64,000 bases of DNA from Falsirhodobacter flavus (lineage in GTDB: Bacteria; Pseudomonadota; Alphaproteobacteria; Rhodobacterales; Rhodobacteraceae): positions 186,001 through 250,000 of the forward strand of contig JARWBI010000003.1 in assembly GCA_029846755.1 (NCBI GenBank), in the 5' to 3' direction. Under the pieces are notes generated by a model, which did not search any database, had not been told where the DNA came from, and worked only from the letters and a program-made list of their open reading frames with translations. Numbering within the stretch: position 1 is the first letter of the stretch; every line of letters begins with the position of its first letter. Position numbers and translations under genes: made by a program. Below, piece by piece: positions 1 to 64,000 of this stretch.

Positions 1-254
1 CGGCCATCCTGCAATCGGCCAGCCTGTTCACGGATGAGGTCCAGCAGGCCGTTACCATCGGCGAATGCCAGCACGCGGTAAATCCCGACATCGTGCCTCT
101 GGGCCGCGTGATCGGCGGCCATGCCAGACGCACCAGCGATGACGAGGTGACGCTGTTCGACGGCACCGGCGTTGCGCTTCAGGATCTGGCCGTCGCGGCG
201 CGGGTGGTCGAACGCGCCCGCGCGGCGGGGATCGGGACGGAGGTGCCGTTCTAG
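1..254 (+). CDS. Ornithine cyclodeaminase / mu-crystallin family protein (3' end only)
   Basis: Only the C-terminal 83 residues are in the window, read in the frame that ends at the TAG at 252-254. The tail carries the family-like stretch LFDGTGVALQDLAVA followed by a helix ending in VPF, which is the usual C-terminus of NAD-binding ornithine cyclodeaminase/mu-crystallin proteins. These include ornithine cyclodeaminase, alanine dehydrogenase-like and ketimine reductase members, and the substrate cannot be told from this piece. The N-terminus lies upstream of the window. A 61-bp gap separates it from the next plus-strand gene. Confidence 0.75.
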   Translation, partial: AILQSASLFTDEVQQAVTIGECQHAVNPDIVPLGRVIGGHARRTSDDEVTLFDGTGVALQDLAVAARVVERARAAGIGTEVPF

Positions 255-315
255 TCACGAAACCGTCGCGTTTGCGCTTTACCCGCGCTGGACCTGCCGC
301 AAACGGAAGACCGTG

Positions 316-930
316 ATGAAACTTGGTATCGAGCCGACCCTCCACCAACCCGTCAGCCTGCATGAGGCGGTGCTGGGCGCCTATGTCGAGATCGGCGAGG
401 GCAGCATCCTCAGCAATGCCGCGCTGGACGACTATTCCTATTGCGGGCCGCGCTGCGACATCGCCAATGCGCGGATCGGGCGGTTTTCCAACATCGCATC
501 GAACGTGCGGATCGGGCCGACCGACCATCCGCTGGACCGGGCGAGCCTGCACCATTTCCTGTATCGCTCGGCCTGGTATTGGGACGATGCCGAAGACGAT
601 GCCGCGTTTTTCGAGGCGCGCAAGACGCGGCTGGCCCATATCGGCCATGACACATGGATCGGTCATGGAGCCATCGTGAAGCCCGGCATCACCATCGGCG
701 ACGGCGCGGTGGTCGCGGCGGGCGCGGTCGTCACGCGCGACGTTCCGCCCTACATGATCGTGGCGGGGCTGCCTGCAACGCCGATGCGCCCGCGCCTTGC
801 GCCTGAACTGGCCGGGCGAATGCAGGCGCTGGCATGGTGGTTCTGGCCGCATGACGTCCTGCGCGAACGGCTGGACGATTTTCGCAGTCTGCCGCCCGAG
901 GATTTCCTGAACCGTTACGAGCGCAGCTGA
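316..930 (+). CDS. Hexapeptide-repeat acetyltransferase, phosphonate-metabolism type
   Basis: A 204-residue left-handed beta-helix transferase. It shows repeated hexapeptide units (IGEGSILSNAALDDYSYCG, then IGHDTWIGHGAIVKPGITIG) and the C-terminal WWFWPHDVLRERLDDFRSLP block. That block is typical of the chloramphenicol-acetyltransferase-like proteins found in phn (C-P lyase) gene clusters, which probably acetylate a small acceptor from acetyl-CoA. No other phn gene is visible here, so the role is inferred from family only. The ATG at 316 is chosen because the protein then begins MKLGIEPTLH, the usual N-terminus of this group. The 3' end overlaps the convergent DUF1003 gene by 16 bp. Confidence 0.8.
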   Translation: MKLGIEPTLHQPVSLHEAVLGAYVEIGEGSILSNAALDDYSYCGPRCDIANARIGRFSNIASNVRIGPTDHPLDRASLHHFLYRSAWYWDDAEDDAAFFEARKTRLAHIGHDTWIGHGAIVKPGITIGDGAVVAAGAVVTRDVPPYMIVAGLPATPMRPRLAPELAGRMQALAWWFWPHDVLRERLDDFRSLPPEDFLNRYERS

Positions 931-1427
931 ACGACCCGGCAAAGCTCGGCGATCTGGTCGGCCTGACGGTCCAGTTTCTCGTGCAGGTGCATGATCTCCA
1001 ATTCCGCCTTGAGGTTCACCTCGTAGTCGTTGTTGGCGGTCGTGCGGTCCTTCATCCCTTGCCGGTTCTGCGACATCATGATGACCGGGGCCTGTATCGC
1101 GGCCAGCATCGACAGCACAAGGTTCAGGAACACGAAGGGATAGGGGTCGAACACGTCGCGCAGGGGCAGCAGTGCCGTATTGATCGCCACCCAGACCGCC
1201 AGCACGGCGGCAAAAGCGATGATGAACGTCCACGAGCCGCCGAAACCTGCGACCCGGTCGGCAAGACGCTGTCCGAAGGTCGCCTCGTTTCCGATGACGT
1301 CGTTGCTGTTCGCCGTCAGCGAGTGGCGCCGTGCGATGGCCTTCAGCACCCGGCCTTCGCGCGGTGAAAGTCCGGCCGTGTCCGATTGAAGCAGACGCTG
1401 GGCAAGTTGCTGGATCTCGGTTTCCAT
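915..1427 (-). CDS. DUF1003 family membrane protein
   Basis: A 170-residue inner-membrane protein. Two hydrophobic segments (about residues 66-92 and 98-117) are followed by the conserved family tail with MMSQNRQ, DRTTANNDYEVN and a C-terminal helical EIMHLHEKLDRQ segment that may form a short coiled coil. This order is that of DUF1003 proteins, whose function is not established. The gene is single, transcribed away from the LacI regulator at 1506, and convergent with the acetyltransferase. Confidence 0.85.
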   Translation of the reverse strand: METEIQQLAQRLLQSDTAGLSPREGRVLKAIARRHSLTANSNDVIGNEATFGQRLADRVAGFGGSWTFIIAFAAVLAVWVAINTALLPLRDVFDPYPFVFLNLVLSMLAAIQAPVIMMSQNRQGMKDRTTANNDYEVNLKAELEIMHLHEKLDRQADQIAELCRVVQLRS

Positions 1428-1460
1428 TGCGCTCTCCTTTCACGATCTTTTCGTCCGGCA

Positions 1461-1481
1461 TTTTTTCTTGTAAAGAAAAAA
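1461..1481. promoter_or_regulatory. Perfect AT-rich palindrome, candidate LacI-type operator
   Basis: A perfect inverted repeat with 9-bp arms (TTTTTTCTT and AAGAAAAAA) around a GTA centre. It sits between the DUF1003 start (1427, minus) and the LacI regulator start (1506, plus). Its A/T-rich composition stands out from the GC-rich surroundings. Position and symmetry fit an autoregulatory operator of the adjacent LacI protein; binding is inferred. Confidence 0.5.
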
Positions 1482-1505
1482 CTTCACACGCGACACGAGG
1501 GGCAG

Positions 1506-2528
1506 GTGACAGCAAGATTTCCACGCACGATGGAGGAATTTGCCATTGCCTGTGGCGTCTCCCGTCCCACGCTTTCGAAATTCTTCGAAAACCCCGACAG
1601 CGTCAAAGGCTCCACCCGCCAGCGGATCGAGACGAAGCTGGAGGAAACGGGGTATCGCCCGAACCTTTACGCGCGCAACCTGAACCGCAAGCGGACGCGG
1701 ACGGTGGGGATCGTCGTGCCGTCGATCAACGATCCCTTCTATGCCGGGCTGGTGACGCGGCTGGAGCTTTTGCTGCGCGCACAGGGATACTGGCCGCTGG
1801 CCATATCGCCCCACGGGCAGCCAGAGCTGGAGGGCGAGGCGCTTCTGACGCTGCAATCATTAAAGGTGGGTGGGGCGCTGATCGCACCCTTGGGGTTCGC
1901 GTCCGATCTTGGCGCGATGGCGCGGTTTGCCGACGGCACGCCTTGCGTGTTTCTGGACAATGCCATTGGCACGCTTGGCCCCTTCGTCGGCACCGACAAC
2001 GCCCAAAGCGTCGGCACGATGGTGGATTACCTGTGCCGTTCGGGATCGGCGCCGATCTATCTGAACACCCCGGCGGTGAACCGGGGCGTGCATGAACGCC
2101 GCGCCGCCTATGAAAGCGCGGTGGCACGGCAGGGCGCAACGCCCTTGGTGCTGGAGCCGGACATGGGCCATCCGTGGGATCTGGAGCAGGTCGGCTATGA
2201 ACGGATGCGTGCCTGTATTGCGGGCGGCCTTCCGAGCACGACGATCCTTTGCGCGAACGATCGGCTGGCCTTCGGCGTGATCGCCGCCGCGCATGAGGCG
2301 GGCCTGCGTGTCGGGCATGGCGCAGGGTTCGATTTGCGCGTGGCGGGGCATGACGACCACCCGCTCAGCCGGTTCAGCGCGCCGTCGCTGACGACGATGG
2401 CGCAGGATTACGACGCCATCTGCCGCAAGGCCGGCGATCTTCTGCTGGCCGCGCTGGAGGGCGGGCGGCTGGACCATGCTGACTCGACGCGACTTCCGGC
2501 CAAGCTGGTGATGCGCGGGTCGGCCTAG
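1506..2528 (+). CDS. LacI-family transcriptional regulator of the first sugar cluster
   Basis: A 340-residue regulator. The N-terminal helix-turn-helix has the LacI pattern (EEFAIACGVSRPTLSKFFENP, then TRQRIETKLEETGYRPN), followed by a periplasmic-binding-protein-like sensor with the linker-to-core motif TVGIVVPSINDPFYAGLV and the late CANDRLAFGVIAAA motif. The GTG at 1506 is preceded by AGGGG; the ATG at 1530 is an alternative and would trim eight residues. It is divergent from DUF1003, and its stop shares the CTAG tetranucleotide with the convergent hydrolase. It probably represses the adjacent sugar operon until its inducer sugar binds. Confidence 0.85.
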   Translation: MTARFPRTMEEFAIACGVSRPTLSKFFENPDSVKGSTRQRIETKLEETGYRPNLYARNLNRKRTRTVGIVVPSINDPFYAGLVTRLELLLRAQGYWPLAISPHGQPELEGEALLTLQSLKVGGALIAPLGFASDLGAMARFADGTPCVFLDNAIGTLGPFVGTDNAQSVGTMVDYLCRSGSAPIYLNTPAVNRGVHERRAAYESAVARQGATPLVLEPDMGHPWDLEQVGYERMRACIAGGLPSTTILCANDRLAFGVIAAAHEAGLRVGHGAGFDLRVAGHDDHPLSRFSAPSLTTMAQDYDAICRKAGDLLLAALEGGRLDHADSTRLPAKLVMRGSA

Positions 2529-3376
2529 ATCCCCCGCGCATCGAGGAAGGCGGCGCTGGCGGCGATCGCCTCGGCCGCCGCGGGATCGAAGCGGTCCATG
2601 CTGAGAAACCCGTGCAGGCTGCCGGGCCAGAGGTCGGTCTGCACATCCACCCCCGCCGCCGCCAGCAGGTCGGCATAGGCGCGCCCTTCGTCATGCAGAA
2701 TGTCCGCGCCCGCCAGCACCACATGCGCCGGAGCCGCGCCAGTCGGATCGCCCAGCAGCGGCTTCGCGCGCCAGTCGGCGGCGTCGGGGCGATACTGGTC
2801 GCGAAACCAGTGCATCGTGTCCGCCGTCAGCCCGAAGCCCGTCGCGAACGGGCTGCGGTCATAGGGACCAAGCGCGGTGTTGGGATAATACAATAACTGC
2901 GCCGCAGGCTGCGGCAACGTGGCGTCCCGCGCCGCGCAAAGCGCCGTGACGGCGGCCAGATTGCCCCCCGCGCTGTCGCCCGCCACGATCACCCCGGCGC
3001 GCAGAGCACGCAGGCAAGCCAGCGCATCCTGCTGTGCAGCGGGGAAGGGGTGTTCGGGCGCAAGCCGGTATTCCGGCGCGATCACCGTCGCATCGCAGGC
3101 GGTCGCCAGACGCTGGCAGATCCCGGCATGCGAGCGGGGGGAGCCGACGACCCAGCCGCCGCCGTGAAAGTAAAGGATGGTGCGCAGACCGCTGCCCCAT
3201 CGCAGCGCAGGCAGGCCCGCGACTTCCCACGGTTCCGCCGCCGGGCCTTCCGGCGGCGATTGCGTCAGGGGCCATGCGGCGTCGAAGGCGGCGCGGGCCT
3301 CCGGGGCGGTCATCGTCTCGAACGGCGCACCGCTTTTCAGGGCAAGGACCGCGCGGGCACCGGCAGAGAGGGTCAC
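2525..3376 (-). CDS. Alpha/beta hydrolase, hormone-sensitive-lipase family
   Basis: A 283-residue esterase-type hydrolase. The oxyanion-hole motif HGGGW is at about residues 71-75, the nucleophile motif GDSAGG at about 133-138, a likely acid in LAGADILHD, and the catalytic histidine in GSLHGF near the C-terminus. The order and length fit bacterial HSL-family carboxylesterases. The GTG at 3376 overlaps the stop of the upstream dehydrogenase gene by 4 bp (GTGA), so the two are translationally coupled. In this sugar cluster it may remove acyl or lactone groups from the substrate; that is inference. Confidence 0.8.
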   Translation of the reverse strand: MTLSAGARAVLALKSGAPFETMTAPEARAAFDAAWPLTQSPPEGPAAEPWEVAGLPALRWGSGLRTILYFHGGGWVVGSPRSHAGICQRLATACDATVIAPEYRLAPEHPFPAAQQDALACLRALRAGVIVAGDSAGGNLAAVTALCAARDATLPQPAAQLLYYPNTALGPYDRSPFATGFGLTADTMHWFRDQYRPDAADWRAKPLLGDPTGAAPAHVVLAGADILHDEGRAYADLLAAAGVDVQTDLWPGSLHGFLSMDRFDPAAAEAIAASAAFLDARGI

Positions 3377-4488
3377 GCCAGAAGCTCCTCTGGGTTGTCC
3401 AAGGGGGCGGGGCGTTCGGGGCGGGATTCGATCTCGACCCGCGTCCGGCGCTCGGCGGACAAAAGCACCGCCTCCAGCACCTCCAGCACATGAAAGGCCC
3501 GTGCGCCACTGGCCCGAGGCTCGCGGCCCCGCGCCAGCGCATCCGCCATCTCGGCCAGCCCGAGGCAGCGGTAATTTGCGCGGTCCGGCGCATCGAACGG
3601 ATAATTGGTCCGCCCGAACGTGCTGTCTTCGGACGCATGGTCCTCCCACGCCGCACCGCGCGGGGACAAGGCAACGATGTCGCCGAAATTGTCGGGGTCG
3701 GGCAGGCGGAGCGAGCCTTCGGTCCCGTGCAGTTCCATCGGCGGGATCGAATGGCGGAACACGTCCCAGCTTGCGCCGAAGGTCAGGATGGCGCCGGAAT
3801 GAAACTCCAGCAGCGACAGCGCGGTGGTCGGCGTTTCCGGCGCGAAGCTGGTGCCGTGCAGCGGCCCTTCGGCAGTGATGGTCCGTTGGCCGGTCCCAAC
3901 CGAAGCCACCGCCGTCACCGCCTGCACGGGGCCGAGGATCGAGGTCAGCATCGTCAGGTAATACGGCCCCATATCCAGCACCGGCCCCGCGCCCGCCTGA
4001 TAATAGAAGGCGGGGTTCGGGTGCCAATGCTCCATCCCGCGCCCCATCATGAAGGCGGTTCCGGTCACCACCGTGCCCACCGCCCCCGCATCGACCAACG
4101 CGCGGGCCTTGCGCCCGGCGGCCCCCATAAACGTGTCGGGGGCCGATCCGACCTGAAGCCCCGCTACCGCGGCCGCGTCCAGCAATTCCCGCGCCTGGGC
4201 GGTCGTTGCGCAAAGCGGCTTTTCGGTGAAGACATGCTTGCCCGCGCGGATCGCCTGCATCGACAGTGCGTGATGCGCCGCGGGAACGGTCAGGTTCAGC
4301 ACCAGATCGACATCGCTGGCCAGCAGATCCTCGACCCCCATCGCGCGGATGCCGTGCCGCGCTGCGACGGCCTCTGCCGCCTCTGGCCGCTGGTCGGCGC
4401 AGGCGACCATCTCGATCCCCCGAAACATCCGTGCATTCGCCAGATAGATGCCCGAGATGCTGCCGCATCCCACCACGCCGATTCTCAT
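3373..4488 (-). CDS. Gfo/Idh/MocA-family sugar dehydrogenase
   Basis: A 371-residue NAD(P)-dependent oxidoreductase. The N-terminal Rossmann motif is GVVGCGSISG, the family EKP motif is in VFTEKPLCAT, and a C-terminal alpha/beta substrate domain follows. It would oxidise a hydroxyl of a sugar or inositol-like ring. It is divergent from the binding-protein operon across a 114-bp promoter region, and followed by a coupled hydrolase. It is one of two enzymes of this family in the cluster. Confidence 0.85.
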   Translation of the reverse strand: MRIGVVGCGSISGIYLANARMFRGIEMVACADQRPEAAEAVAARHGIRAMGVEDLLASDVDLVLNLTVPAAHHALSMQAIRAGKHVFTEKPLCATTAQARELLDAAAVAGLQVGSAPDTFMGAAGRKARALVDAGAVGTVVTGTAFMMGRGMEHWHPNPAFYYQAGAGPVLDMGPYYLTMLTSILGPVQAVTAVASVGTGQRTITAEGPLHGTSFAPETPTTALSLLEFHSGAILTFGASWDVFRHSIPPMELHGTEGSLRLPDPDNFGDIVALSPRGAAWEDHASEDSTFGRTNYPFDAPDRANYRCLGLAEMADALARGREPRASGARAFHVLEVLEAVLLSAERRTRVEIESRPERPAPLDNPEELLA

Positions 4489-4523
4489 GATGTCCCTCCA
4501 TCCCTGCGATCAGGGTAGATATA

Positions 4524-4546
4524 AATTTCTTGACGCGCGAGAAATT
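4524..4546. promoter_or_regulatory. Inverted repeat in divergent promoter region, candidate operator
   Basis: Arms AATTTCT and AGAAATT with a 9-bp spacer, in the 114 bp between the divergent dehydrogenase (start 4488) and transporter operon (start 4603). A TTGACG hexamer at 4530-4535 overlaps it and could be a -35 element. The arms resemble the TTTCTT/AAGAAA arms of the palindrome before the LacI gene, although the spacer differs. Inferred regulator: the LacI protein at 1506. Confidence 0.45.
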
Positions 4547-4602
4547 ATTAAAGATCGTGAGTAAATCGGCAGCGGGGAGGTTGCCGCACAGGGAGGGATA
4601 AC

Positions 4603-5892
4603 ATGAGCACCGCTGACAGCGGCCGTTCCCGGCCATCCATCGACAGAAGAACTCTTCTTGCCACCGGCGCCGCCGGGCTGGCAACCATGGCCTTGCCCCG
4701 GCGCGCCCGCGCGCAGGGCCGGGTCGAGATTTCATTCGCCAGCGCCTCGTTCTTTGGGAACGAGACCTTCGGCGATCTGGTGAACAGCTTCAACGAATCC
4801 CAGGACCGGGTGTTGGTGCGCTGGCTGGAACTGCCGCCGCCCAGCTCCTCGACCGAGGTGTATCAGGGGCTGGTGCAGCAGCTTGCCCGCCGCAACGGAA
4901 CGCCGGACGTGTTCAGCCAGGACGTCATCTGGATCGCAGGTTTCGCCGCCGCCGGATGGGCGCTGCCGCTGGACGAATTCATCTCCGACACCTCGGGCTA
5001 TTTCGAGGGAACGCTCGCCGCATGCAAATGGGATGGCAAGCTGACCGCGCTGCCGTGGTTCATGGACACGGGGATGCTGTATTATCGGCAGGACCTGCTG
5101 GACAAGGCGGGCGCGCAGGTGCCGCAGACCTGGGCCGAGATGGCTGCCTTGGGCAAGGCCGCGCAGGATGCCGGGGATGCCGAGTTCGGATACCTGTGGC
5201 AGGGCAAGCAGGCCGAGGTGCTGGTCTGCGACGCGGTGGAGGCGATCGCCTCCAACAACGGTGCGATCCTTGCCGAAGACGGGCGTTCCTCGCGCATCGC
5301 CGAACCCGAGGCGGTGGCGGCGATCCAGTTCCTGCATGACAGCATCGGGTCCATCAGCCCACGCGACGTCCTGTCCTGGGACGAGGAACCCTCGCGCCAG
5401 CCCTTCACGGCGGGACGGGCGATGTTCCTGCGCAACTGGTCCTATGTCTGGCCCATCGCACAGGATCCCAAGGTGTCCGAGGTCGTGGGCAAGATCGGCG
5501 CGGGGCCGCTGCCGCATTTCGACGGCGGACGCAGCGCATCCTGCCTTGGCGGCTATCAGCTTGGGATGAACGCGAACACCAAGAACCGCGATGCGGCGTG
5601 GGAATTCATGTCATGGGTTTCGGCCCCCGAGCAGCAGAAGCGCGTTGCGCTGAACTTCGGCCTTGGGCCGTCGCGTCCCGCCTTGTTCGACGATGCCGAA
5701 CTGAACGAGAAGCAACCCTTCATGGCGACCCTGCGGCCGGTCTTCACCGGGGCGACCGCGCGGCCCGTCACGCCCGAATACGCCAAGGTCACGCTGGCCC
5801 TGCAATCGGGCATCTCGAAGGCGCTGGTTTCGGGCGAGGTCGAGGCGGAAATGGCGACGCTGTCGCAGGAACTCGACCGGATCGTCGGCTGA
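4603..5892 (+). CDS. Sugar ABC transporter substrate-binding protein, Tat-exported
   Basis: A 429-residue family-1 extracellular solute-binding protein. The N-terminus has a twin-arginine motif (DRRTLLATGAAG) and an ARAQG cleavage region at about residues 33-38, so export folded via Tat is predicted. The mature part shows the LPWFMDTGMLYYR hinge segment typical of CUT1 (maltose-type) sugar binding proteins. First gene of a plus-strand operon; its stop overlaps the permease start (TGATG). It likely captures an oligosaccharide, glycoside or anhydrosugar in the periplasm; the ligand is unknown. Confidence 0.9.
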   Translation: MSTADSGRSRPSIDRRTLLATGAAGLATMALPRRARAQGRVEISFASASFFGNETFGDLVNSFNESQDRVLVRWLELPPPSSSTEVYQGLVQQLARRNGTPDVFSQDVIWIAGFAAAGWALPLDEFISDTSGYFEGTLAACKWDGKLTALPWFMDTGMLYYRQDLLDKAGAQVPQTWAEMAALGKAAQDAGDAEFGYLWQGKQAEVLVCDAVEAIASNNGAILAEDGRSSRIAEPEAVAAIQFLHDSIGSISPRDVLSWDEEPSRQPFTAGRAMFLRNWSYVWPIAQDPKVSEVVGKIGAGPLPHFDGGRSASCLGGYQLGMNANTKNRDAAWEFMSWVSAPEQQKRVALNFGLGPSRPALFDDAELNEKQPFMATLRPVFTGATARPVTPEYAKVTLALQSGISKALVSGEVEAEMATLSQELDRIVG

Positions 5893-6773
5893 TGGCGGTG
5901 CCGCGCCGGGCATGGCCGTGGCTGTTGCTGCTGCCCACCGGCATCGCGCTTGGCGCGGTGGCCTTCTGGCCGATCTTCGAGGGTCTGCGCCTGTCGCTGA
6001 CGAACACGTCGCTCATCACGCAAAGCTCCGACTTCGTGGGGCTGGAGAATTACGCAGGCCTTCGGTCCGACGCGCGGTTCTGGAATGCGTGGTGGCACAC
6101 GATCTGGTTCACCTTCGCCTCGACCCTGCTGGAGACTCTGATCGGCTTGGGCATGGCGCTGGTGCTGTATGAACGCTTCCCACTGCGCGGCATCGTGCGT
6201 GCGGCGATGCTGGTGCCTTGGGCGATGCCGACCGTGGTCACGTCCAAGATGTTCGGGTGGCTGTTCGACGGTCAGAACGGCGTCGTGAACTGGGTGCTGC
6301 TTAACCTTGGCCTGATTGGGGAAAAGGTGAACTGGTATGGCGACCCCGATACTGCAATGACCACGATCATCATTGCCGATGTGTGGAAGACCGCGCCGTT
6401 CATGGCGCTGCTGCTGCTGACCGGGCTGCAGACTATCCCGACATCGCTGACCGAGGCGGCGCGGATGGACGGCGCGCGCGGCTGGACGGTGTTCTGGCAT
6501 ATCCGCCTGCCGCTTCTGATGCCGACGCTGCTGATCGCGGGGCTGTTCCGGGCGCTGGACGCGTTCCGGGTGTTCGACCTCGTCTATGTCCTGACCGGCG
6601 GCGGTCCGGCGGACAGCACCGAAACGCTTTCGACGCTGGCCTACAAGGAGCTCTTTTCGACGCTGGAATTCGGATACGGGTCCACCATCACCACCGCGAT
6701 GTTCCTGACCGAAGCGGCGCTGGCCGCCATCCTGTGCTTGTGGCTGGTGCGCCAGATACGGAGGGTGACATGA
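5892..6773 (+). CDS. CUT1 sugar ABC transporter permease (MalF-like)
   Basis: A 293-residue inner-membrane permease with about six transmembrane helices. The EAA loop that contacts the ATPase is visible as EAARMDGARGWTVFWHIRLP. The ATG at 5892 overlaps the binding-protein stop and the 3' end overlaps the next permease (ATGA). It forms a heterodimer with the following gene product. Confidence 0.9.
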   Translation: MAVPRRAWPWLLLLPTGIALGAVAFWPIFEGLRLSLTNTSLITQSSDFVGLENYAGLRSDARFWNAWWHTIWFTFASTLLETLIGLGMALVLYERFPLRGIVRAAMLVPWAMPTVVTSKMFGWLFDGQNGVVNWVLLNLGLIGEKVNWYGDPDTAMTTIIIADVWKTAPFMALLLLTGLQTIPTSLTEAARMDGARGWTVFWHIRLPLLMPTLLIAGLFRALDAFRVFDLVYVLTGGGPADSTETLSTLAYKELFSTLEFGYGSTITTAMFLTEAALAAILCLWLVRQIRRVT

Positions 6774-7585
6774 GACGCCTTGCCCTTTACGCGGCGGCGC
6801 TGCTGATCTTCCTGTGGTCGGCCTCGCCCTTCATCTGGCAGTTTTCGACCTCGTTCCAACTGGACCGGGCGCTGACCTCCGGCTCGCCCGTGCTGTGGCC
6901 CGATCCGTGGACGTTCGAGCATTACCGCAACGTCTTCGTCGAAAAGCAGCTGCACCGCTATGTGCTGAACTCGCTTCTTGTGGCGCTGGCGACGACATTC
7001 CTGTGCCTGGCCATCGGATCGCTTGCCGCATTTGCGCTGTCGCGGCTGCGCATGCGGGGGCGGTTCGGCATCCTCATGACGATCCTGTCTGTGTCGATGT
7101 TCCCGCAGATCACGCTGGTCGGCCCGCTTTATATCGTCGCCTCGGAACTGGGGCTGCTGGATACGTTCACCGCGCTGGTGCTGGTCTACATCGCGCTGGT
7201 GCTGCCGCTGGTGACATGGGTGCTTTACGGCTATCTCGAAACCCTGCCGAGGGAAATCGACGAGGCGGCGCGGATGGACGGCGTCGGCCCGCTGCGCCTT
7301 TACTGGAGCATCATCCTGCCGATGTCGCTGCCCAGCCTTGTCACGACCGGCCTTCTGGCCTTCATCACCGCGTGGAACGAGTTTCTGTTCGCGCTGGCCT
7401 TCACATCGAACATCGACACGCAGACGATTCCGGTCGGGATCGCGAATTTCACCAACCTCTATTACGTCCCCTGGGGCGACATCGCGGCGGCTTCGGCGGT
7501 CGTGACGGCGCCCCTGATCCTGCTGGTGCTGTTCTTCCAGCGCCACATCATCGAGGGGCTGACCCAAGGGGGCATCAAGGAATGA
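6770..7585 (+). CDS. CUT1 sugar ABC transporter permease (MalG-like)
   Basis: A 271-residue permease with an N-terminal helix, a periplasmic loop and the EAA motif EAARMDGVGPLRLYWSIILP. The start is fixed by the ATGA overlap with the previous permease. A longer in-frame extension upstream runs inside the previous gene and is rejected. Partner of the MalF-like permease; energised by the ATPase at 12541. Confidence 0.9.
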   Translation: MRRLALYAAALLIFLWSASPFIWQFSTSFQLDRALTSGSPVLWPDPWTFEHYRNVFVEKQLHRYVLNSLLVALATTFLCLAIGSLAAFALSRLRMRGRFGILMTILSVSMFPQITLVGPLYIVASELGLLDTFTALVLVYIALVLPLVTWVLYGYLETLPREIDEAARMDGVGPLRLYWSIILPMSLPSLVTTGLLAFITAWNEFLFALAFTSNIDTQTIPVGIANFTNLYYVPWGDIAAASAVVTAPLILLVLFFQRHIIEGLTQGGIKE

Positions 7586-8382
7586 CCATGAAAATCGGCT
7601 GCCAGACTTTCACTTGGGAAATGCTTGGGGACCGCTGGACGGGCGGGCCGGACGATTTGCTGCACGCCATCGGCAGGGCAGGCTATGCGGGGATCGAGAT
7701 CACGGACAAGATGATCGGGCGATACGCGACCAACCCCGACGATTTCGCCCGCGCTTTGGAACGGGACGGTCTGGTGCTGGTCGCCTATGCCATCGGATCG
7801 CCCGGCGGTTTCACCGAAGACGAGCGCGCGGATCTTGAAGCGGTGCGGCAGGCGGCGGCTTTCGCGGCGCGGTTCGGGGCGACGGTCTCGCTCGGGTCGG
7901 CCACGATCATGTCGCCGGGTGCGCGAGAGGCGAAATACGACGCCGCCGCCCGAATTTACAACGCCGCGCTGCGCGTCGGGGCCGAGGAGGGTGCGGCGGT
8001 TGCCGTCCATCCCTCGTCGCATCACGACACGCTGATCTTCGACCGCGCCGATTACGAGGCGATGTTCCAGCGCATGGAGCCCGGCCTCGGCTGGGTGCCG
8101 GATACAGGGCATATCATCCGGGGTGGCCAGACGGTGGCCGAGGCGATGACGCGCTGGTCCGGCCGCATCCGCTATGTCCACCTGAAAGACGTGGATGCGG
8201 CGGGCGACTGGGCGATGCTGGGGCAGGGCGCCGTCGATATCGCCGAGGTCGCGCATCTGGCCAAGGCCGCGCCCCGCTTCAACGGCTGGCTGGTGGCCGA
8301 AGAAGAATCGGTCGAAGCCGCCCGCGATCCCGCTGCCGCCATCGCCACCAACCGCCAAGTGCTGGAGGGCGCGCTGTGCTGA
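7582..8382 (+). CDS. Sugar phosphate isomerase/epimerase-like TIM-barrel enzyme
   Basis: A 266-residue xylose-isomerase-like (AP endonuclease 2) TIM barrel. Candidate metal-site residues sit in AVHPSSHHD, WVPDTGHI, YVHLKDVD and VAEEES. Overlaps the permease stop (ATGACCATG; the second ATG at 7588 is an alternative start). Such enzymes isomerise sugars or perform beta-elimination/hydration of 3-keto sugars. The pairing here with two Gfo/Idh/MocA enzymes favours the latter, by inference. Confidence 0.85.
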   Translation: MTMKIGCQTFTWEMLGDRWTGGPDDLLHAIGRAGYAGIEITDKMIGRYATNPDDFARALERDGLVLVAYAIGSPGGFTEDERADLEAVRQAAAFAARFGATVSLGSATIMSPGAREAKYDAAARIYNAALRVGAEEGAAVAVHPSSHHDTLIFDRADYEAMFQRMEPGLGWVPDTGHIIRGGQTVAEAMTRWSGRIRYVHLKDVDAAGDWAMLGQGAVDIAEVAHLAKAAPRFNGWLVAEEESVEAARDPAAAIATNRQVLEGALC

Positions 8383-9428
8383 ATGTCGGCATCCTCGGCT
8401 GCGGGCCCATCGCGCAGTTCGCGCATCTGGAATCCTGCGTGAAGGCGAAGAACGCGCGGCTTTACGCCATCTGCGACCGGGCGGACGATCTGCGCGCCCG
8501 TATGGCCGCGATGTATGAGCCGGACCGCAGTTTCGCCGATTATGACGAGATGCTGGCCGACCCCGGCTTGGATGCGGTGATCGTTGCGACATCGGACGCG
8601 TTTCACGTCCCCGCCGCGATCCGCGCGCTTCGGTCGGGCAAGCATGTGCTGTGCGAAAAACCCATCGGCACGTCGGTCGAAGAAGGCGAGCGGCTGGCCG
8701 ATGCCGTGCGTCAATCCGGCAAGGTGCTTCAGGTCGGCCATATGAAGCGCTTCGATCCGCCGCTGGAGGCTGCGCGTGACTTCGTGCGGGACGAGATGGG
8801 ACAGATATTCGCGCTGAAGGCGTGGTATTGCGACAGCACGCATCGTTACACCAACACCGACGCCATCCAGCCCAAACCCATCCTGTCGAAGCAGGCACTG
8901 AAGCCCGAGGGCGATCCCAAGGCCGACAAGCAGCGGTATTTCATGCTGGCCCATGGCTCGCATCTGGTGGACACGGCGCGGTTTCTGTGCGGGCCGATCA
9001 CGGCGGTCCGCGCCCGGCTGCTGGAGCGGGCGGGGGCCTATTGCTGGTTCGTGGAGACGGAATTCGAGAATGGCGCGCTGGGCCATCTGGACCTGACCGT
9101 CGCCGTTCGCATGGACTGGCACGAAGGCTTCCAGATGTATGGCGAAAATGGGTCGATTATCGCCAAGACGTTCAACCCTTGGTATTTCCGGTCCTCCGAA
9201 GTGCAGATCTTCCACGAGCGCGATGCGACGACCCGGATGCCGCTGGGCGCAGACGGGCATTTCTTTCGCCGCCAACTGGAAGGCTTTGCCGATGCCGTTG
9301 CCGGTGCGCCGATGCGCGGGGCGGGGATCGAGGACGGCCTCGCCTCGATCCGTGCCATGGCGGCGATTTCGCGATCCGTGCGAACGGGCGAACGTGTCGC
9401 CTTGGGCGATGTGACGGGAGAGGTTTGA
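8376..9428 (+). CDS. Gfo/Idh/MocA-family sugar dehydrogenase
   Basis: A 350-residue NAD(P)-dependent oxidoreductase with the Rossmann motif GILGCGPIAQFAH and family motif CEKPIG. The later region carries HMKRFDP and HGSHLVDTARFLCG, where the histidine and aspartate pair expected in the active site lies. Overlaps the preceding isomerase gene by 7 bp. It may work in the opposite direction (keto-sugar reduction) to the enzyme at 3373; this is inference from having two such enzymes in one regulon. Confidence 0.85.
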   Translation: MLNVGILGCGPIAQFAHLESCVKAKNARLYAICDRADDLRARMAAMYEPDRSFADYDEMLADPGLDAVIVATSDAFHVPAAIRALRSGKHVLCEKPIGTSVEEGERLADAVRQSGKVLQVGHMKRFDPPLEAARDFVRDEMGQIFALKAWYCDSTHRYTNTDAIQPKPILSKQALKPEGDPKADKQRYFMLAHGSHLVDTARFLCGPITAVRARLLERAGAYCWFVETEFENGALGHLDLTVAVRMDWHEGFQMYGENGSIIAKTFNPWYFRSSEVQIFHERDATTRMPLGADGHFFRRQLEGFADAVAGAPMRGAGIEDGLASIRAMAAISRSVRTGERVALGDVTGEV

Positions 9429-9429
9429 A

Positions 9430-10239
9430 ATGCAGCCCGGCATCTTTGCCAAGACATTTCCGGGGCGCGATCCGCAAACGGTGCTGGCGGCCGTGCGGGA
9501 TGCGGGGTTCGCGGCGGCGCAGTATAATCTGGCATGCAGCGGGCTGCCATCGATGCCGGAGCATGTCCCGGAAGGCACGGCGGCGGCATTGGTCGCGGCA
9601 GCCGGGACCACGGGCGTCAGGCTGGCGGCTCTGTCGGGCACCGGCAACATGGCCCATCCGGACGCCGCCCATCGCAAGGCGGTGGTGCGCCAGCTTCGCG
9701 CCGTGATCGGCTGTGCCGCGCAAGCGGGCATCCCGATGGTCACGCTTTGCACAGGAACCCGCGAAGCCGAGGATCAGTGGCGCTTCCACCCCGACAATGC
9801 CACGCCGGAGGCATGGGCCGACATGCGCGCCACCATGGCCGAGGCCTGCGATCTGGCCGGGGCGGCCGGTGTCCTCCTGGGGATCGAGCCGGAACATGCG
9901 AATGTCGTCCGGACGCTCGACGATGCGCTGCGGCTGGCGCAGGAGTTGCGGACCGACCGCCTGCGCATCGTGCTGGACCCCGCCAACCTGTTCGAGGTTG
10001 GCCCCGCCCCCGACATGGCTCGCGCCGTGGCCGCAGCCGCGCCTCTGCTGGGCCTTGTCCATGCCAAAGACCGCGGGGTGGATGGCCGGGTGATGCCCCC
10101 GGGCGACGGTGCGGTGGATTTCCCCGCGCTTTTCGCCAGCCTGCGCGCCGAAGGCTATCGCGGCGCCGTTATCACGCATGGGATCGATCTGCCCGACGTG
10201 CCGCAGACTGCGCGCCGCTTGCGGGACTGGCTCGCGTGA
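9430..10239 (+). CDS. Sugar phosphate isomerase/epimerase-like TIM-barrel enzyme
   Basis: A 269-residue xylose-isomerase-like TIM barrel distinct from the one at 7582. Probable metal ligands lie in LGIEPEHANVV, IVLDPANLFEVG and LVHAKDR. It begins one base after the dehydrogenase stop and ends overlapping the hydrolase start (TGATG). The second such enzyme of the cluster; exact reaction unknown. Confidence 0.85.
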   Translation: MQPGIFAKTFPGRDPQTVLAAVRDAGFAAAQYNLACSGLPSMPEHVPEGTAAALVAAAGTTGVRLAALSGTGNMAHPDAAHRKAVVRQLRAVIGCAAQAGIPMVTLCTGTREAEDQWRFHPDNATPEAWADMRATMAEACDLAGAAGVLLGIEPEHANVVRTLDDALRLAQELRTDRLRIVLDPANLFEVGPAPDMARAVAAAAPLLGLVHAKDRGVDGRVMPPGDGAVDFPALFASLRAEGYRGAVITHGIDLPDVPQTARRLRDWLA

Positions 10240-11003
10240 TGGTGGAGGGGCATCTGCTGCGCGATGGTGCGCGCCTGCACTGGACCGCCAGCGGCGAGGG
10301 GCCGCCCGTCCTGTTCCAGCACGGGTTGGGCGGGGATGATGCGCAGGTCGCGACCCTTTTCCCGGCGGGGGCGCCGTTTTGCCGCCTGACGCTGGAATGC
10401 CGGGGGCATGGCGCGTCCGATGCGGCGGGACCATATGGCTTTGCGAGCTTCTCGGATGATCTGGACGCGCTCGTGGCAGGTCGGGTCATGGTTGCCGGAG
10501 GGGTGTCGATGGGGGCCGCGCTGGCGCTTCGTCTGGCGCATCTGCGACCGGGGCTCGTGCGCGGGCTGATCCTGATCCGGCCCGCCTGGGGGGCTGGCCC
10601 GGCCCGTGGGAATCTGTCCTTCAACACCGAGGCCGCTGCGATGATCGCTGCCGGGGCGCCGCTGGCGGGAAGCGCGCTGGAGGCGCGCTTGCGCGATACA
10701 CCGGACAACCTCGCCTCGATCCGCGGGTTTTTCGAGCGGCCGGGTTTCGCGCCGATCCTTGCGGCGATGTCCCGTGACGATCCGGGCCTGTCGGACGCGG
10801 ATATCGCGGCGATGACGATGCCCGCGTTGGTCCTTTCGGCCCCGCGCGATCTGATCCACCCCGTGTCGCTGGCCGAAGATCTGGCCGCGCTGCTGCCGAA
10901 CGCGACCCATGCCACCCTTCCCGACAAGGCGGCGGATCCCGCCGCCCACCGCGCCGAGGCCGCCCGCGCCATCGCCGCCTTTCTGGAGCGCATCGATGCC
11001 TGA
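10239..11003 (+). CDS. Alpha/beta hydrolase
   Basis: A 254-residue alpha/beta-hydrolase fold protein. FQHGLGGD forms the oxyanion region (about residues 25-32) and the nucleophile elbow is GVSMGA at about 88-93. A likely acid is in LVLSAPRDLIHPVSLA. It resembles small lactonase/esterase-type hydrolases. The ATG at 10239 overlaps the previous stop. With the hydrolase at 2525 it suggests the imported substrate carries an ester or lactone, or that a lactone intermediate forms. Confidence 0.8.
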   Translation: MVEGHLLRDGARLHWTASGEGPPVLFQHGLGGDDAQVATLFPAGAPFCRLTLECRGHGASDAAGPYGFASFSDDLDALVAGRVMVAGGVSMGAALALRLAHLRPGLVRGLILIRPAWGAGPARGNLSFNTEAAAMIAAGAPLAGSALEARLRDTPDNLASIRGFFERPGFAPILAAMSRDDPGLSDADIAAMTMPALVLSAPRDLIHPVSLAEDLAALLPNATHATLPDKAADPAAHRAEAARAIAAFLERIDA

Positions 11004-11682
11004 CCTTCCCAAGGACCGCCTGATCGCCGAGATTTCCGTATGGTCGGCAGATCTTCTGAACCTTGAACGCGATGTGGAGCGGATCGGCCCATATGCCGAC
11101 ATGCTGCATGTCGACGTGGCCGATGCCCGGTTCACGCCGGACTTCCTGTTCTTTCCCGATCTGGTGGGGCGGCTGGTCGAGGTGGCGCCTTGCCCGGTCC
11201 ATGTCCATCTGATGGTCCAGTCCGACATGGTGGTCCGGCAGGCGCTGCGCTTTGCCGAAACCGGCGCGCGGATGGTGACGATCCATGCGGAAACGGGGGA
11301 TGCGGGCCTCGACGCGCTGGCCGCGCTGCGCGAGGCGGGCTGCGAGACGGGGGTCGCCCTGACGCTGGATACCGAGGTGGATCGGGTGCTTCCCTATCTG
11401 CCGGGGATTTCGATGCTGACGCTGATGGGTACGCGCATCGGGATCAAGGGCGCAGGGCTGGACCCGCTGGCGCTGGGCCGCATCCGCGAGGCTCGGGCGA
11501 TGCTGGGCGACATGGCGCGCGAGGATGTGCTGATCGCGGCCGATGGCGGCATCCGCGAGACGACCGTGCCGGACCTGCTGGCGGCGGGTGCCCATTCGGT
11601 GGTGCTGGGATCGCTGGCCTTCGGCGCGCCCGACCTGCAGGCGCGGTTCGACTGGCTGCGCAGCCTCGGTGCGCCCGCATGA
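10996..11682 (+). CDS. Ribulose-phosphate 3-epimerase-like protein
   Basis: A 228-residue TIM barrel of the RPE family. The first active-site block reads MLHVDVADARFTPDF (catalytic Asp), the HVHLMVQ strand follows, and the C-terminal AADGGIRETT block holds the second Asp and phosphate loop. It could be a dedicated paralogue acting on another ketose phosphate such as allulose-6-P. The ATG at 10996 lies within the end of the hydrolase gene (8-bp overlap). The 3' end overlaps the ROK gene (ATGA). Confidence 0.85.
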   Translation: MPDLPKDRLIAEISVWSADLLNLERDVERIGPYADMLHVDVADARFTPDFLFFPDLVGRLVEVAPCPVHVHLMVQSDMVVRQALRFAETGARMVTIHAETGDAGLDALAALREAGCETGVALTLDTEVDRVLPYLPGISMLTLMGTRIGIKGAGLDPLALGRIREARAMLGDMAREDVLIAADGGIRETTVPDLLAAGAHSVVLGSLAFGAPDLQARFDWLRSLGAPA

Positions 11683-12548
11683 CGGTGCTGGTCTTCGATC
11701 TGGGCGGAACGCGGATGCGGGCGGCTTTGGTCGAAGGCGTCCGGATCGTTATGCAGACCGAAGCGCCGACCCCGGCGAATGACGGCATCGGCCCGGTGAT
11801 CGACGGGCTTTGCGCCTTGGCGCGGGGCATGGACGGGGCGGGGGCGGCGGGCCTTTGCGCGCCCGGGCCGCTGGATGTGGGGCGGGGGCTGATGCTGGCG
11901 CCGCCGACCCTGCGCGGCTGGCGCGACGTTCCGATCTCCGCGATCCTGTCGGACCGGCTGGGCCTTCCGGTCAGGCTGGAAAACGATGCCAACGCCGCCG
12001 CGATGGGCGAATATGCGCATGGTGCGGGGCGGGGTGCGGGGGTTCTGGTCTTTGCCACCGTATCCACAGGCATCGGAGGCGGAATCGTAGTGAACGGCAA
12101 GCTGTTGCGCGGTCGCGACGGGCTGGCTGGCGAAGTCGGGCATATGAAGATCGACAGCGCCGGGCCCGAGTGTTTCTGCGGTAGGACCGGCTGTTTCGAG
12201 GCGCTGGCATCTGGCACCGCACTGGCGCGGCGCGCGGGCCGCGATCCGCGTGCCGTGATCGCCGATGCCCGCGCAGGCGATGCTGCGGCCCTGGCTCATC
12301 TGGACGCGCATGGGCAGCTTCTGGGGCGCGGGTTTTCCAACCTGCTGCACCTGTTCGCGCCCGACGTGTTGGTTGTAGGGGGCGGTCTGTCCAACGCCTT
12401 CGATCTGCTGGAGCCGTCGATCCGCGCCGGGATCGCAGAAAACGCCATGCCCGCCTGTCGCGATACGCCCGTGGTGCGGGCGGGTCTGGGCGAGGCGGCG
12501 GGGCTGATCGGCATGGCGCATCTGCTGAAGGAGAAGGTTCATGGCTGA
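11679..12548 (+). CDS. ROK-family sugar kinase
   Basis: A 289-residue kinase. The N-terminal ATP motif is FDLGGTRMRAAL, the catalytic aspartate is in ENDANAAAMGE, and the ROK signature with zinc ligands is GEVGHMKI followed by CFCGRTGCFE. This is the typical length for glucokinase/fructokinase-type ROK enzymes without a DNA-binding domain. It would phosphorylate the hexose released by the upstream enzymes. Overlaps both neighbours, so co-translated. Confidence 0.9.
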   Translation: MTVLVFDLGGTRMRAALVEGVRIVMQTEAPTPANDGIGPVIDGLCALARGMDGAGAAGLCAPGPLDVGRGLMLAPPTLRGWRDVPISAILSDRLGLPVRLENDANAAAMGEYAHGAGRGAGVLVFATVSTGIGGGIVVNGKLLRGRDGLAGEVGHMKIDSAGPECFCGRTGCFEALASGTALARRAGRDPRAVIADARAGDAAALAHLDAHGQLLGRGFSNLLHLFAPDVLVVGGGLSNAFDLLEPSIRAGIAENAMPACRDTPVVRAGLGEAAGLIGMAHLLKEKVHG

Positions 12549-13536
12549 TCTGGAACTCAAGTCCCTGCGCAAGAGCTTCGGCGCGTTCGAGGCGATCAAA
12601 GGCGTGGACCTGTCGGTGAAGGACCGCGAATTCGTCGTCTTCGTCGGCCCCTCGGGCTGCGGGAAATCGACGTTGCTGCGGATGATCGCGGGGCTGGAGA
12701 CGATCACATCCGGCGATCTGCTGATCGACGGCGCGCGCGCGAATGACAGCGAGCCGATGGACCGGGGACTGGCGATGGTGTTCCAGTCCTATGCGCTTTA
12801 CCCCCACATGACGGTGGCCGAGAACATGGGCTTTGCCCTTCGCGTCGCAAAGGTGCCGGCCGCCGAACGGGAACGGGCCGTGCGCGAGGCCGCCCGTGTG
12901 CTGGAGCTGGAGCATCTGCTGGACCGCCGCCCCAAGGAGCTGTCGGGCGGACAGCGCCAGCGCGTCGCGATCGGGCGCGCCATCGTCCGCAAGCCCAAGG
13001 TGTTCCTGTTCGACGAGCCTTTGTCGAACCTTGACGCGGCGCTTCGGGTCAACATGCGGCTGGAACTGATGCGCCTGCACAAGCGGCTGGACGCGACCAT
13101 GATCTATGTCACGCACGATCAAACCGAAGCGATGACCATGGCCGATAAGATCGTCGTGCTGCGGGCTGGGCAGATCGAACAGATCGGCGCACCGATGGAG
13201 CTTTACGCCCGCCCCGCGAACATGTTCGTCGCGGGCTTCATCGGGGCGCCGAAGATGAATTTCCTGCCCGCGGGCGATGATGCTCCGCAGGGCGCAAGGA
13301 CACTTGGCATCCGCCCCGAGGATCTGGCCCGCGGTGACACTTGGCACGGGACCGTCCGCCTGGTCGAACGGTTGGGCGGGGTCAGCAACCTGCATGTGGA
13401 ACTGGACGGCGGCGTCGTCATGGTGATGCAGGTCACGGGCGAACCCGCGCGCATGGGCGAACGGATCGGCATCGGGGCCGATCCGTCGCGTTTCCATTAC
13501 TTCGACGGGCAGGAACAGCGGGTCACTGCATCGTAA
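12541..13536 (+). CDS. Sugar ABC transporter ATP-binding protein (MalK/UgpC type)
   Basis: A 331-residue ATPase. Walker A GPSGCGKST at about residues 36-44, Q-loop FQSYALYPH, signature LSGGQRQ at about 134-140, Walker B VFLFDEP at about 154-160, and the switch histidine in THDQ. A C-terminal TOBE-like regulatory region follows. Last gene of the operon starting at 4603; it energises the two permeases there. Ends 15 bp before the convergent SDR gene. Confidence 0.92.
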   Translation: MADLELKSLRKSFGAFEAIKGVDLSVKDREFVVFVGPSGCGKSTLLRMIAGLETITSGDLLIDGARANDSEPMDRGLAMVFQSYALYPHMTVAENMGFALRVAKVPAAERERAVREAARVLELEHLLDRRPKELSGGQRQRVAIGRAIVRKPKVFLFDEPLSNLDAALRVNMRLELMRLHKRLDATMIYVTHDQTEAMTMADKIVVLRAGQIEQIGAPMELYARPANMFVAGFIGAPKMNFLPAGDDAPQGARTLGIRPEDLARGDTWHGTVRLVERLGGVSNLHVELDGGVVMVMQVTGEPARMGERIGIGADPSRFHYFDGQEQRVTAS

Positions 13537-13567
13537 AGCGAAGCGGCGCGTTATTGCATCGTAAAGC
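13527..13567. repeat. 13-bp direct repeat spanning two convergent stop codons
   Basis: TGCATCGTAAAGC occurs at 13527-13539 and again at 13555-13567, 28 bp apart. The first copy contains the TAA of the ATPase gene; the second contains the final sense codons next to the stop of the convergent SDR gene. It may be chance or the trace of a short duplication at the junction of the two clusters. Confidence 0.6.
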
Positions 13568-14282
13568 CGCCGTCGATCATCAGCACGTCGCCGGTGATCA
13601 TCCCGGCATCGCCCGAGCAGAGGAACACCGCCGCTGCCGCCACCTCGGGCGGGCGGACGAAGCGGCCCATCGGGATGTCGCGGCGGGCCTTCTCGCCCTT
13701 TTCGCCCGACCAGCCCAGCGCGCCCATGGGCGTATCCACTACCGTCGGCGCGATGGCGTTCACCGTCACGCCGTGGCGCGCCCATTCCAACGCCTGCACC
13801 TTGGTCAGCCCGATCAGCCCCGCCTTGCTGGCGCCATAGGCCGCGTGCTGGTCAAGCGCGATCACCCCCGCCTGCGAAGACAGGTTCACGATCCGCCCAC
13901 GCCCCGAGGCCTTCAGAAAGGGCAGCGCCGCAGCCGAGACCAGCCACGGTGCGCGGAGGTTGATCGCCATCGTTCGGTCCCAATCGTCCAGCCGCACCTC
14001 TTCGGCGGGGAAGACCATGCCGAGGCCCGCGTTGTTTATCAGCAGGTCGATCCCCATTTCTGCGCCGATCCGGTCGATCATCGGCGCAATGGCGGCGGGG
14101 TCCGACAGATCCAGCGTATAGCCGCGATGCTCGGGGCCGTATGTCGCCGCCAAATCCGAGCAGTCCTTCATGTCCACCAACGCCAGCCGTGCACCCGCCT
14201 TGGCGAAGGCCTCGGCCAGTGCCACGCCGATCCCGCCCGCAGCGCCGGTGATAAGAACGGTCAGTCCCGACAGATCAGACAT
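13551..14282 (-). CDS. Short-chain dehydrogenase/reductase
   Basis: A 243-residue classical SDR with cofactor motif TGAAGGIG, NNAG, catalytic serine in NLSSQAG, and YxxxK in YGASKAG. The ATG at 14282 is chosen over an in-frame GTG at 14291; both overlap the upstream SDR gene. It lies at the end of the minus-strand polyol operon, so it probably oxidises a polyol or reduces a ketose; substrate not determinable. Confidence 0.85.
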   Translation of the reverse strand: MSDLSGLTVLITGAAGGIGVALAEAFAKAGARLALVDMKDCSDLAATYGPEHRGYTLDLSDPAAIAPMIDRIGAEMGIDLLINNAGLGMVFPAEEVRLDDWDRTMAINLRAPWLVSAAALPFLKASGRGRIVNLSSQAGVIALDQHAAYGASKAGLIGLTKVQALEWARHGVTVNAIAPTVVDTPMGALGWSGEKGEKARRDIPMGRFVRPPEVAAAAVFLCSGDAGMITGDVLMIDGGFTMQ

Positions 14283-14994
14283 CGAAGGCACTCGGCAGGA
14301 TGATGACGTCGCGGATCGTGACGTTGCGGGGACGGGTCAGCATGAACAGGATCGCGTCGGCCACCTCGGACGGCTCGATCAGTGCGCCGCTTTCCTTGGC
14401 TTTGCGCAGGTTTTCCTCGGGCCAGTCGGCCAGCAGGGCCGAAATGACGGGACCGGGCGAGACCTGGCCCACGCGGATGCCCTTCTTGCAAAGCTGCCGC
14501 CGCATGGTCTGCACGAAACAGGTGATCGCCCATTTCGATCCGGAATAGACCGGCTCCCATGGGATCGCGGAGTGACCGGCGACGGAGCTGGTCACGATGA
14601 TGTCGCCCGTGCCGCGTTCCTCCATATGCGGCAGGACGGCATGGACGTTCTTCATCACCGCGTTGACGTTCAGGTTCAGCATCCGGTCGATGCGCACGGC
14701 ATCCGTTTCCCCAAGGTCGCCGCCGATATAACTGCCCGCGTTGCAATGCAGGATGTCGATGGCCCCCGCCTTGTGCAGGATTTCCGGCACCATCGCGTCG
14801 CAGCTTTCGCTGTCCAGCAGGTCGGTCACCTGCGCAATGCTGCCGGGCAGGCGGGCGGTGATGGCCGACAGGGCCTCGGTATCGCGGTCCACCAGAACCA
14901 CGGTCGCGCCCGCCTTGTGCAGCGCCTCGGCGGTGGCGAGGCCGATGCCCGATGCCGCGCCGGTGATCGCGGCGACTTTTCCATTCAGGGTCAT
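14275..14994 (-). CDS. Ribitol 2-dehydrogenase-like SDR
   Basis: A 239-residue SDR. TGAASGIGLATAE, CNAGSYIGGDLGE, WEPVYSGSKWA and the C-terminal TRPRNVTIRDVIILPSAFDV match the arrangement in Klebsiella-type ribitol 2-dehydrogenase (compare its NAGAYIGG, WEPVYTASK and NVTVRDIVILP). This suggests NAD-dependent oxidation of ribitol or a related polyol at C2 to the ketose. It sits inside a tight SDR trio with 9-bp spacing to its upstream neighbour. Confidence 0.8.
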   Translation of the reverse strand: MTLNGKVAAITGAASGIGLATAEALHKAGATVVLVDRDTEALSAITARLPGSIAQVTDLLDSESCDAMVPEILHKAGAIDILHCNAGSYIGGDLGETDAVRIDRMLNLNVNAVMKNVHAVLPHMEERGTGDIIVTSSVAGHSAIPWEPVYSGSKWAITCFVQTMRRQLCKKGIRVGQVSPGPVISALLADWPEENLRKAKESGALIEPSEVADAILFMLTRPRNVTIRDVIILPSAFDV

Positions 14995-15003
14995 GTTCGG
15001 CTC

Positions 15004-15768
15004 CTATCGGGTCAGGTATCCGCCATCGGCGACAAGGATCGCGCCGGTGACATAGCTGGATGCAGGCGAGGCGAGGAACAGCGCGCAGTTGGCCATTTCC
15101 TCGGTGGTGCCGAAGCGGCCCATCGGGGTGTTTTCGGCCCAGATGCGGCTCCATTCGCCCTTGTCGATGGCGCCCTGGGTCATGTCGGAAATGACATAGC
15201 CCGGCGCGATGGCGTTCACGCGGATGTTCCGGGCGGCGTATTCGAAGGCCATCACCTTGGTCATCTGGTGGATCGCCGCCTTGGAGCTGTTATAGGCCAC
15301 CTGCAACTGCGGATGGTTGGCGACATAGCCCGAGATCGAGCCGACGTTCACCACCGTTCCGCCGCCCTGCGCCAGCATCGGCTTGATCGCCGCGCGCGCG
15401 ATGCGGAACGGGGCGGTGAAGTTGGTGCCCATAATGAATTCAAGCTGTTCGTCGTCAAATTCGTGGAAGTTGCCATTGGCAGCGACACCCGCGTTGTTGA
15501 CCAGAACGTCCAGCCGTCCGAATTTCTCCAGCGTCGCCTCTGTCAGCTTTTCGCCGATGGTGGGGTCGGTCACGTCGGCGGCCAGCCATGCAAAGCGCGC
15601 CGGATCGCTTGCCACCAGCGAACGCACCTCGTCCGTCTCGTGGCGGGCGGTCAGCAACACACTCGCCCCCGCTTCGGCGAAAAGTTTCGCGGTCGCAAGG
15701 CCGATGCCCCGGTTGCTTCCGGTGACCAGCGCCACCTTTCCGTCCAGTCTGAAATGTGAAAGCGACAT
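15004..15768 (-). CDS. Short-chain dehydrogenase/reductase
   Basis: A 254-residue classical SDR: TGSNRGIG cofactor motif, NNAG, serine in VGSISGYV, YNSSKAA catalytic YxxxK, and the C-terminal ILVADGGYLT segment. Related to gluconate 5-dehydrogenase/sorbitol dehydrogenase-type SDRs. Located between the PF08013 gene (upstream by 12 bp) and the ribitol-dehydrogenase-like gene; a polyol dehydrogenase role is inferred. Confidence 0.85.
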   Translation of the reverse strand: MSLSHFRLDGKVALVTGSNRGIGLATAKLFAEAGASVLLTARHETDEVRSLVASDPARFAWLAADVTDPTIGEKLTEATLEKFGRLDVLVNNAGVAANGNFHEFDDEQLEFIMGTNFTAPFRIARAAIKPMLAQGGGTVVNVGSISGYVANHPQLQVAYNSSKAAIHQMTKVMAFEYAARNIRVNAIAPGYVISDMTQGAIDKGEWSRIWAENTPMGRFGTTEEMANCALFLASPASSYVTGAILVADGGYLTR

Positions 15769-15780
15769 CGGTATCCTCCG

Positions 15781-17019
15781 TCAGATGTCTTCGCCCTCGC
15801 AGGCGGCGAAATAGAGGGCCAGGCGGGCGATCACATGGGTGATCGCCACCTCCTCGGGGTCCAGCGGGCTGTCTGCGAACCGCAGCGCGGCGGGCAGGTG
15901 CTGGCTGAACAGCGGCTCGGGGATGCGCTGGCCGGACAGGGCGGTGGTCAGGCGCAGGACGGCCTGTTCCACGGGGGCGGCCAGCCAGTAATAGCGGATG
16001 CGGTCGGAATAGGAGTAATGCCGCAGCATTCGAGGGTTGTCGCGATAGTGCCGGTCCCAGTCGGCAGGGTCCGCCAGCATCGCCGCCTCGAACGCGTGAT
16101 AGAGCGGGCGGTCGCCGTAATCTGGCAGCAGGTCCGATGCGATAAGGTCGAGGCCGTAAAACGCCTCGCGCAGCGCGAAGGTTGCCTCTGGGCCGACCTT
16201 CAGGATGCCGCTTCCGTCGCGCACCAGCGCGGCAAGGTGATCCTGCCCTTGATAATCGGTCGAATGCGCCTCGAACACCATGCCGGGCAGGCGGTCCAGC
16301 ACTGCGGTCAGATCACGCGCGATTTCAGGGCGATAGCGGATGACGTTGCTGTTGCCGAACTCCACCCCCGGCTGGACGACCAGCGCGATGGCGCGGTTGA
16401 AGGCGGCGTCCAGCCCAGCATCGTGGAAGACGCGGCGGTGGATGTCGACCGTGCGCAGGGCGGCATCGGGCAGGGTGGGCGTCACGCTGTCCAGATGGTG
16501 ATCCGCGCCGCCGGGGGGCGGAACCTCGGTCCCGATGACATAAAGCGGGCGATGGCTTTCCGCCGCCTGGGCCAGACGAGCGGCCCGCTGGGCGATCAGG
16601 GTATCGTCCGGCGCGCCCTCTCCGGCGCAGGGCATCGAGGCGTCGAGGTGGATCTTGGTGAACCCGGCGCGGGCATAGGCACGGACCATCTGCTCCGCCT
16701 CGGCCATCGCCTCATCGGCGGGCAGGTGCCGCCACGGGTTCGGGCCGAGGTGGTCGCCGCCAAGAACGATGCGCGATGGATCGCAGCCCTCCTGCGCCGC
16801 CAGCCGGGCCACCAGCGCGGCGAAACCTTCGGGGGTCATGCCGGTATAGCCGCCCTGATGGTTCACCTGATTGCAGGTCGCTTCGATCAGGACCGTCGCA
16901 TCGCGCTGCTGGCCAAGTCGCAGGGCCGCACGCAGCACCAGCGGATGGGCGGAACAGATGGCGGGAATGGCGCGGCGTCCCCGGTTCGCCGCCAGATCGG
17001 TCAGAGCCAGCCGCGTCAT
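15781..17019 (-). CDS. PF08013 (GatZ/KbaZ) protein, probable tagatose-6-phosphate 4-epimerase
   Basis: A 412-residue protein with the family blocks AICSAHPLVLRAAL, EATCNQVNHQGGYTGMTP, GGDHLGPNPWR and the HLDASMPC metal-site region. It is of the group annotated as the non-catalytic subunit of tagatose-bisphosphate aldolase. No GatY/KbaY catalytic subunit is present nearby. In Agrobacterium a PF08013 protein next to a PfkB kinase converts tagatose-6-P to fructose-6-P, and the same pairing is seen here: its start overlaps the kinase stop by 4 bp. The 4-epimerase role is thus the better inference. Confidence 0.85.
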   Translation of the reverse strand: MTRLALTDLAANRGRRAIPAICSAHPLVLRAALRLGQQRDATVLIEATCNQVNHQGGYTGMTPEGFAALVARLAAQEGCDPSRIVLGGDHLGPNPWRHLPADEAMAEAEQMVRAYARAGFTKIHLDASMPCAGEGAPDDTLIAQRAARLAQAAESHRPLYVIGTEVPPPGGADHHLDSVTPTLPDAALRTVDIHRRVFHDAGLDAAFNRAIALVVQPGVEFGNSNVIRYRPEIARDLTAVLDRLPGMVFEAHSTDYQGQDHLAALVRDGSGILKVGPEATFALREAFYGLDLIASDLLPDYGDRPLYHAFEAAMLADPADWDRHYRDNPRMLRHYSYSDRIRYYWLAAPVEQAVLRLTTALSGQRIPEPLFSQHLPAALRFADSPLDPEEVAITHVIARLALYFAACEGEDI

Positions 17020-17966
17020 GTCCGCCGCTCCGTCACGGCGATGAAGGCGTCAAGCTCGGCGCGGGTGCCCGCGCCCTCCATCGGCCCGATGAATGTCACG
17101 TTCCGCGCCCCCGCCGCGCAGGCATAGTCCAGCGCCCGCGGCACCGTCAGCCCAAGGCGGCGGCAGGCGACATAGGCCCCGCCGAAGCAGTCGCCCGCGC
17201 CGGTGGGGTCGCGTTCCTGCACCGCGAAGGCCGAAGCTGTCACCGCGTCTTCGCCGGGGCGATAGGCAATCGCCCCCGCCGCGCCGCGTTTCACCACGAT
17301 TTCCGATACCCCTTGCGCGAACAGGCGTTCCGGGTCGGTGCCGACCAGTTCCAGTTCCGCCTCGGACGGCAGCAGCAGGTCGGTCATCGACAGCACCCGT
17401 TGAATGCGCGGGCCGATCTGCGGATCGTGAAGCAGTTCCTTGCGCAGGTTGGGATCGAAGGACACGGTGCCGCCCCTTGTGCGAATGCTTTCCAGCGCAT
17501 CGTCGATCAGGGGCCATGCCGGGGCCATCGCCAGCGCGGTGCCCATGACGTGCAGATGGCCCGCGCGGTCGATGATCCGGCGCACCGGGTCGGTCCAGCC
17601 GATGCGCGCGGCGGCGGAATGGGCGAGGTTGAAGACGAAATCGCGATTGCCGTCGGGGCGATAGCGCACGAAGGCGCTGCCGGTCGGCAGGTCCGGGTCC
17701 ACCGCGATGGCCGACACGTCGATCCCGTCGCGCCGGAGCCGGTCGATGTTCAGCCGCCCGAAATCGTCGGCGCCCACCGTGCCGATCATCGCGGCGGACC
17801 CGCCGATCCGCCCGCATTGGTCGATGAAGATGGCGGGCGCGCCACTGGGATAAGGGCCGGTCAACGCCTGCGCCTCGGTGAACCCGCGCCCGACCGTGTC
17901 CGCCACGATCTCGACCAGGATCTCACCTATGCAAAGCGTTGGCCCCAACTCGTCCGGAGCAAGCAT
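17016..17966 (-). CDS. PfkB-family sugar kinase, probable tagatose kinase
   Basis: A 316-residue ribokinase-fold kinase. The first PfkB region is seen in PSGAPAIFIDQCGRIGGSAAMIG and the catalytic signature DPTGAGDCFGGAY near residue 257 holds the general-base Asp. Translationally coupled to the downstream PF08013 gene. By analogy with the Agrobacterium tagatose route it would phosphorylate D-tagatose at C6. Ribokinase/fructokinase-like alternatives cannot be excluded. Confidence 0.85.
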   Translation of the reverse strand: MLAPDELGPTLCIGEILVEIVADTVGRGFTEAQALTGPYPSGAPAIFIDQCGRIGGSAAMIGTVGADDFGRLNIDRLRRDGIDVSAIAVDPDLPTGSAFVRYRPDGNRDFVFNLAHSAAARIGWTDPVRRIIDRAGHLHVMGTALAMAPAWPLIDDALESIRTRGGTVSFDPNLRKELLHDPQIGPRIQRVLSMTDLLLPSEAELELVGTDPERLFAQGVSEIVVKRGAAGAIAYRPGEDAVTASAFAVQERDPTGAGDCFGGAYVACRRLGLTVPRALDYACAAGARNVTFIGPMEGAGTRAELDAFIAVTERRT

Positions 17967-17967
17967 T

Positions 17968-18852
17968 TCAGGGACGCGCGTTGGTGTCGCGGCGGCGGCG
18001 CGCCTCGGCCATGGCGTTTTCTATGAACACCTTGGCATGGGCGGCCAGCGGGTCGTTGTCGGTCCACGTATCGCGCCAGATCGCGCAGGCCTTCGACAGG
18101 CTCTCGTCCACCACCGCCGAGGAGAAGCTTTCGAACACGATGTCACGGCCGTAGTCGATGTCCAGCAGCGCATCGAAGATCGGGCGGAAGTCCACCACCC
18201 CGTCGCCCAGATACCCGCGATTGCTTTCGCCGATGTGGAAATACCCAAGCCTGTCGCCTGCCGAACGGATGGCAGCAGCGGGGTTCGCTTCTTCGATGTT
18301 CATGTGGAACGTATCGAGATGCAGGCGGACATGGTCGGAGCCGGTATCCTCGATGAATTTCAGTCCCTGCGCTGTCGTGTTCAGCAGGTTCGTCTCGAAC
18401 CGGTTGACGATCTCCAACACCAGATCGACGCCTGCGGATTTCGCGACTTCGGCCGTTTCCGCGATGGCTTCGACGCTGTTCTTCCATCCGTCCTGCGTGG
18501 GCAGGCTGTCGTATTTCGTATGGGCAGAATACAGGATGCCGCCCAGCTTGTTGCCGCCGATGTCGCGGACTGCGCGGATGGCATCCGCCAGCATCTGCTT
18601 GCCGCCCTCGATCTGCGCCTTGTCGCTGCCAGATACGTCCTTGTCGCGGGGCAGGCCCATCGTTACGCCGATCTCCACGTCCAGCGACTGCGCCTTCTTC
18701 GCCAGTCGGTCGAGGTCGAACTTCTCTGGCCGCAGATAGGCGAACTCGATCGTCCGATAGCCGTGTTCGGCCGTTTTTTCTAAGGCCATTTCCAGCCCTT
18801 CCTGCGTCTGGCCTCCCGTCCAGACGAAGGAATGAATCCCCAGCTTGCCCAT
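17968..18852 (-). CDS. D-tagatose/D-psicose 3-epimerase-like enzyme
   Basis: A 294-residue TIM barrel whose motifs match ketose 3-epimerases: GGILYSAH, EIVNRFETNLLNT (metal Glu), HLDTFHMNIEE (metal Asp), YFHIGESNR (His region) and VFESFSS (second Glu). These are the four Mn/Co ligand positions of Agrobacterium-type psicose 3-epimerase. It would interconvert ketohexoses or ketopentoses such as tagatose/sorbose or L-ribulose/L-xylulose. First gene of the minus-strand operon, one base before the kinase. Confidence 0.85.
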   Translation of the reverse strand: MGKLGIHSFVWTGGQTQEGLEMALEKTAEHGYRTIEFAYLRPEKFDLDRLAKKAQSLDVEIGVTMGLPRDKDVSGSDKAQIEGGKQMLADAIRAVRDIGGNKLGGILYSAHTKYDSLPTQDGWKNSVEAIAETAEVAKSAGVDLVLEIVNRFETNLLNTTAQGLKFIEDTGSDHVRLHLDTFHMNIEEANPAAAIRSAGDRLGYFHIGESNRGYLGDGVVDFRPIFDALLDIDYGRDIVFESFSSAVVDESLSKACAIWRDTWTDNDPLAAHAKVFIENAMAEARRRRDTNARP

Positions 18853-18885
18853 CGGCCGATCCTCCCTGATCTATGCGAAGGATGC

Positions 18886-18916
18886 TACATATGGATATAA
18901 AGGCTTACAAATGGAT
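18886..18916. promoter_or_regulatory. Direct repeats, candidate SorC operators for the epimerase-SDR operon
   Basis: TACATATGGAT at 18886-18896 and TACAAATGGAT at 18906-18916 are 10/11 identical and start exactly 20 bp apart, about two helical turns. They lie in the 84 bp between the SorC gene stop (18937) and the epimerase start (18852). The same element recurs in the SorC/binding-protein intergenic region. Assignment to SorC is inferred. Confidence 0.6.
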
Positions 18917-18936
18917 TCTTTACGCGCGGCAAATTT

Positions 18937-19887
18937 TTACGCCAGAAGCAGTTCGGCAGTGACGTCGTCGGTGATGAGCGTCGTGGCCAGCCCCCGGCGT
19001 GCGACCGCGCGGATCACCTCGACCTTGTGCGGACCGGCGGCGGCGAGGATCTTTTCCGGAACCGCCGCAAGGGTTTCCAGCGACACGCCTACGGTGCGCG
19101 CGTCCAGATCGTTCGCCACGCTTTGCCCGTCGCGGTCAAGGAAACGTCCTACCACATCGCCGATCGCGCCTGCCTCGGTCAGCCGTTTCGCGTGCTTTTC
19201 CGTCGGAAGGCAGGCGCTGATGAGATAGGACCGGTCCGAGATGTCGCTGGCGGTCAGCACGGCGGCATCCAGCGTTTCAAACTTGCTGAAATGTTCGCGG
19301 AAGATTTCTTGCGACAGGAAGGTGTCGCGGTCGATCCCCTCGGACAGGAAGATCGGGGCGGCGAGCAGGGACCAGTTCGCCCCGAACCGCTCTGCCAGCC
19401 CCGATGCGATGGAGAAGGAGTTGAACGTCGCGCCCTTGGTCGTCCCACCGATCATCGAGATGACTTCGACATCTGCGCGGTCCAGTCGGGGCAGGTTCGA
19501 CACGGCGCTTTGCAGCGTCATGCCCCATGAAACGCCGATGCGCCGGAACCGCCCCGATTCTGCCGCCTGCGTCAGATAGGTGGCCAATGCTGCCCCGACC
19601 GACAGGTGATAGTCATAATTCTGGCGGTTCGCTGGTGCGACGATGGCCTGCCGCAGCCCGAGCTTTTCGGCCAGCGCTTCCTGCATCTCGACGCGTGACA
19701 GGAAGGGCGATTCGATCTGGATGCGCACCATGCCGGACGCCTTGGCGCGCTGGATCGCCTGATTGACCCGCAGCCGCGTCGTGCCCATCGCCGCGCCGAT
19801 TTCAGCCTGGGTCATGCCGTTGACGTAATAGTTCCAACAGACTTCGCTGACGAAGGCGGCGGTGTCATCGTCCTTGTCGCGGGGCAT
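18937..19887 (-). CDS. SorC/DeoR-type sugar-binding transcriptional regulator
   Basis: A 316-residue regulator: an N-terminal helix-turn-helix (MTQAEIGAAMGTTRLRVNQAIQRAK at about residues 25-49, sigma-factor-like) and a C-terminal SorC sugar-phosphate-binding domain with ISMIGGTTKGATFNS and the late GPHKVEVIRAVARRG segment. Such proteins are usually activators or repressors of polyol/ketose operons responding to sugar phosphates. It sits between the two arms of the polyol cluster and probably controls both. Confidence 0.9.
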   Translation of the reverse strand: MPRDKDDDTAAFVSEVCWNYYVNGMTQAEIGAAMGTTRLRVNQAIQRAKASGMVRIQIESPFLSRVEMQEALAEKLGLRQAIVAPANRQNYDYHLSVGAALATYLTQAAESGRFRRIGVSWGMTLQSAVSNLPRLDRADVEVISMIGGTTKGATFNSFSIASGLAERFGANWSLLAAPIFLSEGIDRDTFLSQEIFREHFSKFETLDAAVLTASDISDRSYLISACLPTEKHAKRLTEAGAIGDVVGRFLDRDGQSVANDLDARTVGVSLETLAAVPEKILAAAGPHKVEVIRAVARRGLATTLITDDVTAELLLA

Positions 19888-19940
19888 TGGATCTCCTGTC
19901 CTGCTGCGGATGCCGTGGGTTAGCGTGTTTCGTGCAGCGC

Positions 19941-20012
19941 TTCCAGATATACAAAAGATTGCATAACGATCCAGATGTATGAATCACTTGCATTGCAGGA
20001 CTTACATTTGTA
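19941..20012. promoter_or_regulatory. Three related elements in the SorC/binding-protein divergent region
   Basis: On the minus strand the intergenic region holds TATATCTGGAA (19941-19951), TACATCTGGAT (19969-19979) and TACAAATGTAA (20002-20012). They resemble the pair before the epimerase operon (TACATATGGAT, TACAAATGGAT). The 202-bp region divides sorC (start 19887, minus) from the transporter operon (start 20090, plus). This is the expected place for SorC binding at both promoters. Confidence 0.55.
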
Positions 20013-20089
20013 GCGTTGTTCGAGGGAGCAGGCGGCGGTCCGGGGGAGGGAACGCGGACGCGCCGCCCATTTTTCAGGGAGGAGACGGA

Positions 20090-21526
20090 ATGGGCTTTCG
20101 ATCGAGGCTGGGAGTTTCTGCACTGGCGCTTGCGGTCGCGTCGGGTGCGGCTTTTGCGCAGGATGACGAATTCTGGAAGAAGGCCGCCGAACCCTATCAG
20201 GGCGTGACCCTGCGCGGCGTGACCGAGGCGACGCCGCCGTCCAACTATGTCCGCGAGGTTCTGGCGCCGCAATTCGAGGAACTGACCGGCATCCGCGTTG
20301 ACATCGAGACGACGTCCTGGGACCAGATGTACGACAAGGCGATCAAGGACATGGAGTCGGGCACCGGCATCTATGACATGATCTATATCGAGCAGGACAT
20401 CGTCTATGCCTATCTGGCGCGCGACTTCCTGACCAACATCACCCAGATGCTGACCGACAACCCTGCCCTGAAGGCGCCAAGCTTCGACGAGGGCGCCTTC
20501 ACCACCTTTGCCGATTATTTCAAGGATGACGACGGCGGGCTCTATGGCATCCCGATGGAAGCCTTCATCAAGGTCTATCTCTATCGCACGGACCTGTTTG
20601 GCGACCCCGAGGTTCAGGCCGCCTTCAAGGAAAAGACCGGCAGGGATCTGAAACCCGCCACCACCCATGCCGAATATGCCGAAATCGCGCAGTTCTTCAC
20701 CGACTGGGGCAAGGAGCATGACGAGGATCTGTGGGGAACGACATCGCAGGCGCATACCGGACATCCCGCGTCCTGGTACGAATATGTCGAATCCATCGCG
20801 CCCACCTTCGGCGTCTATAACTGGGGCATCGACGCGGCCAATAATTATGCTGCCACCGTCGAACATGGCGGGCGCATGAACTCTCCCGAGGCGAAGGAGG
20901 CGCTGAAGTGGTTCCTGGCGATGCGCGACCTCGCGCCCCCGGAATCGGTGCAGTCGACTTGGACCGAAGTGGCATCGACCTTTGCTGCCGGACGAGCCGC
21001 CCAAGGCATCGTCTATGGCGAGAATGCCGCCTGGATCGCGTCGGATGAGAACCAGTCCCGCGTGGTCGGCAATGTCGGCGTTGCCCTGCCGCCGCTGGAA
21101 GACGGCATCCTCGCGCAGGTCGAGGGCGGCGAAGGCTATGTCGGTTACTATGACGGCGGGGCTTTCGGGCTTCCGGTGACGTCGAAGAACAAGGAGGCGG
21201 CACTACTGTTCCTTGAATATATCGGGCAGGATTCGGTGCAGGCGGACTGGGCGCTGGCGGGCTCGCGCATCACCAACACCGCCACCTATGACGACCCCGA
21301 AGTGCAGGCGCTGGACGAGGAACTCGGCGGCTATTTCACCATGCTGCGCGACAGCGGCAAGCTGTTCGCCGGTGCGCCCCCTTATCCGTTCCACGCGCAG
21401 GTCCGCGAGGCCGTGGCCCCGATCTTCTATGAGATTCTAACGGGCGCGATCGAGCCGGATGCCGGCCTCGACCAGATGGCCGAACGGGCCGAGCAGGAAC
21501 TGACCGACCTCGGCTATCGCCAGTAA
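20090..21526 (+). CDS. Polyol ABC transporter substrate-binding protein
   Basis: A 478-residue family-1 extracellular binding protein with a Sec signal peptide ([19 protein letters not shown]... cleaving after AFA at about residue 23). The mature part has [10 protein letters not shown]-type N-lobe order, the [19 protein letters not shown] hinge and the [14 protein letters not shown] helix near the C-terminus. The ATG at 20090 follows a strong AGGGAGGAGA ribosome-binding site. It is first in a plus-strand operon with two permeases, a small membrane protein, a dehydrogenase and an ATPase. Ligand inferred to be a sugar alcohol such as galactitol, altritol or ribitol. Confidence 0.9.
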
Positions 21527-21532
21527 TCAAGC

Positions 21533-21556
21533 CGCCGGGCCACGTAAGGCCCGGCG
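21533..21556 (+). terminator. Intra-operon GC hairpin after the binding-protein gene
   Basis: A perfect 9-bp stem (CGCCGGGCC / GGCCCGGCG) with a 6-base loop ACGTAA, 6 bp after the binding-protein stop and 22 bp before the first permease. There is no T-tract. Such hairpins in transporter operons commonly stabilise the upstream message or cause partial termination so that the binding protein is made in excess; that role is inferred. Confidence 0.65.
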
Positions 21557-21578
21557 CTCCAACCGAAGGAGACCGGGG

Positions 21579-22454
21579 ATGCAGTCCAACCGGCTTGGCT
21601 GGCTTTTGCTTGCGCCCACGCTTTTGATCCTTGCGATGTTCGGGGTGTTCCCCTTCATCTATGTGCTGTTCGTGTCCTTCCACCAATGGAATCCTTTCGC
21701 GGTCAATCCGGAAATGGCGTTCAACTGGGCAGCCAATTACCGCCGCGTGGTGTTCGACGCGCAGTTCATCGCATCCCTGGGCGTGACGGCGGCTTTCGTC
21801 TTCTTCGCCGTCGTGTCGGAGCTGATCCTCGGCTATGCGCTGGCGCAGGCCTTCATGAAGGATTTCCCCGGCAAGGCCTTTTTCCGGACGATCCACACCC
21901 TGCCGCTCATCATGGCGCCGATCATCGTCGGGTCCGTCTGGAAGCTGATGACGACGCCGTCCATCGGGATCATCCCCCACCTGCTGGACAACTGGTTCGG
22001 CTATGATCTCAACATCGGGCAAAGCGCGGGCGCGGCCTTCGTGCTGACCGTCATCATGGACATCTGGCACTGGACGCCGCTGGTCACGCTTTCGCTGATC
22101 GCCGCGCTGGTGTCTCTGCCGCCCGATCCGTTCGAACAGGCGCAGATCGACGGGGCAGGGCGCTGGCAGATATTCTGGCACATCACCCTTCCGATGATCC
22201 GGCCCGCGATCCTTGCCACCGTCTTCATCCGCCTGATGGACGCGCTGCGAACGGTGGACGAGGTCTTGATGCTGACGGGCGGCGGGCCGGGATCGGCGAC
22301 CCGGTATGTGGGCGTGCATATCTTCAAGGAAGTCTTTCCGCGCACGAATTACGGCTACGGCTCGGCCATTTCCGTCGTCGTCCTTTACGTCACCATCGTG
22401 GTGTGCTGGCTGCTTTACGTCGGCCTGATCGCACCGCGGAACAAGAAGGGCTGA
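21579..22454 (+). CDS. Polyol ABC transporter permease (MalF/SmoF-like)
   Basis: A 291-residue permease with a first helix GWLLLAPTLLILAMFGVFPF and about six transmembrane segments. The EAA loop reads EQAQIDGAGRWQIFWHITLP, with Gln replacing the usual first Ala pair. Ribosome-binding site GAAGGAGA precedes the ATG. Works with the permease at 22458 and ATPase at 24565. Confidence 0.9.
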   Translation: MQSNRLGWLLLAPTLLILAMFGVFPFIYVLFVSFHQWNPFAVNPEMAFNWAANYRRVVFDAQFIASLGVTAAFVFFAVVSELILGYALAQAFMKDFPGKAFFRTIHTLPLIMAPIIVGSVWKLMTTPSIGIIPHLLDNWFGYDLNIGQSAGAAFVLTVIMDIWHWTPLVTLSLIAALVSLPPDPFEQAQIDGAGRWQIFWHITLPMIRPAILATVFIRLMDALRTVDEVLMLTGGGPGSATRYVGVHIFKEVFPRTNYGYGSAISVVVLYVTIVVCWLLYVGLIAPRNKKG

Positions 22455-22457
22455 TCC

Positions 22458-23288
22458 ATGTCGCGCAACTGGCTTTATGTGCTTTTCTGGATCTTCGTCA
22501 GCTTCCTGACGCTGTTTCCAATCTATTGGCTGTTCGTCATCTCGGTCAAACCGGCGGTCGAGCTGTTCTCGACCCCGGACCTGATCCTGCGGGACTTCTA
22601 CTGGCAGAACTATGTCGACGTGCTGAACGACCGGACGCTGCGCAGCTACATGGTGAACTCGCTGGTGATCTCGACCGGGAATGCGGTGCTTTGCACGCTT
22701 CTGGGGTTCATGGCCTGCTATGCGCTGTCGCGGTTCGACATGGGCGGGAAGGAGAGCATCTTCTTCTGGACCATCACCAACCGCATGGCCCCGCCCGCGG
22801 TGTTCCTTCTGCCGCTGTTCCTGCTGCTGACGCAGGTCTACAAGATCGGGGACTTCTCGCTTCTGGATACGCGGATCGGGATGATTCTGGTCTATTGCAC
22901 CTTCAACCTGCCTTTCGCGATCTGGACGCTGCGCCCCACCATCGATGGCATCCCCAAGGAACTGGACGAGGCCGCGCATGTTGACGGCGCATCCCCCTGG
23001 CGCGTGATCTGGGAGGTGGTCTTTCCGCTGGCCCGTCCCGGCCTGGCCGTCACGCTGATCCTGACATGGGTCTTTGCTTGGAACGAATACCTGCTGGCGG
23101 CGACGCTGACGAACTTCAACGCGCGCACGCTGACGACGGGGCTGTCGGAATACGTCACCACAACAGGGACCGAATGGGGGATCATGGCGACGATTTCCGT
23201 CTTCACGCTGATCCCAGCGCTGATCGTCTTCGGCATGGTGCAGCGCCACATCGTCGCGGGCCTGACCTTCGGCGCGGTGAAAGGATAG
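22458..23288 (+). CDS. Polyol ABC transporter permease (MalG-like)
   Basis: A 276-residue permease with an N-terminal helix and the EAA motif EAAHVDGASPWRVIWEVVFP. Three bases separate it from the previous stop and three from the next gene. It completes the transmembrane channel of the polyol importer. Confidence 0.9.
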   Translation: MSRNWLYVLFWIFVSFLTLFPIYWLFVISVKPAVELFSTPDLILRDFYWQNYVDVLNDRTLRSYMVNSLVISTGNAVLCTLLGFMACYALSRFDMGGKESIFFWTITNRMAPPAVFLLPLFLLLTQVYKIGDFSLLDTRIGMILVYCTFNLPFAIWTLRPTIDGIPKELDEAAHVDGASPWRVIWEVVFPLARPGLAVTLILTWVFAWNEYLLAATLTNFNARTLTTGLSEYVTTTGTEWGIMATISVFTLIPALIVFGMVQRHIVAGLTFGAVKG

Positions 23289-23291
23289 GGC

Positions 23292-23519
23292 ATGGATATC
23301 GAACCCATCGACGTGACCCCCGAAGAAGCGCCGCCCCTGCCCAAGACCGGATTTCTGCCGATCGAGACGAACTGGTTCGACCGCATCTTCATCTCGGTCG
23401 TGATCTGGGTCGCGCTGTCGCTGTTCTGGCTGCGGTTCATCGAACCCTTGGGGCTGTCGATCTGGATCTGCACGGCCATCTCGGTCGTGCTGGCCGCCAT
23501 CATCATTCGAAAGGGATAG
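23292..23519 (+). CDS. Small two-helix membrane protein in the polyol ABC operon
   Basis: A 75-residue protein. An acidic/proline-rich N-terminus (residues 1-27) is followed by two hydrophobic segments (about 32-47 and 53-71) and a basic IIRKG tail. It sits with 3-bp gaps between the permease and the dehydrogenase, so it is certainly co-transcribed. Small membrane proteins recur in such transporter operons of related bacteria. Function unknown; an accessory or regulatory subunit of the importer is a reasonable guess. Confidence 0.75.
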
Positions 23520-23523
23520 GGCC

Positions 23524-24555
23524 ATGAGGTCGCTGGTTCTCGAACGCAAGGGGGAGCTGTCGATGCGCGACGTTCCCGAACTGAGCACAGAGGTGCTTGG
23601 CCCCCATGACGTGCGGATCAGACTGCATACGGTCGGGATCTGCGGGTCGGACGTGCATTACTATACCCACGGGCGGATCGGCGGGTTCGTCGTGGATGCG
23701 CCGATGGTGCTGGGGCACGAGGCGTCGGGCGTGGTCGAGGAGGTCGGCGTTGCGGTGACGACGCTGGCCGTCGGAGATCGCGTCTGCATGGAGCCCGGCA
23801 TACCCGATCCGAATTCCCGCGCGGCGCGTATGGGCATGTATAACGTAGACCCGGCCGTTCGTTTCTGGGCGACACCGCCGGTGCATGGCGTGCTGCGCGC
23901 CAGCGTGGTTCACCCCGAGGCGTTCACGTTCAAGCTGCCCGATAATGTCAGCTTTGCCGAAGGCGCGATGGTCGAACCGCTGGCCGTGGGCGTTCATGCC
24001 GCGACCAAGGCGCGGGTGAAGCCGGGCGATATCGGCGTCGTGCTGGGCGCCGGGCCGATCGGGTTGGTCACCGCGCTGTCGGCATTGGCGGCGGGCTGCG
24101 CGCGGGTCTATGTGTCCGACCTTGCGCCGAAGAAGCTGGAGATCGCGGGCGCACTATCCTCCAAGATCATCCCGGTTCAGGGCAGCGTGACCGAGCGCGT
24201 GCTGGCAGAAACCGATGGCTGGGGCACGGACGTTCTGTTCGAGGCGACGGGATCGGCGAAGGCGGCGGCGACGGTGTTCGAGCCACTGGCCCCCGGCGGC
24301 TGCGTCGTGATGATCGGCGGGCAGCCCGAACCCGTCGCCTATGATGCCGGGGCCGCCATGGTGCGCGAGGCGCGGGTCGAGAACATCTTCCGTTACGCCC
24401 ATGTGTTTCCGCGCTGCGTTGCCATGCTGGCCTCGGGCGCCATCGACGTGAAGCCGCTGATTACCCGCACCTTCGGGTTCGAGGACAGCATCCATGCCTT
24501 CGAGACCGCCGCATCCGCCCCCCCGGCCGATGTGAAGATGCAGATAGAGATTTAG
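23524..24555 (+). CDS. Zinc-type polyol dehydrogenase (xylitol/sorbitol/altritol dehydrogenase-like)
   Basis: A 343-residue medium-chain dehydrogenase. Catalytic-zinc ligands appear at Cys40 ([10 protein letters not shown]) and His65-Glu66 (GHEASG), with Glu in [10 protein letters not shown]. The Rossmann motif is [10 protein letters not shown]. The structural-zinc lobe has lost its cysteines: the segment after EPGIP reads [16 protein letters not shown] where four Cys are usual, as in animal sorbitol dehydrogenases. It would oxidise a polyol to a ketose with NAD. In the Agrobacterium altritol/galactitol route a PF00107-type enzyme does this step. Confidence 0.88.
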
Positions 24556-24564
24556 GAGACAGCC

Positions 24565-25610
<1,046 letters not shown>

Positions 25611-25614
<4 letters not shown>

Positions 25615-26495
25615 GCGAAGGCCTCGGCCACGGGCGCGCCATTGGCGATCAGCGCCGCCAGCAGGATGCGCGCCTGCCCGGGCCGAAGGATGCGCGAATG
25701 CACCGCCCCGGCCAGCGCAAGGTCATGCCCGCCGCCGCCACCGCCATAGGCCGGGGCAAGCGCCCCTTCCGGCACCCGGCTGGAGACAACGACCGGAACC
25801 CCGGCCTCGCGCACCGCCGAGACGACATCCGCCGTCGCATTGCCGGAGCCGAGCGCCGCCAGAACGACACCTTTCGCACCCGCCCGGACGCTGGCCCGCA
25901 GGTGCAGCCCGTCGCCGCCCGGATGGATCGCCACGATATCCACGCGCGCGGAAACCGGGGCGGGCAGGGCACCCGCCAGCTTGGCCGTGCCCTGTCCGCG
26001 AAACGCATCCGCGCTGTCGCTGGAGAACTTGTAGGCCCCCCATGCGGGCAGGTGGCGCCCGCCGAACACGATCCGCACCCCCGGCTGTCCGGTCAGAACG
26101 GCGCGAATGGCATCGGCCAGATTGCCCGGTCCGTCTGCATTCGGATGGTCTGCGGTGAACTGCGCCCCGGTGAAGATCACCGGCTTTTCCTGCGGCAGCT
26201 GCAGATGCGCCAAAAGCGAGGTTTCCTCCATGGCGTCGGTGCCGTGCAGGATCACGACCCCGGCGATGTCGGGATCGGAAATCTGGGCGCGCACCGCATC
26301 GACGATGGCCTGCATGTCGGCCAAGGTCAGGGCGGAACTGTCCTTGGCCAGAAGCTCTACCGGGCGCAGGCGGACGGGCAGGGCGGGAAGCCCTGCCAGC
26401 AGATCTTCGCCCCGGAGCGAGGGTTTGGCCCCATCCGCGCCGCGGCTGCTGGCGATGGTGCCGCCCGTGGCGATGACGGCGACCAGCGGGCTCAT
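25611..26495 (-). CDS. L-asparaginase
   Basis: A 294-residue type I/II asparaginase. The first catalytic motif is [11 protein letters not shown] (nucleophile Thr at about residue 12) and the second is [13 protein letters not shown] with the Thr-Asp pair. No signal peptide is visible, so cytoplasmic. It hydrolyses L-asparagine to aspartate and ammonia. Coupled to the upstream permease gene by an ATGA overlap, pairing uptake with hydrolysis. Slightly shorter than the usual 320-330 residues. Confidence 0.9.
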
Positions 26496-27925
26496 GCGCC
26501 GTTTTCCGCGGCGATACGGGCGATGCGCCCACGCGCGAGGAACCAGCCGACAATCAGCGCGGGCACGATCACCAGCAGCGAGGCGACCGTCCACGTTCCG
26601 ATCGGCCAGTCGAAGGCCATCAGCACGATCACCCCGAGCAGGAAGGCCAGCGTCAGGATGCCCGTGAAAGGCGCGCCGAACATGCGGAACGCGGGCCGTT
26701 CCATCACGCCCTTGCGCGACAGGTGCCACAGTTTCAACTGGCACAGCACGATGACCGCCCAGGCCGAGATGATCCCGAGGGCTGCGACGTTCATCGCGAT
26801 CTCGAACGCCTGGCTCGGGACGATGGCGTTCATGATGACGCCCAGAACGGTAACGAAGGCCGTGACCGCGATGCCCATATAGGGAACGCCAGACTTGTTC
26901 ATCCGTGCCAACGCGGCCGGGGCAGAACCCGAAATCGCCATCGAATGCAGGATGCGGCCCGTCGAATAGAGGCCTGCGTTCAGCGAGGACAGCACCGCCG
27001 TCAGCACGACAAGGTTCATCACCACGTCCGCGCCCTGAATGCCGATCGCGCCGAAGAAAGTCACGAACGGGCTCTCGCCCCCCTTGTAGGCGGTGTAGGG
27101 CAGCAGCAGCGACAGCAGCAGGACCGAGCCGACATAGAACACCACGAGGCGGAAGACGACCGTGCGGATGGCGCGCGGCATGACCTGACGCGGGTCCTCC
27201 GTCTCGCCCGCCGCCGTGCCGATCAGCTCGACCGAGGCATAGGCGAAGACGACACCTTGGATGATGACCAGCGCGGGAAGGATGCCATTCGGGAAAAGCC
27301 CGCTGCCCTGGATCAGATGCAGACCGGGTTCGACCCCGTCGATGGGCGTGCCCGTCGCGACGAACCAGATGCCGACGCACAGGAATGTCACCAGAGCCAG
27401 AACCTTGATGAGGCTGAACCAGAATTCAAGCTCGCCGAAGACCTTGACCGACAGAAGGTTCATGAGCAGGACGACGACCAGCGCAACCAGTGCGAAGACC
27501 CATTGGTCGATCCCGGCAAGCCACGGCACATAGGCCTTGAAGAAGTTCATGTAGACCGCGACCGCCGTCACGTCGGCCACCGAGGTCATCGCCCAGTTGA
27601 TCCAGTACATCCAGCCAACTGCGAAGGCGAGTTTTTCGCCGTAGAACTCCCGTGCATAGGAGACGAACGAGCCCGAAGTCGGGCGGTGCATGATGAGCTC
27701 GCCCAAGGCGCGGAGCACCAGAAAAGCGAAGAACCCGCACAGCGCATAGACGAAGACCAGCGAAGGTCCGGCAGCCGCAAGCCGTCCGCCCGCGCCAAGG
27801 AACAACCCGGTTCCGATCGCGCCGCCAATCGCGATCATCTGGATTTGTCGCGGCTTCAGCGCCTTGTGAAAGCCCCTGTCCTCGGCGGCGAGAACCACGC
27901 CATCCGCTCTTGATTTTTCCATCAT
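26492..27925 (-). CDS. Amino-acid permease (AAT/APC family), probable asparagine or GABA permease
   Basis: A 477-residue transporter with about twelve hydrophobic segments. The N-terminal [23 protein letters not shown] motif and [25 protein letters not shown] are typical of AnsP/GabP-type amino-acid:proton symporters. Being coupled to an asparaginase gene, asparagine is the favoured substrate. It starts downstream of the GntR regulator with an inverted repeat at 27942-27964 in its leader. Confidence 0.88.
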
Positions 27926-27941
27926 CCCTCCACGCAGCCAG

Positions 27942-27964
27942 ACCTGTCAGGCTGTAAGACAGGT
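27942..27964. promoter_or_regulatory. Inverted repeat before the permease gene, candidate GntR operator
   Basis: Perfect 7-bp arms ACCTGTC and GACAGGT with a 9-bp spacer, 17 bp upstream of the permease start. The CTGTCA core also occurs in the palindrome upstream of the GntR gene (28791-28796), which supports a shared regulator. Binding is inferred. Confidence 0.45.
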
Positions 27965-28055
27965 TTTCGGTAGACTGCGATTCCATGGTCCGTCAAGCAC
28001 GACGTTTCGGTCGAAAAACCGCGATTCAGCGCAAGTTTCGGAAATGCAGTCGAAA

Positions 28056-28763
28056 TCAGCCTTTTGTCGCCGGGTGCGTCAACCGCGTAACAAGCTGCTC
28101 CACAGCGTTCAGATGGGCCTGCATGGCCTCGCGCGAAGCTGCTTCGTCGGCGGCGGCAATCGCTTCTGCGATGCGGCGATGCTCGTGATTCGAGGCGGTG
28201 CGGCGATTGCCCGACAGGTTCACCAGCTCCGATTGCTTTGCCAGCGCCTCGCGCGCTTCGGCGGCGATCCGGGCAAACAGGGCGTTGCCCGACGCCTCGG
28301 CGATCAGCGCATGGAACGCGGAATCGTGCCGGACCCAGGCCAGCGGATCGTGGCAGTCATCCATCCGATCGCACAGGCGCAGAAGGCTCGCGCGCTGATC
28401 CTCCGATCTGCGTATCGCGGCCCAACCGGCGGCCGGGATTTCGACGAAGGGCCGCGCCTCGATCAGATCGCGCGCGGAGTAGGCGCCGTAATTCGGCTCG
28501 GCCGGGCTGGCCGAGATGACGAAACTGCCGCTGCCGGTCCGGCTGCGCGTAAGCCCCAAAGTCTGAAGCGAGCGCAGCGCCTCGCGGACCATCGGGCGGC
28601 TGACACCGTATTTCCCGGCAAGTTTCGCTTCGGACGGCAAGCGGGTCGACACCGGAATGCGTCCAGACAGGATGGCGCTACGAAGATCCTCGAACACTGC
28701 TTCCGCTGCATTCTGTCGGGCGACGGGGCTTTTATCGGCGAGCCACTGGGCAATATTGTTCAT
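28056..28763 (-). CDS. GntR/FadR-family transcriptional regulator
   Basis: A 235-residue regulator. The winged helix is at about residues 21-86 (EDLRSAILSGRIPVSTRLPS, GVSRPMVREALRSLQTLGL) and an all-helical FCD ligand domain follows with the metal-type histidines in RHDSAFHALI and NHEHRRIAEAI. It lies 130 bp upstream of the asparagine permease gene on the same strand and is its likely regulator. Its own promoter holds a 15-bp palindrome. Confidence 0.88.
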   Translation of the reverse strand: MNNIAQWLADKSPVARQNAAEAVFEDLRSAILSGRIPVSTRLPSEAKLAGKYGVSRPMVREALRSLQTLGLTRSRTGSGSFVISASPAEPNYGAYSARDLIEARPFVEIPAAGWAAIRRSEDQRASLLRLCDRMDDCHDPLAWVRHDSAFHALIAEASGNALFARIAAEAREALAKQSELVNLSGNRRTASNHEHRRIAEAIAAADEAASREAMQAHLNAVEQLVTRLTHPATKG

Positions 28764-28781
28764 TGCCGCAGTCTTTCAATA

Positions 28782-28796
28782 TGGCAGTGACTGTCA
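28782..28796. promoter_or_regulatory. Palindrome in the GntR promoter, candidate autoregulatory operator
   Basis: TGGCAGTGACTGTCA is symmetrical about its central base apart from one mismatched pair. It ends 19 bp upstream of the GntR start codon. FadR-subfamily regulators typically bind short palindromes of this size in their own promoters; specific binding here is inferred. Confidence 0.45.
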
Positions 28797-28921
28797 AGCG
28801 AAAGGCTAAGTAATAAGAAACATAATGAAGGTTACATTGTAGGTGGGCTGTTGGGGCGAGCGCTATTTCCATCTGCGGCCTTTGTTTGAATGCATGACTT
28901 GTCCAAACGGGAGATCGCAGA

Positions 28922-29812
28922 ATGGATGCCGCATATTCGCAGCTGAGCATTGAGGAGTGCAAGCAGATCGAGCGCTGGAGACGTGCAATGTCTTGGTCGA
29001 GGAGATGGCGCCGGTCCTGAAGCGCCACCCCACCATTTTCGGCGAGATCCGCGCGATCACTTTCACGATGCGGACATGCCTAATGTGCGTGGTTACTTTG
29101 CGACGGCGGCGCAGATCCGCACGACGCACGGCCGCGCCCGCAGTGCAAGCTAGTCCGCTATCCGCAGCCTGCAATCGGATCGTCGATCACATCACCTCCG
29201 GCTGGGCGCCCGAACAGATCGCCGACCGCCTGCGCCTCGAGAAGGCGCATCCCTGGGCCTGGCAAGAAACGATCTGCCGCGACATCTAAAGCTGCGAAGG
29301 CATGGAGCAGGAACTGTGGTGGTATCTGCCGACCCACCGCAAGTCGCGCCGACCACGACATTGTCGCACCCCGCATCGCAAAATTCCATCGCGATGTCAG
29401 CATCCTGTTCCGGCAGGCCTTCGGCCAATAGAACCTGACCTCTCCGGTGGAGCGCACGACGCACTTCGCGGTGCTGCTGAAGAACGACACTAAGCGCAGC
29501 ACGCCGGTCATGGCGAAGATCGCAACCTTGCTGCGCGACCTGCCGCATCACGCACGCAGATCCATCACCTTTGACCGCTGCACCGAGTTCGTCTCCTGGC
29601 CGCACCTGCGCGCAGAAATCGGCACCGCCAGCTGGTTCTGCGATCCTTCCGCACCTTGGCAGAAAGGAACTGTCCTGAACGCCGACCGCCGCATCCGCCG
29701 CTGGCTGCCCCGCGAGCTCCCCTCACCCTCTACGACCGGCTCAACGCAACGCATCGGCTGTCGAACCCCTGCCGCAGTCTTGCGGCAGAAGATGCTGGAG
29801 AACAGGATATGA
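28922..29812 (+). pseudogene. Degenerate IS30-family transposase
   Basis: Pieces of an IS30-family transposase appear in order but in several frames: SQLSIEECKQIERWR from 28922, HPTIFGEIR and then HDADMPNVRGYFATAAQIRTT in other frames, ITSGWAPEQIADRLRLE before a stop at 29287, EGMEQELWWYLPTHRKSRRPRH from 29302, and SITFDRCTEFVSWPHLRAEIG to TPAAVLRQKM ending at 29812. The DDE-domain residues are partly present, but several frameshifts and stops, and loss of the VENTNRR block (here VLNADRR), make it inactive. Terminal repeats were not found. It marks the junction between the asparagine and inositol regions. Confidence 0.85.
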
Positions 29813-29944
29813 CCGCGCTACCCCCATCGCAGCAGAAGTCGCCACAAGGATATTCACGGCCCGCAGTTGATGATGGCCATCGGGGATTCCCTGCGGGATA
29901 TTGTCCGTGGAAGTCAGGCCGTCTTCTTGCGCTGAGCCGACACG

Positions 29945-30736
29945 TCACATCAGTTGTTCGACTTCGGGCGCGGCGATGAACCGCCATGCCCGTCGCGGCC
30001 CGGCCATGACGTTCAGATAGTAAAGCTCGAACCCGTGCGGCGCTCCACAGGGGTGATGCCCGCGTGGCACCAGCACGACGTCGCCATCCTTGACCGCCAT
30101 CGTCTCGTCCAGGCTGCCGTCATCGGTATAGACGCGCTGCAAGGCCCATCCGTCGCGCGGGTTCAGCCGGTGGTAATAGGTTTCCTCCAGATATGTGATG
30201 CGCGGAAAGTCGTCCTCGTCATGGCGGTGGCTGGGATAGGATGACCAATGGCCCGCCGGGGTGAACACCTCGGTCACCAGCAGGCTGCCCGCGTAATCTT
30301 CGGCCTCCATCGCGATGTTGTTAATGTGGCGCGTGTTCGTCCCGGTGCCGCGCGGTGTCAGCGTTATGCCATCCGGGCCGATGCGGCGGGCGGAATGCGT
30401 GCCACGGTCAGGCGCGGCGCAGATGGCGACGGTGCAATCGGTGGTGGCGACGGCCTGCCAATCCTGCCCACCGGGAACGTAGAGACAATGCGGCGGCGTC
30501 TTTTCGAAAACGTCCATCCGCTCGCCCAGCTCGCCCCAGTCCTGATCGGCGGCGTGGACCTGCGCCTTGCCTTCGACCATCACGAGGATGATCTCGTTCG
30601 TGCCGGTCGCACCCGACGCCGTCTCGCCCGCGCGCAGGCGATGCAGGGAAAAGCCGACATATCGCCAGCCCGCATCCTGCGCGGTGATGCGGTGAACCTC
30701 GCCATGATCGCCGAAGGGTTTGCGAAGCAGGGTCAT
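29945..30736 (-). CDS. iolB: 5-deoxy-glucuronate isomerase
   Basis: A 263-residue bicupin. The metal-binding cupin motif is seen in [28 protein letters not shown], and the C-terminal [25 protein letters not shown] block is diagnostic of IolB. It converts 5-deoxyglucuronate to 5-dehydro-2-deoxygluconate, after IolD. Last gene of the long minus-strand inositol operon; overlaps iolE by 4 bp. Confidence 0.93.
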
Positions 30737-31647
30737 GCCGGCACCGTGCTGTCCAGCCCTGCCGCCCTCGCCATCTCGCGCAGCGCCTTGCGGCCCATGG
30801 ACTGATAATGCAGCGGATTGCGGACGGCGCTGTCCTGTTCAGCCTCGATCACCAGCCAGCCGGAATAGCCGTGCTGGGCCGCGATCTTCAGCACCGGCGC
30901 GAAATCGACGCAGCCTTCGGTATCGCCCGGCACGGTGAAGGCGCCCCGGCGGATGCCTTCGATAAAGCTGAGCCCATCGGCGCGGACCTGCCGCATGATG
31001 TCGGGCCGGATGTTCTTGCAGTGGATATGGCCCACGCGGTCCATGTATTTGCGCGCGACCTCGGCCGGGTCCGCGCCGCCGAAGGTGCAGTGGCCGGTGT
31101 CCAGCAGCAGCTTCAGGTTCGGACCCGCCGCCGCCATGAAACGGTCGATGTCGTCCGCGCTTTCGACGCAGGTGCCCATGTGGTGGTGATAGCAGAACCG
31201 CATCCCCTGCGCGGTCGCGTGATCCGCCAGCAGGTTCAGCCCCCCCATCAGCCGGTCCCATTCGTCATCCGTCAGGATCGGGCGATCGTTCACCGCGACG
31301 TTGTCGTTGCCATGCACGGTGTTGGAGCATTCGCAGATGATGATTACATCGCTGCCCGCCGCCTTGGACATCGCGATGTGGACATCCATCGCGGCTTTTT
31401 CGGTGTCCGGCGTCGATCCGGCGGCAAGGATGTTGGTCGAATGCCATCCGCCCACGAAGCGCAGCCCGTAAGCGCCAAGGGCGGCCTTCAGCGCCGGGCC
31501 TTCGCCGGGCATCTTATGGCCTTTTTCGATCCCGTCGAAGCCGATGGCGCGGCAGTCGGACAGGCAATCTTCCAGCGTAAGATGCGCGCCGATGGTCTGA
31601 TCGTCGTCGTTGGACCAGGCAATGGGATTGGTGCCGTAAAGGATCAT
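30733..31647 (-). CDS. iolE: myo-Inosose-2 dehydratase
   Basis: A 304-residue TIM barrel with typical IolE features: [67 protein letters not shown] and [10 protein letters not shown]. It dehydrates 2-keto-myo-inositol to the diketone substrate of IolD. The start is ATG at 31647, 14 bp after the iolD stop. A longer in-frame extension would run into iolD and is rejected. Confidence 0.93.
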
Positions 31648-31661
31648 GTCACTCTCCGCGA

Positions 31662-33479
31662 TCAGTTGACGAGGCTTTGCCGCGCCGCATTGGTCAAATA
31701 GATGTCGTAGGCGTCGCGCAGCCGCTGCGGCCCGCCGACCTGCGGCACGGCCACGTCCCACCAGTGCCCCGCCTCGCCGAAGCCGGGGCCTTCGGTGGCA
31801 TCGGTGTCGATGACGATGACGGTGGGGATGTCGCGGGACCGGGCGGCGGCGATCTCGTCCCCCAGCGTGGCGATCGTGGCTTTCACCGCATGGGCGCCCA
31901 TCGATCCTGCATGGGCGACGAAGTCGATCTGGGGCTGCACCTCGATGTTGCAATTGACATACATGTTGTTGAACTCGGCCCCGCCGCAGACCTGTTGCAG
32001 ACGGTTGATGCAGCCATAACCCCGGTTGTCGGTCAGGATGACGGTAAAGGGGATGCGTCGCATCACCGCCGTCGCCAGTTCGGCATTGGCCATCATGTAG
32101 CTGCCGTCACCCACGAAACACAGCACCTCGCGGTCGGGCCTGGCGAGCTTGAGGCCCATTGCACCCGCCACTTCGTATCCCATGCAGCTGTATCCGTATT
32201 CCATGTGATATCCGGCCTGCGAAGGTTGCCACAGCAGCTTCAGCGCCCCCGGCATCGTGCCCGCCGCGCACATCGCGATGCTCGCCTCGGTCGAGGCGCG
32301 CTGCACGACGCCGATCACCTGCGCGTCGGTCGGCAGGGCATTCGCATCGGCCGGCGGGGCGCAGTGGGCATCCACCGCCGCCAGCCATTCGGCCCGCGAT
32401 TGCGTATCGGGGCTTGCTTTGTATTCGCCCAAGAGCGCCGTCAGCTTTTCCAGTGCAACGCGCGCATCGGATACAAGCGCGGTCGAAAAATGCTTCGCTG
32501 CGTCATAGGGTTGGACGTTGATGCTAACCAATCGCCCGAATAGCGTGCGCGATCCGGTTGTGAAGTCCTGAAGCCGCGTGCCGATGCCGATCACCAGATC
32601 GGCATTCGCTGCCGCCCGGTTTGCCGCTGCCGATCCGTCCACGCCCGACGCGCCGAAGTTCATCGGATGGGCCTGCGCCAGCGCCGATTTGCCCGCCTGC
32701 GTTTCGATCACCGGGATACCATGGCGCGACGCGAAATCGCCCAGCGCGCTTTCGGCTCCGGAATAAATGACGCCCCCGCCGCAGACGATGACCGGCGCTT
32801 TGGCTGCACGGATCAGCGCCGCCACCTCGGCCAGTTCGGTCGCATCGGGTTCGGGGCGACGGATGCGCCAGACGCGGGGGGCGAAGAACGCCTCGGGCCA
32901 GTCATGGGCCTCGGCCTGGACGTCCTGACAGAAGGCGATGGTCGCAGGGCCGCAATTGGCCGGGTCCGTCATCACCCGCATCGCGCGGGGCAGCGCGGTC
33001 AGCAATTGCTCGGGCCGCGTGATGCGGTCGAAGTAACGGCTGACGGGGCGGAGGCAGTCGTTCGCGCTGACGGTGCCGTCGTCGAAATCCTCGACCTGTT
33101 GCAAGACAGGATCGGGGCGGCGGGTTGCGAACACGTCCCCCGCGATGATCAGCAACGGAAGGCGGTTCACATGCGCCAGTGCCGCGGCGGTCACGAGGTT
33201 GGTCGATCCCGGCCCGATGGAGCTGGTGACGGCATGCGCGCGCCTGCGGCCCTGCCCCTTGGCAAAGGCGATGGCGGCATGGGCCATCGTCTGCTCGGTC
33301 TGGCCGCGCCAAGTCGGCAGCGCGTCGCCGATCCCGTGCAGTGCCTCGCCCACGCCGGCGACGTTGCCATGCCCGAAGATGGCCCAGACGCCGTCGATGA
33401 AACGCTGGTCATCTTCAGTCATCTGCACCGAAAGCCAGCGCATCATGGCCTGTGCGGCGGTCAGTCGGATCGTGGTCAT
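31662..33479 (-). CDS. iolD: 3D-(3,5/4)-trihydroxycyclohexane-1,2-dione hydrolase
   Basis: A 605-residue thiamine-diphosphate enzyme of the acetolactate-synthase fold. The N-terminal Pyr domain has [23 protein letters not shown], a central domain follows, and the C-terminal PP domain has the TPP motif [12 protein letters not shown] with [11 protein letters not shown]. It opens the inositol ring to 5-deoxyglucuronate. The ATG at 33479 overlaps the iolC stop by 4 bp. Confidence 0.93.
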
Positions 33480-35371
33480 GCGGCGTCCTTTCGTGCGCTG
33501 TCCCAGATTGCGGCAAGGCGGGCGAAACGCTCCGCCATTTGCGCCACGGCATCGTCGTCGCCCATGCGGCCTGCCAACCATTCCCGTGCGGCATCGGCGA
33601 AGATCGTCCTGCCGACCGCGAACCCGCGCACCAGCGGGAACTGCGCGGCGACGGCGAAGCTTTCGGCCAGGTCCGCCTCGGGCGCGTCGAGGCCGAGCAC
33701 GACGATGCCGCGGGTGTGGCGGTCGTGCTCCTCGATCGCGGCGATGGCGTTCGCCCATCCGGCGCGGGTCTTCAAGGGCTCCAGCTTCCACCAGTCGGGG
33801 GTGACGCCGATGGCATAGAACTGGCGGATCAGTGTCGCGGTGGTGTCGTCGTCCACGGGGCCGACCTTGGACGGGATGATCTCCAGCAGAAACTCCAGCC
33901 CGTTACGGCGGGCGGCGGTGAACAGGCGCTTGACGGTCGCCTCGTGATCGGCGCGGGTGGCTGCATCGTCGTCCGGGTGGCAGAAGCACAGCACCTTCAC
34001 GACATTCTCGCGCGCCCATTCCGACAGGCCGCCGCAGTCGGGACCAAGCTCCGGCTCCAGCGTCAGGGGGCGCGATCCGGGCCATTCGCAGGGCCGGCCG
34101 ATCCACAGCCCGCTGCCCGAAGCCGCGTGCAGTGCATGCCGCCCGATCCGGTTGTCGCACAGGATGCCATAACCGGGTTGCCCGTCCTGAACCTGCAGGG
34201 CGGCCTTCAGGCACAACTCCTTGAAGGCTCCGCCCTTGGCGAGGGTATACCCATCCATCTGTTCAAGCTGAACGCGGTGATCGAAGGCGAAGACGCGCAT
34301 CGTCGTCCAGTCGCCCGCGCGGTTGGTGGCCCAGTGGATCTGCTCCAGTTCGGGATCGTTCCGCAGGTCGGGCCGGACGACGCCGCGCTTCAAAAAGAAT
34401 TCCAGCTCGGTCAGGCTGGGATAGGCGGGGGTGCAGCCGTGGCGGGACACCGCGAAGGCCCCGCAGGCATTGGCATATTTCAGCGTGGTCGGCCAATCCT
34501 CGCCATCCAGCCAGCCCTTCATCAGGCCAGAAAAGAACCCGTCCCCCGCGCCCAGTACATTGAACACCTCGATCGGGAAGCCGGGGCCGGTCTGGCCATC
34601 GTCAAGGCTGTCCGGGATCGCGCCTTCGAAGGCCACCGCCCCTGCCGCGCCGCGCTTGCAGACGAGCACGGCAGGGGAAACGCCGCGCACGGCCCGTAGC
34701 GCGGCGACGGTGTCGGTGGTCCCGCCGGCGATGTGGAACTCCTCCTCGGTGCCGACGATCAGATCGAAAAGATGCAGGTTTGCCTGAAGCTTGGCCGTGA
34801 CGGCGGCGCTTTCGACAAAGCGGCTTTCGCCGTCGCCATGCCCCGCCACGCCCCACAGGTTCGGACGGTAATCGATGTCCAGCGCCGTTTTCGCCCCGTT
34901 CTCGCGCGCGATCCGCAGCGCCTTCAGGGTGGCCGCCTCGGTGCGCGGATGGCTCAGATGGGTGCCGGTCGCGACGACCGACCGCGAATCGGCGATGAAG
35001 CCGGGGTCGATATCGTCTTCGCACAGCGCCATGTCGGCGCAATTCTCGCGATAGAAGATCAGCGGGAACTGGTGTTCGTCGCGGATGCCCAGCAGCACCA
35101 GCGCGGTCAGCCGTTCGGGATCGGTCGCGACGCCCCGGACATCGACGCCCTCGCGCACGAGCTGTTCGCGGATGAAGCGGCCCATGTGTTCGTCGCCCAC
35201 CCGCGTGATGACGGCCGATTTCAGGCCCAGCCGCGCGGTGCCGCAGGCGATGTTCGTCGGGCTGCCCCCGATATATTTCGCGAAGGAACCCATGTCCTCC
35301 AGCCGCCCGCCGATCTGGGCGCCGTAAAGATCGACCGAACTGCGGCCGATCGTGATCAAGTCAAGCTGCAT
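33476..35371 (-). CDS. iolC: 5-dehydro-2-deoxygluconokinase fused to a DUF2090 aldolase-like domain
   Basis: A 631-residue fusion. Residues about 1-315 form a PfkB kinase (GSFAKYIGGSPTNIACGTARLGL; GAGDGFFSGLMKG signature). Residues about 330-625 form DUF2090, a class-I-aldolase-like TIM barrel thought to split the phosphorylated product in place of IolJ. The two steps would give dihydroxyacetone phosphate and malonate semialdehyde. The fusion is known in many proteobacterial iol operons. The aldolase role is family inference. Confidence 0.9.
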   Translation of the reverse strand: MQLDLITIGRSSVDLYGAQIGGRLEDMGSFAKYIGGSPTNIACGTARLGLKSAVITRVGDEHMGRFIREQLVREGVDVRGVATDPERLTALVLLGIRDEHQFPLIFYRENCADMALCEDDIDPGFIADSRSVVATGTHLSHPRTEAATLKALRIARENGAKTALDIDYRPNLWGVAGHGDGESRFVESAAVTAKLQANLHLFDLIVGTEEEFHIAGGTTDTVAALRAVRGVSPAVLVCKRGAAGAVAFEGAIPDSLDDGQTGPGFPIEVFNVLGAGDGFFSGLMKGWLDGEDWPTTLKYANACGAFAVSRHGCTPAYPSLTELEFFLKRGVVRPDLRNDPELEQIHWATNRAGDWTTMRVFAFDHRVQLEQMDGYTLAKGGAFKELCLKAALQVQDGQPGYGILCDNRIGRHALHAASGSGLWIGRPCEWPGSRPLTLEPELGPDCGGLSEWARENVVKVLCFCHPDDDAATRADHEATVKRLFTAARRNGLEFLLEIIPSKVGPVDDDTTATLIRQFYAIGVTPDWWKLEPLKTRAGWANAIAAIEEHDRHTRGIVVLGLDAPEADLAESFAVAAQFPLVRGFAVGRTIFADAAREWLAGRMGDDDAVAQMAERFARLAAIWDSARKDAA

Positions 35372-35389
35372 GGGGCACTCCGGAAGTGG

Positions 35390-35411
35390 GCAGGAGCGCG
35401 GACGCCCCTGC
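35390..35411 (-). other. Hairpin between iolC and the iolI-like gene
   Basis: GCAGGAGCG and CGCCCCTGC flank a 4-base loop with a single mismatch, in the 48-bp gap between the iolI-like stop (35420) and the iolC start (35371). There is no T-tract, so it may tune expression between the two genes rather than terminate transcription. Confidence 0.4.
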
Positions 35412-35419
35412 TGGTAGGG

Positions 35420-36205
35420 TCAGATATTCGCTTTGATGAAATCGATGCTGGCGTTCAGGTCAGCCTCGGGGTCGGGCGCGTCGTGGACCTCGGCGGCGAA
35501 AGGCTCGAACGAGAAGGGGCCATCATATCCCGCCGCGATCAGCGCGTTGATCTGAGCGATGTTCTCCAGCCGGTCGTCGCTGTCCACCAGCACGCGGTGC
35601 TTGTCCAGCATGTCGTCCACCGCCACACCCGGGTCCGTCACCCCCGAGATGTGGACAAGCCCGGTCCATTCGGGAAAGAACTCCGTCTCGCCCGCAAGGT
35701 GGTGGTGGAAGGTGTCGTGCATCAGCTTGTAGGTGCCCGCGCCGCCCGCCTGTTCGATCGCGTCGATGGCGACGGATTTGCGCCGAAGCGAGGAGATGGG
35801 AAAGCCCAGCGGCTCCACCAGCCCGGTCAGTCCGTGATCCTGCAGGATCGGCTTTGCCGCCCGCAACGATGCGACCAGATCGTCGAACGCCACGTCGTTC
35901 CCGTCGTTCAGCGGGCACATCACCAGTGCCTTCGCGCCGCTGGCCTGGGCAAATCGGGCCAGTTGCAAGGTCCGCGCGGACAGGTCTTCGGACCAGAGGT
36001 TGAAGGGGTAAAGCGCGTTGATCGACAGGATGTCGATGCCCTGACGCGCCGCCTCGTCGCGCACCGCCGCCGGGTCGAGCGTTCCGACGACGTCGGGCAG
36101 ATCGTTGCGGATCTCCACCTCGGTCGCGCCAAGGCGGCGGACCATGGCAAAGAAATCGGCCAGCGGCATCTTCGGCGCCGAGATGTGGTTGATGGCAAAA
36201 CGCAT
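35420..36205 (-). CDS. TIM-barrel protein, IolI-like (inosose isomerase candidate)
   Basis: A 261-residue xylose-isomerase-like TIM barrel. Candidate metal ligands are in GLVEPLGFP (Glu), KLMHDTFHHHLAG (Asp and His), LVHISGVTD and FSFEPFA (Glu). Within an iol operon this fits IolI, which isomerises 2-keto-myo-inositol to 1-keto-D-chiro-inositol. No other gene in the window is a better IolI candidate, but the assignment rests on context. Confidence 0.75.
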   Translation of the reverse strand: MRFAINHISAPKMPLADFFAMVRRLGATEVEIRNDLPDVVGTLDPAAVRDEAARQGIDILSINALYPFNLWSEDLSARTLQLARFAQASGAKALVMCPLNDGNDVAFDDLVASLRAAKPILQDHGLTGLVEPLGFPISSLRRKSVAIDAIEQAGGAGTYKLMHDTFHHHLAGETEFFPEWTGLVHISGVTDPGVAVDDMLDKHRVLVDSDDRLENIAQINALIAAGYDGPFSFEPFAAEVHDAPDPEADLNASIDFIKANI

Positions 36206-36213
36206 CGCGATCC

Positions 36214-37224
36214 TCAGCGATAAAGAGCCGGGGTTTCCGGCAGGGTGATGGGAACGATCTGGCCGGATTTCTCCTGCGCCTCGACGCAGGCGTCCGAGGT
36301 GATGGCGGCGACGAAACCGTCCCAGCTGGAAGGGCCGGACGCGGTGCCGCGCGATGCCGCTTCGATGAAGTCCTTCAGCTCCACGTCATAGCTGTCGATG
36401 AAGCGGTCCTTCCAGTCGGTCATGATCGCGTTCTGAAGCTTGGCGTCCTTGCGGGTGACGATGGACATGGGTTCCGGAAGGTTGGCCAGCCCCTCCTCGC
36501 CCACGACCTGACACTGGATGTCGTAGCCGTAGCGGCAGTTCACAAAGACCTCGACATCGATGCGGATGCCTTTCTTCGTCTCCAGCAGAACGATCTGCGG
36601 GTCTGCGACCTTGGCATGGGCGTGGCCCGAACGGCGCGGAAACACCACCTGCGCCGAAACATAGTCGTCGTCCAGCAGCCAGCGGAACACGTCGATCTCG
36701 TGGATCAGCGTGTCGTGGATCGCCATGGGCGTTATATATTGCTCTGGCACGGTGGGGTTGCGATGGGCGGCATGCACCATCAGCGGCGCGCCGATCTGGC
36801 TGTCCACCACCTGTTTCAGCAGCCGGTAACCCGCGTCATAGCGGCGCATGAATCCGACCTGCACAAGACGCGTGCCGTGTGCGACTTCGGCATCGACAAT
36901 GCGTTTGGCCCCTTCAGCGGTGGTCGCCAGCGGCTTTTCGCAGAAGCACGGCTTGCCCGCCGCGATGGAGGCCAGCACGTATTGTTCATGCGTGGCCCCC
37001 CAGGACGTCACCAGAACGGCGTCCACCTCGGGGGCGGCGATCAGGTCTTCGCCCGTGGCATAGATTTTCGCGGCGGGTGCGATATCGGACTGCACCGCCT
37101 TGGCACCGTCTGGATTCACATCGCTCAGCGCGACGATCTCGGCCCCGGCCAGAACGTTCTGGATGCGGCGGGCGTGGTCGCGCCCGATCATGCCCGTTCC
37201 GATAACCCCAATTTTCACGGTCAT
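36214..37224 (-). CDS. iolG: Inositol 2-dehydrogenase (Gfo/Idh/MocA family)
   Basis: A 336-residue NAD-dependent dehydrogenase: Rossmann [36 protein letters not shown] and the active-site [14 protein letters not shown] with Asp and His. These blocks are shared by actinobacterial and proteobacterial IolG. It oxidises myo-inositol to 2-keto-myo-inositol, the first pathway step. The ATG at 37224 overlaps the upstream gene stop by 4 bp. Confidence 0.88.
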
Positions 37225-38132
37225 GCCCGCGTTCCTTGTTTCCAGTATTTGTCGACGTAACGTTTGGTCTCGGCCAGCATGAAACGGGCGCTTTCCTCGG
37301 CGCGGTCCTCCCAGCCGAAGACGCAATTCGACAGCACGCCGTCGAATTTCATGTCGGCCAAGGTTGCGAAGAACGTCTCCCAGTCGATCTCGCCCTGTCC
37401 GAAATCGAGGTGCTGGTGCACGCGCACCTTCGATCCGGGCGGGTTCACGACATAGCGAAGCTGCGAGGATTTGTTGTGATCGTAGGTGTCGGCCAGCCTG
37501 ACGTGCACCAGATGCCCCTCGGTTGCGCGAAGGTTTGCCACCATGTCGGGACCATAAAAGAACGTATGCGGCGCGATGAACGACGCCTTCACGGCCTTGG
37601 AGTTGATGGTCTTGATGATGTCGATCGCGGGCGCGATTTCTTCCAGCCAGTCTTCGGGATGTGCCTCCAGCGACAAGGTCAGTCCTTCGCGTTCGAGCAT
37701 CGGCACCAGAATGTCCATCGCACGGAAGAACTGCGTCTCGCAGGTTTCCGGGCGGTGCAGGCCCGACCGGTCGTTCAGGCTGCGGTCGGGCGATCCACCA
37801 CGGCCGAATTCCGACACGAACATCGGGCAGTCCATCTCGACCGCGATCTCGATGGCGCGTTTCCAGTTGTCGATCGCCGCCTCCCATTCGTCGGGATAGG
37901 GGCTGGCCCAGCGATACATGGGCTGGAGCGTGGCAAGCCCCAGGCCGTGATCCTTCAGCGCCCTTTTGAAGCCGGCGATCCGTTCGGGATAGACCTTGGG
38001 CCGCGTCCACCACGACAGAAAGTCAGGGCGCGGTGAAAGTTCGACATAATCGTAGCCAAGATCGGCGACCTTGCGGCATGTTTCCTCCAGCGACAGGTGC
38101 CGGATCATGTGGGGGTCGAGCGTGTGCTTCAC
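37221..38132 (-). CDS. Sugar phosphate isomerase/epimerase-like TIM-barrel protein of the iol operon
   Basis: A 303-residue AP-endonuclease-2-type TIM barrel ([49 protein letters not shown]). It differs from the IolE and IolI-like proteins around it. It may act on a stereoisomer or derivative of inositol, similar in position to IolH of other bacteria. Coupled to iolG by ATGA overlap. Reaction unknown. Confidence 0.8.
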
Positions 38133-38159
38133 GGGTCTGGATCCTTCGGAGATTTCGGT

Positions 38160-38219
38160 GGGCGGGGCGCGAGCGGCCCCGCCCGGGGACGGCGGGTCTC
38201 GGGGGAGGGTCCCCGCCGT
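38160..38219 (-). other. Two tandem GC hairpins between transporter and catabolic genes
   Basis: The first hairpin has perfect 9-bp arms (GGGCGGGGC / GCCCCGCCC, 38160-38184, 7-base loop). The second has 8-bp arms (ACGGCGGG / CCCGCCGT, 38189-38219, 15-base loop). They fill most of the 93 bp between the binding-protein stop (38226) and the next start (38132). No T-tract is seen. They may attenuate transcription or protect the transporter mRNA. Confidence 0.6.
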
Positions 38220-38225
38220 ATGCGA

Positions 38226-39149
38226 TCAGTGAACGTAGTCGGCCATGTTCTCGGGCGAGACACGCTCGAACGGCACCCAGAATTCCTTTTCGATGGGCTC
38301 GTCCCTGGCGGCTGTCACGGCGGTCCGGACCGCGATCTCGCCCTGGACGGTGGTGTTCTGGAACACCGTCAGATCCAGATCGCCTGCCGCCATCGCCGCC
38401 AGCCCGTCCGAAGTGGCGTCGATGCCCGCGATCAGCACCTTGTCCATCGAGGCGCCCCCGGCCTTCAGCGCCTGTGCGGCGCCGATGGCCATTTCATCGT
38501 TGTTGGACACCACCGCATCGAATTCGACCCCAGCGGTCAGCCAGGACGCCATCAGGTCCTGCGCCTGGACGCGGTTCCAGTTCGCAGTCTGTTTTTCCAC
38601 CACCTCGATCTGACAGGTGTCGGTGGCGAACAGTTCCTCCACGGTCTGCGTCCGCACCAGTGCCGCGCGGTTTTCAAGCGGGCCCATAAGGATCACCGCA
38701 CGGCCCCTGCCGCCCAGCGCCTCGCACACGGCTTCAGCCTCGAAACGTCCGGCATCGCGTTCGGCCGACCCGACATAGGCCGTGCCGTCCGGCATGCCGT
38801 GGTCGAGTTCTGCCGGAGGATGGTTGACATAGATCAGAGGAATACCGGCATCCGTCGCCGTTCGCGTTATGGCGGCGGTGGAATCGCCATCTACCGCATT
38901 GACGATGATGGCATCGACGCCGTTGGCGACGAAGTTCTGCACCTGGTTCAACTGACGCGCTACGTCCAGTTGTGCGTCTTCCACCACCAGCGTGACGTCC
39001 TGTTGCGCAGCGGCACCTGCCTTCAGGCCGTTCAGCAGGATCGTCAGGTGCGGATTGTCGAGCGAGGTCATGGTGACGCCGATCCTGGTCTCGGCCGCGA
39101 CCGGAAGGGCCAGTCCGCAAAGGGTGGTGGCAAGCAATATCTTCTTCAT
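38226..39149 (-). CDS. Inositol-type ABC transporter substrate-binding protein (first copy)
   Basis: A 307-residue CUT2/periplasmic-binding-protein-4 type protein with a signal peptide (cleaving after PVAAE at about residue 20). Motifs: [50 protein letters not shown] and [26 protein letters not shown], typical of ribose/inositol/rhizopine binding proteins. It is downstream of the permease. A second, related binding protein starts the same operon at 42804. Confidence 0.9.
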   Translation of the reverse strand: MKKILLATTLCGLALPVAAETRIGVTMTSLDNPHLTILLNGLKAGAAAQQDVTLVVEDAQLDVARQLNQVQNFVANGVDAIIVNAVDGDSTAAITRTATDAGIPLIYVNHPPAELDHGMPDGTAYVGSAERDAGRFEAEAVCEALGGRGRAVILMGPLENRAALVRTQTVEELFATDTCQIEVVEKQTANWNRVQAQDLMASWLTAGVEFDAVVSNNDEMAIGAAQALKAGGASMDKVLIAGIDATSDGLAAMAAGDLDLTVFQNTTVQGEIAVRTAVTAARDEPIEKEFWVPFERVSPENMADYVH

Positions 39150-39224
39150 TCGGATTTCCTTTTCGAAAACCGGGCTTTCGGGGTGGCGGGCGTCGATGGG
39201 GAACGAAGCCGTTCCCCGCCATTG

Positions 39225-40241
39225 TCAGGATTTCTTGATGCGCTTCCGTTGGCGGTGCATGTCCGCGATGACAGCGGCCACGATGATCGCACCCTTGATC
39301 ATCTCTTGGTAATAGGCGTCGAGCCGGAGGAACGTGAACCCCGAGATGATGACCCCGAAGATGATCATCCCGATCATCGTCCCAAGGATCGACCCGCGCC
39401 CGCCGGTCAGGGACACACCGCCGATCACGGCCATCGCGATGGCGTCAAGCTCGTACATCGCGCCCATCCCGGCCTGCGCGGTCAGGCCGCGCGCCGCCAC
39501 CATGATCCCGGCCAGCCCGGCCAAAAGACCCGCAACGGCATAGATCTTGACGATGTGGCGTTCGACGTTGATCCCGGTCACACGTGCCGCCTGCGGGTTG
39601 GCGCCGATGGCATAGGTGTATTTGCCATACCGCGTGTATCGCAGCACCACGTGCATGATCGCAGCGACCAGCAGGAAGATCCAGACGGGGTTCAGCCCCT
39701 GCCCGATCGCGGCGAACCCATCGGTCGGAAAGCTGATCGGCTGGCCCTTGGTGTACCATTTGGCAAAGCCGCGTGCCGTCACCATCATGCCCAGCGTCGC
39801 GATGAAGGGCGGAATCCTGGTATAGGCCACAAGCGCGCCGTTCACCGCGCCGCAACCAAGCCCGATCAGCAGACCCACCATGATCGGCACGATAGCGGGC
39901 AGATCGGTCAGATGCGGATAGACGGCGCGGTCGGTGGCGATCTGGCCGACGCTCATCGCGACCATCGCGGTCGCGCCGACGACCGAACCCGACGAAAGGT
40001 CGATGCCGCCGGAAATGATGACCTGCGTCACACCGATGGCGATGACCCCGATCACTGACACCTGCAGGATCATGATCGACAGGCGCTGCGTATTGCCAAG
40101 AAAGCTCTGCCCTTGAAAGACCCAGCCCAATATCTCGAACACGATACAGATGCCGATCAGGACGAGAAAAATGTTCAGTTCGGGCGGCAGACGCCTTGCG
40201 GGCCGCGCGGGCACGGCGGGGGCGATGGCATTGGCGTTCAT
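39225..40241 (-). CDS. Inositol-type ABC transporter permease (RbsC family)
   Basis: A 338-residue permease with eight or more hydrophobic segments, including the family blocks GVTQVIISGGIDLSSGSVVGA, GALVAYTRIPPFIATLGMM and GANPQAARVTGINVERH. It forms a homodimer with the fused ATPase at 40263. The ribosome-binding site GGAGGAGAA precedes the ATG. Confidence 0.92.
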   Translation of the reverse strand: MNANAIAPAVPARPARRLPPELNIFLVLIGICIVFEILGWVFQGQSFLGNTQRLSIMILQVSVIGVIAIGVTQVIISGGIDLSSGSVVGATAMVAMSVGQIATDRAVYPHLTDLPAIVPIMVGLLIGLGCGAVNGALVAYTRIPPFIATLGMMVTARGFAKWYTKGQPISFPTDGFAAIGQGLNPVWIFLLVAAIMHVVLRYTRYGKYTYAIGANPQAARVTGINVERHIVKIYAVAGLLAGLAGIMVAARGLTAQAGMGAMYELDAIAMAVIGGVSLTGGRGSILGTMIGMIIFGVIISGFTFLRLDAYYQEMIKGAIIVAAVIADMHRQRKRIKKS

Positions 40242-40262
40242 TTCGTTCTCCTCCTTCCCGCG

Positions 40263-41801
40263 TCAGCGAGCGGCAAGATCCATGATTTTCATCTGGTCGG
40301 CCTCGGCACGGTCGAGGAACCCCGACACATGCCCCTCGTGCATGACCATGATGCGGTCGCTCATCCCCAGAACCTCGGGCAGTTCGGACGAAATCATCAG
40401 CACCGCCACCCCCTCGGCCGCGAGGCCGGTGATGAGGCGGTGGATTTCCGACTTGGCGCCGACATCAATGCCGCGCGTGGGTTCGTCCAGGATCAGGATG
40501 CGCGGCCGGGTCAGCAGCCAGCGTGCGATCAGCAGCTTCTGCTGGTTGCCGCCGGACAGGTTTTCGACCGTCTCGTACAGGTTGGGCGTCTTGACCCGCA
40601 GTTTCTCCGCCATGTCGGCGGACATCTTCGTCAGCGTCTTCTCGTCCAGAAACCCGGCGCGGGCATGACCCTGCGTGATGATCGCGGACTGGATGTTCGC
40701 AAGACAATCGAGGTTCAGAAAACAGCCGGTTTCCTTGCGATCCTCGGTCAGGAAGGCCATCCGCAGACCCATCGCGGCGCGGGGGCTGTCGATGGTGACG
40801 GGCTTGCCTTCGACCAGTATCTCGCCCGAAGCGGCAGGATGAACGCCGAACAGCGCCTCGGCAACATTTGACCGCTTCGATCCGACCAGCCCCGCCACCC
40901 CAAGGATCTCGCCCTGACGGAGGGTAAAGGAAATATCCTCGAACACGCCCGGAAGTGTCAGATTGCGCACCTCCAGGATGACGTCGCCGATGGGGCAGTC
41001 GATCTTGGGGAACATGTTGTTGATCTCGCGGCCAACCATCATGCGGATGATGTCGTCGCGCGTCGTGTCGGTGCTGGCGTGGGTGCCGACATATCTGCCG
41101 TCGCGGAACACGGTAAACTCGTCCGCGATCTCGAACAATTCGTTCATCTTGTGGGTGATGTAGACGATGCCGATCCCGCGCGCCTTCAGGTCGCGGATGA
41201 TGGTGAAAAGATGCTCCACCTCGCGGTCGGTCAGTGCGGAGGTCGGCTCGTCCATGATAAGCACATCCGCCTCGTGGCTGACGGCGCGGGCGATTTCGAC
41301 CATCTGCTTCTGCGCAACGGTCAGTTCGGACACCTGTGCGCGCGGATCGACGCGGATGTTCAGCCGTTCGAACAGCTCGCGCGTCATCTCGTTCATGCGG
41401 TGGTGGTCGATCAGGCCGAAGCGGTTCTTGGGCTCGCGGCGGATCCAGATGTTTTCGGACACCGTCATCCAGTTCATCAGCGCAAGTTCCTGATGGATCA
41501 TCGCGATGCCCTGATCCAGCGCGTCCAGCGGGGATTTCAGCGTAACCACCTCGCCGCGCAGGCGGATCTCTCCGGCATCGGGCTGATACACGCCCGCAAT
41601 GATTTTCATCAGGGTCGACTTGCCGGCGCCGTTTTCCCCCATCAGGGCGTGGACGGTGCCGGGCCGAATGCGAAGCTGGACATCATCAAGCGCGAGAACG
41701 CCGGGAAATTCCTTCCGGATGCCGCTGATGGCCAGAACGCCGTGCGTTTCGGTGTTCCGGCGGACCCGCTTGATCGCTGCGGCAGTGTTGGCACTGATCA
41801 T
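40263..41801 (-). CDS. Inositol-type ABC transporter ATPase with two nucleotide-binding domains (RbsA family)
   Basis: A 512-residue ATPase. The first domain has Walker [10 protein letters not shown] (about residues 55-63), signature-like [15 protein letters not shown] and Walker [12 protein letters not shown]. The second has a degenerate Walker A (GLVGSKRSN), an intact LSGGNQQK signature and Walker [13 protein letters not shown]. One degenerate site is usual for this family. Imports inositols with the permease at 39225. Confidence 0.92.
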
Positions 41802-41859
41802 CCGATTTTCCTCTGGGATGGTGGCACCGCCGGGGCTGGCCGCCGGCGCCCTTCGACGT

Positions 41860-42804
41860 TCAGTTCAGCGCTTGATATTTCGCGAGGTTTTCGGGGGTCA
41901 CGAGTTCGAACGGGACATAGACGCGGTTCTCGACCTTCTCGCCGCGCGAAAGGCTCAACGCGGCATCGACGGCGCCGTGGCCCTGACCTGACGCATTCTG
42001 GAAAACCGACAGGTCCAGATCGCCCGCTGCCATCGAGGCAAGCGCATCCTGTGTGCCGTCGATGCCCGCCACGATCACGTCATCCATCGACAACCCGGAC
42101 GATTTCAGCGACTGGATCGCCCCGATCGCCATTTCGTCATTGTTGGAGATGACGGCATCGAAGGAGACGCCAGCCGACAGCCAGTTGGTCATCAGGTCGG
42201 CGCCCTGGGTGCGTGACCAGTTCGCGGTCTGCTCCTCGACGATGGTCATGAAGCTGCACTCGGGCGTGGCGATGACATCCTTGATGTCCTGCGTGCGCAT
42301 CCGGGCGGCCTGATTGGACAGCTCGCCCATGATGACCACGATGCTTGCTTCGGTCGTGCCCTTTTCCTTCAGCAGGCGGCAAACCTCCTGGGTCTGGAGC
42401 GTGCCGGATTCCTTCTCGTCCGAAGCCACGAATGCCTGGTTCTCGGGCAGTTCGTCCACATTCACCGGCTGACGGTTTACATAGACCAGCGGGATGCCCG
42501 CGTTGCTTGCCGCCTGCGAGATCGCGACCGTCGCGTCGGTGTCCACCGGATTCACGATGATGGCGTCCACGCCGCCCGCGATGAAGTTCTGGACTTGGCT
42601 CAGTTGTTTTCCGACGTCGTTCTGCGCGTCCTCGACCTGCAGCTCAACCCCATCGAGCGTTGCCGCGTGATCGATCATCCCGTTGCGAAGAACCGTCAGG
42701 AAGTTGTCATCGAAGACGGCCATGGAAACGCCGATCGTTTCGGCCGATACGGCCGATGCCATCAGGCTGGATCCCAAGGCGACCGTGATCAGAGTCTTTC
42801 TCAT
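41860..42804 (-). CDS. Inositol-type ABC transporter substrate-binding protein (second copy)
   Basis: A 314-residue periplasmic binding protein, signal peptide cleaving after AVSAE (about residue 22). It is closely similar in layout to the product at 38226 ([69 protein letters not shown]) but clearly diverged. First gene of the inositol transport-catabolism operon; ATG at 42804 follows GGAGGGAAAT. The 243-bp leader upstream contains a long inverted repeat. Confidence 0.9.
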
Positions 42805-42993
42805 ATTTCCCTCCCATAATCCGCATCTCCTCCCAGAGCGCGGTCGAATTCCATGCGGACAGCGCCGCATTCATGCGGTTGTGCGTGCCTTCGGTCTTTC
42901 AGTGCTGAGGAAAAAGCGACCTCCGTTTCGCCTTCCTTGATGGAACCATCCCGCAGGAAGGGCGGCGCCGTCAACGGCGACGAAAGCGGAATC

Positions 42994-43033
42994 ACGTCAT
43001 TTCTGATAGAAAAGGATCATCAAAGAATGACGT
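42994..43033. promoter_or_regulatory. Inverted repeat upstream of the inositol transporter operon, candidate operator
   Basis: Perfect 8-bp arms ACGTCATT (42994-43001) and AATGACGT (43026-43033) with a 24-bp spacer. It lies between the LacI stop (43048) and the transporter start (42804). ACGTCAT recurs at 44134-44140 in the promoter of the LacI gene itself, so both may be bound by that regulator. Confidence 0.55.
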
Positions 43034-43047
43034 AAAACATCATCGCC

Positions 43048-44076
43048 TCAAAGGTTCTCGGAAATCCATATCTGCGGCGGCAGGAATCGTTGGCCCGGCG
43101 TCTCGGCCATGCCGTGTTCCACGGTGCTTATCATTGTGGAAATGAGGTCGGTGCACAGTTCGCGCAGGGGGGTGTGAAGGACCGCGGTCACCGTGCCGTC
43201 AAGCAGCGCCTTGCGAGAATCAGGCGTCAGCTCGTTCACCAGGCAGACGATGCCCCGGCTCGCGCCCTCCTCCTCCAACGCTGCGATGGCGCCTTCCATG
43301 CCGCCGCCAGCGCAATATACGCCCACCATATCGTCGTGCCGTGCCAGCGCCCCCAGCAACGCTTCATAGGTCAGGCCCCGCGTCTCCAGGTTGACGAGCG
43401 CATCCATCACTTCGAACTGCGGAGCGTATTCGCGCATATAGCTGCGAAAGCCGGTTTCACGCAGGGCATGGCCCTGAAATCGGTGGCCGCCAAGGAACAG
43501 CAGCACCTTGCCGGGGCGCGGCGAAAAGCGCGAGATCATCCACGCCGCCGTGCGCCCCACCTTGATGTTGTTCGTGCCTATATAGGCCTCGCGCACACCT
43601 TGGGCAAAGTCCGACAGCAGTGCGAATGTCGGAATCCCCTTTTCTTTCAACGCCGTTATCACGGAGGTGACGTCGTGATGGTCCGGCCCTGTGGCGCCGA
43701 TGGCATGGACCTTGCCGGAAAAGCCATTCAGCAGGTCCACCATTTCGGCGGGATCGGAGGTCTGTGCGAACCGCACGTCCAGCCGGATACGGTAGTCGCG
43801 CAGACCATGGACCGCATGCTCCAGTTCCGCGGCGAAGGATTGATAGAAGGTGTGCCGTTCCTTTCGCAGGATGAACCCCAGCCGATATTCCGGGAGTTCG
43901 GCAAACAGCCGCTGCCGGATCAGGTTGGTGCCGTGAAAGCCGATCTTCTCGGCCGCATCGAAAACCTTGCGCGAGGTTTCTTCGCGCACCTTCAGCCGCC
44001 CGCTGAGCACCCTGTCGACAGTGGCAACGCTGACCCCCGCGGTCTTGGCAAGATCGGCAATGGTTGGGCGTCGCAT
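43048..44076 (-). CDS. LacI-family regulator of the inositol operon
   Basis: A 342-residue regulator. Its N-terminal helix-turn-helix (TIADLAKTAGVSVATVDRVLSGRLKVREET) has the VATVDRVLSGR recognition region of inositol/sugar LacI repressors. A type-I periplasmic-binding-protein-like sensor follows (VGVYCAGGGMEGAIAALEE). It lies directly upstream of the inositol transporter operon on the same strand, with a 243-bp gap, and is the likely repressor of it. Confidence 0.88.
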   Translation of the reverse strand: MRRPTIADLAKTAGVSVATVDRVLSGRLKVREETSRKVFDAAEKIGFHGTNLIRQRLFAELPEYRLGFILRKERHTFYQSFAAELEHAVHGLRDYRIRLDVRFAQTSDPAEMVDLLNGFSGKVHAIGATGPDHHDVTSVITALKEKGIPTFALLSDFAQGVREAYIGTNNIKVGRTAAWMISRFSPRPGKVLLFLGGHRFQGHALRETGFRSYMREYAPQFEVMDALVNLETRGLTYEALLGALARHDDMVGVYCAGGGMEGAIAALEEEGASRGIVCLVNELTPDSRKALLDGTVTAVLHTPLRELCTDLISTMISTVEHGMAETPGQRFLPPQIWISENL

Positions 44077-44118
44077 GATCTGGCTCCCTGCTTGCAGGCG
44101 CTTTGATGCGCCCGCATC

Positions 44119-44151
44119 ATGTCTGATACATAAACGTCATCCTGCAGACAT
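44119..44151. promoter_or_regulatory. Inverted repeat in the LacI promoter, candidate autoregulatory site
   Basis: Perfect 7-bp arms ATGTCTG (44119-44125) and CAGACAT (44145-44151) lie 43 bp or more upstream of the LacI start at 44076. Inside the spacer is ACGTCAT (44134-44140), identical to seven bases of both arms of the repeat at 42994-43033. Regulation is inferred from position. Confidence 0.45.
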
Positions 44152-44162
44152 GTTCCCCGATT

Positions 44163-45200
44163 TCAACCGCCCGTGCAAAAGCGGATGCCAAGGCAATCGC
44201 GAATGCCGTCCAGCATCGCCATCGTCCCGAGCGAGGCATCGAGGGTTCGGCAACCCGTCTCGGTCCGGCCCGCCGCGATGGCGCGGGCAACCTCGGCGGC
44301 TTCAAAGAACAGCCCTTCGAAATGCGCGCCGCGCGGTTCTTCATACCGCAGCACGCGGCTTCCATCGCGCGACCAGACCTCGAATGATCCGGGCAGGTGG
44401 AATTCGGTGGTAAAGCGTATCGATCCTTCCGTGCCGACGATGGCGGCGTTGGTGGGGGTGAAGCCGTAGAGCGTCGTCGCCATGGTGCCGATCGCGCCTG
44501 CGTCGTTCTGCATCGCAACGGCAAGCTGCCCGTTGACGCCGCTCGGATCCGGCTGACCCAGTCCGACGATGCGGCTCGCAGCACCCAGCAGCTTTTCGAT
44601 CAGCGAAACTGGATAGGTGCCCAAATCCAGGAGTGGCCCACCCGCAAGCGAGGCATCGAAGATGCGGTGATCGCGCGGCAGAAATTCCCCGTATTCGGTA
44701 TAGACAGAACGGATGTCGCCGATGATCCGGCGATCAAGCACCTGTTGCAGCACGTCGAATTTGGGCAGGAAGTAAGTCCAGACCGCCTCGGCGAAGAAGA
44801 CGCCCTTGCGGCGGGCGGCTGCGACCATCTCGGCGGCCTGTGCGTGGTCCAGCGCCATCGGCTTTTCAACCAGCACATGTTTGCCCGCCTCGATCGCCAA
44901 AAGCACATGGGCATGATGTATCGTGTGGGGGCTGGCGACATAGATCACGTCGATCCGGGGGTCCGACACCAGCGCCTCATAGCTGCCATGGGGCATGTCT
45001 ATGCCCCATTTCGCGGCGAAGGCTTGCGCCGAGGCGGGGCTGCGGGAACCGACCGCCTCGATCCGCTGCGTGGAATGTGCGCGGACCGATTCCACGAATT
45101 TGGCCGCGATCCAGCCGGTTCCCAGAATGCCCCACCGCAGGACGGGGGCTTGTGCCGCTGCAGGCACGCGCGATTTGGGCAATGCGTCAGGAAAGCCCAT
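44163..45200 (-). CDS. Gfo/Idh/MocA-family oxidoreductase
   Basis: A 345-residue dehydrogenase: Rossmann RWGILGTGWIAAKFVES, EKPMALDHAQAAEM, and the dimeric-dihydrodiol/xylose-dehydrogenase-like block AVWTYFLPKFDVLQQVLD with GGPLLDLGTYPVSL. That layout is nearer to glucose-fructose oxidoreductase/dihydrodiol dehydrogenase than to IolG. The ATG at 45200 overlaps the stop of the frameshifted gene upstream. Substrate unknown. Confidence 0.85.
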   Translation of the reverse strand: MGFPDALPKSRVPAAAQAPVLRWGILGTGWIAAKFVESVRAHSTQRIEAVGSRSPASAQAFAAKWGIDMPHGSYEALVSDPRIDVIYVASPHTIHHAHVLLAIEAGKHVLVEKPMALDHAQAAEMVAAARRKGVFFAEAVWTYFLPKFDVLQQVLDRRIIGDIRSVYTEYGEFLPRDHRIFDASLAGGPLLDLGTYPVSLIEKLLGAASRIVGLGQPDPSGVNGQLAVAMQNDAGAIGTMATTLYGFTPTNAAIVGTEGSIRFTTEFHLPGSFEVWSRDGSRVLRYEEPRGAHFEGLFFEAAEVARAIAAGRTETGCRTLDASLGTMAMLDGIRDCLGIRFCTGG

Positions 45201-46361
45201 CAGACAGTCTCCCATGTCCTGGTGGAAAGCGAGCGTTCCATCGCATCGATGATGCGTTCGTTCGCAAGGCCGAAGTCGAAGTTCGGATAGCAGTCGTCGC
45301 AGCGCATGATCCCCTCGATCAGGTCGCGCACCTCGATCACCTTCACGTCGTAGTATCCAAGGCCGCCACCGGCAAAGTCGAAGCCGAAGAAGGCCGAGAA
45401 TTGCGGCACCTGACTGCCCGCCAGCAGCGTCTTGAACCCGCGATCGGCTTTGGCATCGTCGAAACGAGAGATCTTCAGCTCGTTGAAGCGCTCTCCGTCC
45501 ATGATGATCGTGCCCTTGGTGCCGGATACCTCCCAATAGACGCCGAACACCTTGCCCGCCGAGACGCGCGATGCCTCGATGGTCCCGCCAGCGCCGCTGG
45601 CGAAACGGACCAGAGCCTGGATCTGATCCTCGTTCTCCACCTCGGCGCGCGGGGCATCGGCGCCCGCCTTGGCGCCATAGCCCGAGCCGTCCTGGGGCAG
45701 CGGACGCGTGGGAAAGAACGTCTGCGTCTGCGCGATCACGCTTTCCACATCGCCCATCAGGTATTGCCCGACCGAGATGACATGGCTGCCCAGATCGCCC
45801 AGCGCCCCCGAGCCCGCGCCCTTGCGCGTGCAGCGCCACGAGAAAGGCAGTTCGGGATCGTTGAAGAACCCTTGGTCGAACCAGGCGCGGAACCGCATCG
45901 GAGTGCCGATGTCGCCCGCATCGATAAGCTGTTTCGCCAGCATCGCGGCGGGGGTCTTGATGTTGTTGAAGGCCACCATCGTCTTGACGCCCTTGGCTCG
46001 GGCGGCGGCGGCCATCTCCTCGGCCTCGGCCAGCGTGACGGACAGGGGTTTTTTGGCAATAGACGTGCTTGCCCGCTGCGATCGCCGCCAGCGCCATTTC
46101 GTGATGCATCGCGTTGGGCGAAGTGATGTCCACCACATCCACATCCGGGTCGTTCACCAATGCGCGCCAATCGCCGGTGCTTTTGGCGAAGCCGAAGCGC
46201 GCGGCGGCGGCCGCCGCCAGCTCCGGTGTCGCATCCGCCAGCATATAAAGCTGCGGGATCGCCGGCAGGTCGCGATATAGCATCGCCGCCCGGTGGAAGG
46301 CATCTGCGTGCGCCTGCCCCATGAAGCCTGTGCCGATCAGGCCGATGTTCAGCGTTTTCAT
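45200..46361 (-). pseudogene. Frameshifted Gfo/Idh/MocA oxidoreductase
   Basis: Residues 1-97 read from the ATG at 46361 (GLIGTGFMGQAHADAFHRA to GKHVYCQK). The rest continues in another frame (PLSVTLAEAEEMAAAARAKG to the stop at 45200). The break is in a run of six A followed by four C (minus strand; plus-strand 46045-46054), where one base is extra: deleting one A restores YCQKPLSV, the family motif. The remaining protein would be about 386 residues and shows no other damage. This may be a recent mutation, a sequencing error, or a site of transcriptional slippage. Overlaps the iolE-like gene by 4 bp. Confidence 0.8.
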
Positions 46362-47245
46362 TCCATAGCCCCTGCAAAAAGACTTGTGACATGTGTGAAG
46401 GCGCGGCTGACGGCGGGCAGCGGCGGTGCCTTGGCGGGGTCCTGCTCGGCCTCCACCACCAGCCAGCCGTCATATCCCTGCTGGACGAACCGCCGGATCG
46501 CTGCGAAATCGACGGCACCGTCGCCCGGCACGGTGAACATGCCGGAACGGACGCCCTCGTTGAAGCTTCGATCCTCGGCGCGGATACGGTCCATGACGGG
46601 GCGGCGCACATCCTTCAGGTGGATGTGGACGATCCGGTCGCCGAACCGTTCGATCAGCCGGGCATAGTCGAACCCCGCCCCCGCCGCATGGCCGGTATCC
46701 AGAAGCAACCCCACCTCCGGCCCCGTTCGGTCGAACAGCGACGAGATTTCATCGAATGTCTCGGCGACCATCATCAGGTGGTGATGATAGGCAAGCGTCA
46801 GCCCGTATTCCCCTGCCAACCTTGCACCGAAATCGGTCAGGGCAGCGGCATAGCCCGCCACGTTTGCCTTTGGCATCAGCAGACGCTGCGACATCGGCGC
46901 ATCCAGCGGCGCGCCGGGGGTCATCATCGCCACCTCGCCATAGACCATGATCCGGCATCCCATGTCGCGCAGCAGCGTGGCATGTGGGGCAACGGCATCC
47001 ATCTCCTGCCCGGGGCTTCGGGCCGCAAGTTCGCCTGAATGCCAGCCCGAGGCCAGAGAAAGCCCATGCGTTTCCAGCAGCGGCCCCAGAACCGCAGCAT
47101 CGCGCGGGAACTTCCGCCCCAGTTCGACGCCTTGATATCCGGCCGACGCGGCCTCGTGAAGGCAGGTTTCAAGCGGGATGTCGCGGCCAAGATCCTCCAG
47201 CACGTCGTTGGCCCAGGACAGCGGGCTGACCGCCAACCGGATCAT
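46358..47245 (-). CDS. Second iolE-like enzyme (myo-inosose-2 dehydratase family)
   Basis: A 295-residue TIM barrel with the IolE blocks LASGWHSGEL, LAYHHHLMMV, LLLDTGHAAGAGFD, IHLKDVRRPVMDRIR, FNEGVRSGMFTVPGDGAVDF and GWLVVEAEQD. It is a clear paralogue of the iolE at 30733 but diverged, and is embedded with three Gfo/Idh/MocA genes. It may handle a different inositol isomer, for example scyllo- or chiro-inositol. Confidence 0.88.
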   Translation of the reverse strand: MIRLAVSPLSWANDVLEDLGRDIPLETCLHEAASAGYQGVELGRKFPRDAAVLGPLLETHGLSLASGWHSGELAARSPGQEMDAVAPHATLLRDMGCRIMVYGEVAMMTPGAPLDAPMSQRLLMPKANVAGYAAALTDFGARLAGEYGLTLAYHHHLMMVAETFDEISSLFDRTGPEVGLLLDTGHAAGAGFDYARLIERFGDRIVHIHLKDVRRPVMDRIRAEDRSFNEGVRSGMFTVPGDGAVDFAAIRRFVQQGYDGWLVVEAEQDPAKAPPLPAVSRAFTHVTSLFAGAME

Positions 47246-48240
47246 GCCGCCACCTCCATCCGCACTGCCTGCCCCGTTCGCATGGACGCCGTCGCCGCCT
47301 CGGCCAGCCGCTGCGCCTCCAGCCCGTCGCGCATTCCGGCAAGGGGCTGGGTGCCCGTCTCGATCAGATCGACGAAGGCCGCCATCTCATCGCGATAGGC
47401 AGCGGCGAAGCGTTCCATGAAATAATTCAGCGGCGGCGCATGGTGGAACCCCTGTGCGTCCGCAAAGGTCACACCGTGGCGCGGTCGGTTTTCCACATAC
47501 AGCACCTCGTTCGCGCAAATAGCCTCCAGCCGCTGGTCATACCCAAAGGGCGCGCGGCGGCAATTCACCATTTGCACCAGCCGTCCCGAAACCGAGGTGA
47601 GCGTGATCATTGCCGTGTCGATATCTCCAGCCGCCCCGATCTCCGGATCGATCAGGCAGCGGCCCACGGCATAGACGGTGGCGATCTCTTCGCCCAGCAG
47701 ATAGCGGGCCATGTCGAAATCATGGATCGCCTGATCGATGAACATCCCGCCTGACCGTTCGACATAGGCGCGCGGCGGCGGCGACGGATCGCGCGTGTGC
47801 ATCACCACATGTTCCAGCCGCCCCGCCTCTCCGCCCGCGATCCGGTCGCGCACCATGCGGAAATCGGGATCGTAGCGGCGCTGGAACCCCATCAGGCAAG
47901 GGGTGCCCGCCGCTTCCACCGCCGCCGCGACCTGCTGCACCGTCTGGAAATCGAGGCTGACGGGTTTCTCGCAGAACACCGCCTTCCCCGCTTGCGCCGC
48001 CCGCAGCAGGAAATCGGCATGCGTATCGGTGGAACTCGCGATGACCACCCCTGCCACTGCGGAGTCGGCAAAGGCACGGTCCGCATCGACCACCTCGGCC
48101 CCGGTCTGCGCCGCCAGCGCGTCACGCGCGCCAGGCAGCGGGTCGACGATATATTTGACGCGCACCCGCGAATGCGCGGCGGCGTTCAGCGCATGCACGT
48201 GGCCGATGCGGCCCGCACCGAAAATGGCAAGATCGATCAT
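47242..48240 (-). CDS. iolG: Inositol 2-dehydrogenase (IolG type, second copy)
   Basis: A 332-residue Gfo/Idh/MocA enzyme with typical IolG motifs: IFGAGRIGHVHALN, FCEKPVSLD, GFQRRYDPDFRMVR and SGGMFIDQAIHDFDMARYLLG. The last holds the Asp/His active-site residues. First gene of a minus-strand operon, divergent from the LacI gene at 48331. Coupled to the iolE-like gene (ATGA). Confidence 0.9.
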   Translation of the reverse strand: MIDLAIFGAGRIGHVHALNAAAHSRVRVKYIVDPLPGARDALAAQTGAEVVDADRAFADSAVAGVVIASSTDTHADFLLRAAQAGKAVFCEKPVSLDFQTVQQVAAAVEAAGTPCLMGFQRRYDPDFRMVRDRIAGGEAGRLEHVVMHTRDPSPPPRAYVERSGGMFIDQAIHDFDMARYLLGEEIATVYAVGRCLIDPEIGAAGDIDTAMITLTSVSGRLVQMVNCRRAPFGYDQRLEAICANEVLYVENRPRHGVTFADAQGFHHAPPLNYFMERFAAAYRDEMAAFVDLIETGTQPLAGMRDGLEAQRLAEAATASMRTGQAVRMEVAA

Positions 48241-48294
48241 GGAAGTCCTCCCAAACTTGCGAGGAGGATAACGGGACGATAAGGAGTGGAAACA

Positions 48295-48316
48295 TCATCC
48301 TTGATGAGATTTCATC
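48295..48316. promoter_or_regulatory. Overlapping palindromes in the iolG/LacI divergent region
   Basis: TCATC-CTT-GATGA (48295-48307) is followed by TCATC after a further 4 bp (48312-48316), giving two overlapping inverted repeats that share the GATGA arm. They lie between iolG (start 48240, minus) and the LacI start at 48331 (plus). The location favours an operator for the LacI protein acting on both promoters. Confidence 0.5.
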
Positions 48317-48330
48317 AGAGAGGGCATCAC

Positions 48331-49368
48331 GTGCCTGCAAAGACGACCGCGAAAGACGTCGCCGCCGCAGCGGGGGTTTCCACCGCCACGGTCGACCGCG
48401 TCCTGAACAACCGTGGCGGGGTCGCCCCGGAGAAGGAACGTCTGGTCCTTGAATGGGCACGCAAGCTGCGACTGGACCGGGCGATGGACCAGAGGGCCTC
48501 GCGGACCCTGCGGATTGCCGTCGCCATCCAGCCTCCCGACAACCCCTTCCATGCCGCGTTGCAGGAGGCGTTCAACGCGGCCTACCGCCTCTATCCTCAG
48601 TTCAACATGCAATTCCGTGTCCATCACATCTCTGCCCGATCCGGGAAAGAGACGGCACGGCTCATCTCGAATGCTGCAGATGACCATGATGGTATCGTCA
48701 TCATCGCCCCGCAGGACGATGATGTGATCGCCTCGCTGAGAAAGTTTCAGGCCGTCGGCAAACCGATCCTTACCCTTGCCACCGATATCGGCGGACTAAG
48801 CGGGCACCGCTATGTCGGTCCCGACAACCGTCAGGCCGGGCGGGTCGCAGGCGACATCATGGGCAGGCTTCTCGGAAAGGAAGGGGGCAGGATCATCGTT
48901 GTCGTCGGCATGCTCAGCATGACCGGCCATGCAGAACGCGAGCACGGATTCCGCGCCGTTCTGAAGGAACGCTATCCCAATTGCCACGCACTGCCCCCGA
49001 TCGAAAGTTTCGAAATTGCCGAACGGGCGGGGGATATGGTCTTCGACCTTTTGCGCAGGGATGCGGGAATCCGTGGGATTTACAACGCATCTGCCGGCGT
49101 TGAGTCGGTTGCCGCCGCGATGCGCGCTCTTGGCCGTGCCGAGACAATCTTTGTCACCCATGAACTGACCGAAGCCCGTCAGCGGCTGGTCAAAGAGGGT
49201 TTGATAGATGTCATCATAGATCAAAACCCGCATCTGGAGGCGCAGATCTGCATCGCAACCATCGCATCGCATTTCGGACGCCATCAGGGAAGCATTCCCG
49301 ACGCAGCAACTGGTCTTCGAATCTGCATGATGGAAAACTGCGAAATGTCGCGGTTTTCAGAATTGTGA
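48331..49368 (+). CDS. LacI-family regulator of the second inositol block
   Basis: A 345-residue regulator: helix-turn-helix TAKDVAAAAGVSTATVDRVLNNRGG and a sensor domain (RIAVAIQPPDNPFHAALQEAFN; HRYVGPDNRQAGRVAGDIMG). The GTG at 48331 is preferred: AGAGAGGG lies just upstream, and earlier ATGs (48286, 48304) would put the candidate operator inside the gene. It probably controls the divergent operon at 44163-48240. Confidence 0.85.
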   Translation: MPAKTTAKDVAAAAGVSTATVDRVLNNRGGVAPEKERLVLEWARKLRLDRAMDQRASRTLRIAVAIQPPDNPFHAALQEAFNAAYRLYPQFNMQFRVHHISARSGKETARLISNAADDHDGIVIIAPQDDDVIASLRKFQAVGKPILTLATDIGGLSGHRYVGPDNRQAGRVAGDIMGRLLGKEGGRIIVVVGMLSMTGHAEREHGFRAVLKERYPNCHALPPIESFEIAERAGDMVFDLLRRDAGIRGIYNASAGVESVAAAMRALGRAETIFVTHELTEARQRLVKEGLIDVIIDQNPHLEAQICIATIASHFGRHQGSIPDAATGLRICMMENCEMSRFSEL

Positions 49369-49859
49369 TGGCTGCGTCATTGCGACGTAGGCATAAGCCC
49401 TCTCCGCCCTGGATCGAGGGCTCTGATTGATCCGAAGATTTGCCCGAAGGGGGCCGCCGGTGGCCTCCGCCCGCGCCGTCCACGTCCGGCCGTGGGATTT
49501 ACCTTCGCCGATATCCGCCCTGCCCTTCGCCTCCTCTAAAAAAGCCGACGCCGCTTCTCGTGCCGGGCAGTGATATCGCCGCCGATTAAATCGCGCTAGC
49601 CCGACAGATCGCCGATAACACCGTGTCCGCGTTGTCCGGGCCGGGCGGCATGGTCAGCGAAAATCCCGGCGTGTTGATCGCGTGAGGGCGCATCGCTACG
49701 ATATCGGCTCTGAAGCCGGGTGCGGTCGCGCAGATATCCGGAATTTCGATAGTCGCTGCGCCGCCCGCGTTTGCCCAGTGCGGCACCTCGACATTTGCAA
49801 CCTTGGCCTGTGTCTCGGTCCAGCCTGCGGCAAGGGCGGACGCGATCCTTATCTCTCTA
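49369..49859. other. Intergenic stretch with a hairpin and an unrecognised reading frame
   Basis: 491 bp without a recognised gene. An inverted repeat AGCCCTC/GAGGGCT (49396-49402 and 49416-49422) just after the LacI stop may be a weak terminator without a T-tract. A minus-strand open frame (down to 49586, ending VLSAICRASAI) enters from the insertion sequence. Its part outside the IS, PGFRADIVAMRPHAINTPGF, matches nothing I recognise and may be the remains of a gene broken by the insertion. TA at 49858-49859 is the IS target duplication. Confidence 0.5.
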
Positions 49860-50698
49860 GGGTCAGGACCCATTGATCTTGGTGGCTTACGCTGATTCAT
49901 TCGGCGCTCAGGAGGCCACTGATGAGCAATCTTTTCTGGCTCACCGACGCGCAGATGGCGCGGCTGCGCCTCTATTTTCCGAAGTCACATGGCCGGCCTC
50001 GTATCGATGACCGGCGTGTGCTGAGCGGGATAATATTCGTCAACCGCAATGGGTTGCGGTGGCGTGACGCGCCCCCGGGAGTATGGCCCGCCGAAGACGC
50101 TCCATAACCGTTGGAAGCGGTGGAGCGATCTGGGCGTATTCGCACGGATCATGGCAGGGCTGGCCGCTGAAGCGACGTTCCCAGCACGGTGATGATCGAC
50201 GCGACCTATCTGAAGGCGCACCGCACGGCGAGCAGCCTACGGGCAAAAAAAGGGGGCGCGGACGGCTGATCGGACGCACGAAAGGCGGCATGAACACCAA
50301 GTTGCATGCTGTCTGCGATGCCGAGGGAAGGCCGATCCGCATGTTCATGACCGCCGGGCCCACCAGCGATTACACCGGGGCGGCTGCTCTGCTCGACAGC
50401 TTGCCCGAGGCAGACTGGCTTCTGGCCGACAGGGGTTATGACGCGGACTGGTTCCGCAGCGCCTTGCAGGACAAGGGGATCAGGCCCTGTATCCCGGGCA
50501 GAAGGTCACGGGCAAAGTCCGTGAAATACGACAAACGCAGATATCGCCGCCGCAACCGCATCGAGATCATGTTCGGCAGGCTGAAGGACTGGCGCCGCAT
50601 CGCCACGCGCTACGACAGATCACCAAAGGTCTTCCTCTCAGCCGACGCACTCGCCGCAACCGTCATGTTCTGGCTGTGATGAGAATGAGTCCTGACCC
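49860..50698 (+). mobile_element. IS5-family insertion sequence (IS427-type), 839 bp
   Basis: Bounded by imperfect terminal inverted repeats: GGGTCAGGACCCATT at the left end and, read inward from the right, GGGTCAGGACTCATT (one mismatch in 15). Each end is flanked by TA (49858-49859 and 50699-50700), the target duplication typical of this group. The transposase reading frame fills the interior. The element lies between the inositol region and the LysR-carboxylesterase operon. Confidence 0.9.
49922..50679 (+). pseudogene. IS5/IS427-type transposase with programmed and disabling frameshifts
   Basis: OrfA begins at 49922 (MSNLFWLTDAQMARL, GRPRIDDRRVLSGII) and is thrown out of frame at a C5 run (50072-50076), reaching a stop at 50107. 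Homology continues one frame over (EYGPPKTLHNRWKRW), then returns to the original frame near 50180 (VMIDATYLKAHRTASSL). At A7G (50245-50252) a -1 shift gives the OrfB frame (RGRLIGRTKGGMNTKLHA to the stop at 50679), the usual programmed frameshift. The DDE residues in IDATY, DRGYD and RRNRIE are present. The two extra shifts would block transposase production. Confidence 0.82.
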
Positions 50699-50829
50699 TA
50701 TGGAGCCGAAGGAACGTGACCTCTGACACGGCCAGATGGGCGGTTCGTTCCCACTCGGATGATACCGGCAGGGCAAAGGCCGCAAGGCTTGCGCGTGACC
50801 CGTGTTCGCTGGATCAGCGGGGCGCAGCC

Positions 50830-51732
50830 TCAGCCGACCGTGGCGGCGCAGTCCTTGAGGGCGGCGATGAGCTGCGTCACCAGAGGGTTGGCCGGACGTC
50901 CCACAGGCGTGATGATCCCCCAGCGGAACGGGATGTGGACGGCCAGCGGGATCTGCACGACATCGCTTGCCGGCAGCCCGGCCGAGGTCAGGGACTCCAC
51001 GACCGCAACGCCCAGCCCTGCGCGGGCCAGCGCGATCGACACGAAGGACGCGTTGCTGTCGAGCACCCGCGCAGGGATCACGCCTGACCCTTCCAGCGCC
51101 TCGTTGATCGCGCGGCGCAGGCGATGGGGATTGTGGGTGGTGATGATGCGTTCCTGCGCCAGATCTTCTGCCGTGATGACGCTTCGCGTCGCGAGGCGGT
51201 GCCCCGTCGCGACGACGGCGATGCAGGCGACCTCGGCCGTCCAGTGAACCTCCAGCCCCGGATGATCCAGCGGCAGGGTCGTCAGGCCAAGGTCCGCCGT
51301 CTGGGCAGCGACGGCCTGCACGATGTTCTCGGCGGCCATGCTGTTCAGGTGGATGCGATCGGGCAGGTCCGCAGGGTCCAGACGGGCAAGCGCCGCCGGA
51401 ACCACCCCCGCCGCCAGCGAGGGCAGCGTGGCGACATGGATCGGCAAAGGCGCCCCACCCCCGATCGCACGGCCACGCGCACCGATGGTGCGAAGGCCGC
51501 TCAGAAACAGGTCGGCCTGTTCATGGAACGCCAGCCCCTGCTGGGTGGGTGTGATGCGCGGACCATTACGATGCAGAAGCGCGAAGCCCAGCTCCTCCTC
51601 CAACTCCTGGATCAGCCGCGTGATCACGGATTGCGACCGGCCAAGCGCCTTGGCCGCCCCGGTCATCGACCCGATCGAGACGACGGCGACGAAAGCTTCC
51701 AGCTGTTTCGTGTCGAGATAGTTCGGGTCCAT
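50830..51732 (-). CDS. LysR-family transcriptional regulator
   Basis: A 300-residue LysR protein: N-terminal winged helix (LEAFVAVVSIGSMTGAAKALGRSQSVITRLIQELEEELG) and an effector-binding domain. The ATG at 51732 overlaps the carboxylesterase stop (TGATG), so unusually the regulator is the last gene of the operon it probably controls. The 35-residue upstream extension lies inside the esterase gene and is rejected. Confidence 0.88.
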   Translation of the reverse strand: MDPNYLDTKQLEAFVAVVSIGSMTGAAKALGRSQSVITRLIQELEEELGFALLHRNGPRITPTQQGLAFHEQADLFLSGLRTIGARGRAIGGGAPLPIHVATLPSLAAGVVPAALARLDPADLPDRIHLNSMAAENIVQAVAAQTADLGLTTLPLDHPGLEVHWTAEVACIAVVATGHRLATRSVITAEDLAQERIITTHNPHRLRRAINEALEGSGVIPARVLDSNASFVSIALARAGLGVAVVESLTSAGLPASDVVQIPLAVHIPFRWGIITPVGRPANPLVTQLIAALKDCAATVG

Positions 51733-53168
51733 CAGCCAGCCTCGGTCCAAAGGGCGGTTCGCGTATCGAAGGGGTCGCGCTCGACCGCGATATAGCCGGA
51801 ACGAAGCCGCAGCACCGACCCTTGTGGGCAGGGCCAATTGCTGTGCCCATGGATGAACGCAGCCCAGAAATCATGCACGGCCACGGCAAAGGCGGTATCC
51901 GTCACCCGCTGCCGTTCGGGTTGCAGGGCAAGGTCCATCCCCTGCCGATACCAGACGGCGCCGACCTCCGCCCCATGCGGGGCGCCGGTCTCGTCCGCGC
52001 CGTCCGGGCCATAAAGGTATTTCCAGACGGGCTGGCCGCGCCGATGCAGACGCGCGAAACGGGTCGCGGGGTTCTGGAACACCAGATCGCCCGCCACCGC
52101 GCGCCAGATGCCGTGGGGCGTGTGATCTGGCAGCGCCGCGCGATAACGCTGGACGATGTCGTCCCCGGTCAGGCGCAGTGGACGCACCCTTTCATGCAGC
52201 AGGGCCGCAACAGCCGCGAAATCCAACGCGGCAGGCAAGGCCGTGGAATGGGTCAGATATTCGGCGGTGGTGCAGCCGATCATCATCGGCACGGGCGCAG
52301 TCCGTCCCTGCCCCGCCGCGTCTTCGGGATGCAGCGGCAGGCTGTCCGTCCCGCAGATCGGAACGAACGGCACCCCAAGCATCGCTGCCGCGCCGTCGCG
52401 GTCGAAATCGTGCCGTTCATAGCTTTCGTTGCAGAGGTCGCGCTGGGCCACCAGAAGGTCCGCCAGCGCCGCCTCGCGCGGGTCCACGCCAAGCGCACTG
52501 CGCATCCGCGCGGCCAGCTTTTCGGCGTCGGTCTCCGTTGCGATCCCCGTGGATGCCCCGCTTTGCGGCATCGCCCGCGCGAACAGCCCATGGGCCGCCG
52601 GCATCGCCAACAGCGCCGCCACGGCGAAACCACCCGCCGAGCGTCCCGCCAGCGTCACCCGCGCCGGATCGCCGCCGAAAGCCGCGATGTTGCGCCGCAC
52701 CCAGCCCAGCGCCGCGATCAGATCCAGCAGCCCGCGATTGTCCGGCGCGCCATCGACCCGCAGGAATCCCATCGCGCCAAGACGATAGTTCACCGTCACC
52801 TCGACGATGCCAGACGCGGCGAAGGCCGCCGATTGCAGCACCGGCTCGTTCGCCGATCCCACGGCATAGCCGCCGCCATGCACCCAGACCAGCACCGGCG
52901 CGCTGCCCTCCACCGACGGGGTGCGGATATTCAGCGTCAGAAAATCCTCGCCCGCCGCCAGCGCCGAGGTCGCATTGCGCCCCACCGGCCCGTAGGTCGG
53001 CACCTGCGGGCAGACCGCGCCCAGTCGGGTCGCATCGCGAACGCCCTCCCAAGCAAAGGACTGCGGCGCGTCGAAACGGGTCTTGCTCGTGATCGGCGCG
53101 GCATAGGGCACCGCCAGAAAGGCGTGTCCGTCCCCACGCACAGCGCCGCTGTCGGTCTGGACGATCAT
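51732..53168 (-). CDS. Type-B carboxylesterase
   Basis: A 478-residue esterase of the cholinesterase/carboxylesterase fold. Motifs: EDFLTLNIRTP, the oxyanion VWVHGGGYAVGS, and the nucleophile AGRSAGGFAV (GxSxG with Arg in place of the usual Glu before Ser). The catalytic His is probably in AVAVHDFWAAFIHG. No signal peptide is seen. It would hydrolyse an ester or carbamate bond of an imported compound. Overlaps the permease gene by 4 bp. Confidence 0.87.
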   Translation of the reverse strand: MIVQTDSGAVRGDGHAFLAVPYAAPITSKTRFDAPQSFAWEGVRDATRLGAVCPQVPTYGPVGRNATSALAAGEDFLTLNIRTPSVEGSAPVLVWVHGGGYAVGSANEPVLQSAAFAASGIVEVTVNYRLGAMGFLRVDGAPDNRGLLDLIAALGWVRRNIAAFGGDPARVTLAGRSAGGFAVAALLAMPAAHGLFARAMPQSGASTGIATETDAEKLAARMRSALGVDPREAALADLLVAQRDLCNESYERHDFDRDGAAAMLGVPFVPICGTDSLPLHPEDAAGQGRTAPVPMMIGCTTAEYLTHSTALPAALDFAAVAALLHERVRPLRLTGDDIVQRYRAALPDHTPHGIWRAVAGDLVFQNPATRFARLHRRGQPVWKYLYGPDGADETGAPHGAEVGAVWYRQGMDLALQPERQRVTDTAFAVAVHDFWAAFIHGHSNWPCPQGSVLRLRSGYIAVERDPFDTRTALWTEAG

Positions 53169-53938
53169 ATCGCCTTCCTCAGCCCGATCAGCCGTTCCAC
53201 CAGCACCACCACCGCGACCGAGATCAGGATCAGCACCACCGACAGCGCCGCGATCTGCGGATCGGTGGAATATTCCAGATAACGGTAGATTTCGGTCGGC
53301 AGGGTCGAGGTGCGGATCGACACGATGAACAGCGAGATCGTCGCCTCGTCGAACGAGATCAGGAAGGCGATCACCCCGCCCGCGATCAGGCCCGGGCTGA
53401 CGAGCGGCAGCGTGATGCGGCGGAACACCGTGAAGGGGGATGCGCCATGGACCATCGCCGCTTCCTCGATGCGGCGGTCCACGGCCATCAGGCTCATGGT
53501 GATGGTGCGGACGGTATAGGGGACGGTGATGCCCAGATGCGCCAGCATGATGCCCGCGTAGGTGTCCAGCAGCCCCATCGGCGACAGCACCAGCATCAGC
53601 CCCACCGCGAGCACAATGCTGGGCACGAGGAACGGGGCCAGCACCAGAAAGCCGATGGTATCGCGCCCCCGGAACTTGTAGCGGACCAGCGCCATCGACA
53701 GCAGCATCCCGATGGCGACGGCGATCAGCCCAACGACCAGCCCGATCACCACGCTGCGCCCGAAGGCGGCGATGAAGGCGTCATTGGCGAAAACCTTGGC
53801 ATAGCTGCCGAAGGACCAGCTTTCAGGCGGAAAGGCCAGATACTGCCGTGTGTCGAAGGACACGATGAACACGACGATGATCGGCGCCAGCAGGAACAGA
53901 TAGAGCAGCATCAGGCAAAGGTTGCGGATCGCCTTCAT
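53165..53938 (-). CDS. Polyamine-type ABC transporter permease (PotC-like)
   Basis: A 257-residue permease with about six helices and the EAA loop EEAAMVHGASPFTVFRRITLP. The first helix is LCLMLLYLFLLAPIIVVFIVSF. Coupled with the PotB-like permease (1-bp gap) and overlapping the esterase gene. Typical of spermidine/putrescine, opine or phosphonate-type importers. Confidence 0.9.
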   Translation of the reverse strand: MKAIRNLCLMLLYLFLLAPIIVVFIVSFDTRQYLAFPPESWSFGSYAKVFANDAFIAAFGRSVVIGLVVGLIAVAIGMLLSMALVRYKFRGRDTIGFLVLAPFLVPSIVLAVGLMLVLSPMGLLDTYAGIMLAHLGITVPYTVRTITMSLMAVDRRIEEAAMVHGASPFTVFRRITLPLVSPGLIAGGVIAFLISFDEATISLFIVSIRTSTLPTEIYRYLEYSTDPQIAALSVVLILISVAVVVLVERLIGLRKAI

Positions 53939-53939
53939 C

Positions 53940-54773
53940 CTAGGCCTCCAGCCGGCGCAGCGCGCGTTGATATATGACGATGACAGAGGAGAACAGCACC
54001 AGCAGCATCACTGAAAGCGCCGCCGCCAAGGACCAGTTGAGCGTGACGGTCGCTTCGGAGAACACCTCGGTTCCCAGAACGAACACCCTGCCCCCGCCCA
54101 TCAGCCGCGGCGTCACGAAGGACGAGATTGCCAGCACGAAGACCAGCAGCGCCCCCGTAAGCACCCCCGGCAATGACAGCGGCAGCACGATGCGCCAGAA
54201 CACCCGCAGCGGGTTCGCGCCCAGCATCGCGGCCGCCTCCTCCAGCTGCACCGAAAGCCGCCCGAACCCCGCCAGCATCGCAAGGATGGCATAGGGCATC
54301 AGGATTTCCACCAGCGCCACCGTTGCGCCGAAGCTGTTGTTCGACAGGCGCAGCGGGGTTTCGATGATTGACAGCGATTGCAGCGTTCCGTTTATGACCC
54401 CCCGGTCGCCCAGGATCACCATCCAGCCATAGGTCCGCACCACCGCCGAGGTCAGCAGCGGTGCGACCGCAAGCGCCGTCAGCACCCCCCGCCACCGGCT
54501 GGTCGTCCGTGCCAGAAACAACGCGATGGGATAGGCCAGCACGACCGCCACCCCCGCCACCGTCAGGCCCAGCGTCAGCGTGTTCAGCGCGACCTTCCAA
54601 TAGAACGGATCGACCAGTGCCGCGCGATAGTGGTCCAGCGTGAACCCCACCTGCACCATGGTCGATGTCGAGAAGGATGCGCGCAGCAGCCACGCCATCG
54701 GCAGGATGAAGGTCGCCAGCATTGCAAGCAGCCCCGGGATCAACAGGGCAAGGACCAGCCCGCGATCCCTCAT
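53940..54773 (-). CDS. Polyamine-type ABC transporter permease (PotB-like)
   Basis: A 277-residue permease with EAA loop EEAAAMLGANPLRVFWRIVLP and six predicted helices; first helix LVLALLIPGLLAMLATFILPMAW is followed by a large periplasmic loop. Overlaps the ATPase gene by 4 bp. Forms the heterodimeric channel with the PotC-like protein. Confidence 0.9.
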   Translation of the reverse strand: MRDRGLVLALLIPGLLAMLATFILPMAWLLRASFSTSTMVQVGFTLDHYRAALVDPFYWKVALNTLTLGLTVAGVAVVLAYPIALFLARTTSRWRGVLTALAVAPLLTSAVVRTYGWMVILGDRGVINGTLQSLSIIETPLRLSNNSFGATVALVEILMPYAILAMLAGFGRLSVQLEEAAAMLGANPLRVFWRIVLPLSLPGVLTGALLVFVLAISSFVTPRLMGGGRVFVLGTEVFSEATVTLNWSLAAALSVMLLVLFSSVIVIYQRALRRLEA

Positions 54774-55825
54774 GCCGCCCGCCCGATGAAGGTCACATCC
54801 TCGGGCGCGACGCCCAACGTGACGGTCTGGCCCTTTTCCGGAAGCGCGCCCGCATGGGTGTGCAGGTCGGCCTGAAGCCGCGTTTCGCCCGCGCGCACGG
54901 TCATGGTCAGGATCTGCCCGCGATAGACGATATGCTCGACCGTGCCGGTAAAGCTGTTCGCCGCCCCGCCCATGACCAGCCGATGCGGGCGAACCATCAG
55001 GCGCACGTCCTGCCCGACTGCCGCATCGCCCACGAAACGCAGGGCACCGAAACCGTCCACCGCCGCCTCGCCCGCCGCCGTCACGCGCCCGTTCAGGAAA
55101 TTGCCCGCCCCGATGAAGGACGCGACGAATTCCGTTTCCGGCCTGTCGAAGATCTGGCGCGGGGTGCCGATCTGTTCCAGCCGCCCTGCCGACATCACGG
55201 CCAGACGGTCCGCCATCGACAGCGCCTCGTCCTGATCGTGAGTCACGAAGATCGCGGTGACGCCGGTGCGGCCTTGGATCTCGCGGATCTCGTCCCGCAT
55301 CTCGTCGCGCAGTTTCGCGTCGAGGTTGGACAGCGGCTCGTCCAGCAGCAGCAGTTCCGGCTCGATCACCAGCGACCGCGCGATGGCGCAGCGTTGCTGC
55401 TGCCCGCCCGAAAGCTGGGTGATGCGCCGGTCGCCAAGACCCGACAGCTTCACCAGGTCCAGCGCCCGCGCGACCTTTGCCGCCCGGTCCGCTTTCGCAA
55501 TCCCCCGCATCTCCAGCCCGAAGGCGATGTTCTCGGCCACCGTCATGTGTGGAAACAGCGCATAGGCCTGAAACACCATGCCCATGTTGCGCTTGTAGAC
55601 CGGAATGCCCGACACCTCGCGCCCGTTCAGCCGGATGGAACCGGAGGTCGGCTCCACCAGTCCCGCGATCATCCGCAGGATCGTGGTCTTGCCGCAGCCC
55701 GAGGGGCCCAGCAGGGCCAGCATCTCGCCCCGAGGGAGCGAGAAGCTGACATCATCGACCGAGGGCTTTGCCGCACCGGGATAGGTCTTTACCAGGTTTT
55801 CGACGCTGACATGGCGCTCGGTCAT
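54770..55825 (-). CDS. Polyamine-type ABC transporter ATPase (PotA-like)
   Basis: A 351-residue ATPase: Walker A GPSGCGKTT (about residues 40-48), Q-loop FQAYALFPH, signature LSGGQQQR, Walker B LLLLDEPLSNLD and a C-terminal TOBE-like domain (VRPHRLVMGG). Energises the importer at 53165-54773. Separated by 9 bp from the binding-protein gene. Confidence 0.92.
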   Translation of the reverse strand: MTERHVSVENLVKTYPGAAKPSVDDVSFSLPRGEMLALLGPSGCGKTTILRMIAGLVEPTSGSIRLNGREVSGIPVYKRNMGMVFQAYALFPHMTVAENIAFGLEMRGIAKADRAAKVARALDLVKLSGLGDRRITQLSGGQQQRCAIARSLVIEPELLLLDEPLSNLDAKLRDEMRDEIREIQGRTGVTAIFVTHDQDEALSMADRLAVMSAGRLEQIGTPRQIFDRPETEFVASFIGAGNFLNGRVTAAGEAAVDGFGALRFVGDAAVGQDVRLMVRPHRLVMGGAANSFTGTVEHIVYRGQILTMTVRAGETRLQADLHTHAGALPEKGQTVTLGVAPEDVTFIGRAA

Positions 55826-55834
55826 GACTTCCTC

Positions 55835-56860
55835 TCAGTTGAATGCGATGACTTCGCGGTTTATGCGCTGGATCCATTGCGAATAGACGCCCGAGACCCA
55901 TTGCCAATCCAGCGTCATCTGCGCCGCCTGCGCCTCCGGTCCGCCATAGATGCGCTGCGCGACCTCGGGGGCCAGTTCGACCGTGGTGTTCACCGGGCCA
56001 TAGAAGCTTTTCTCGGCAAAGGTGCCCTGCGCTTCGGCCCCAAGGGCATAGTCGATGAACTTCTTCGCGGCTTCGGCATCGGGCGATCCTTCGACGAGGC
56101 TGATCGCGCTGGTCTGCCCGATGGAGCCTTCGACCGGGGCGGCGACGCCGATGGTCCCGCCCTGCGTGTCGTGCAGATACTGCGCGCGCCCGTTCCAGCA
56201 GATCGACAGGTCCACCTCGCCCGATTGCACCACGGCATAGCAATCCGGCGCGGGCTCCCATGTCAGCACGTTCGGACCGAAGGCGTTCATCGCCTCGATC
56301 GCCGGCTCGATGCTGTCCTTGTAGTTGCCGCCCGCCATCTTGGTCAGGATCGGGATCAGGATCACGCCGCGCGTATCGCCCAGTTTCGCGGCGATGCGGC
56401 CCTTGTATTTCGGGTCGGCCAGGTCGTTCCACGAAGTCGGCGGCTCGGTCACGGTTTCGGTGTTGTAGAGGATCGCAAGATTGTCCTGCGAGAAGGCGAC
56501 GCTGCGGTCTTCGTCGACACGCGCCCAATCGGGGGCCTGCGCGATATTGGGCACGCCCGCCTCGTCAAGCTGGGAGAACAGGCCCGCCTCGTTCGCCTTG
56601 ATCGCCACGGCAATGTCCAGCAGCGCCACGTCGATGGTCGGGTTTGCAGCCTGCCGCGTCAGCAGCGCCAGCGTTTCGGCCGAGTTTTTCGATGGCTGGT
56701 AGTTGACGGTGATGCCGGGGTTCGCAGCCTCGAAGGGTTCGATGATGAACTTCTGGTAATTGTCGGCAAAGACGCCGGAAAATCCGATGACGTTGACTTC
56801 CTGCGCGTATGCACCGCCCGAGGCGAGGAGCGCGGCGAGGGTAAGGGTGATGGCCTTCAT
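55835..56860 (-). CDS. Polyamine-type ABC transporter substrate-binding protein (PotD/PotF-like)
   Basis: A 341-residue periplasmic protein with a signal peptide cleaving after AYAQ at about residue 20. The mature part has VIGFSGVFADNYQKFIIEPFE and the family block FSQDNLAILYNTETVTEPPTSWNDLADP. This is the 2-5-member family of binding proteins for polyamines, iron or opine-like amines. The ligand is not deducible. Located between the dipeptidase and transporter genes. Confidence 0.9.
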   Translation of the reverse strand: MKAITLTLAALLASGGAYAQEVNVIGFSGVFADNYQKFIIEPFEAANPGITVNYQPSKNSAETLALLTRQAANPTIDVALLDIAVAIKANEAGLFSQLDEAGVPNIAQAPDWARVDEDRSVAFSQDNLAILYNTETVTEPPTSWNDLADPKYKGRIAAKLGDTRGVILIPILTKMAGGNYKDSIEPAIEAMNAFGPNVLTWEPAPDCYAVVQSGEVDLSICWNGRAQYLHDTQGGTIGVAAPVEGSIGQTSAISLVEGSPDAEAAKKFIDYALGAEAQGTFAEKSFYGPVNTTVELAPEVAQRIYGGPEAQAAQMTLDWQWVSGVYSQWIQRINREVIAFN

Positions 56861-56870
56861 TTTCGTCTCC

Positions 56871-57872
56871 TTAAACGACGGGTGTCCATGCGGCGTCGAA
56901 AACGCGCAGCCAGTTCAGTCCAAGCAGCTTTTCGACATTCGGCTCGCCCCATCCCCGCGCCAGCATCCGGGCGGTCAGGTTCGGCATGTCGGTCATCCGC
57001 CGCACGCCCTCGGGCTTGTTGATCTTGACGCTGCCGAATTCGGTCAGCTTGCGCGCCGTGCCCTTGTCCTTGTTGGCCCAGAGCAGCCAGTCGGACGGGC
57101 GCGGACGATCGAGCGAGAAGTCGGTGCCGATGCCGACGTGATCTACACCGATCAGGTCGATCACATGCTCCATCGCGTCCAGCACATCCTCGACCGTGGC
57201 GTCGTTTCCGGCCTTCAGTCCCGGCGCAAAGAAGCTGATGCCGACCAGCCCGCCCTTTTCGGCGCAGGCCACGAACAGATCGTCGTCCTTGTTCCGCTTC
57301 ACATCATGCAACGCACGCGGCAGCACATGGCTGATGCAGACGGGGGCTTTCGAGAAGGCGATGGTATCGGCCGAGGTCTTGTCGCCCACATGGCTCAGAT
57401 CGCACAGCACTCCCAGACGGTTCATCTCGGACACGACCTCGCGCCCGAAGCCGGTCAGGCCGCTGTCGTTCTCCTCCAGATATCCTGCGCCGGAATAGTT
57501 CTGGGTGTTGTAGGTCAGCTGCATGATGTTCACGCCCAGATCCTTGAAGATCTCGACATAATCCAGCTTGTCCTCGAGCGGCGAGGTGTTCTGCCAGCCG
57601 AGGATGATCCCCGTGCGCCCTTCGGCCTTTGCGGCGTGGATGTCGGCAACCGTGCGAACGGGGCGCAGGATGTCGTCATTCTCGCGCAGGAACCGTTTCC
57701 ACATGGACACATAGTCGATGCCTTCGCGGAAATTCTCCCACAGCACGGTCGAGACGTTGATGGCGGTCAGCCCGCCTGCGCGCATCTCCTCGAAGATCGG
57801 GCGGCCCCAGAGGCAGGTCTGAAGCCCGTCAACCACGATGGCGCGGTCGTGCAGTGCCTGTGCGTCGCTCAT
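56871..57872 (-). CDS. Membrane dipeptidase (M19 family) with altered metal site
   Basis: A 333-residue M19/renal-dipeptidase-like TIM barrel. The second-half ligands are kept: CDLSHVG, CISHVLPRAL and VGIGTDFSLDR. The first motif, usually DGHND with two zinc ligands, is DGLQT (residues 15-19), and the bridging-Glu region reads LGWQNTSPLE where EG is expected. It may therefore bind one metal or none at that site, so the reaction could differ from dipeptide hydrolysis. No signal peptide. Overlaps the DsbA-fold gene by 4 bp. Confidence 0.85.
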   Translation of the reverse strand: MSDAQALHDRAIVVDGLQTCLWGRPIFEEMRAGGLTAINVSTVLWENFREGIDYVSMWKRFLRENDDILRPVRTVADIHAAKAEGRTGIILGWQNTSPLEDKLDYVEIFKDLGVNIMQLTYNTQNYSGAGYLEENDSGLTGFGREVVSEMNRLGVLCDLSHVGDKTSADTIAFSKAPVCISHVLPRALHDVKRNKDDDLFVACAEKGGLVGISFFAPGLKAGNDATVEDVLDAMEHVIDLIGVDHVGIGTDFSLDRPRPSDWLLWANKDKGTARKLTEFGSVKINKPEGVRRMTDMPNLTARMLARGWGEPNVEKLLGLNWLRVFDAAWTPVV

Positions 57873-58483
57873 GCCGCTTCCTCCTTCACGCGCGCAAGGG
57901 CGCGGGCCACGAAGTCGAGCCTGTCTTGCCCCCAGAACAACTCGTTTTCAACCACATAGGTGGGCGTTCCGAAGATGCCGCGGCGTTCGGCTTCCATCAG
58001 GTTGGCCAGCCAGTCCCCGGCGATATCCGCAGGCTGCGGGTCGCGCACCAAAGCCGCGCCCTCCTCGCCCACCGTCTTCAGCGCCAGGTCCCGCAGCGTG
58101 GCCAGATCGGCGATGTCGCGATCCTCGGCCCAGAGCGCGCGCTGGATGGCAAAGGAAAAGCCGGTCGCGTCGAACCCTGCCTTCTGCACCGCGATCACCG
58201 CCTGCGCCGCCAGTTCGATGGTGCGGCAGGGGTAATGTTTCGGCTTCAGGTTCAACGGGATGCGAAGGTGCTTGCGCCAGCGGTCCAGTTCGATCTCGTG
58301 GTATTTCTGGCGGTAATCCGGGCGCGTGCGCAGCGGGATGCCGCCATTCGCCTCGATGATGCGGATCGGGCGCAGGATCAACCGGGCCCCGGCATCCTTG
58401 GCGATCTGCACCATGCGCTCGGCCCCGAAATAGGCCCAGGGCGAAGATATGCCGTAAAAGGCCTGCAAGACGGGTTCAGACAT
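57869..58483 (-). CDS. 2-hydroxychromene-2-carboxylate isomerase-like protein (DsbA fold)
   Basis: A 204-residue thioredoxin-fold protein of the HCCA isomerase/kappa-GST group. The N-terminal active Ser is in GISSPWAYFGAERM in place of a CxxC, and the C-terminal block is FGTPTYVVENELFWGQDRLDFV. Such enzymes use glutathione to isomerise aromatic-ring-cleavage products, so an aromatic or conjugated intermediate is possible. Overlaps both neighbours. Confidence 0.87.
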   Translation of the reverse strand: MSEPVLQAFYGISSPWAYFGAERMVQIAKDAGARLILRPIRIIEANGGIPLRTRPDYRQKYHEIELDRWRKHLRIPLNLKPKHYPCRTIELAAQAVIAVQKAGFDATGFSFAIQRALWAEDRDIADLATLRDLALKTVGEEGAALVRDPQPADIAGDWLANLMEAERRGIFGTPTYVVENELFWGQDRLDFVARALARVKEEAA

Positions 58484-59909
58484 GGAAAGGCTCCTTCAGG
58501 TCGGCATCCGTCCATTCGTCGCCGAAAAGCTCGGGCGCGGCGAAGTCGCGGAAGTTTTGCAGATGCAGTGCCTCATCCTCGACAAAGATCGAGCGCGCGA
58601 TCCCTTGTGCAAGGCGGGTTGCGCCGTCGCTGATCGACGGCACGCCGCTGGTGATCTTGCCGTGGCTGGGCACGGCGGGATAGGCGAAACAGTGGATGTT
58701 GAAGGCCTCGCCCCCCGCCTTTGGCAGAAATTCGAACGCGGGGCCAAGATAGGGCATCGCGCCGATTCCCTCATGTTCCAGCCCCGGCGGCGGGACATAG
58801 GCATCGCGCCAGAGCCGCACACGCCCGTCAAGGGCGGCAAATTCGGGCCGCTGGGCGAAGTCGACCGAGAACCCGGTCGCGAAGATGGCGAAGTCCACCG
58901 GATAGCGGCCTTTCGGCGTCGTCACCGCGACTGCGCCACTCTCTTCGGCCAGATCGAGGATCGGGCTGGACAGGTGGAACCGTGCATTCGCGTGGCGCGA
59001 GACGCGCAGCACGCTGTGGCGGGGCGGCGGAATCTGCGCCCGCTCGCCTTCCACCATGAAGGCCCATTTCGTGGCATCGGGCAGACCCATATAGCCTTGG
59101 GTCATCCCCTGGCTGCCAATCCCGGTGAACTTGTCGACGCGCGGAATGTCTGGACGGCGGATGAAGATATCGACGCTTGCCGCCCCCGCCTCCAGCGCAG
59201 CGGCGGCGTTGTCCATGGCCGAAGCGCCGGCGCCCACGACTGCGACACGCTTGCCCGCCAGCGCGGCCATGTCGATCATGTCGGCACCATGCGCGACGAA
59301 ACGCCTCGGCACGCGCGCCGCCACCGGCGGCATCGTCGGCGCGCCCAGACCGTCCAGCCCGGTCGCGATCACCACGCGGCGGGCCAGAACCGTCTCGCCC
59401 CCCGCGACCAGTTCGACAAGCGGCCCCTTCGGCGTGACCGAGGTGACGGGCGCATCGTTCTTCACCGGAAGGTTCAGCATCCGGCGATACCAGACGAGGT
59501 ATTCCATCCATTGCTGCCGCGGGATCAGGCCCATCTCGTCCCAGGCCGCCTGTCCGAACTGGGCCTCGAACCATGCGCGGAAGGTCAGGGACGGCAGGCC
59601 GAGGGCCGGACCGGCGGCCTCCTTGCGCGTGCGCAGCGTCTCCATCCGAGCGTAGGTGATCCACGGCCCCTCGCGCCCCGCCGGTGCACGATCGAATGCG
59701 CGGGTGTTCACGATGCCGACGCGCTGCAGGGCCGCCAGTGCAACAAGGCCCATGACGCCCCCACCGATAACAGCGACGTCAAGAACGCCCGGCATATCCG
59801 GCGTCCAGGCCCGGGGCGGAAGGTTCAGCAGTGCCATGTCACGCAGGATCTGCACTTCGAGGTCTGCAAGCGATGCCGGATGTCCGATATTATGATGTGT
59901 ATATCGCAT
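58476..59909 (-). CDS. FAD/NAD(P)-dependent monooxygenase-like flavoprotein
   Basis: A 477-residue flavoprotein. An N-terminal FAD-binding GGGVMGLVAL (about residues 33-42) and a second NADPH-type Rossmann VVGAGASAMDNAAAAL in mid-protein resemble class B flavin monooxygenases. The usual Baeyer-Villiger fingerprint FxGxxxHxxxW is not intact (region reads FVAHGADMIDM). FATGF is the typical late motif. First gene of the operon; ATG at 59909 is preferred to longer upstream starts. It probably oxygenates the imported substrate. Confidence 0.85.
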   Translation of the reverse strand: MRYTHHNIGHPASLADLEVQILRDMALLNLPPRAWTPDMPGVLDVAVIGGGVMGLVALAALQRVGIVNTRAFDRAPAGREGPWITYARMETLRTRKEAAGPALGLPSLTFRAWFEAQFGQAAWDEMGLIPRQQWMEYLVWYRRMLNLPVKNDAPVTSVTPKGPLVELVAGGETVLARRVVIATGLDGLGAPTMPPVAARVPRRFVAHGADMIDMAALAGKRVAVVGAGASAMDNAAAALEAGAASVDIFIRRPDIPRVDKFTGIGSQGMTQGYMGLPDATKWAFMVEGERAQIPPPRHSVLRVSRHANARFHLSSPILDLAEESGAVAVTTPKGRYPVDFAIFATGFSVDFAQRPEFAALDGRVRLWRDAYVPPPGLEHEGIGAMPYLGPAFEFLPKAGGEAFNIHCFAYPAVPSHGKITSGVPSISDGATRLAQGIARSIFVEDEALHLQNFRDFAAPELFGDEWTDADLKEPFHV

Positions 59910-59927
59910 TGTCTTGATATCATCATG
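59886..59927. repeat. Direct repeat at the monooxygenase promoter/start
   Basis: GATATTATGATG (59886-59897, inside the first codons) and GATATCATCATG (59916-59927, just upstream of the start) are 10/12 identical and start exactly 30 bp apart. The second copy overlaps the likely promoter or leader. LysR proteins often use several sites near the target promoter; a regulatory role is inferred. Confidence 0.4.
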
Positions 59928-60031
59928 CAAGAATGAGAATATGGCGAGGCCTGACGAGGCCGCGCGGGAAATTCGGGCAGATTTCCCGCGCAGATCGAGC
60001 CGCAGAGTACATCGTTCCACGCAGGGCTGAT

Positions 60032-60886
60032 TTACAGCCCTGATTTCCGGGGCAGCGGTGCGGTACGATCCTGATGCAAGGGGCGGCGGAGGAAGTGGCG
60101 GAGCTGCGCCACCCTTCGCCGCAGGATTTGCCGTCCTATCCGCCCGCGGATCATCAGGTCATAGCGCGGGGCCGAAAGCCGACGCGGGGCGATGCGCCCG
60201 TAATGCGGAAAGGGCCCTGCAAAGCGCCGCCTGTCGGCGCGGTAATTCCATGGCCAGACCACGCAATCCAGCCGCGTGATCTTGCGGATATAAGGCAGCG
60301 AGATCTGGTCCCGGCGCACTCCGTTTGCAAATTCGCGCCACCACATCCGCATCGCCCCATCCAGTCCGGAAGCGCGGTGGTTCCGAAACAGGATGCCGTT
60401 ATCGGTGAGCGCCTCTTGCATCAGGATGCCGTCCACGCGGTATCGTTCGACCTGCGCCTCAAGAACCGCCATGTCGCGGCGGGTGAACTTGCGATGGTGC
60501 GTGCAGGCCTTCACCTCGGCATCGACCGTTTTGCGTCCGTGGGAGAAGAGGCCCATCGCGGCGCCGGACCTGTCGAATTCCGCAACCAGCGCACCGATAG
60601 GGCCGACGATCGCAAGGTTGCCGTCGATATAGACCGACATGTCGTATTCAGGAAAGATGAGATGGGCGAAGAATTTGCACCAGCGGCTCATGGCGACCGG
60701 GTCGAGCATCCCAGCCGCTTCGGGAATGGGACGATGATCCCAGCCGGAACCGGGAAACGGGGTGTCCGAGACGAGGCAGTAGGCGATCCCCGGCTCGCGG
60801 CACAGGATCGGCATCGGGCGATCATACCCAGCCACGATTACCGAAAAGACCACCACGCGGACAGGCTCGGACCGGGACATCTGCAA
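60032..60886 (-). CDS. DUF616-type glycosyltransferase-like protein
   Basis: A 284-residue protein with the DUF616 layout: CLVSDTPFPGSGWDHRP, RWCKFFAHLIFPEYDMSVYIDGNLAI (the K..H..FP..D..VYIDGN block, a DxD-like acidic motif) and FSHGRKTVDAEVKACT. These resemble glycosyltransferase-fold proteins of unknown acceptor. A basic C-terminal tail (about residues 215-284) follows. No signal peptide. Isolated gene. Confidence 0.75.
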   Translation of the reverse strand: MQMSRSEPVRVVVFSVIVAGYDRPMPILCREPGIAYCLVSDTPFPGSGWDHRPIPEAAGMLDPVAMSRWCKFFAHLIFPEYDMSVYIDGNLAIVGPIGALVAEFDRSGAAMGLFSHGRKTVDAEVKACTHHRKFTRRDMAVLEAQVERYRVDGILMQEALTDNGILFRNHRASGLDGAMRMWWREFANGVRRDQISLPYIRKITRLDCVVWPWNYRADRRRFAGPFPHYGRIAPRRLSAPRYDLMIRGRIGRQILRRRVAQLRHFLRRPLHQDRTAPLPRKSGL

Positions 60887-61066
60887 TCCTTGGCGGAAGG
60901 CTCGGCGCGGACGCGCCCCACCGGAATCCTGCCGTCACGTGCGCGTGATGAAAACAACCGCAAGCTGCATCTCATACTCTTGTATTAGGGGCGTATCGCG
61001 CCCTGCTCGCATGCAGGAACCTCGGGACGGCAATGTCGGTTGAGCGGACAGAAACTGGACAAGACC

Positions 61067-61615
61067 ATGCCCCCCGCAAGACAGCAGCGCCCCCCGAGCC
61101 GATTCGTCTCTCCCACCTTTGCCGCATTCGCCTGCATCGCAGCACAGACGCTTTTTCTGCTGATCGGTGGGGATGGGCGAGGCGACGAATGCGCGGGGTT
61201 CTGGCAACAGGGCTTTGATGTCGCCTGCAACTCACAGCACCCCGCCGACGCCTATATCTGGCTGCATCTGGGCTTCGGCGCGGCGCTCGCAGTTCTGTTC
61301 TCGACCATCCGGCCCTTCTGGCCCCGCCCCGATATCCTGTTTCTGGTGATCTTCTGCGCCGCCGTGTGGGAGATGGTCGAGAACACTTCCTTCGTCATCG
61401 GGCTTTTCAGTTATGACGAGGCGATGGGTTATTCGGGCGACAGCTTGCGCAATTCACTGATGGACACCGCCGCCGCCGCCGTCGGGGCGCTTGGCGCCTT
61501 TGCCTTGCCCCGAAGACTGGCCCTGTCACTGGTGGTGATGATCGAGCTTTCGGTCACTCTTGCCATCGGTGACGGCTATGTCATCGGGCTGCTGCGAACG
61601 ACGGGGATATTCTGA
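61067..61615 (+). CDS. DUF2585 family inner-membrane protein
   Basis: A 182-residue membrane protein with about four hydrophobic segments. The DUF2585 features NSQHPADAYIWLHLGFG, AVWEMVENTSFVIG and YSGDSLRNSLMDT are visible. Function unknown in the family. The ATG at 61067 is chosen; a TTG-initiated longer form from 61040 is possible. The 3' end overlaps the convergent glycosyltransferase gene by 35 bp. Confidence 0.8.
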   Translation: MPPARQQRPPSRFVSPTFAAFACIAAQTLFLLIGGDGRGDECAGFWQQGFDVACNSQHPADAYIWLHLGFGAALAVLFSTIRPFWPRPDILFLVIFCAAVWEMVENTSFVIGLFSYDEAMGYSGDSLRNSLMDTAAAAVGALGAFALPRRLALSLVVMIELSVTLAIGDGYVIGLLRTTGIF

Positions 61616-62771
61616 GCCGTTCCTCGATCAGCCGGATCGCGCCGTCCATGCCCGGCCCCGGCCCGAACCTTTGCGCATTCCGGCCGAAGGACGGATCGCG
61701 CAGTATGCGCTCCACCGCTTGCCGCACCGCCCCGCGCGAAAGGAAATGCCGCCCGAGCCGCAGTCCCACCCCGTGGCGTTCCACCCGCGCCGCGACCCCG
61801 AACTGGTCGAAGGCCAGCGGGATCACGACAAGCGGGACGTGACGCTCCAACGCCTCCATCGCGGTGTTCAGACCGCCATGGGTGATGCACAGCGCGGCGC
61901 GATCCAGCATCGCCTCTTGCGGGACGTGATCGAAGATCCAGTCCGCCCCGACATCGCGCGCCTGCTGCGGCGACAGCCCCCCGCCGTGCGACACAAGCAC
62001 CCGCGCGCCTGCATCGCGGCATCCCGCCGCGATGGTCTGCAGCAGCCGCCACCGATGGCCTTGCAAGGTGCCAAGCGAGGCATAGACGAACGGCTGGCCG
62101 CGCGGCGGCTCGAACATGCTGGCGGGCGGTGCCGCATCGCGAAGCGGGCCCAGCTCCACCACCGGGGAATCGCCGCGCGGATGATCGAACCCCGGCAGCG
62201 TCTGCGACAACGTCAGCAGCGGCGAGACGCAGTCGCCCGCCCGGGCGATGCCGACGACGCCAAGCCGTTTGGCCCAGCGCCGGATCGCAAGGTTCTGGCG
62301 GAACAGGATCAGGTCGGCCACCCTTGCCCCGCCTGCATTCCGTCTAAGGCCGCGCTCTGACGGATCGAACGGCCAGCCGAGGAAGGGCGGCGGTATCCCC
62401 GGCCCGCCATCGAAGGGAAGCGCACAGGCCACCGAGATCAGCGGCACGCCCAGATGCGCCGCGATCAGCGCCGAAGCGGGTTCGGTCTGGTCGCCGATAA
62501 TCGCATCCGCGCCACGAAAGCGCGCCGCAGCAGCGCATAGCGCCTCCGTCCGGGCGATGCTTTGCCCGATCGCACCGGACCGAAGCGCCCGCGTATCCGT
62601 GGGCGGCCCGATGCGCAGGATATCGGCGGCGCCTGCGGGGTCTTCTCCTTCGGCCAGGGCGACGGTCACAAGATGGCCGCGCGCCACCAGCGCCCTGCCA
62701 AGGGCGTCGAAGGCGCGGCGATGGCTGGGATATGGCGGGCAGATCAGGGCAAGGCGCATCGGGATATTCAT
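61581..62771 (-). CDS. UDP-glycosyltransferase-like protein (CrtX/MGT family)
   Basis: A 396-residue GT1-fold enzyme. The N-terminal ALICPPYPSHRRAFDALGRAL and the C-terminal donor-binding region ITHGGLNTAMEALERHVPLVVIPLAFDQFGVAARVE are typical of macrolide/zeaxanthin-type glucosyltransferases. Transfers a sugar from UDP-sugar to a lipophilic acceptor; a carotenoid acceptor (CrtX-like) is possible but no crt gene is in view. ATG at 62771 chosen over a shorter start at 62759. Confidence 0.8.
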   Translation of the reverse strand: MNIPMRLALICPPYPSHRRAFDALGRALVARGHLVTVALAEGEDPAGAADILRIGPPTDTRALRSGAIGQSIARTEALCAAAARFRGADAIIGDQTEPASALIAAHLGVPLISVACALPFDGGPGIPPPFLGWPFDPSERGLRRNAGGARVADLILFRQNLAIRRWAKRLGVVGIARAGDCVSPLLTLSQTLPGFDHPRGDSPVVELGPLRDAAPPASMFEPPRGQPFVYASLGTLQGHRWRLLQTIAAGCRDAGARVLVSHGGGLSPQQARDVGADWIFDHVPQEAMLDRAALCITHGGLNTAMEALERHVPLVVIPLAFDQFGVAARVERHGVGLRLGRHFLSRGAVRQAVERILRDPSFGRNAQRFGPGPGMDGAIRLIEERLRISPSFAAAR

Positions 62772-62815
62772 CGGACCTGCCCCGGGAACTAGCCCCGCAT
62801 CCGGCAGGCGCAAGG

Positions 62816-63409
62816 TCACGCCGCTTCCAGCACGGAGCGAAGTCGGCGGCGGTCGCTGCGCGCGCGAAGCTGGCGGGTTTCGATGCTGGCGGCGCGGAAA
62901 CAGCTGTCGCCGCCCGACCGCTCGAACCGGCGAACCGCGCCGGTGATGCTGGACGCGTTCGCCGCGACGATGGTGATTTCGACCGACAGGATCTCATCCA
63001 TCCTTGCGATGTCGGGGTTTTCGGTCGCAGCGCGGTCCAGAAGCGTGGAGAACCGGCCAATGTCGCGCATCGTGCCGCCTGCCATCGGGCCTTGGTTCGT
63101 TGCGCTGGCATCCTCGTTGCCTTCGGGGATCATCATCTCGTTCCGGTCGGGAACGACGGCGCTGGCCCCGTCCTGCGCATCCCGGACGTCGATCCGGATG
63201 CTGAGGATCGAGATCGGCTCCAGCCCGAGGTTGGTGACCAGACAGTGGCTGTTCATTCCGCGCCCCGCCCCCGAGGTGATGAGGATCATGGACCGCTGCT
63301 GGCGCCGGTATCCACCCAGAAATGTCTGAAGATAGACGATCCAGACGAGGGCCGTGATCGCGCTGGTGACAAGCTGCAGAAGCGCGGCATGCGCGAGAAG
63401 CCATTCCAT
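62816..63409 (-). CDS. Hypothetical membrane-anchored protein
   Basis: A 197-residue protein with one N-terminal helix (LLAHAALLQLVTSAITALVWIVYLQTFLG, about residues 4-32) and a soluble part with RMNSHCLVTNLGLEPISILSI beta-strand-like content. No family recognised with confidence. The ATG at 63409 is chosen; the longer upstream frame crosses the terminator of terC. It lies 44 bp upstream of the glycosyltransferase gene on the same strand, so the two may be co-transcribed. Confidence 0.65.
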   Translation of the reverse strand: MEWLLAHAALLQLVTSAITALVWIVYLQTFLGGYRRQQRSMILITSGAGRGMNSHCLVTNLGLEPISILSIRIDVRDAQDGASAVVPDRNEMMIPEGNEDASATNQGPMAGGTMRDIGRFSTLLDRAATENPDIARMDEILSVEITIVAANASSITGAVRRFERSGGDSCFRAASIETRQLRARSDRRRLRSVLEAA

Positions 63410-63493
63410 CGTCGAACCCCGTTCCCCGTTCCCCGTGCCCTGTTCGCGGGGTGAACCGGGCACGGGCGCGCATGTTCCTGCGGCGAAACGAAA

Positions 63494-63517
63494 ATCGCCG
63501 CCCCTAGGGGCGGCGAT
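63494..63517 (-). terminator. Intrinsic terminator after terC
   Basis: A perfect palindrome with 11-bp GC-rich arms (ATCGCCGCCCC / GGGGCGGCGAT) around a central TA. On the minus strand it is followed by TTTTCG at 63490-63495. It begins 5 bp after the TerC stop at 63523, so it ends that transcript before the hypothetical gene. Confidence 0.85.
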
Positions 63518-63522
63518 CCGGG

Positions 63523-64000
63523 TCAGGCGCGCTCCACCTTGCCGCCGGTTTTGACCAGCGAGACGATGATGCCCGCCGCAAGGATGGCAAAGGTGATGCC
63601 GAGCGACCATGCCGGGGGGAACTTCTCCCACCCCATCAGGTCGGCGATGAAGATCTTGGACCCGATGAAGACCAGCAGAATCGACAGCGCGTATTTCAGA
63701 TAGGCGAAGCGGTGCAGGATCGCCGAGAGCGAAAAGAACAGCGCCCGCAGGCCAAGGATCGCGAAGATGTTCGAGGTATAGACGATGAACGGGTCCGTTG
63801 TGATCGTGAAGACTGCCGGGACCGAGTCCACGGCAAAGATCAGGTCGGCGAATTCGATCATCACGAGAGCAAGGAACAGGGGCGTTGCGAAACGCACGAC
63901 CTTGCCGGTCTTGTCGGGCAGGCGCACGAAAAAGGAATTGCCGTGCAGATCGTCCGTCACGCGCATGTATTTCTTGGACAGACGCAGGATCGGGTTCCGG
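63523..64000 (-). CDS. TerC-family integral membrane protein (3' part)
   Basis: The C-terminal 158 residues are in the window; the N-terminus lies beyond 64000. Blocks FATPLFLALVMIEFADLIFAVDSVPAVFTITTDPFIVYTSNIFAILGLRALFF and a further FLKYALS-type helix are typical TerC/Alx (the acidic residues in membrane helices suggest metal ion transport or manganese homeostasis). Followed by a strong terminator. Confidence 0.92.
   Translation of the reverse strand, partial: RNPILRLSKKYMRVTDDLHGNSFFVRLPDKTGKVVRFATPLFLALVMIEFADLIFAVDSVPAVFTITTDPFIVYTSNIFAILGLRALFFSLSAILHRFAYLKYALSILLVFIGSKIFIADLMGWEKFPPAWSLGITFAILAAGIIVSLVKTGGKVERA

What the first reader, a model, noticed from the sequence alone, without database searches (positions are those of the whole stretch)
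50830..59909. Eight-gene LysR-esterase-ABC-dipeptidase-isomerase-monooxygenase operon with no known pathway
One continuous minus-strand operon (overlaps or gaps of 10 bp or less) joins a class-B-type flavin monooxygenase, an HCCA-isomerase-like DsbA protein, a variant M19 dipeptidase, a polyamine-type importer, a carboxylesterase and, last, a LysR regulator. The set implies uptake of an amine-bearing or peptide-like, perhaps aromatic, compound, then oxygenation, isomerisation and hydrolysis. I know of no described pathway with exactly this set. Regulator-last order with TGATG coupling is also unusual.
Basis: partly seen in the sequence, partly recalled or inferred. Interest (0 to 1): 0.72.

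Follow-up and report, generated by a model that had tools for sequence, protein, structure and literature searches.

The report
Conserved uptake-and-breakdown operon, possibly sulfur-linked
A nine-gene bacterial operon that seems to import an unknown small molecule and take it apart is real and shared by many distantly related bacteria, and genes that break down the amino acid cysteine keep turning up beside some of its kin, which gives a first testable hint at what it feeds on.

Summary
It is not private to this genome. Of 80 loci fetched with its M19 protein, 62 have the flavin monooxygenase (FMO) within 4 kb, 50 also the HCCA-isomerase-like gene, 37 all nine, with LysR last in 28. Halomonas carries it at 91% M19 identity. 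My paper searches found no described pathway. Two findings change the picture. First, the "dipeptidase" lacks the usual two-metal centre: Gln for the bridging Glu and Tyr for one His in 80 of 80 aligned rows. Second, kin of the operon recur beside cysteine-degrading PLP enzymes: Cds1-like desulfhydrase (with RidA in 7 of 11 loci), inside the operon in three genomes, or a SufS-like protein (21 of 27 FMO-bearing family genomes against 54 of 268 others; 13 within 5 kb). But only 4 of 38 loci of the window's own type show either gene nearby; in this genome it is 210 kb away. Best reading: import and oxidative dismantling of a peptide- or opine-like compound that yields cysteine or a relative. Substrate and every reaction are inferred.

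The parts
58476..59909 (-). FMO: flavin monooxygenase-like oxidoreductase, 477 aa; first gene of the operon
   Evidence: Pyr_redox_3 / Lys_Orn_oxgnase domains; AlphaFold model pLDDT 88.9 nearest to amine N-hydroxylases and small bacterial FMOs; one match in the genome at E <= 1e-10
57869..58483 (-). HCCA-isomerase-like / kappa-GST-like DsbA-fold protein, 204 aa
   Evidence: PF01323; the only two solved-structure matches are 2-hydroxychromene-2-carboxylate isomerases 2imd and 3fz5; no Cys-x-x-Cys in the sequence
56871..57872 (-). M19-family protein with altered metal centre, 333 aa
   Evidence: PF01244 E 5e-83; nearest structure 2i5g, annotated 'amidohydrolase'; Gln94 and Tyr121 in 80 of 80 and Leu17 in 79 of 80 aligned rows (window plus 79 loci), where canonical members have metal-centre residues
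55835..56860 (-). periplasmic solute-binding protein of an ABC importer, 341 aa
54770..55825 (-). ABC transporter ATPase, 351 aa
   Evidence: ABC_tran + TOBE_2
53940..54773 (-). ABC permease, PotB-like, 277 aa
   Evidence: BPD_transp_1; PotB model 169 bits against cut-off 348
53165..53938 (-). ABC permease, PotC-like, 257 aa
   Evidence: BPD_transp_1; PotC model 157 bits against cut-off 326
51732..53168 (-). type-B carboxylesterase, 478 aa
   Evidence: PF00135 E 3e-78; nearest structure 7w1j carboxylesterase; an M81 gene stands in its place in Terrarubrum
50830..51732 (-). LysR-family regulator, 300 aa from its ATG, last gene
   Evidence: HTH_1 + LysR_substrate; last in 28 of 37 complete loci
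50083..50679 (+). IS transposase (DDE_Tnp_1) just beyond the 3' end of the operon; neighbour, not a member
   Evidence: PF01609

Best explanation
A mobile salvage operon. A LysR protein, probably sensing the substrate or a metabolite, controls an ABC importer and four enzymes. The importer brings in a peptide-, opine- or amino-acid-like compound that carries a sulfur amino acid. The FMO oxygenates it (on nitrogen or sulfur), the kappa-GST/HCCA-like protein rearranges or transfers the oxygenated product with glutathione, and the esterase and M19-like protein release the parts, one of which is cysteine or a close relative. Cysteine is then destroyed by Cds1 plus RidA (inside the operon in some hosts) or by a SufS-like desulfurase with a persulfide dioxygenase (elsewhere in this genome). 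Shown here: the gene set, its conservation, its presence across classes, the altered M19 centre, and the repeated proximity of kin to cysteine-degrading-type genes. Inferred: the substrate, the order of steps, each reaction, and the signal.
For: FMO within 4 kb of M19 in 62 of 80 loci, FMO + HCCA + M19 in 50 of 80, all nine genes in 37 of 80. In three operons of the same type (L079 Frigidibacter MAG; L090 and L091 Rhizobiales) a Cds1-like gene sits between the esterase and LysR on the same strand and its end overlaps the LysR ATG by 4, 20 and 11 bp; the L079, L091 and L136 proteins score 574-580 bits on NCBIfam L-cysteine desulfhydrase Cds1, cut-off 600. L091 also has a RidA gene there; RidA was found (tblastn E <= 1e-15) in 7 loci, each of which has Cds1 (7 of 11). 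Cds1 of M. [quoted passage not shown] Two M19 loci without FMO sit next to a SufS-like (L135) or Cds1-like (L136) gene. In 295 family genomes (same handles) the SufS-like gene is in 21 of 27 FMO-bearing and 54 of 268 other genomes (Fisher one-sided P 2.5e-9), within 5 kb of FMO in 13 of the 21. Of four Cds1-like hits of 73% identity or more, three lie within 11 kb of an FMO gene (in G205 it is the second FMO, not the nine-gene one). This genome has SufS-like, Lrp and Blh-like persulfide-dioxygenase genes in a row on the same contig. Sibling FMO loci use dipeptide-, polar-amino-acid- or TRAP-type importers, which fits small amino-acid-like substrates.
Against: Only 4 of the 38 FMO+HCCA+ABC+esterase loci have a Cds1-like or SufS-like gene within the fetched flanks (L079, L083, L090, L091); in this genome, G150 and G205 the SufS-like gene is 70-210 kb from the nine-gene operon. 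Four of 27 FMO-bearing genomes have neither enzyme at E <= 1e-80 (G079, G083, G126, G273), and two of the 21 SufS-like hits (G138, G263) are only 44% identical and may be another subgroup. Of 15 genomes with a Cds1-like hit, 12 have no FMO match. The loci are related, so P values overstate independence; seven of the 13 close pairs share a spacing of about 1.4 kb. Cds1 and Blh scores fall under their curated cut-offs, SufS far under. The FMO model is nearest to amine N-hydroxylases, which does not point to sulfur. The S. meliloti sibling cluster is reported as nitrogen-responsive (PMC3596328, section 17). A gamma-glutamylcyclotransferase gene was found near one locus only, L035.
Confidence: 0.42

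Rival explanations
1. Catabolism of a sulfur-free nitrogen compound (opine, amine or betaine-like): the FMO N-hydroxylates or N-oxygenates an amine, and the other enzymes open the product for carbon and nitrogen. The cysteine enzymes are unrelated neighbours in shared regions, or handle 2-aminoacrylate-type products from other beta-substituted alanines.
Against: Does not explain why two unrelated cysteine-degrading-type PLP enzymes both recur in separate sets of loci, RidA with Cds1, or their position inside the operon. SBP and FMO matches are at 14-24% identity and do not settle the ligand.
Confidence: 0.32
2. Degradation of an aromatic or ester-type plant or xenobiotic compound by Baeyer-Villiger-type oxygenation followed by ester hydrolysis, with a true HCCA-type isomerisation.
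For: FMO plus carboxylesterase is a classic Baeyer-Villiger pair (recalled); HCCA isomerases are the nearest solved structures of the second gene's product; small bacterial FMOs 4usr and 4a9w are near structural matches.
Against: The recalled FxGxxxH fingerprint is not complete: only the His and its spacing to the second Rossmann motif are kept (by inspection). I recognised no ring-hydroxylating or ring-cleaving gene among the clusters shared by five or more loci (most representatives were judged by eye). The esterase is missing from 12 of the 50 FMO+HCCA+M19 loci (some are cut by contig ends).
Confidence: 0.15
3. Detoxification rather than feeding: the operon disarms an imported or leaked antibiotic-like plant or microbial product.
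For: Patchy and often plasmid-borne; a MATE exporter gene stands in the A. fabrum sibling operon and, by eye, in L047.
Against: Dedicated importers in the operon and, in acetic acid bacteria, a TonB receptor gene directly upstream of LysR in 9 of the 11 loci that have it argue for uptake as food or sulfur source.
Confidence: 0.1

Closest known systems
S. meliloti SMb20278-SMb20285 (LysR, polyamine-type ABC importer, pyridine nucleotide-disulphide oxidoreductase, hypothetical, CMD protein)
   Same: LysR + polyamine-type importer + the same FMO family; the corresponding pSymB locus of strain AK57 has an FMO at 47% identity. Regulation by nitrogen/GlnD is reported in PMC3596328 (section 17 and passages read).
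   Different: CMD and peroxidase-related pair in place of HCCA-like, M19 and esterase; substrate unknown there too. That SMb20280 is the FMO rests on gene order and annotation, not on aligning the strain 1021 sequence.
A. fabrum C58 pAt locus ATU_RS25885-RS25930
   Same: LysR, polyamine-type importer, FMO followed by an HCCA-like gene; HCCA 43% identical, FMO 48% in other A. fabrum records
   Different: CMD and peroxidase-related genes instead of M19 and esterase; octopine/nopaline-dehydrogenase-family gene alongside
M19 protein of PDB 2i5g (P. aeruginosa PA5396; that identity is recalled)
   Same: Nearest solved structure over 324 residues; shares the Gln in place of the bridging Glu and the Tyr in place of His152
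   Different: Its link to glycine betaine genes is recalled, not tested; one search for it in print returned nothing
Mammalian mercapturate pathway (GST, membrane dipeptidase DPEP1, cysteine-conjugate beta-lyase, FMO S-oxygenation; recalled)
   Same: Same enzyme classes: GST-kappa-like fold, M19 family, FMO, and in kin a PLP enzyme of cysteine-degrading type
   Different: Metal centre of M19 altered; gamma-glutamylcyclotransferase near one locus only; no substrate data

Membership tests
M19 membrane dipeptidase (binuclear zinc) | Belongs to the family by profile | tested here: met
   PF01244 279 bits, cut-off 26
M19 membrane dipeptidase (binuclear zinc) | Metal-centre residues His20, Asp22, Glu125, His152, His198, His219 (numbering of human renal dipeptidase, recalled) | tested here: not met
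   Against 1itq the Glu125 position is Gln94 and the His152 position Tyr121, while His161, His182, Arg193 and Asp251 are kept; same in 80 of 80 aligned rows, the window plus 79 of the 80 loci, L155 dropped because its gene reads in pieces. The HxD motif reads L-Q-T after V-D-G in the window (Leu at the His position in 79 of 80 rows, L156 gapped); this part was matched by eye because MAFFT set the canonical HND in a gap
Class B flavin monooxygenase | Two Rossmann GxGxxG-type motifs and ATG[FY] motif (recalled) | tested here: met
   GGGVMG, GAGASA and ATGF (by inspection); fold matches
Class B flavin monooxygenase | FxGxxxH fingerprint (recalled) | tested here: not met
   His207 invariant in 40 of 40 rows, but the F and G positions are absent (by inspection)
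Amine N-hydroxylase (PvdA/SidA type) | Overall fold | tested here: inconclusive
HCCA isomerase / kappa GST | DSBA-like fold without CxxC; activity with glutathione | tested here: inconclusive
   PF01323 and 2imd/3fz5 matches; no CxxC; activity not testable
Polyamine importer PotABCD | Curated NCBIfam cut-offs | tested here: not met
   potA subfamily 338/356, PotB 169/348, PotC 157/326, PotD 54/582 bits
L-cysteine desulfhydrase Cds1 (neighbour gene in kin) | NF052478 cut-off 600 bits | tested here: inconclusive
   574.1, 580.3 and 579.6 bits for L091, L136 and L079, just under the cut-off; the other 8 of 11 not scanned
SufS-type cysteine desulfurase (neighbour gene in kin) | Catalytic Cys loop; curated sufS cut-off 475 | tested here: inconclusive
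   Cys of L047 aligned with that of 5b7s; 129-137 bits for L047, L036 and L176, so SufS-like only

The most novel reading that the evidence does not exclude
A horizontally moving bacterial counterpart of the mercapturate route: import of cysteinyl conjugates (plant or microbial thioethers of glutathione origin), glutathione-type handling, an M19 protein with a rebuilt, possibly single-metal or metal-free centre, FMO S- or N-oxygenation, and C-S bond breaking by Cds1 or a SufS-like enzyme, to win sulfur, carbon and nitrogen.
Probability: 0.12. Interest if true: 0.75.

Novelty: new variant of a known kind. Interest (0 to 1): 0.47.

Why it matters
Nine genes annotated as unrelated bits (dipeptidase, isomerase, esterase, oxidoreductase) form one unit found from Rhodobacteraceae to rhizobia, acetic acid bacteria and Halomonas. 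If the cysteine link holds, it names a class of substrates for a whole family of orphan FMO operons, including those on rhizobial and agrobacterial plasmids, and flags an M19 branch whose 'dipeptidase' label is probably wrong.

Tried and rejected
Rejected: polyamine import as such (cut-offs not met). Rejected: operon private to this genome. Rejected: regulator-last as an oddity. Considered and dropped: glutathione breakdown by gamma-glutamylcyclotransferase, because that gene, with the L035 protein as tblastn query, was found only in L035 itself. Left open: hydantoinase/oxoprolinase neighbours in 5 of 123 loci, the L059 pair nearest to caprolactamase models but under their cut-offs. TonB receptors of the acetic acid bacteria gave only weak or generic matches (TonB-hemin 55.8 bits against cut-off 317 for L039; Plug domain only for L132), so no substrate clue. 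LysR box: a simple scan for T-N11-A palindromes found none upstream of the FMO gene in the window; a GCATAAT-like block near the FMO start recurs in most rows of the nine-locus alignment and was not followed up. DiatB, a structural match at 22-23% identity, is in no held paper. Paper searches returned no paper; the listings of 54, 98 and 105 showed nothing on this operon (listings only, no paper opened). Structural matches of the SBP do not separate ligands.

Gene calling in my scripts is a simple GC-frame heuristic; some called starts and a few ORFs are wrong, so counts by clustering (Cds1-like 11, SufS-like 16 of the 123 loci L034-L156) differ from tblastn counts (Cds1-like 11, leaving out a 25% hit in L145; SufS-like 18). 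The 123 loci include plasmid records that I picked, so they are not a random sample; the 295-genome set is the fairer one. The genome-contig scan found 81 relatives and kept the best 80.
Full report
What is there. The minus strand of 50830-59909 holds nine genes in one run, with gaps of 10 bp or less or overlaps of 1-8 bp: FMO-like oxidoreductase, HCCA-isomerase-like DsbA-fold protein, M19-family protein, binding protein, ATPase and two permeases of an ABC importer, type-B carboxylesterase, and LysR. The contig is 332,862 bases in a 4.02 Mb assembly. The FMO has one match in the genome at E <= 1e-10, and the genome has one other M19 gene, with an intact DGHND motif. Just beyond the LysR gene lies an IS transposase.

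Conservation. Among 295 genomes of the family, 27 have a relative of the FMO at E <= 1e-60. Of the 29 stretches fetched around hits in other genomes, two carry all nine genes in the same order (L040, L041), three have FMO and M19 without this importer (L042-L044; LysR next to FMO in L042 and L043), and the other 24 have the FMO with other partners. A scan of genome contigs with an M19 alignment found 81 relatives and kept 80 loci. In 62 an FMO lies within 4 kb on the same strand, in 50 also the HCCA-like gene (same strand, or divergent within 9 kb), in 38 importer and esterase too, and in 37 all nine; LysR is last in 28 and first in 9. Some loci are cut by contig ends, so these are lower bounds. 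M19 loci come from, among others, Rhodobacter, Frigidibacter, Devosia, Neorhizobium, Rhizobium, Agrobacterium, Chelativorans, acetic acid bacteria, Roseomonas and Halomonas. An Agrobacterium plasmid has the complete set in the same order. The Halomonas copy has all nine genes; it is closer to the G150 copy than the window's copy is for 6 of 9 genes (for instance FMO 84 against 78%, LysR 81 against 66%) and less close for HCCA-like, M19 and one permease. Such similarity between a gammaproteobacterium and Rhodobacteraceae points to transfer; I built no tree. At class level 17 of 385 genomes have an M19 match at E <= 1e-90 (operon content not checked there).

Variants. Partners change with the lineage: M81 in place of the esterase in Terrarubrum; a TonB receptor gene in 11 loci, all acetic acid bacteria by record name, directly upstream of LysR in 9; TRAP transporters near LysR-FMO-M19 in Thioclava, Salipiger and Palleronia; amino-acid-type importer plus a peroxidase-related gene in Pantoea; polyamine-type importer plus CMD or peroxidase-related genes in rhizobia and A. 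fabrum, the latter also with an HCCA-like gene. So the FMO belongs to a broad family of import-plus-oxidation operons, of which this is one well-conserved type.

The M19 protein. The nearest structure is 2i5g, an 'amidohydrolase'. Aligned to human renal dipeptidase, the bridging Glu is Gln94 and the His152 position is Tyr121. Both hold in 80 of 80 aligned rows (window plus 79 of the 80 loci; L155 was dropped), as do His161, His182, Arg193 and Asp251. The HxD motif is Leu-Gln-Thr here; that was matched by eye. The residue roles are recalled. So a canonical binuclear dipeptidase is unlikely, and hydrolysis is an assumption.

The cysteine link. Clustering the called proteins of 123 loci without choosing families beforehand showed two unrelated PLP enzymes as recurrent neighbours: a SufS-like class V protein and a fold-type-II protein. 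Three members of the second (L091, L136, L079) score 574-580 bits on the Cds1 L-cysteine desulfhydrase model, just under its 600-bit cut-off; M. tuberculosis Cds1 makes H2S, pyruvate and ammonia from cysteine (PMC8389258, passages seen). The two sets of loci do not overlap: 11 and 16 of 123 by clustering, 11 and 18 by tblastn. Three loci of the window's own type have the Cds1-like gene inside the operon between esterase and LysR, its end overlapping the LysR ATG by 4, 20 and 11 bp (L079, L090, L091), and L091 has a RidA gene beside it. RidA was found in 7 loci, each with Cds1; RidA clears 2-aminoacrylate, the product of such eliminations (recalled). Two M19 loci without FMO have a SufS-like or Cds1-like gene next door (L135, L136). 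In the 295-genome set the SufS-like gene occurs in 21 of 27 FMO-bearing and 54 of 268 other genomes (P 2.5e-9), within 5 kb of FMO in 13 of the 21. Adding Cds1, 23 of 27 have one or the other. R. etli p42e has SufS-like, Lrp, a Blh-like persulfide dioxygenase and a TauE exporter gene side by side near its FMO, and this genome has SufS-like, Lrp and Blh-like genes together, 210 kb from the operon on the same contig; the Blh-like proteins score 534 and 387 bits against a cut-off of 625.

Results against. In this genome and the two other family genomes with the nine-gene operon the SufS-like gene is 70-210 kb away from it. Of the 38 loci with FMO, HCCA, importer and esterase, only L079, L083, L090 and L091 show either gene in the flanks. 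Four of 27 FMO-bearing genomes have neither, and 12 of the 15 genomes with a Cds1-like hit have no FMO match. Related genomes share arrangements: seven of the 13 close pairs have a spacing of about 1.4 kb. Distinct arrangements seen are directly upstream (G135, G090, G071, G092), one gene upstream (the 1.4 kb group), downstream of M19 (G149), and divergent (G239, L083). The S. meliloti sibling is reported under nitrogen control (PMC3596328, section 17 read).

Conclusion. The unit is a conserved, apparently mobile salvage operon with no described pathway in the papers I could search. The best-supported reading is uptake and oxidative dismantling of a peptide- or opine-like compound that yields cysteine or a close relative; a sulfur-free amine or opine is the main rival. 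The gene-level facts are firm; every reaction is inferred.

Noticed in passing
window 50083-50679 (+): IS transposase (DDE_Tnp_1) about 150 bp beyond the 3' end of the operon, in keeping with mobility.
   Followed up: partly
L176:9238-12150 (G000 contig C33, about 33.2-36.2 kb): SufS-like, Lrp/AsnC and Blh-like persulfide-dioxygenase genes in a row on the same contig as the window, a possible cysteine-to-sulfite route.
   Followed up: partly
L086:17796-20996, L087, L089: A second LysR-FMO pair (53-54% to this FMO) lies just downstream of the complete operon; in L086 it is followed by an oligopeptide-type permease.
   Followed up: partly
L105:7691-9352 and L155: The FMO of Biostraticola reads in two pieces, and several operon genes of Acetobacter papayae read in pieces; decay or assembly errors.
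   Followed up: no
L146-L154: Chloroflexota-type genomes have 40-42% relatives of the altered M19 protein with no FMO match in the fetched stretch, some near enolase-superfamily-like genes (by eye); the same Gln and Tyr are kept.
   Followed up: no
window 43048-49368: Oxidoreductases, a TIM-barrel protein and LacI-type regulators that look like a sugar or inositol catabolic set (by eye).
   Followed up: no
L059:9015-18696: FMO, SufS-like protein, polyamine-type importer parts and a hydantoinase/oxoprolinase A-B pair lie on one strand in close order.
   Followed up: partly
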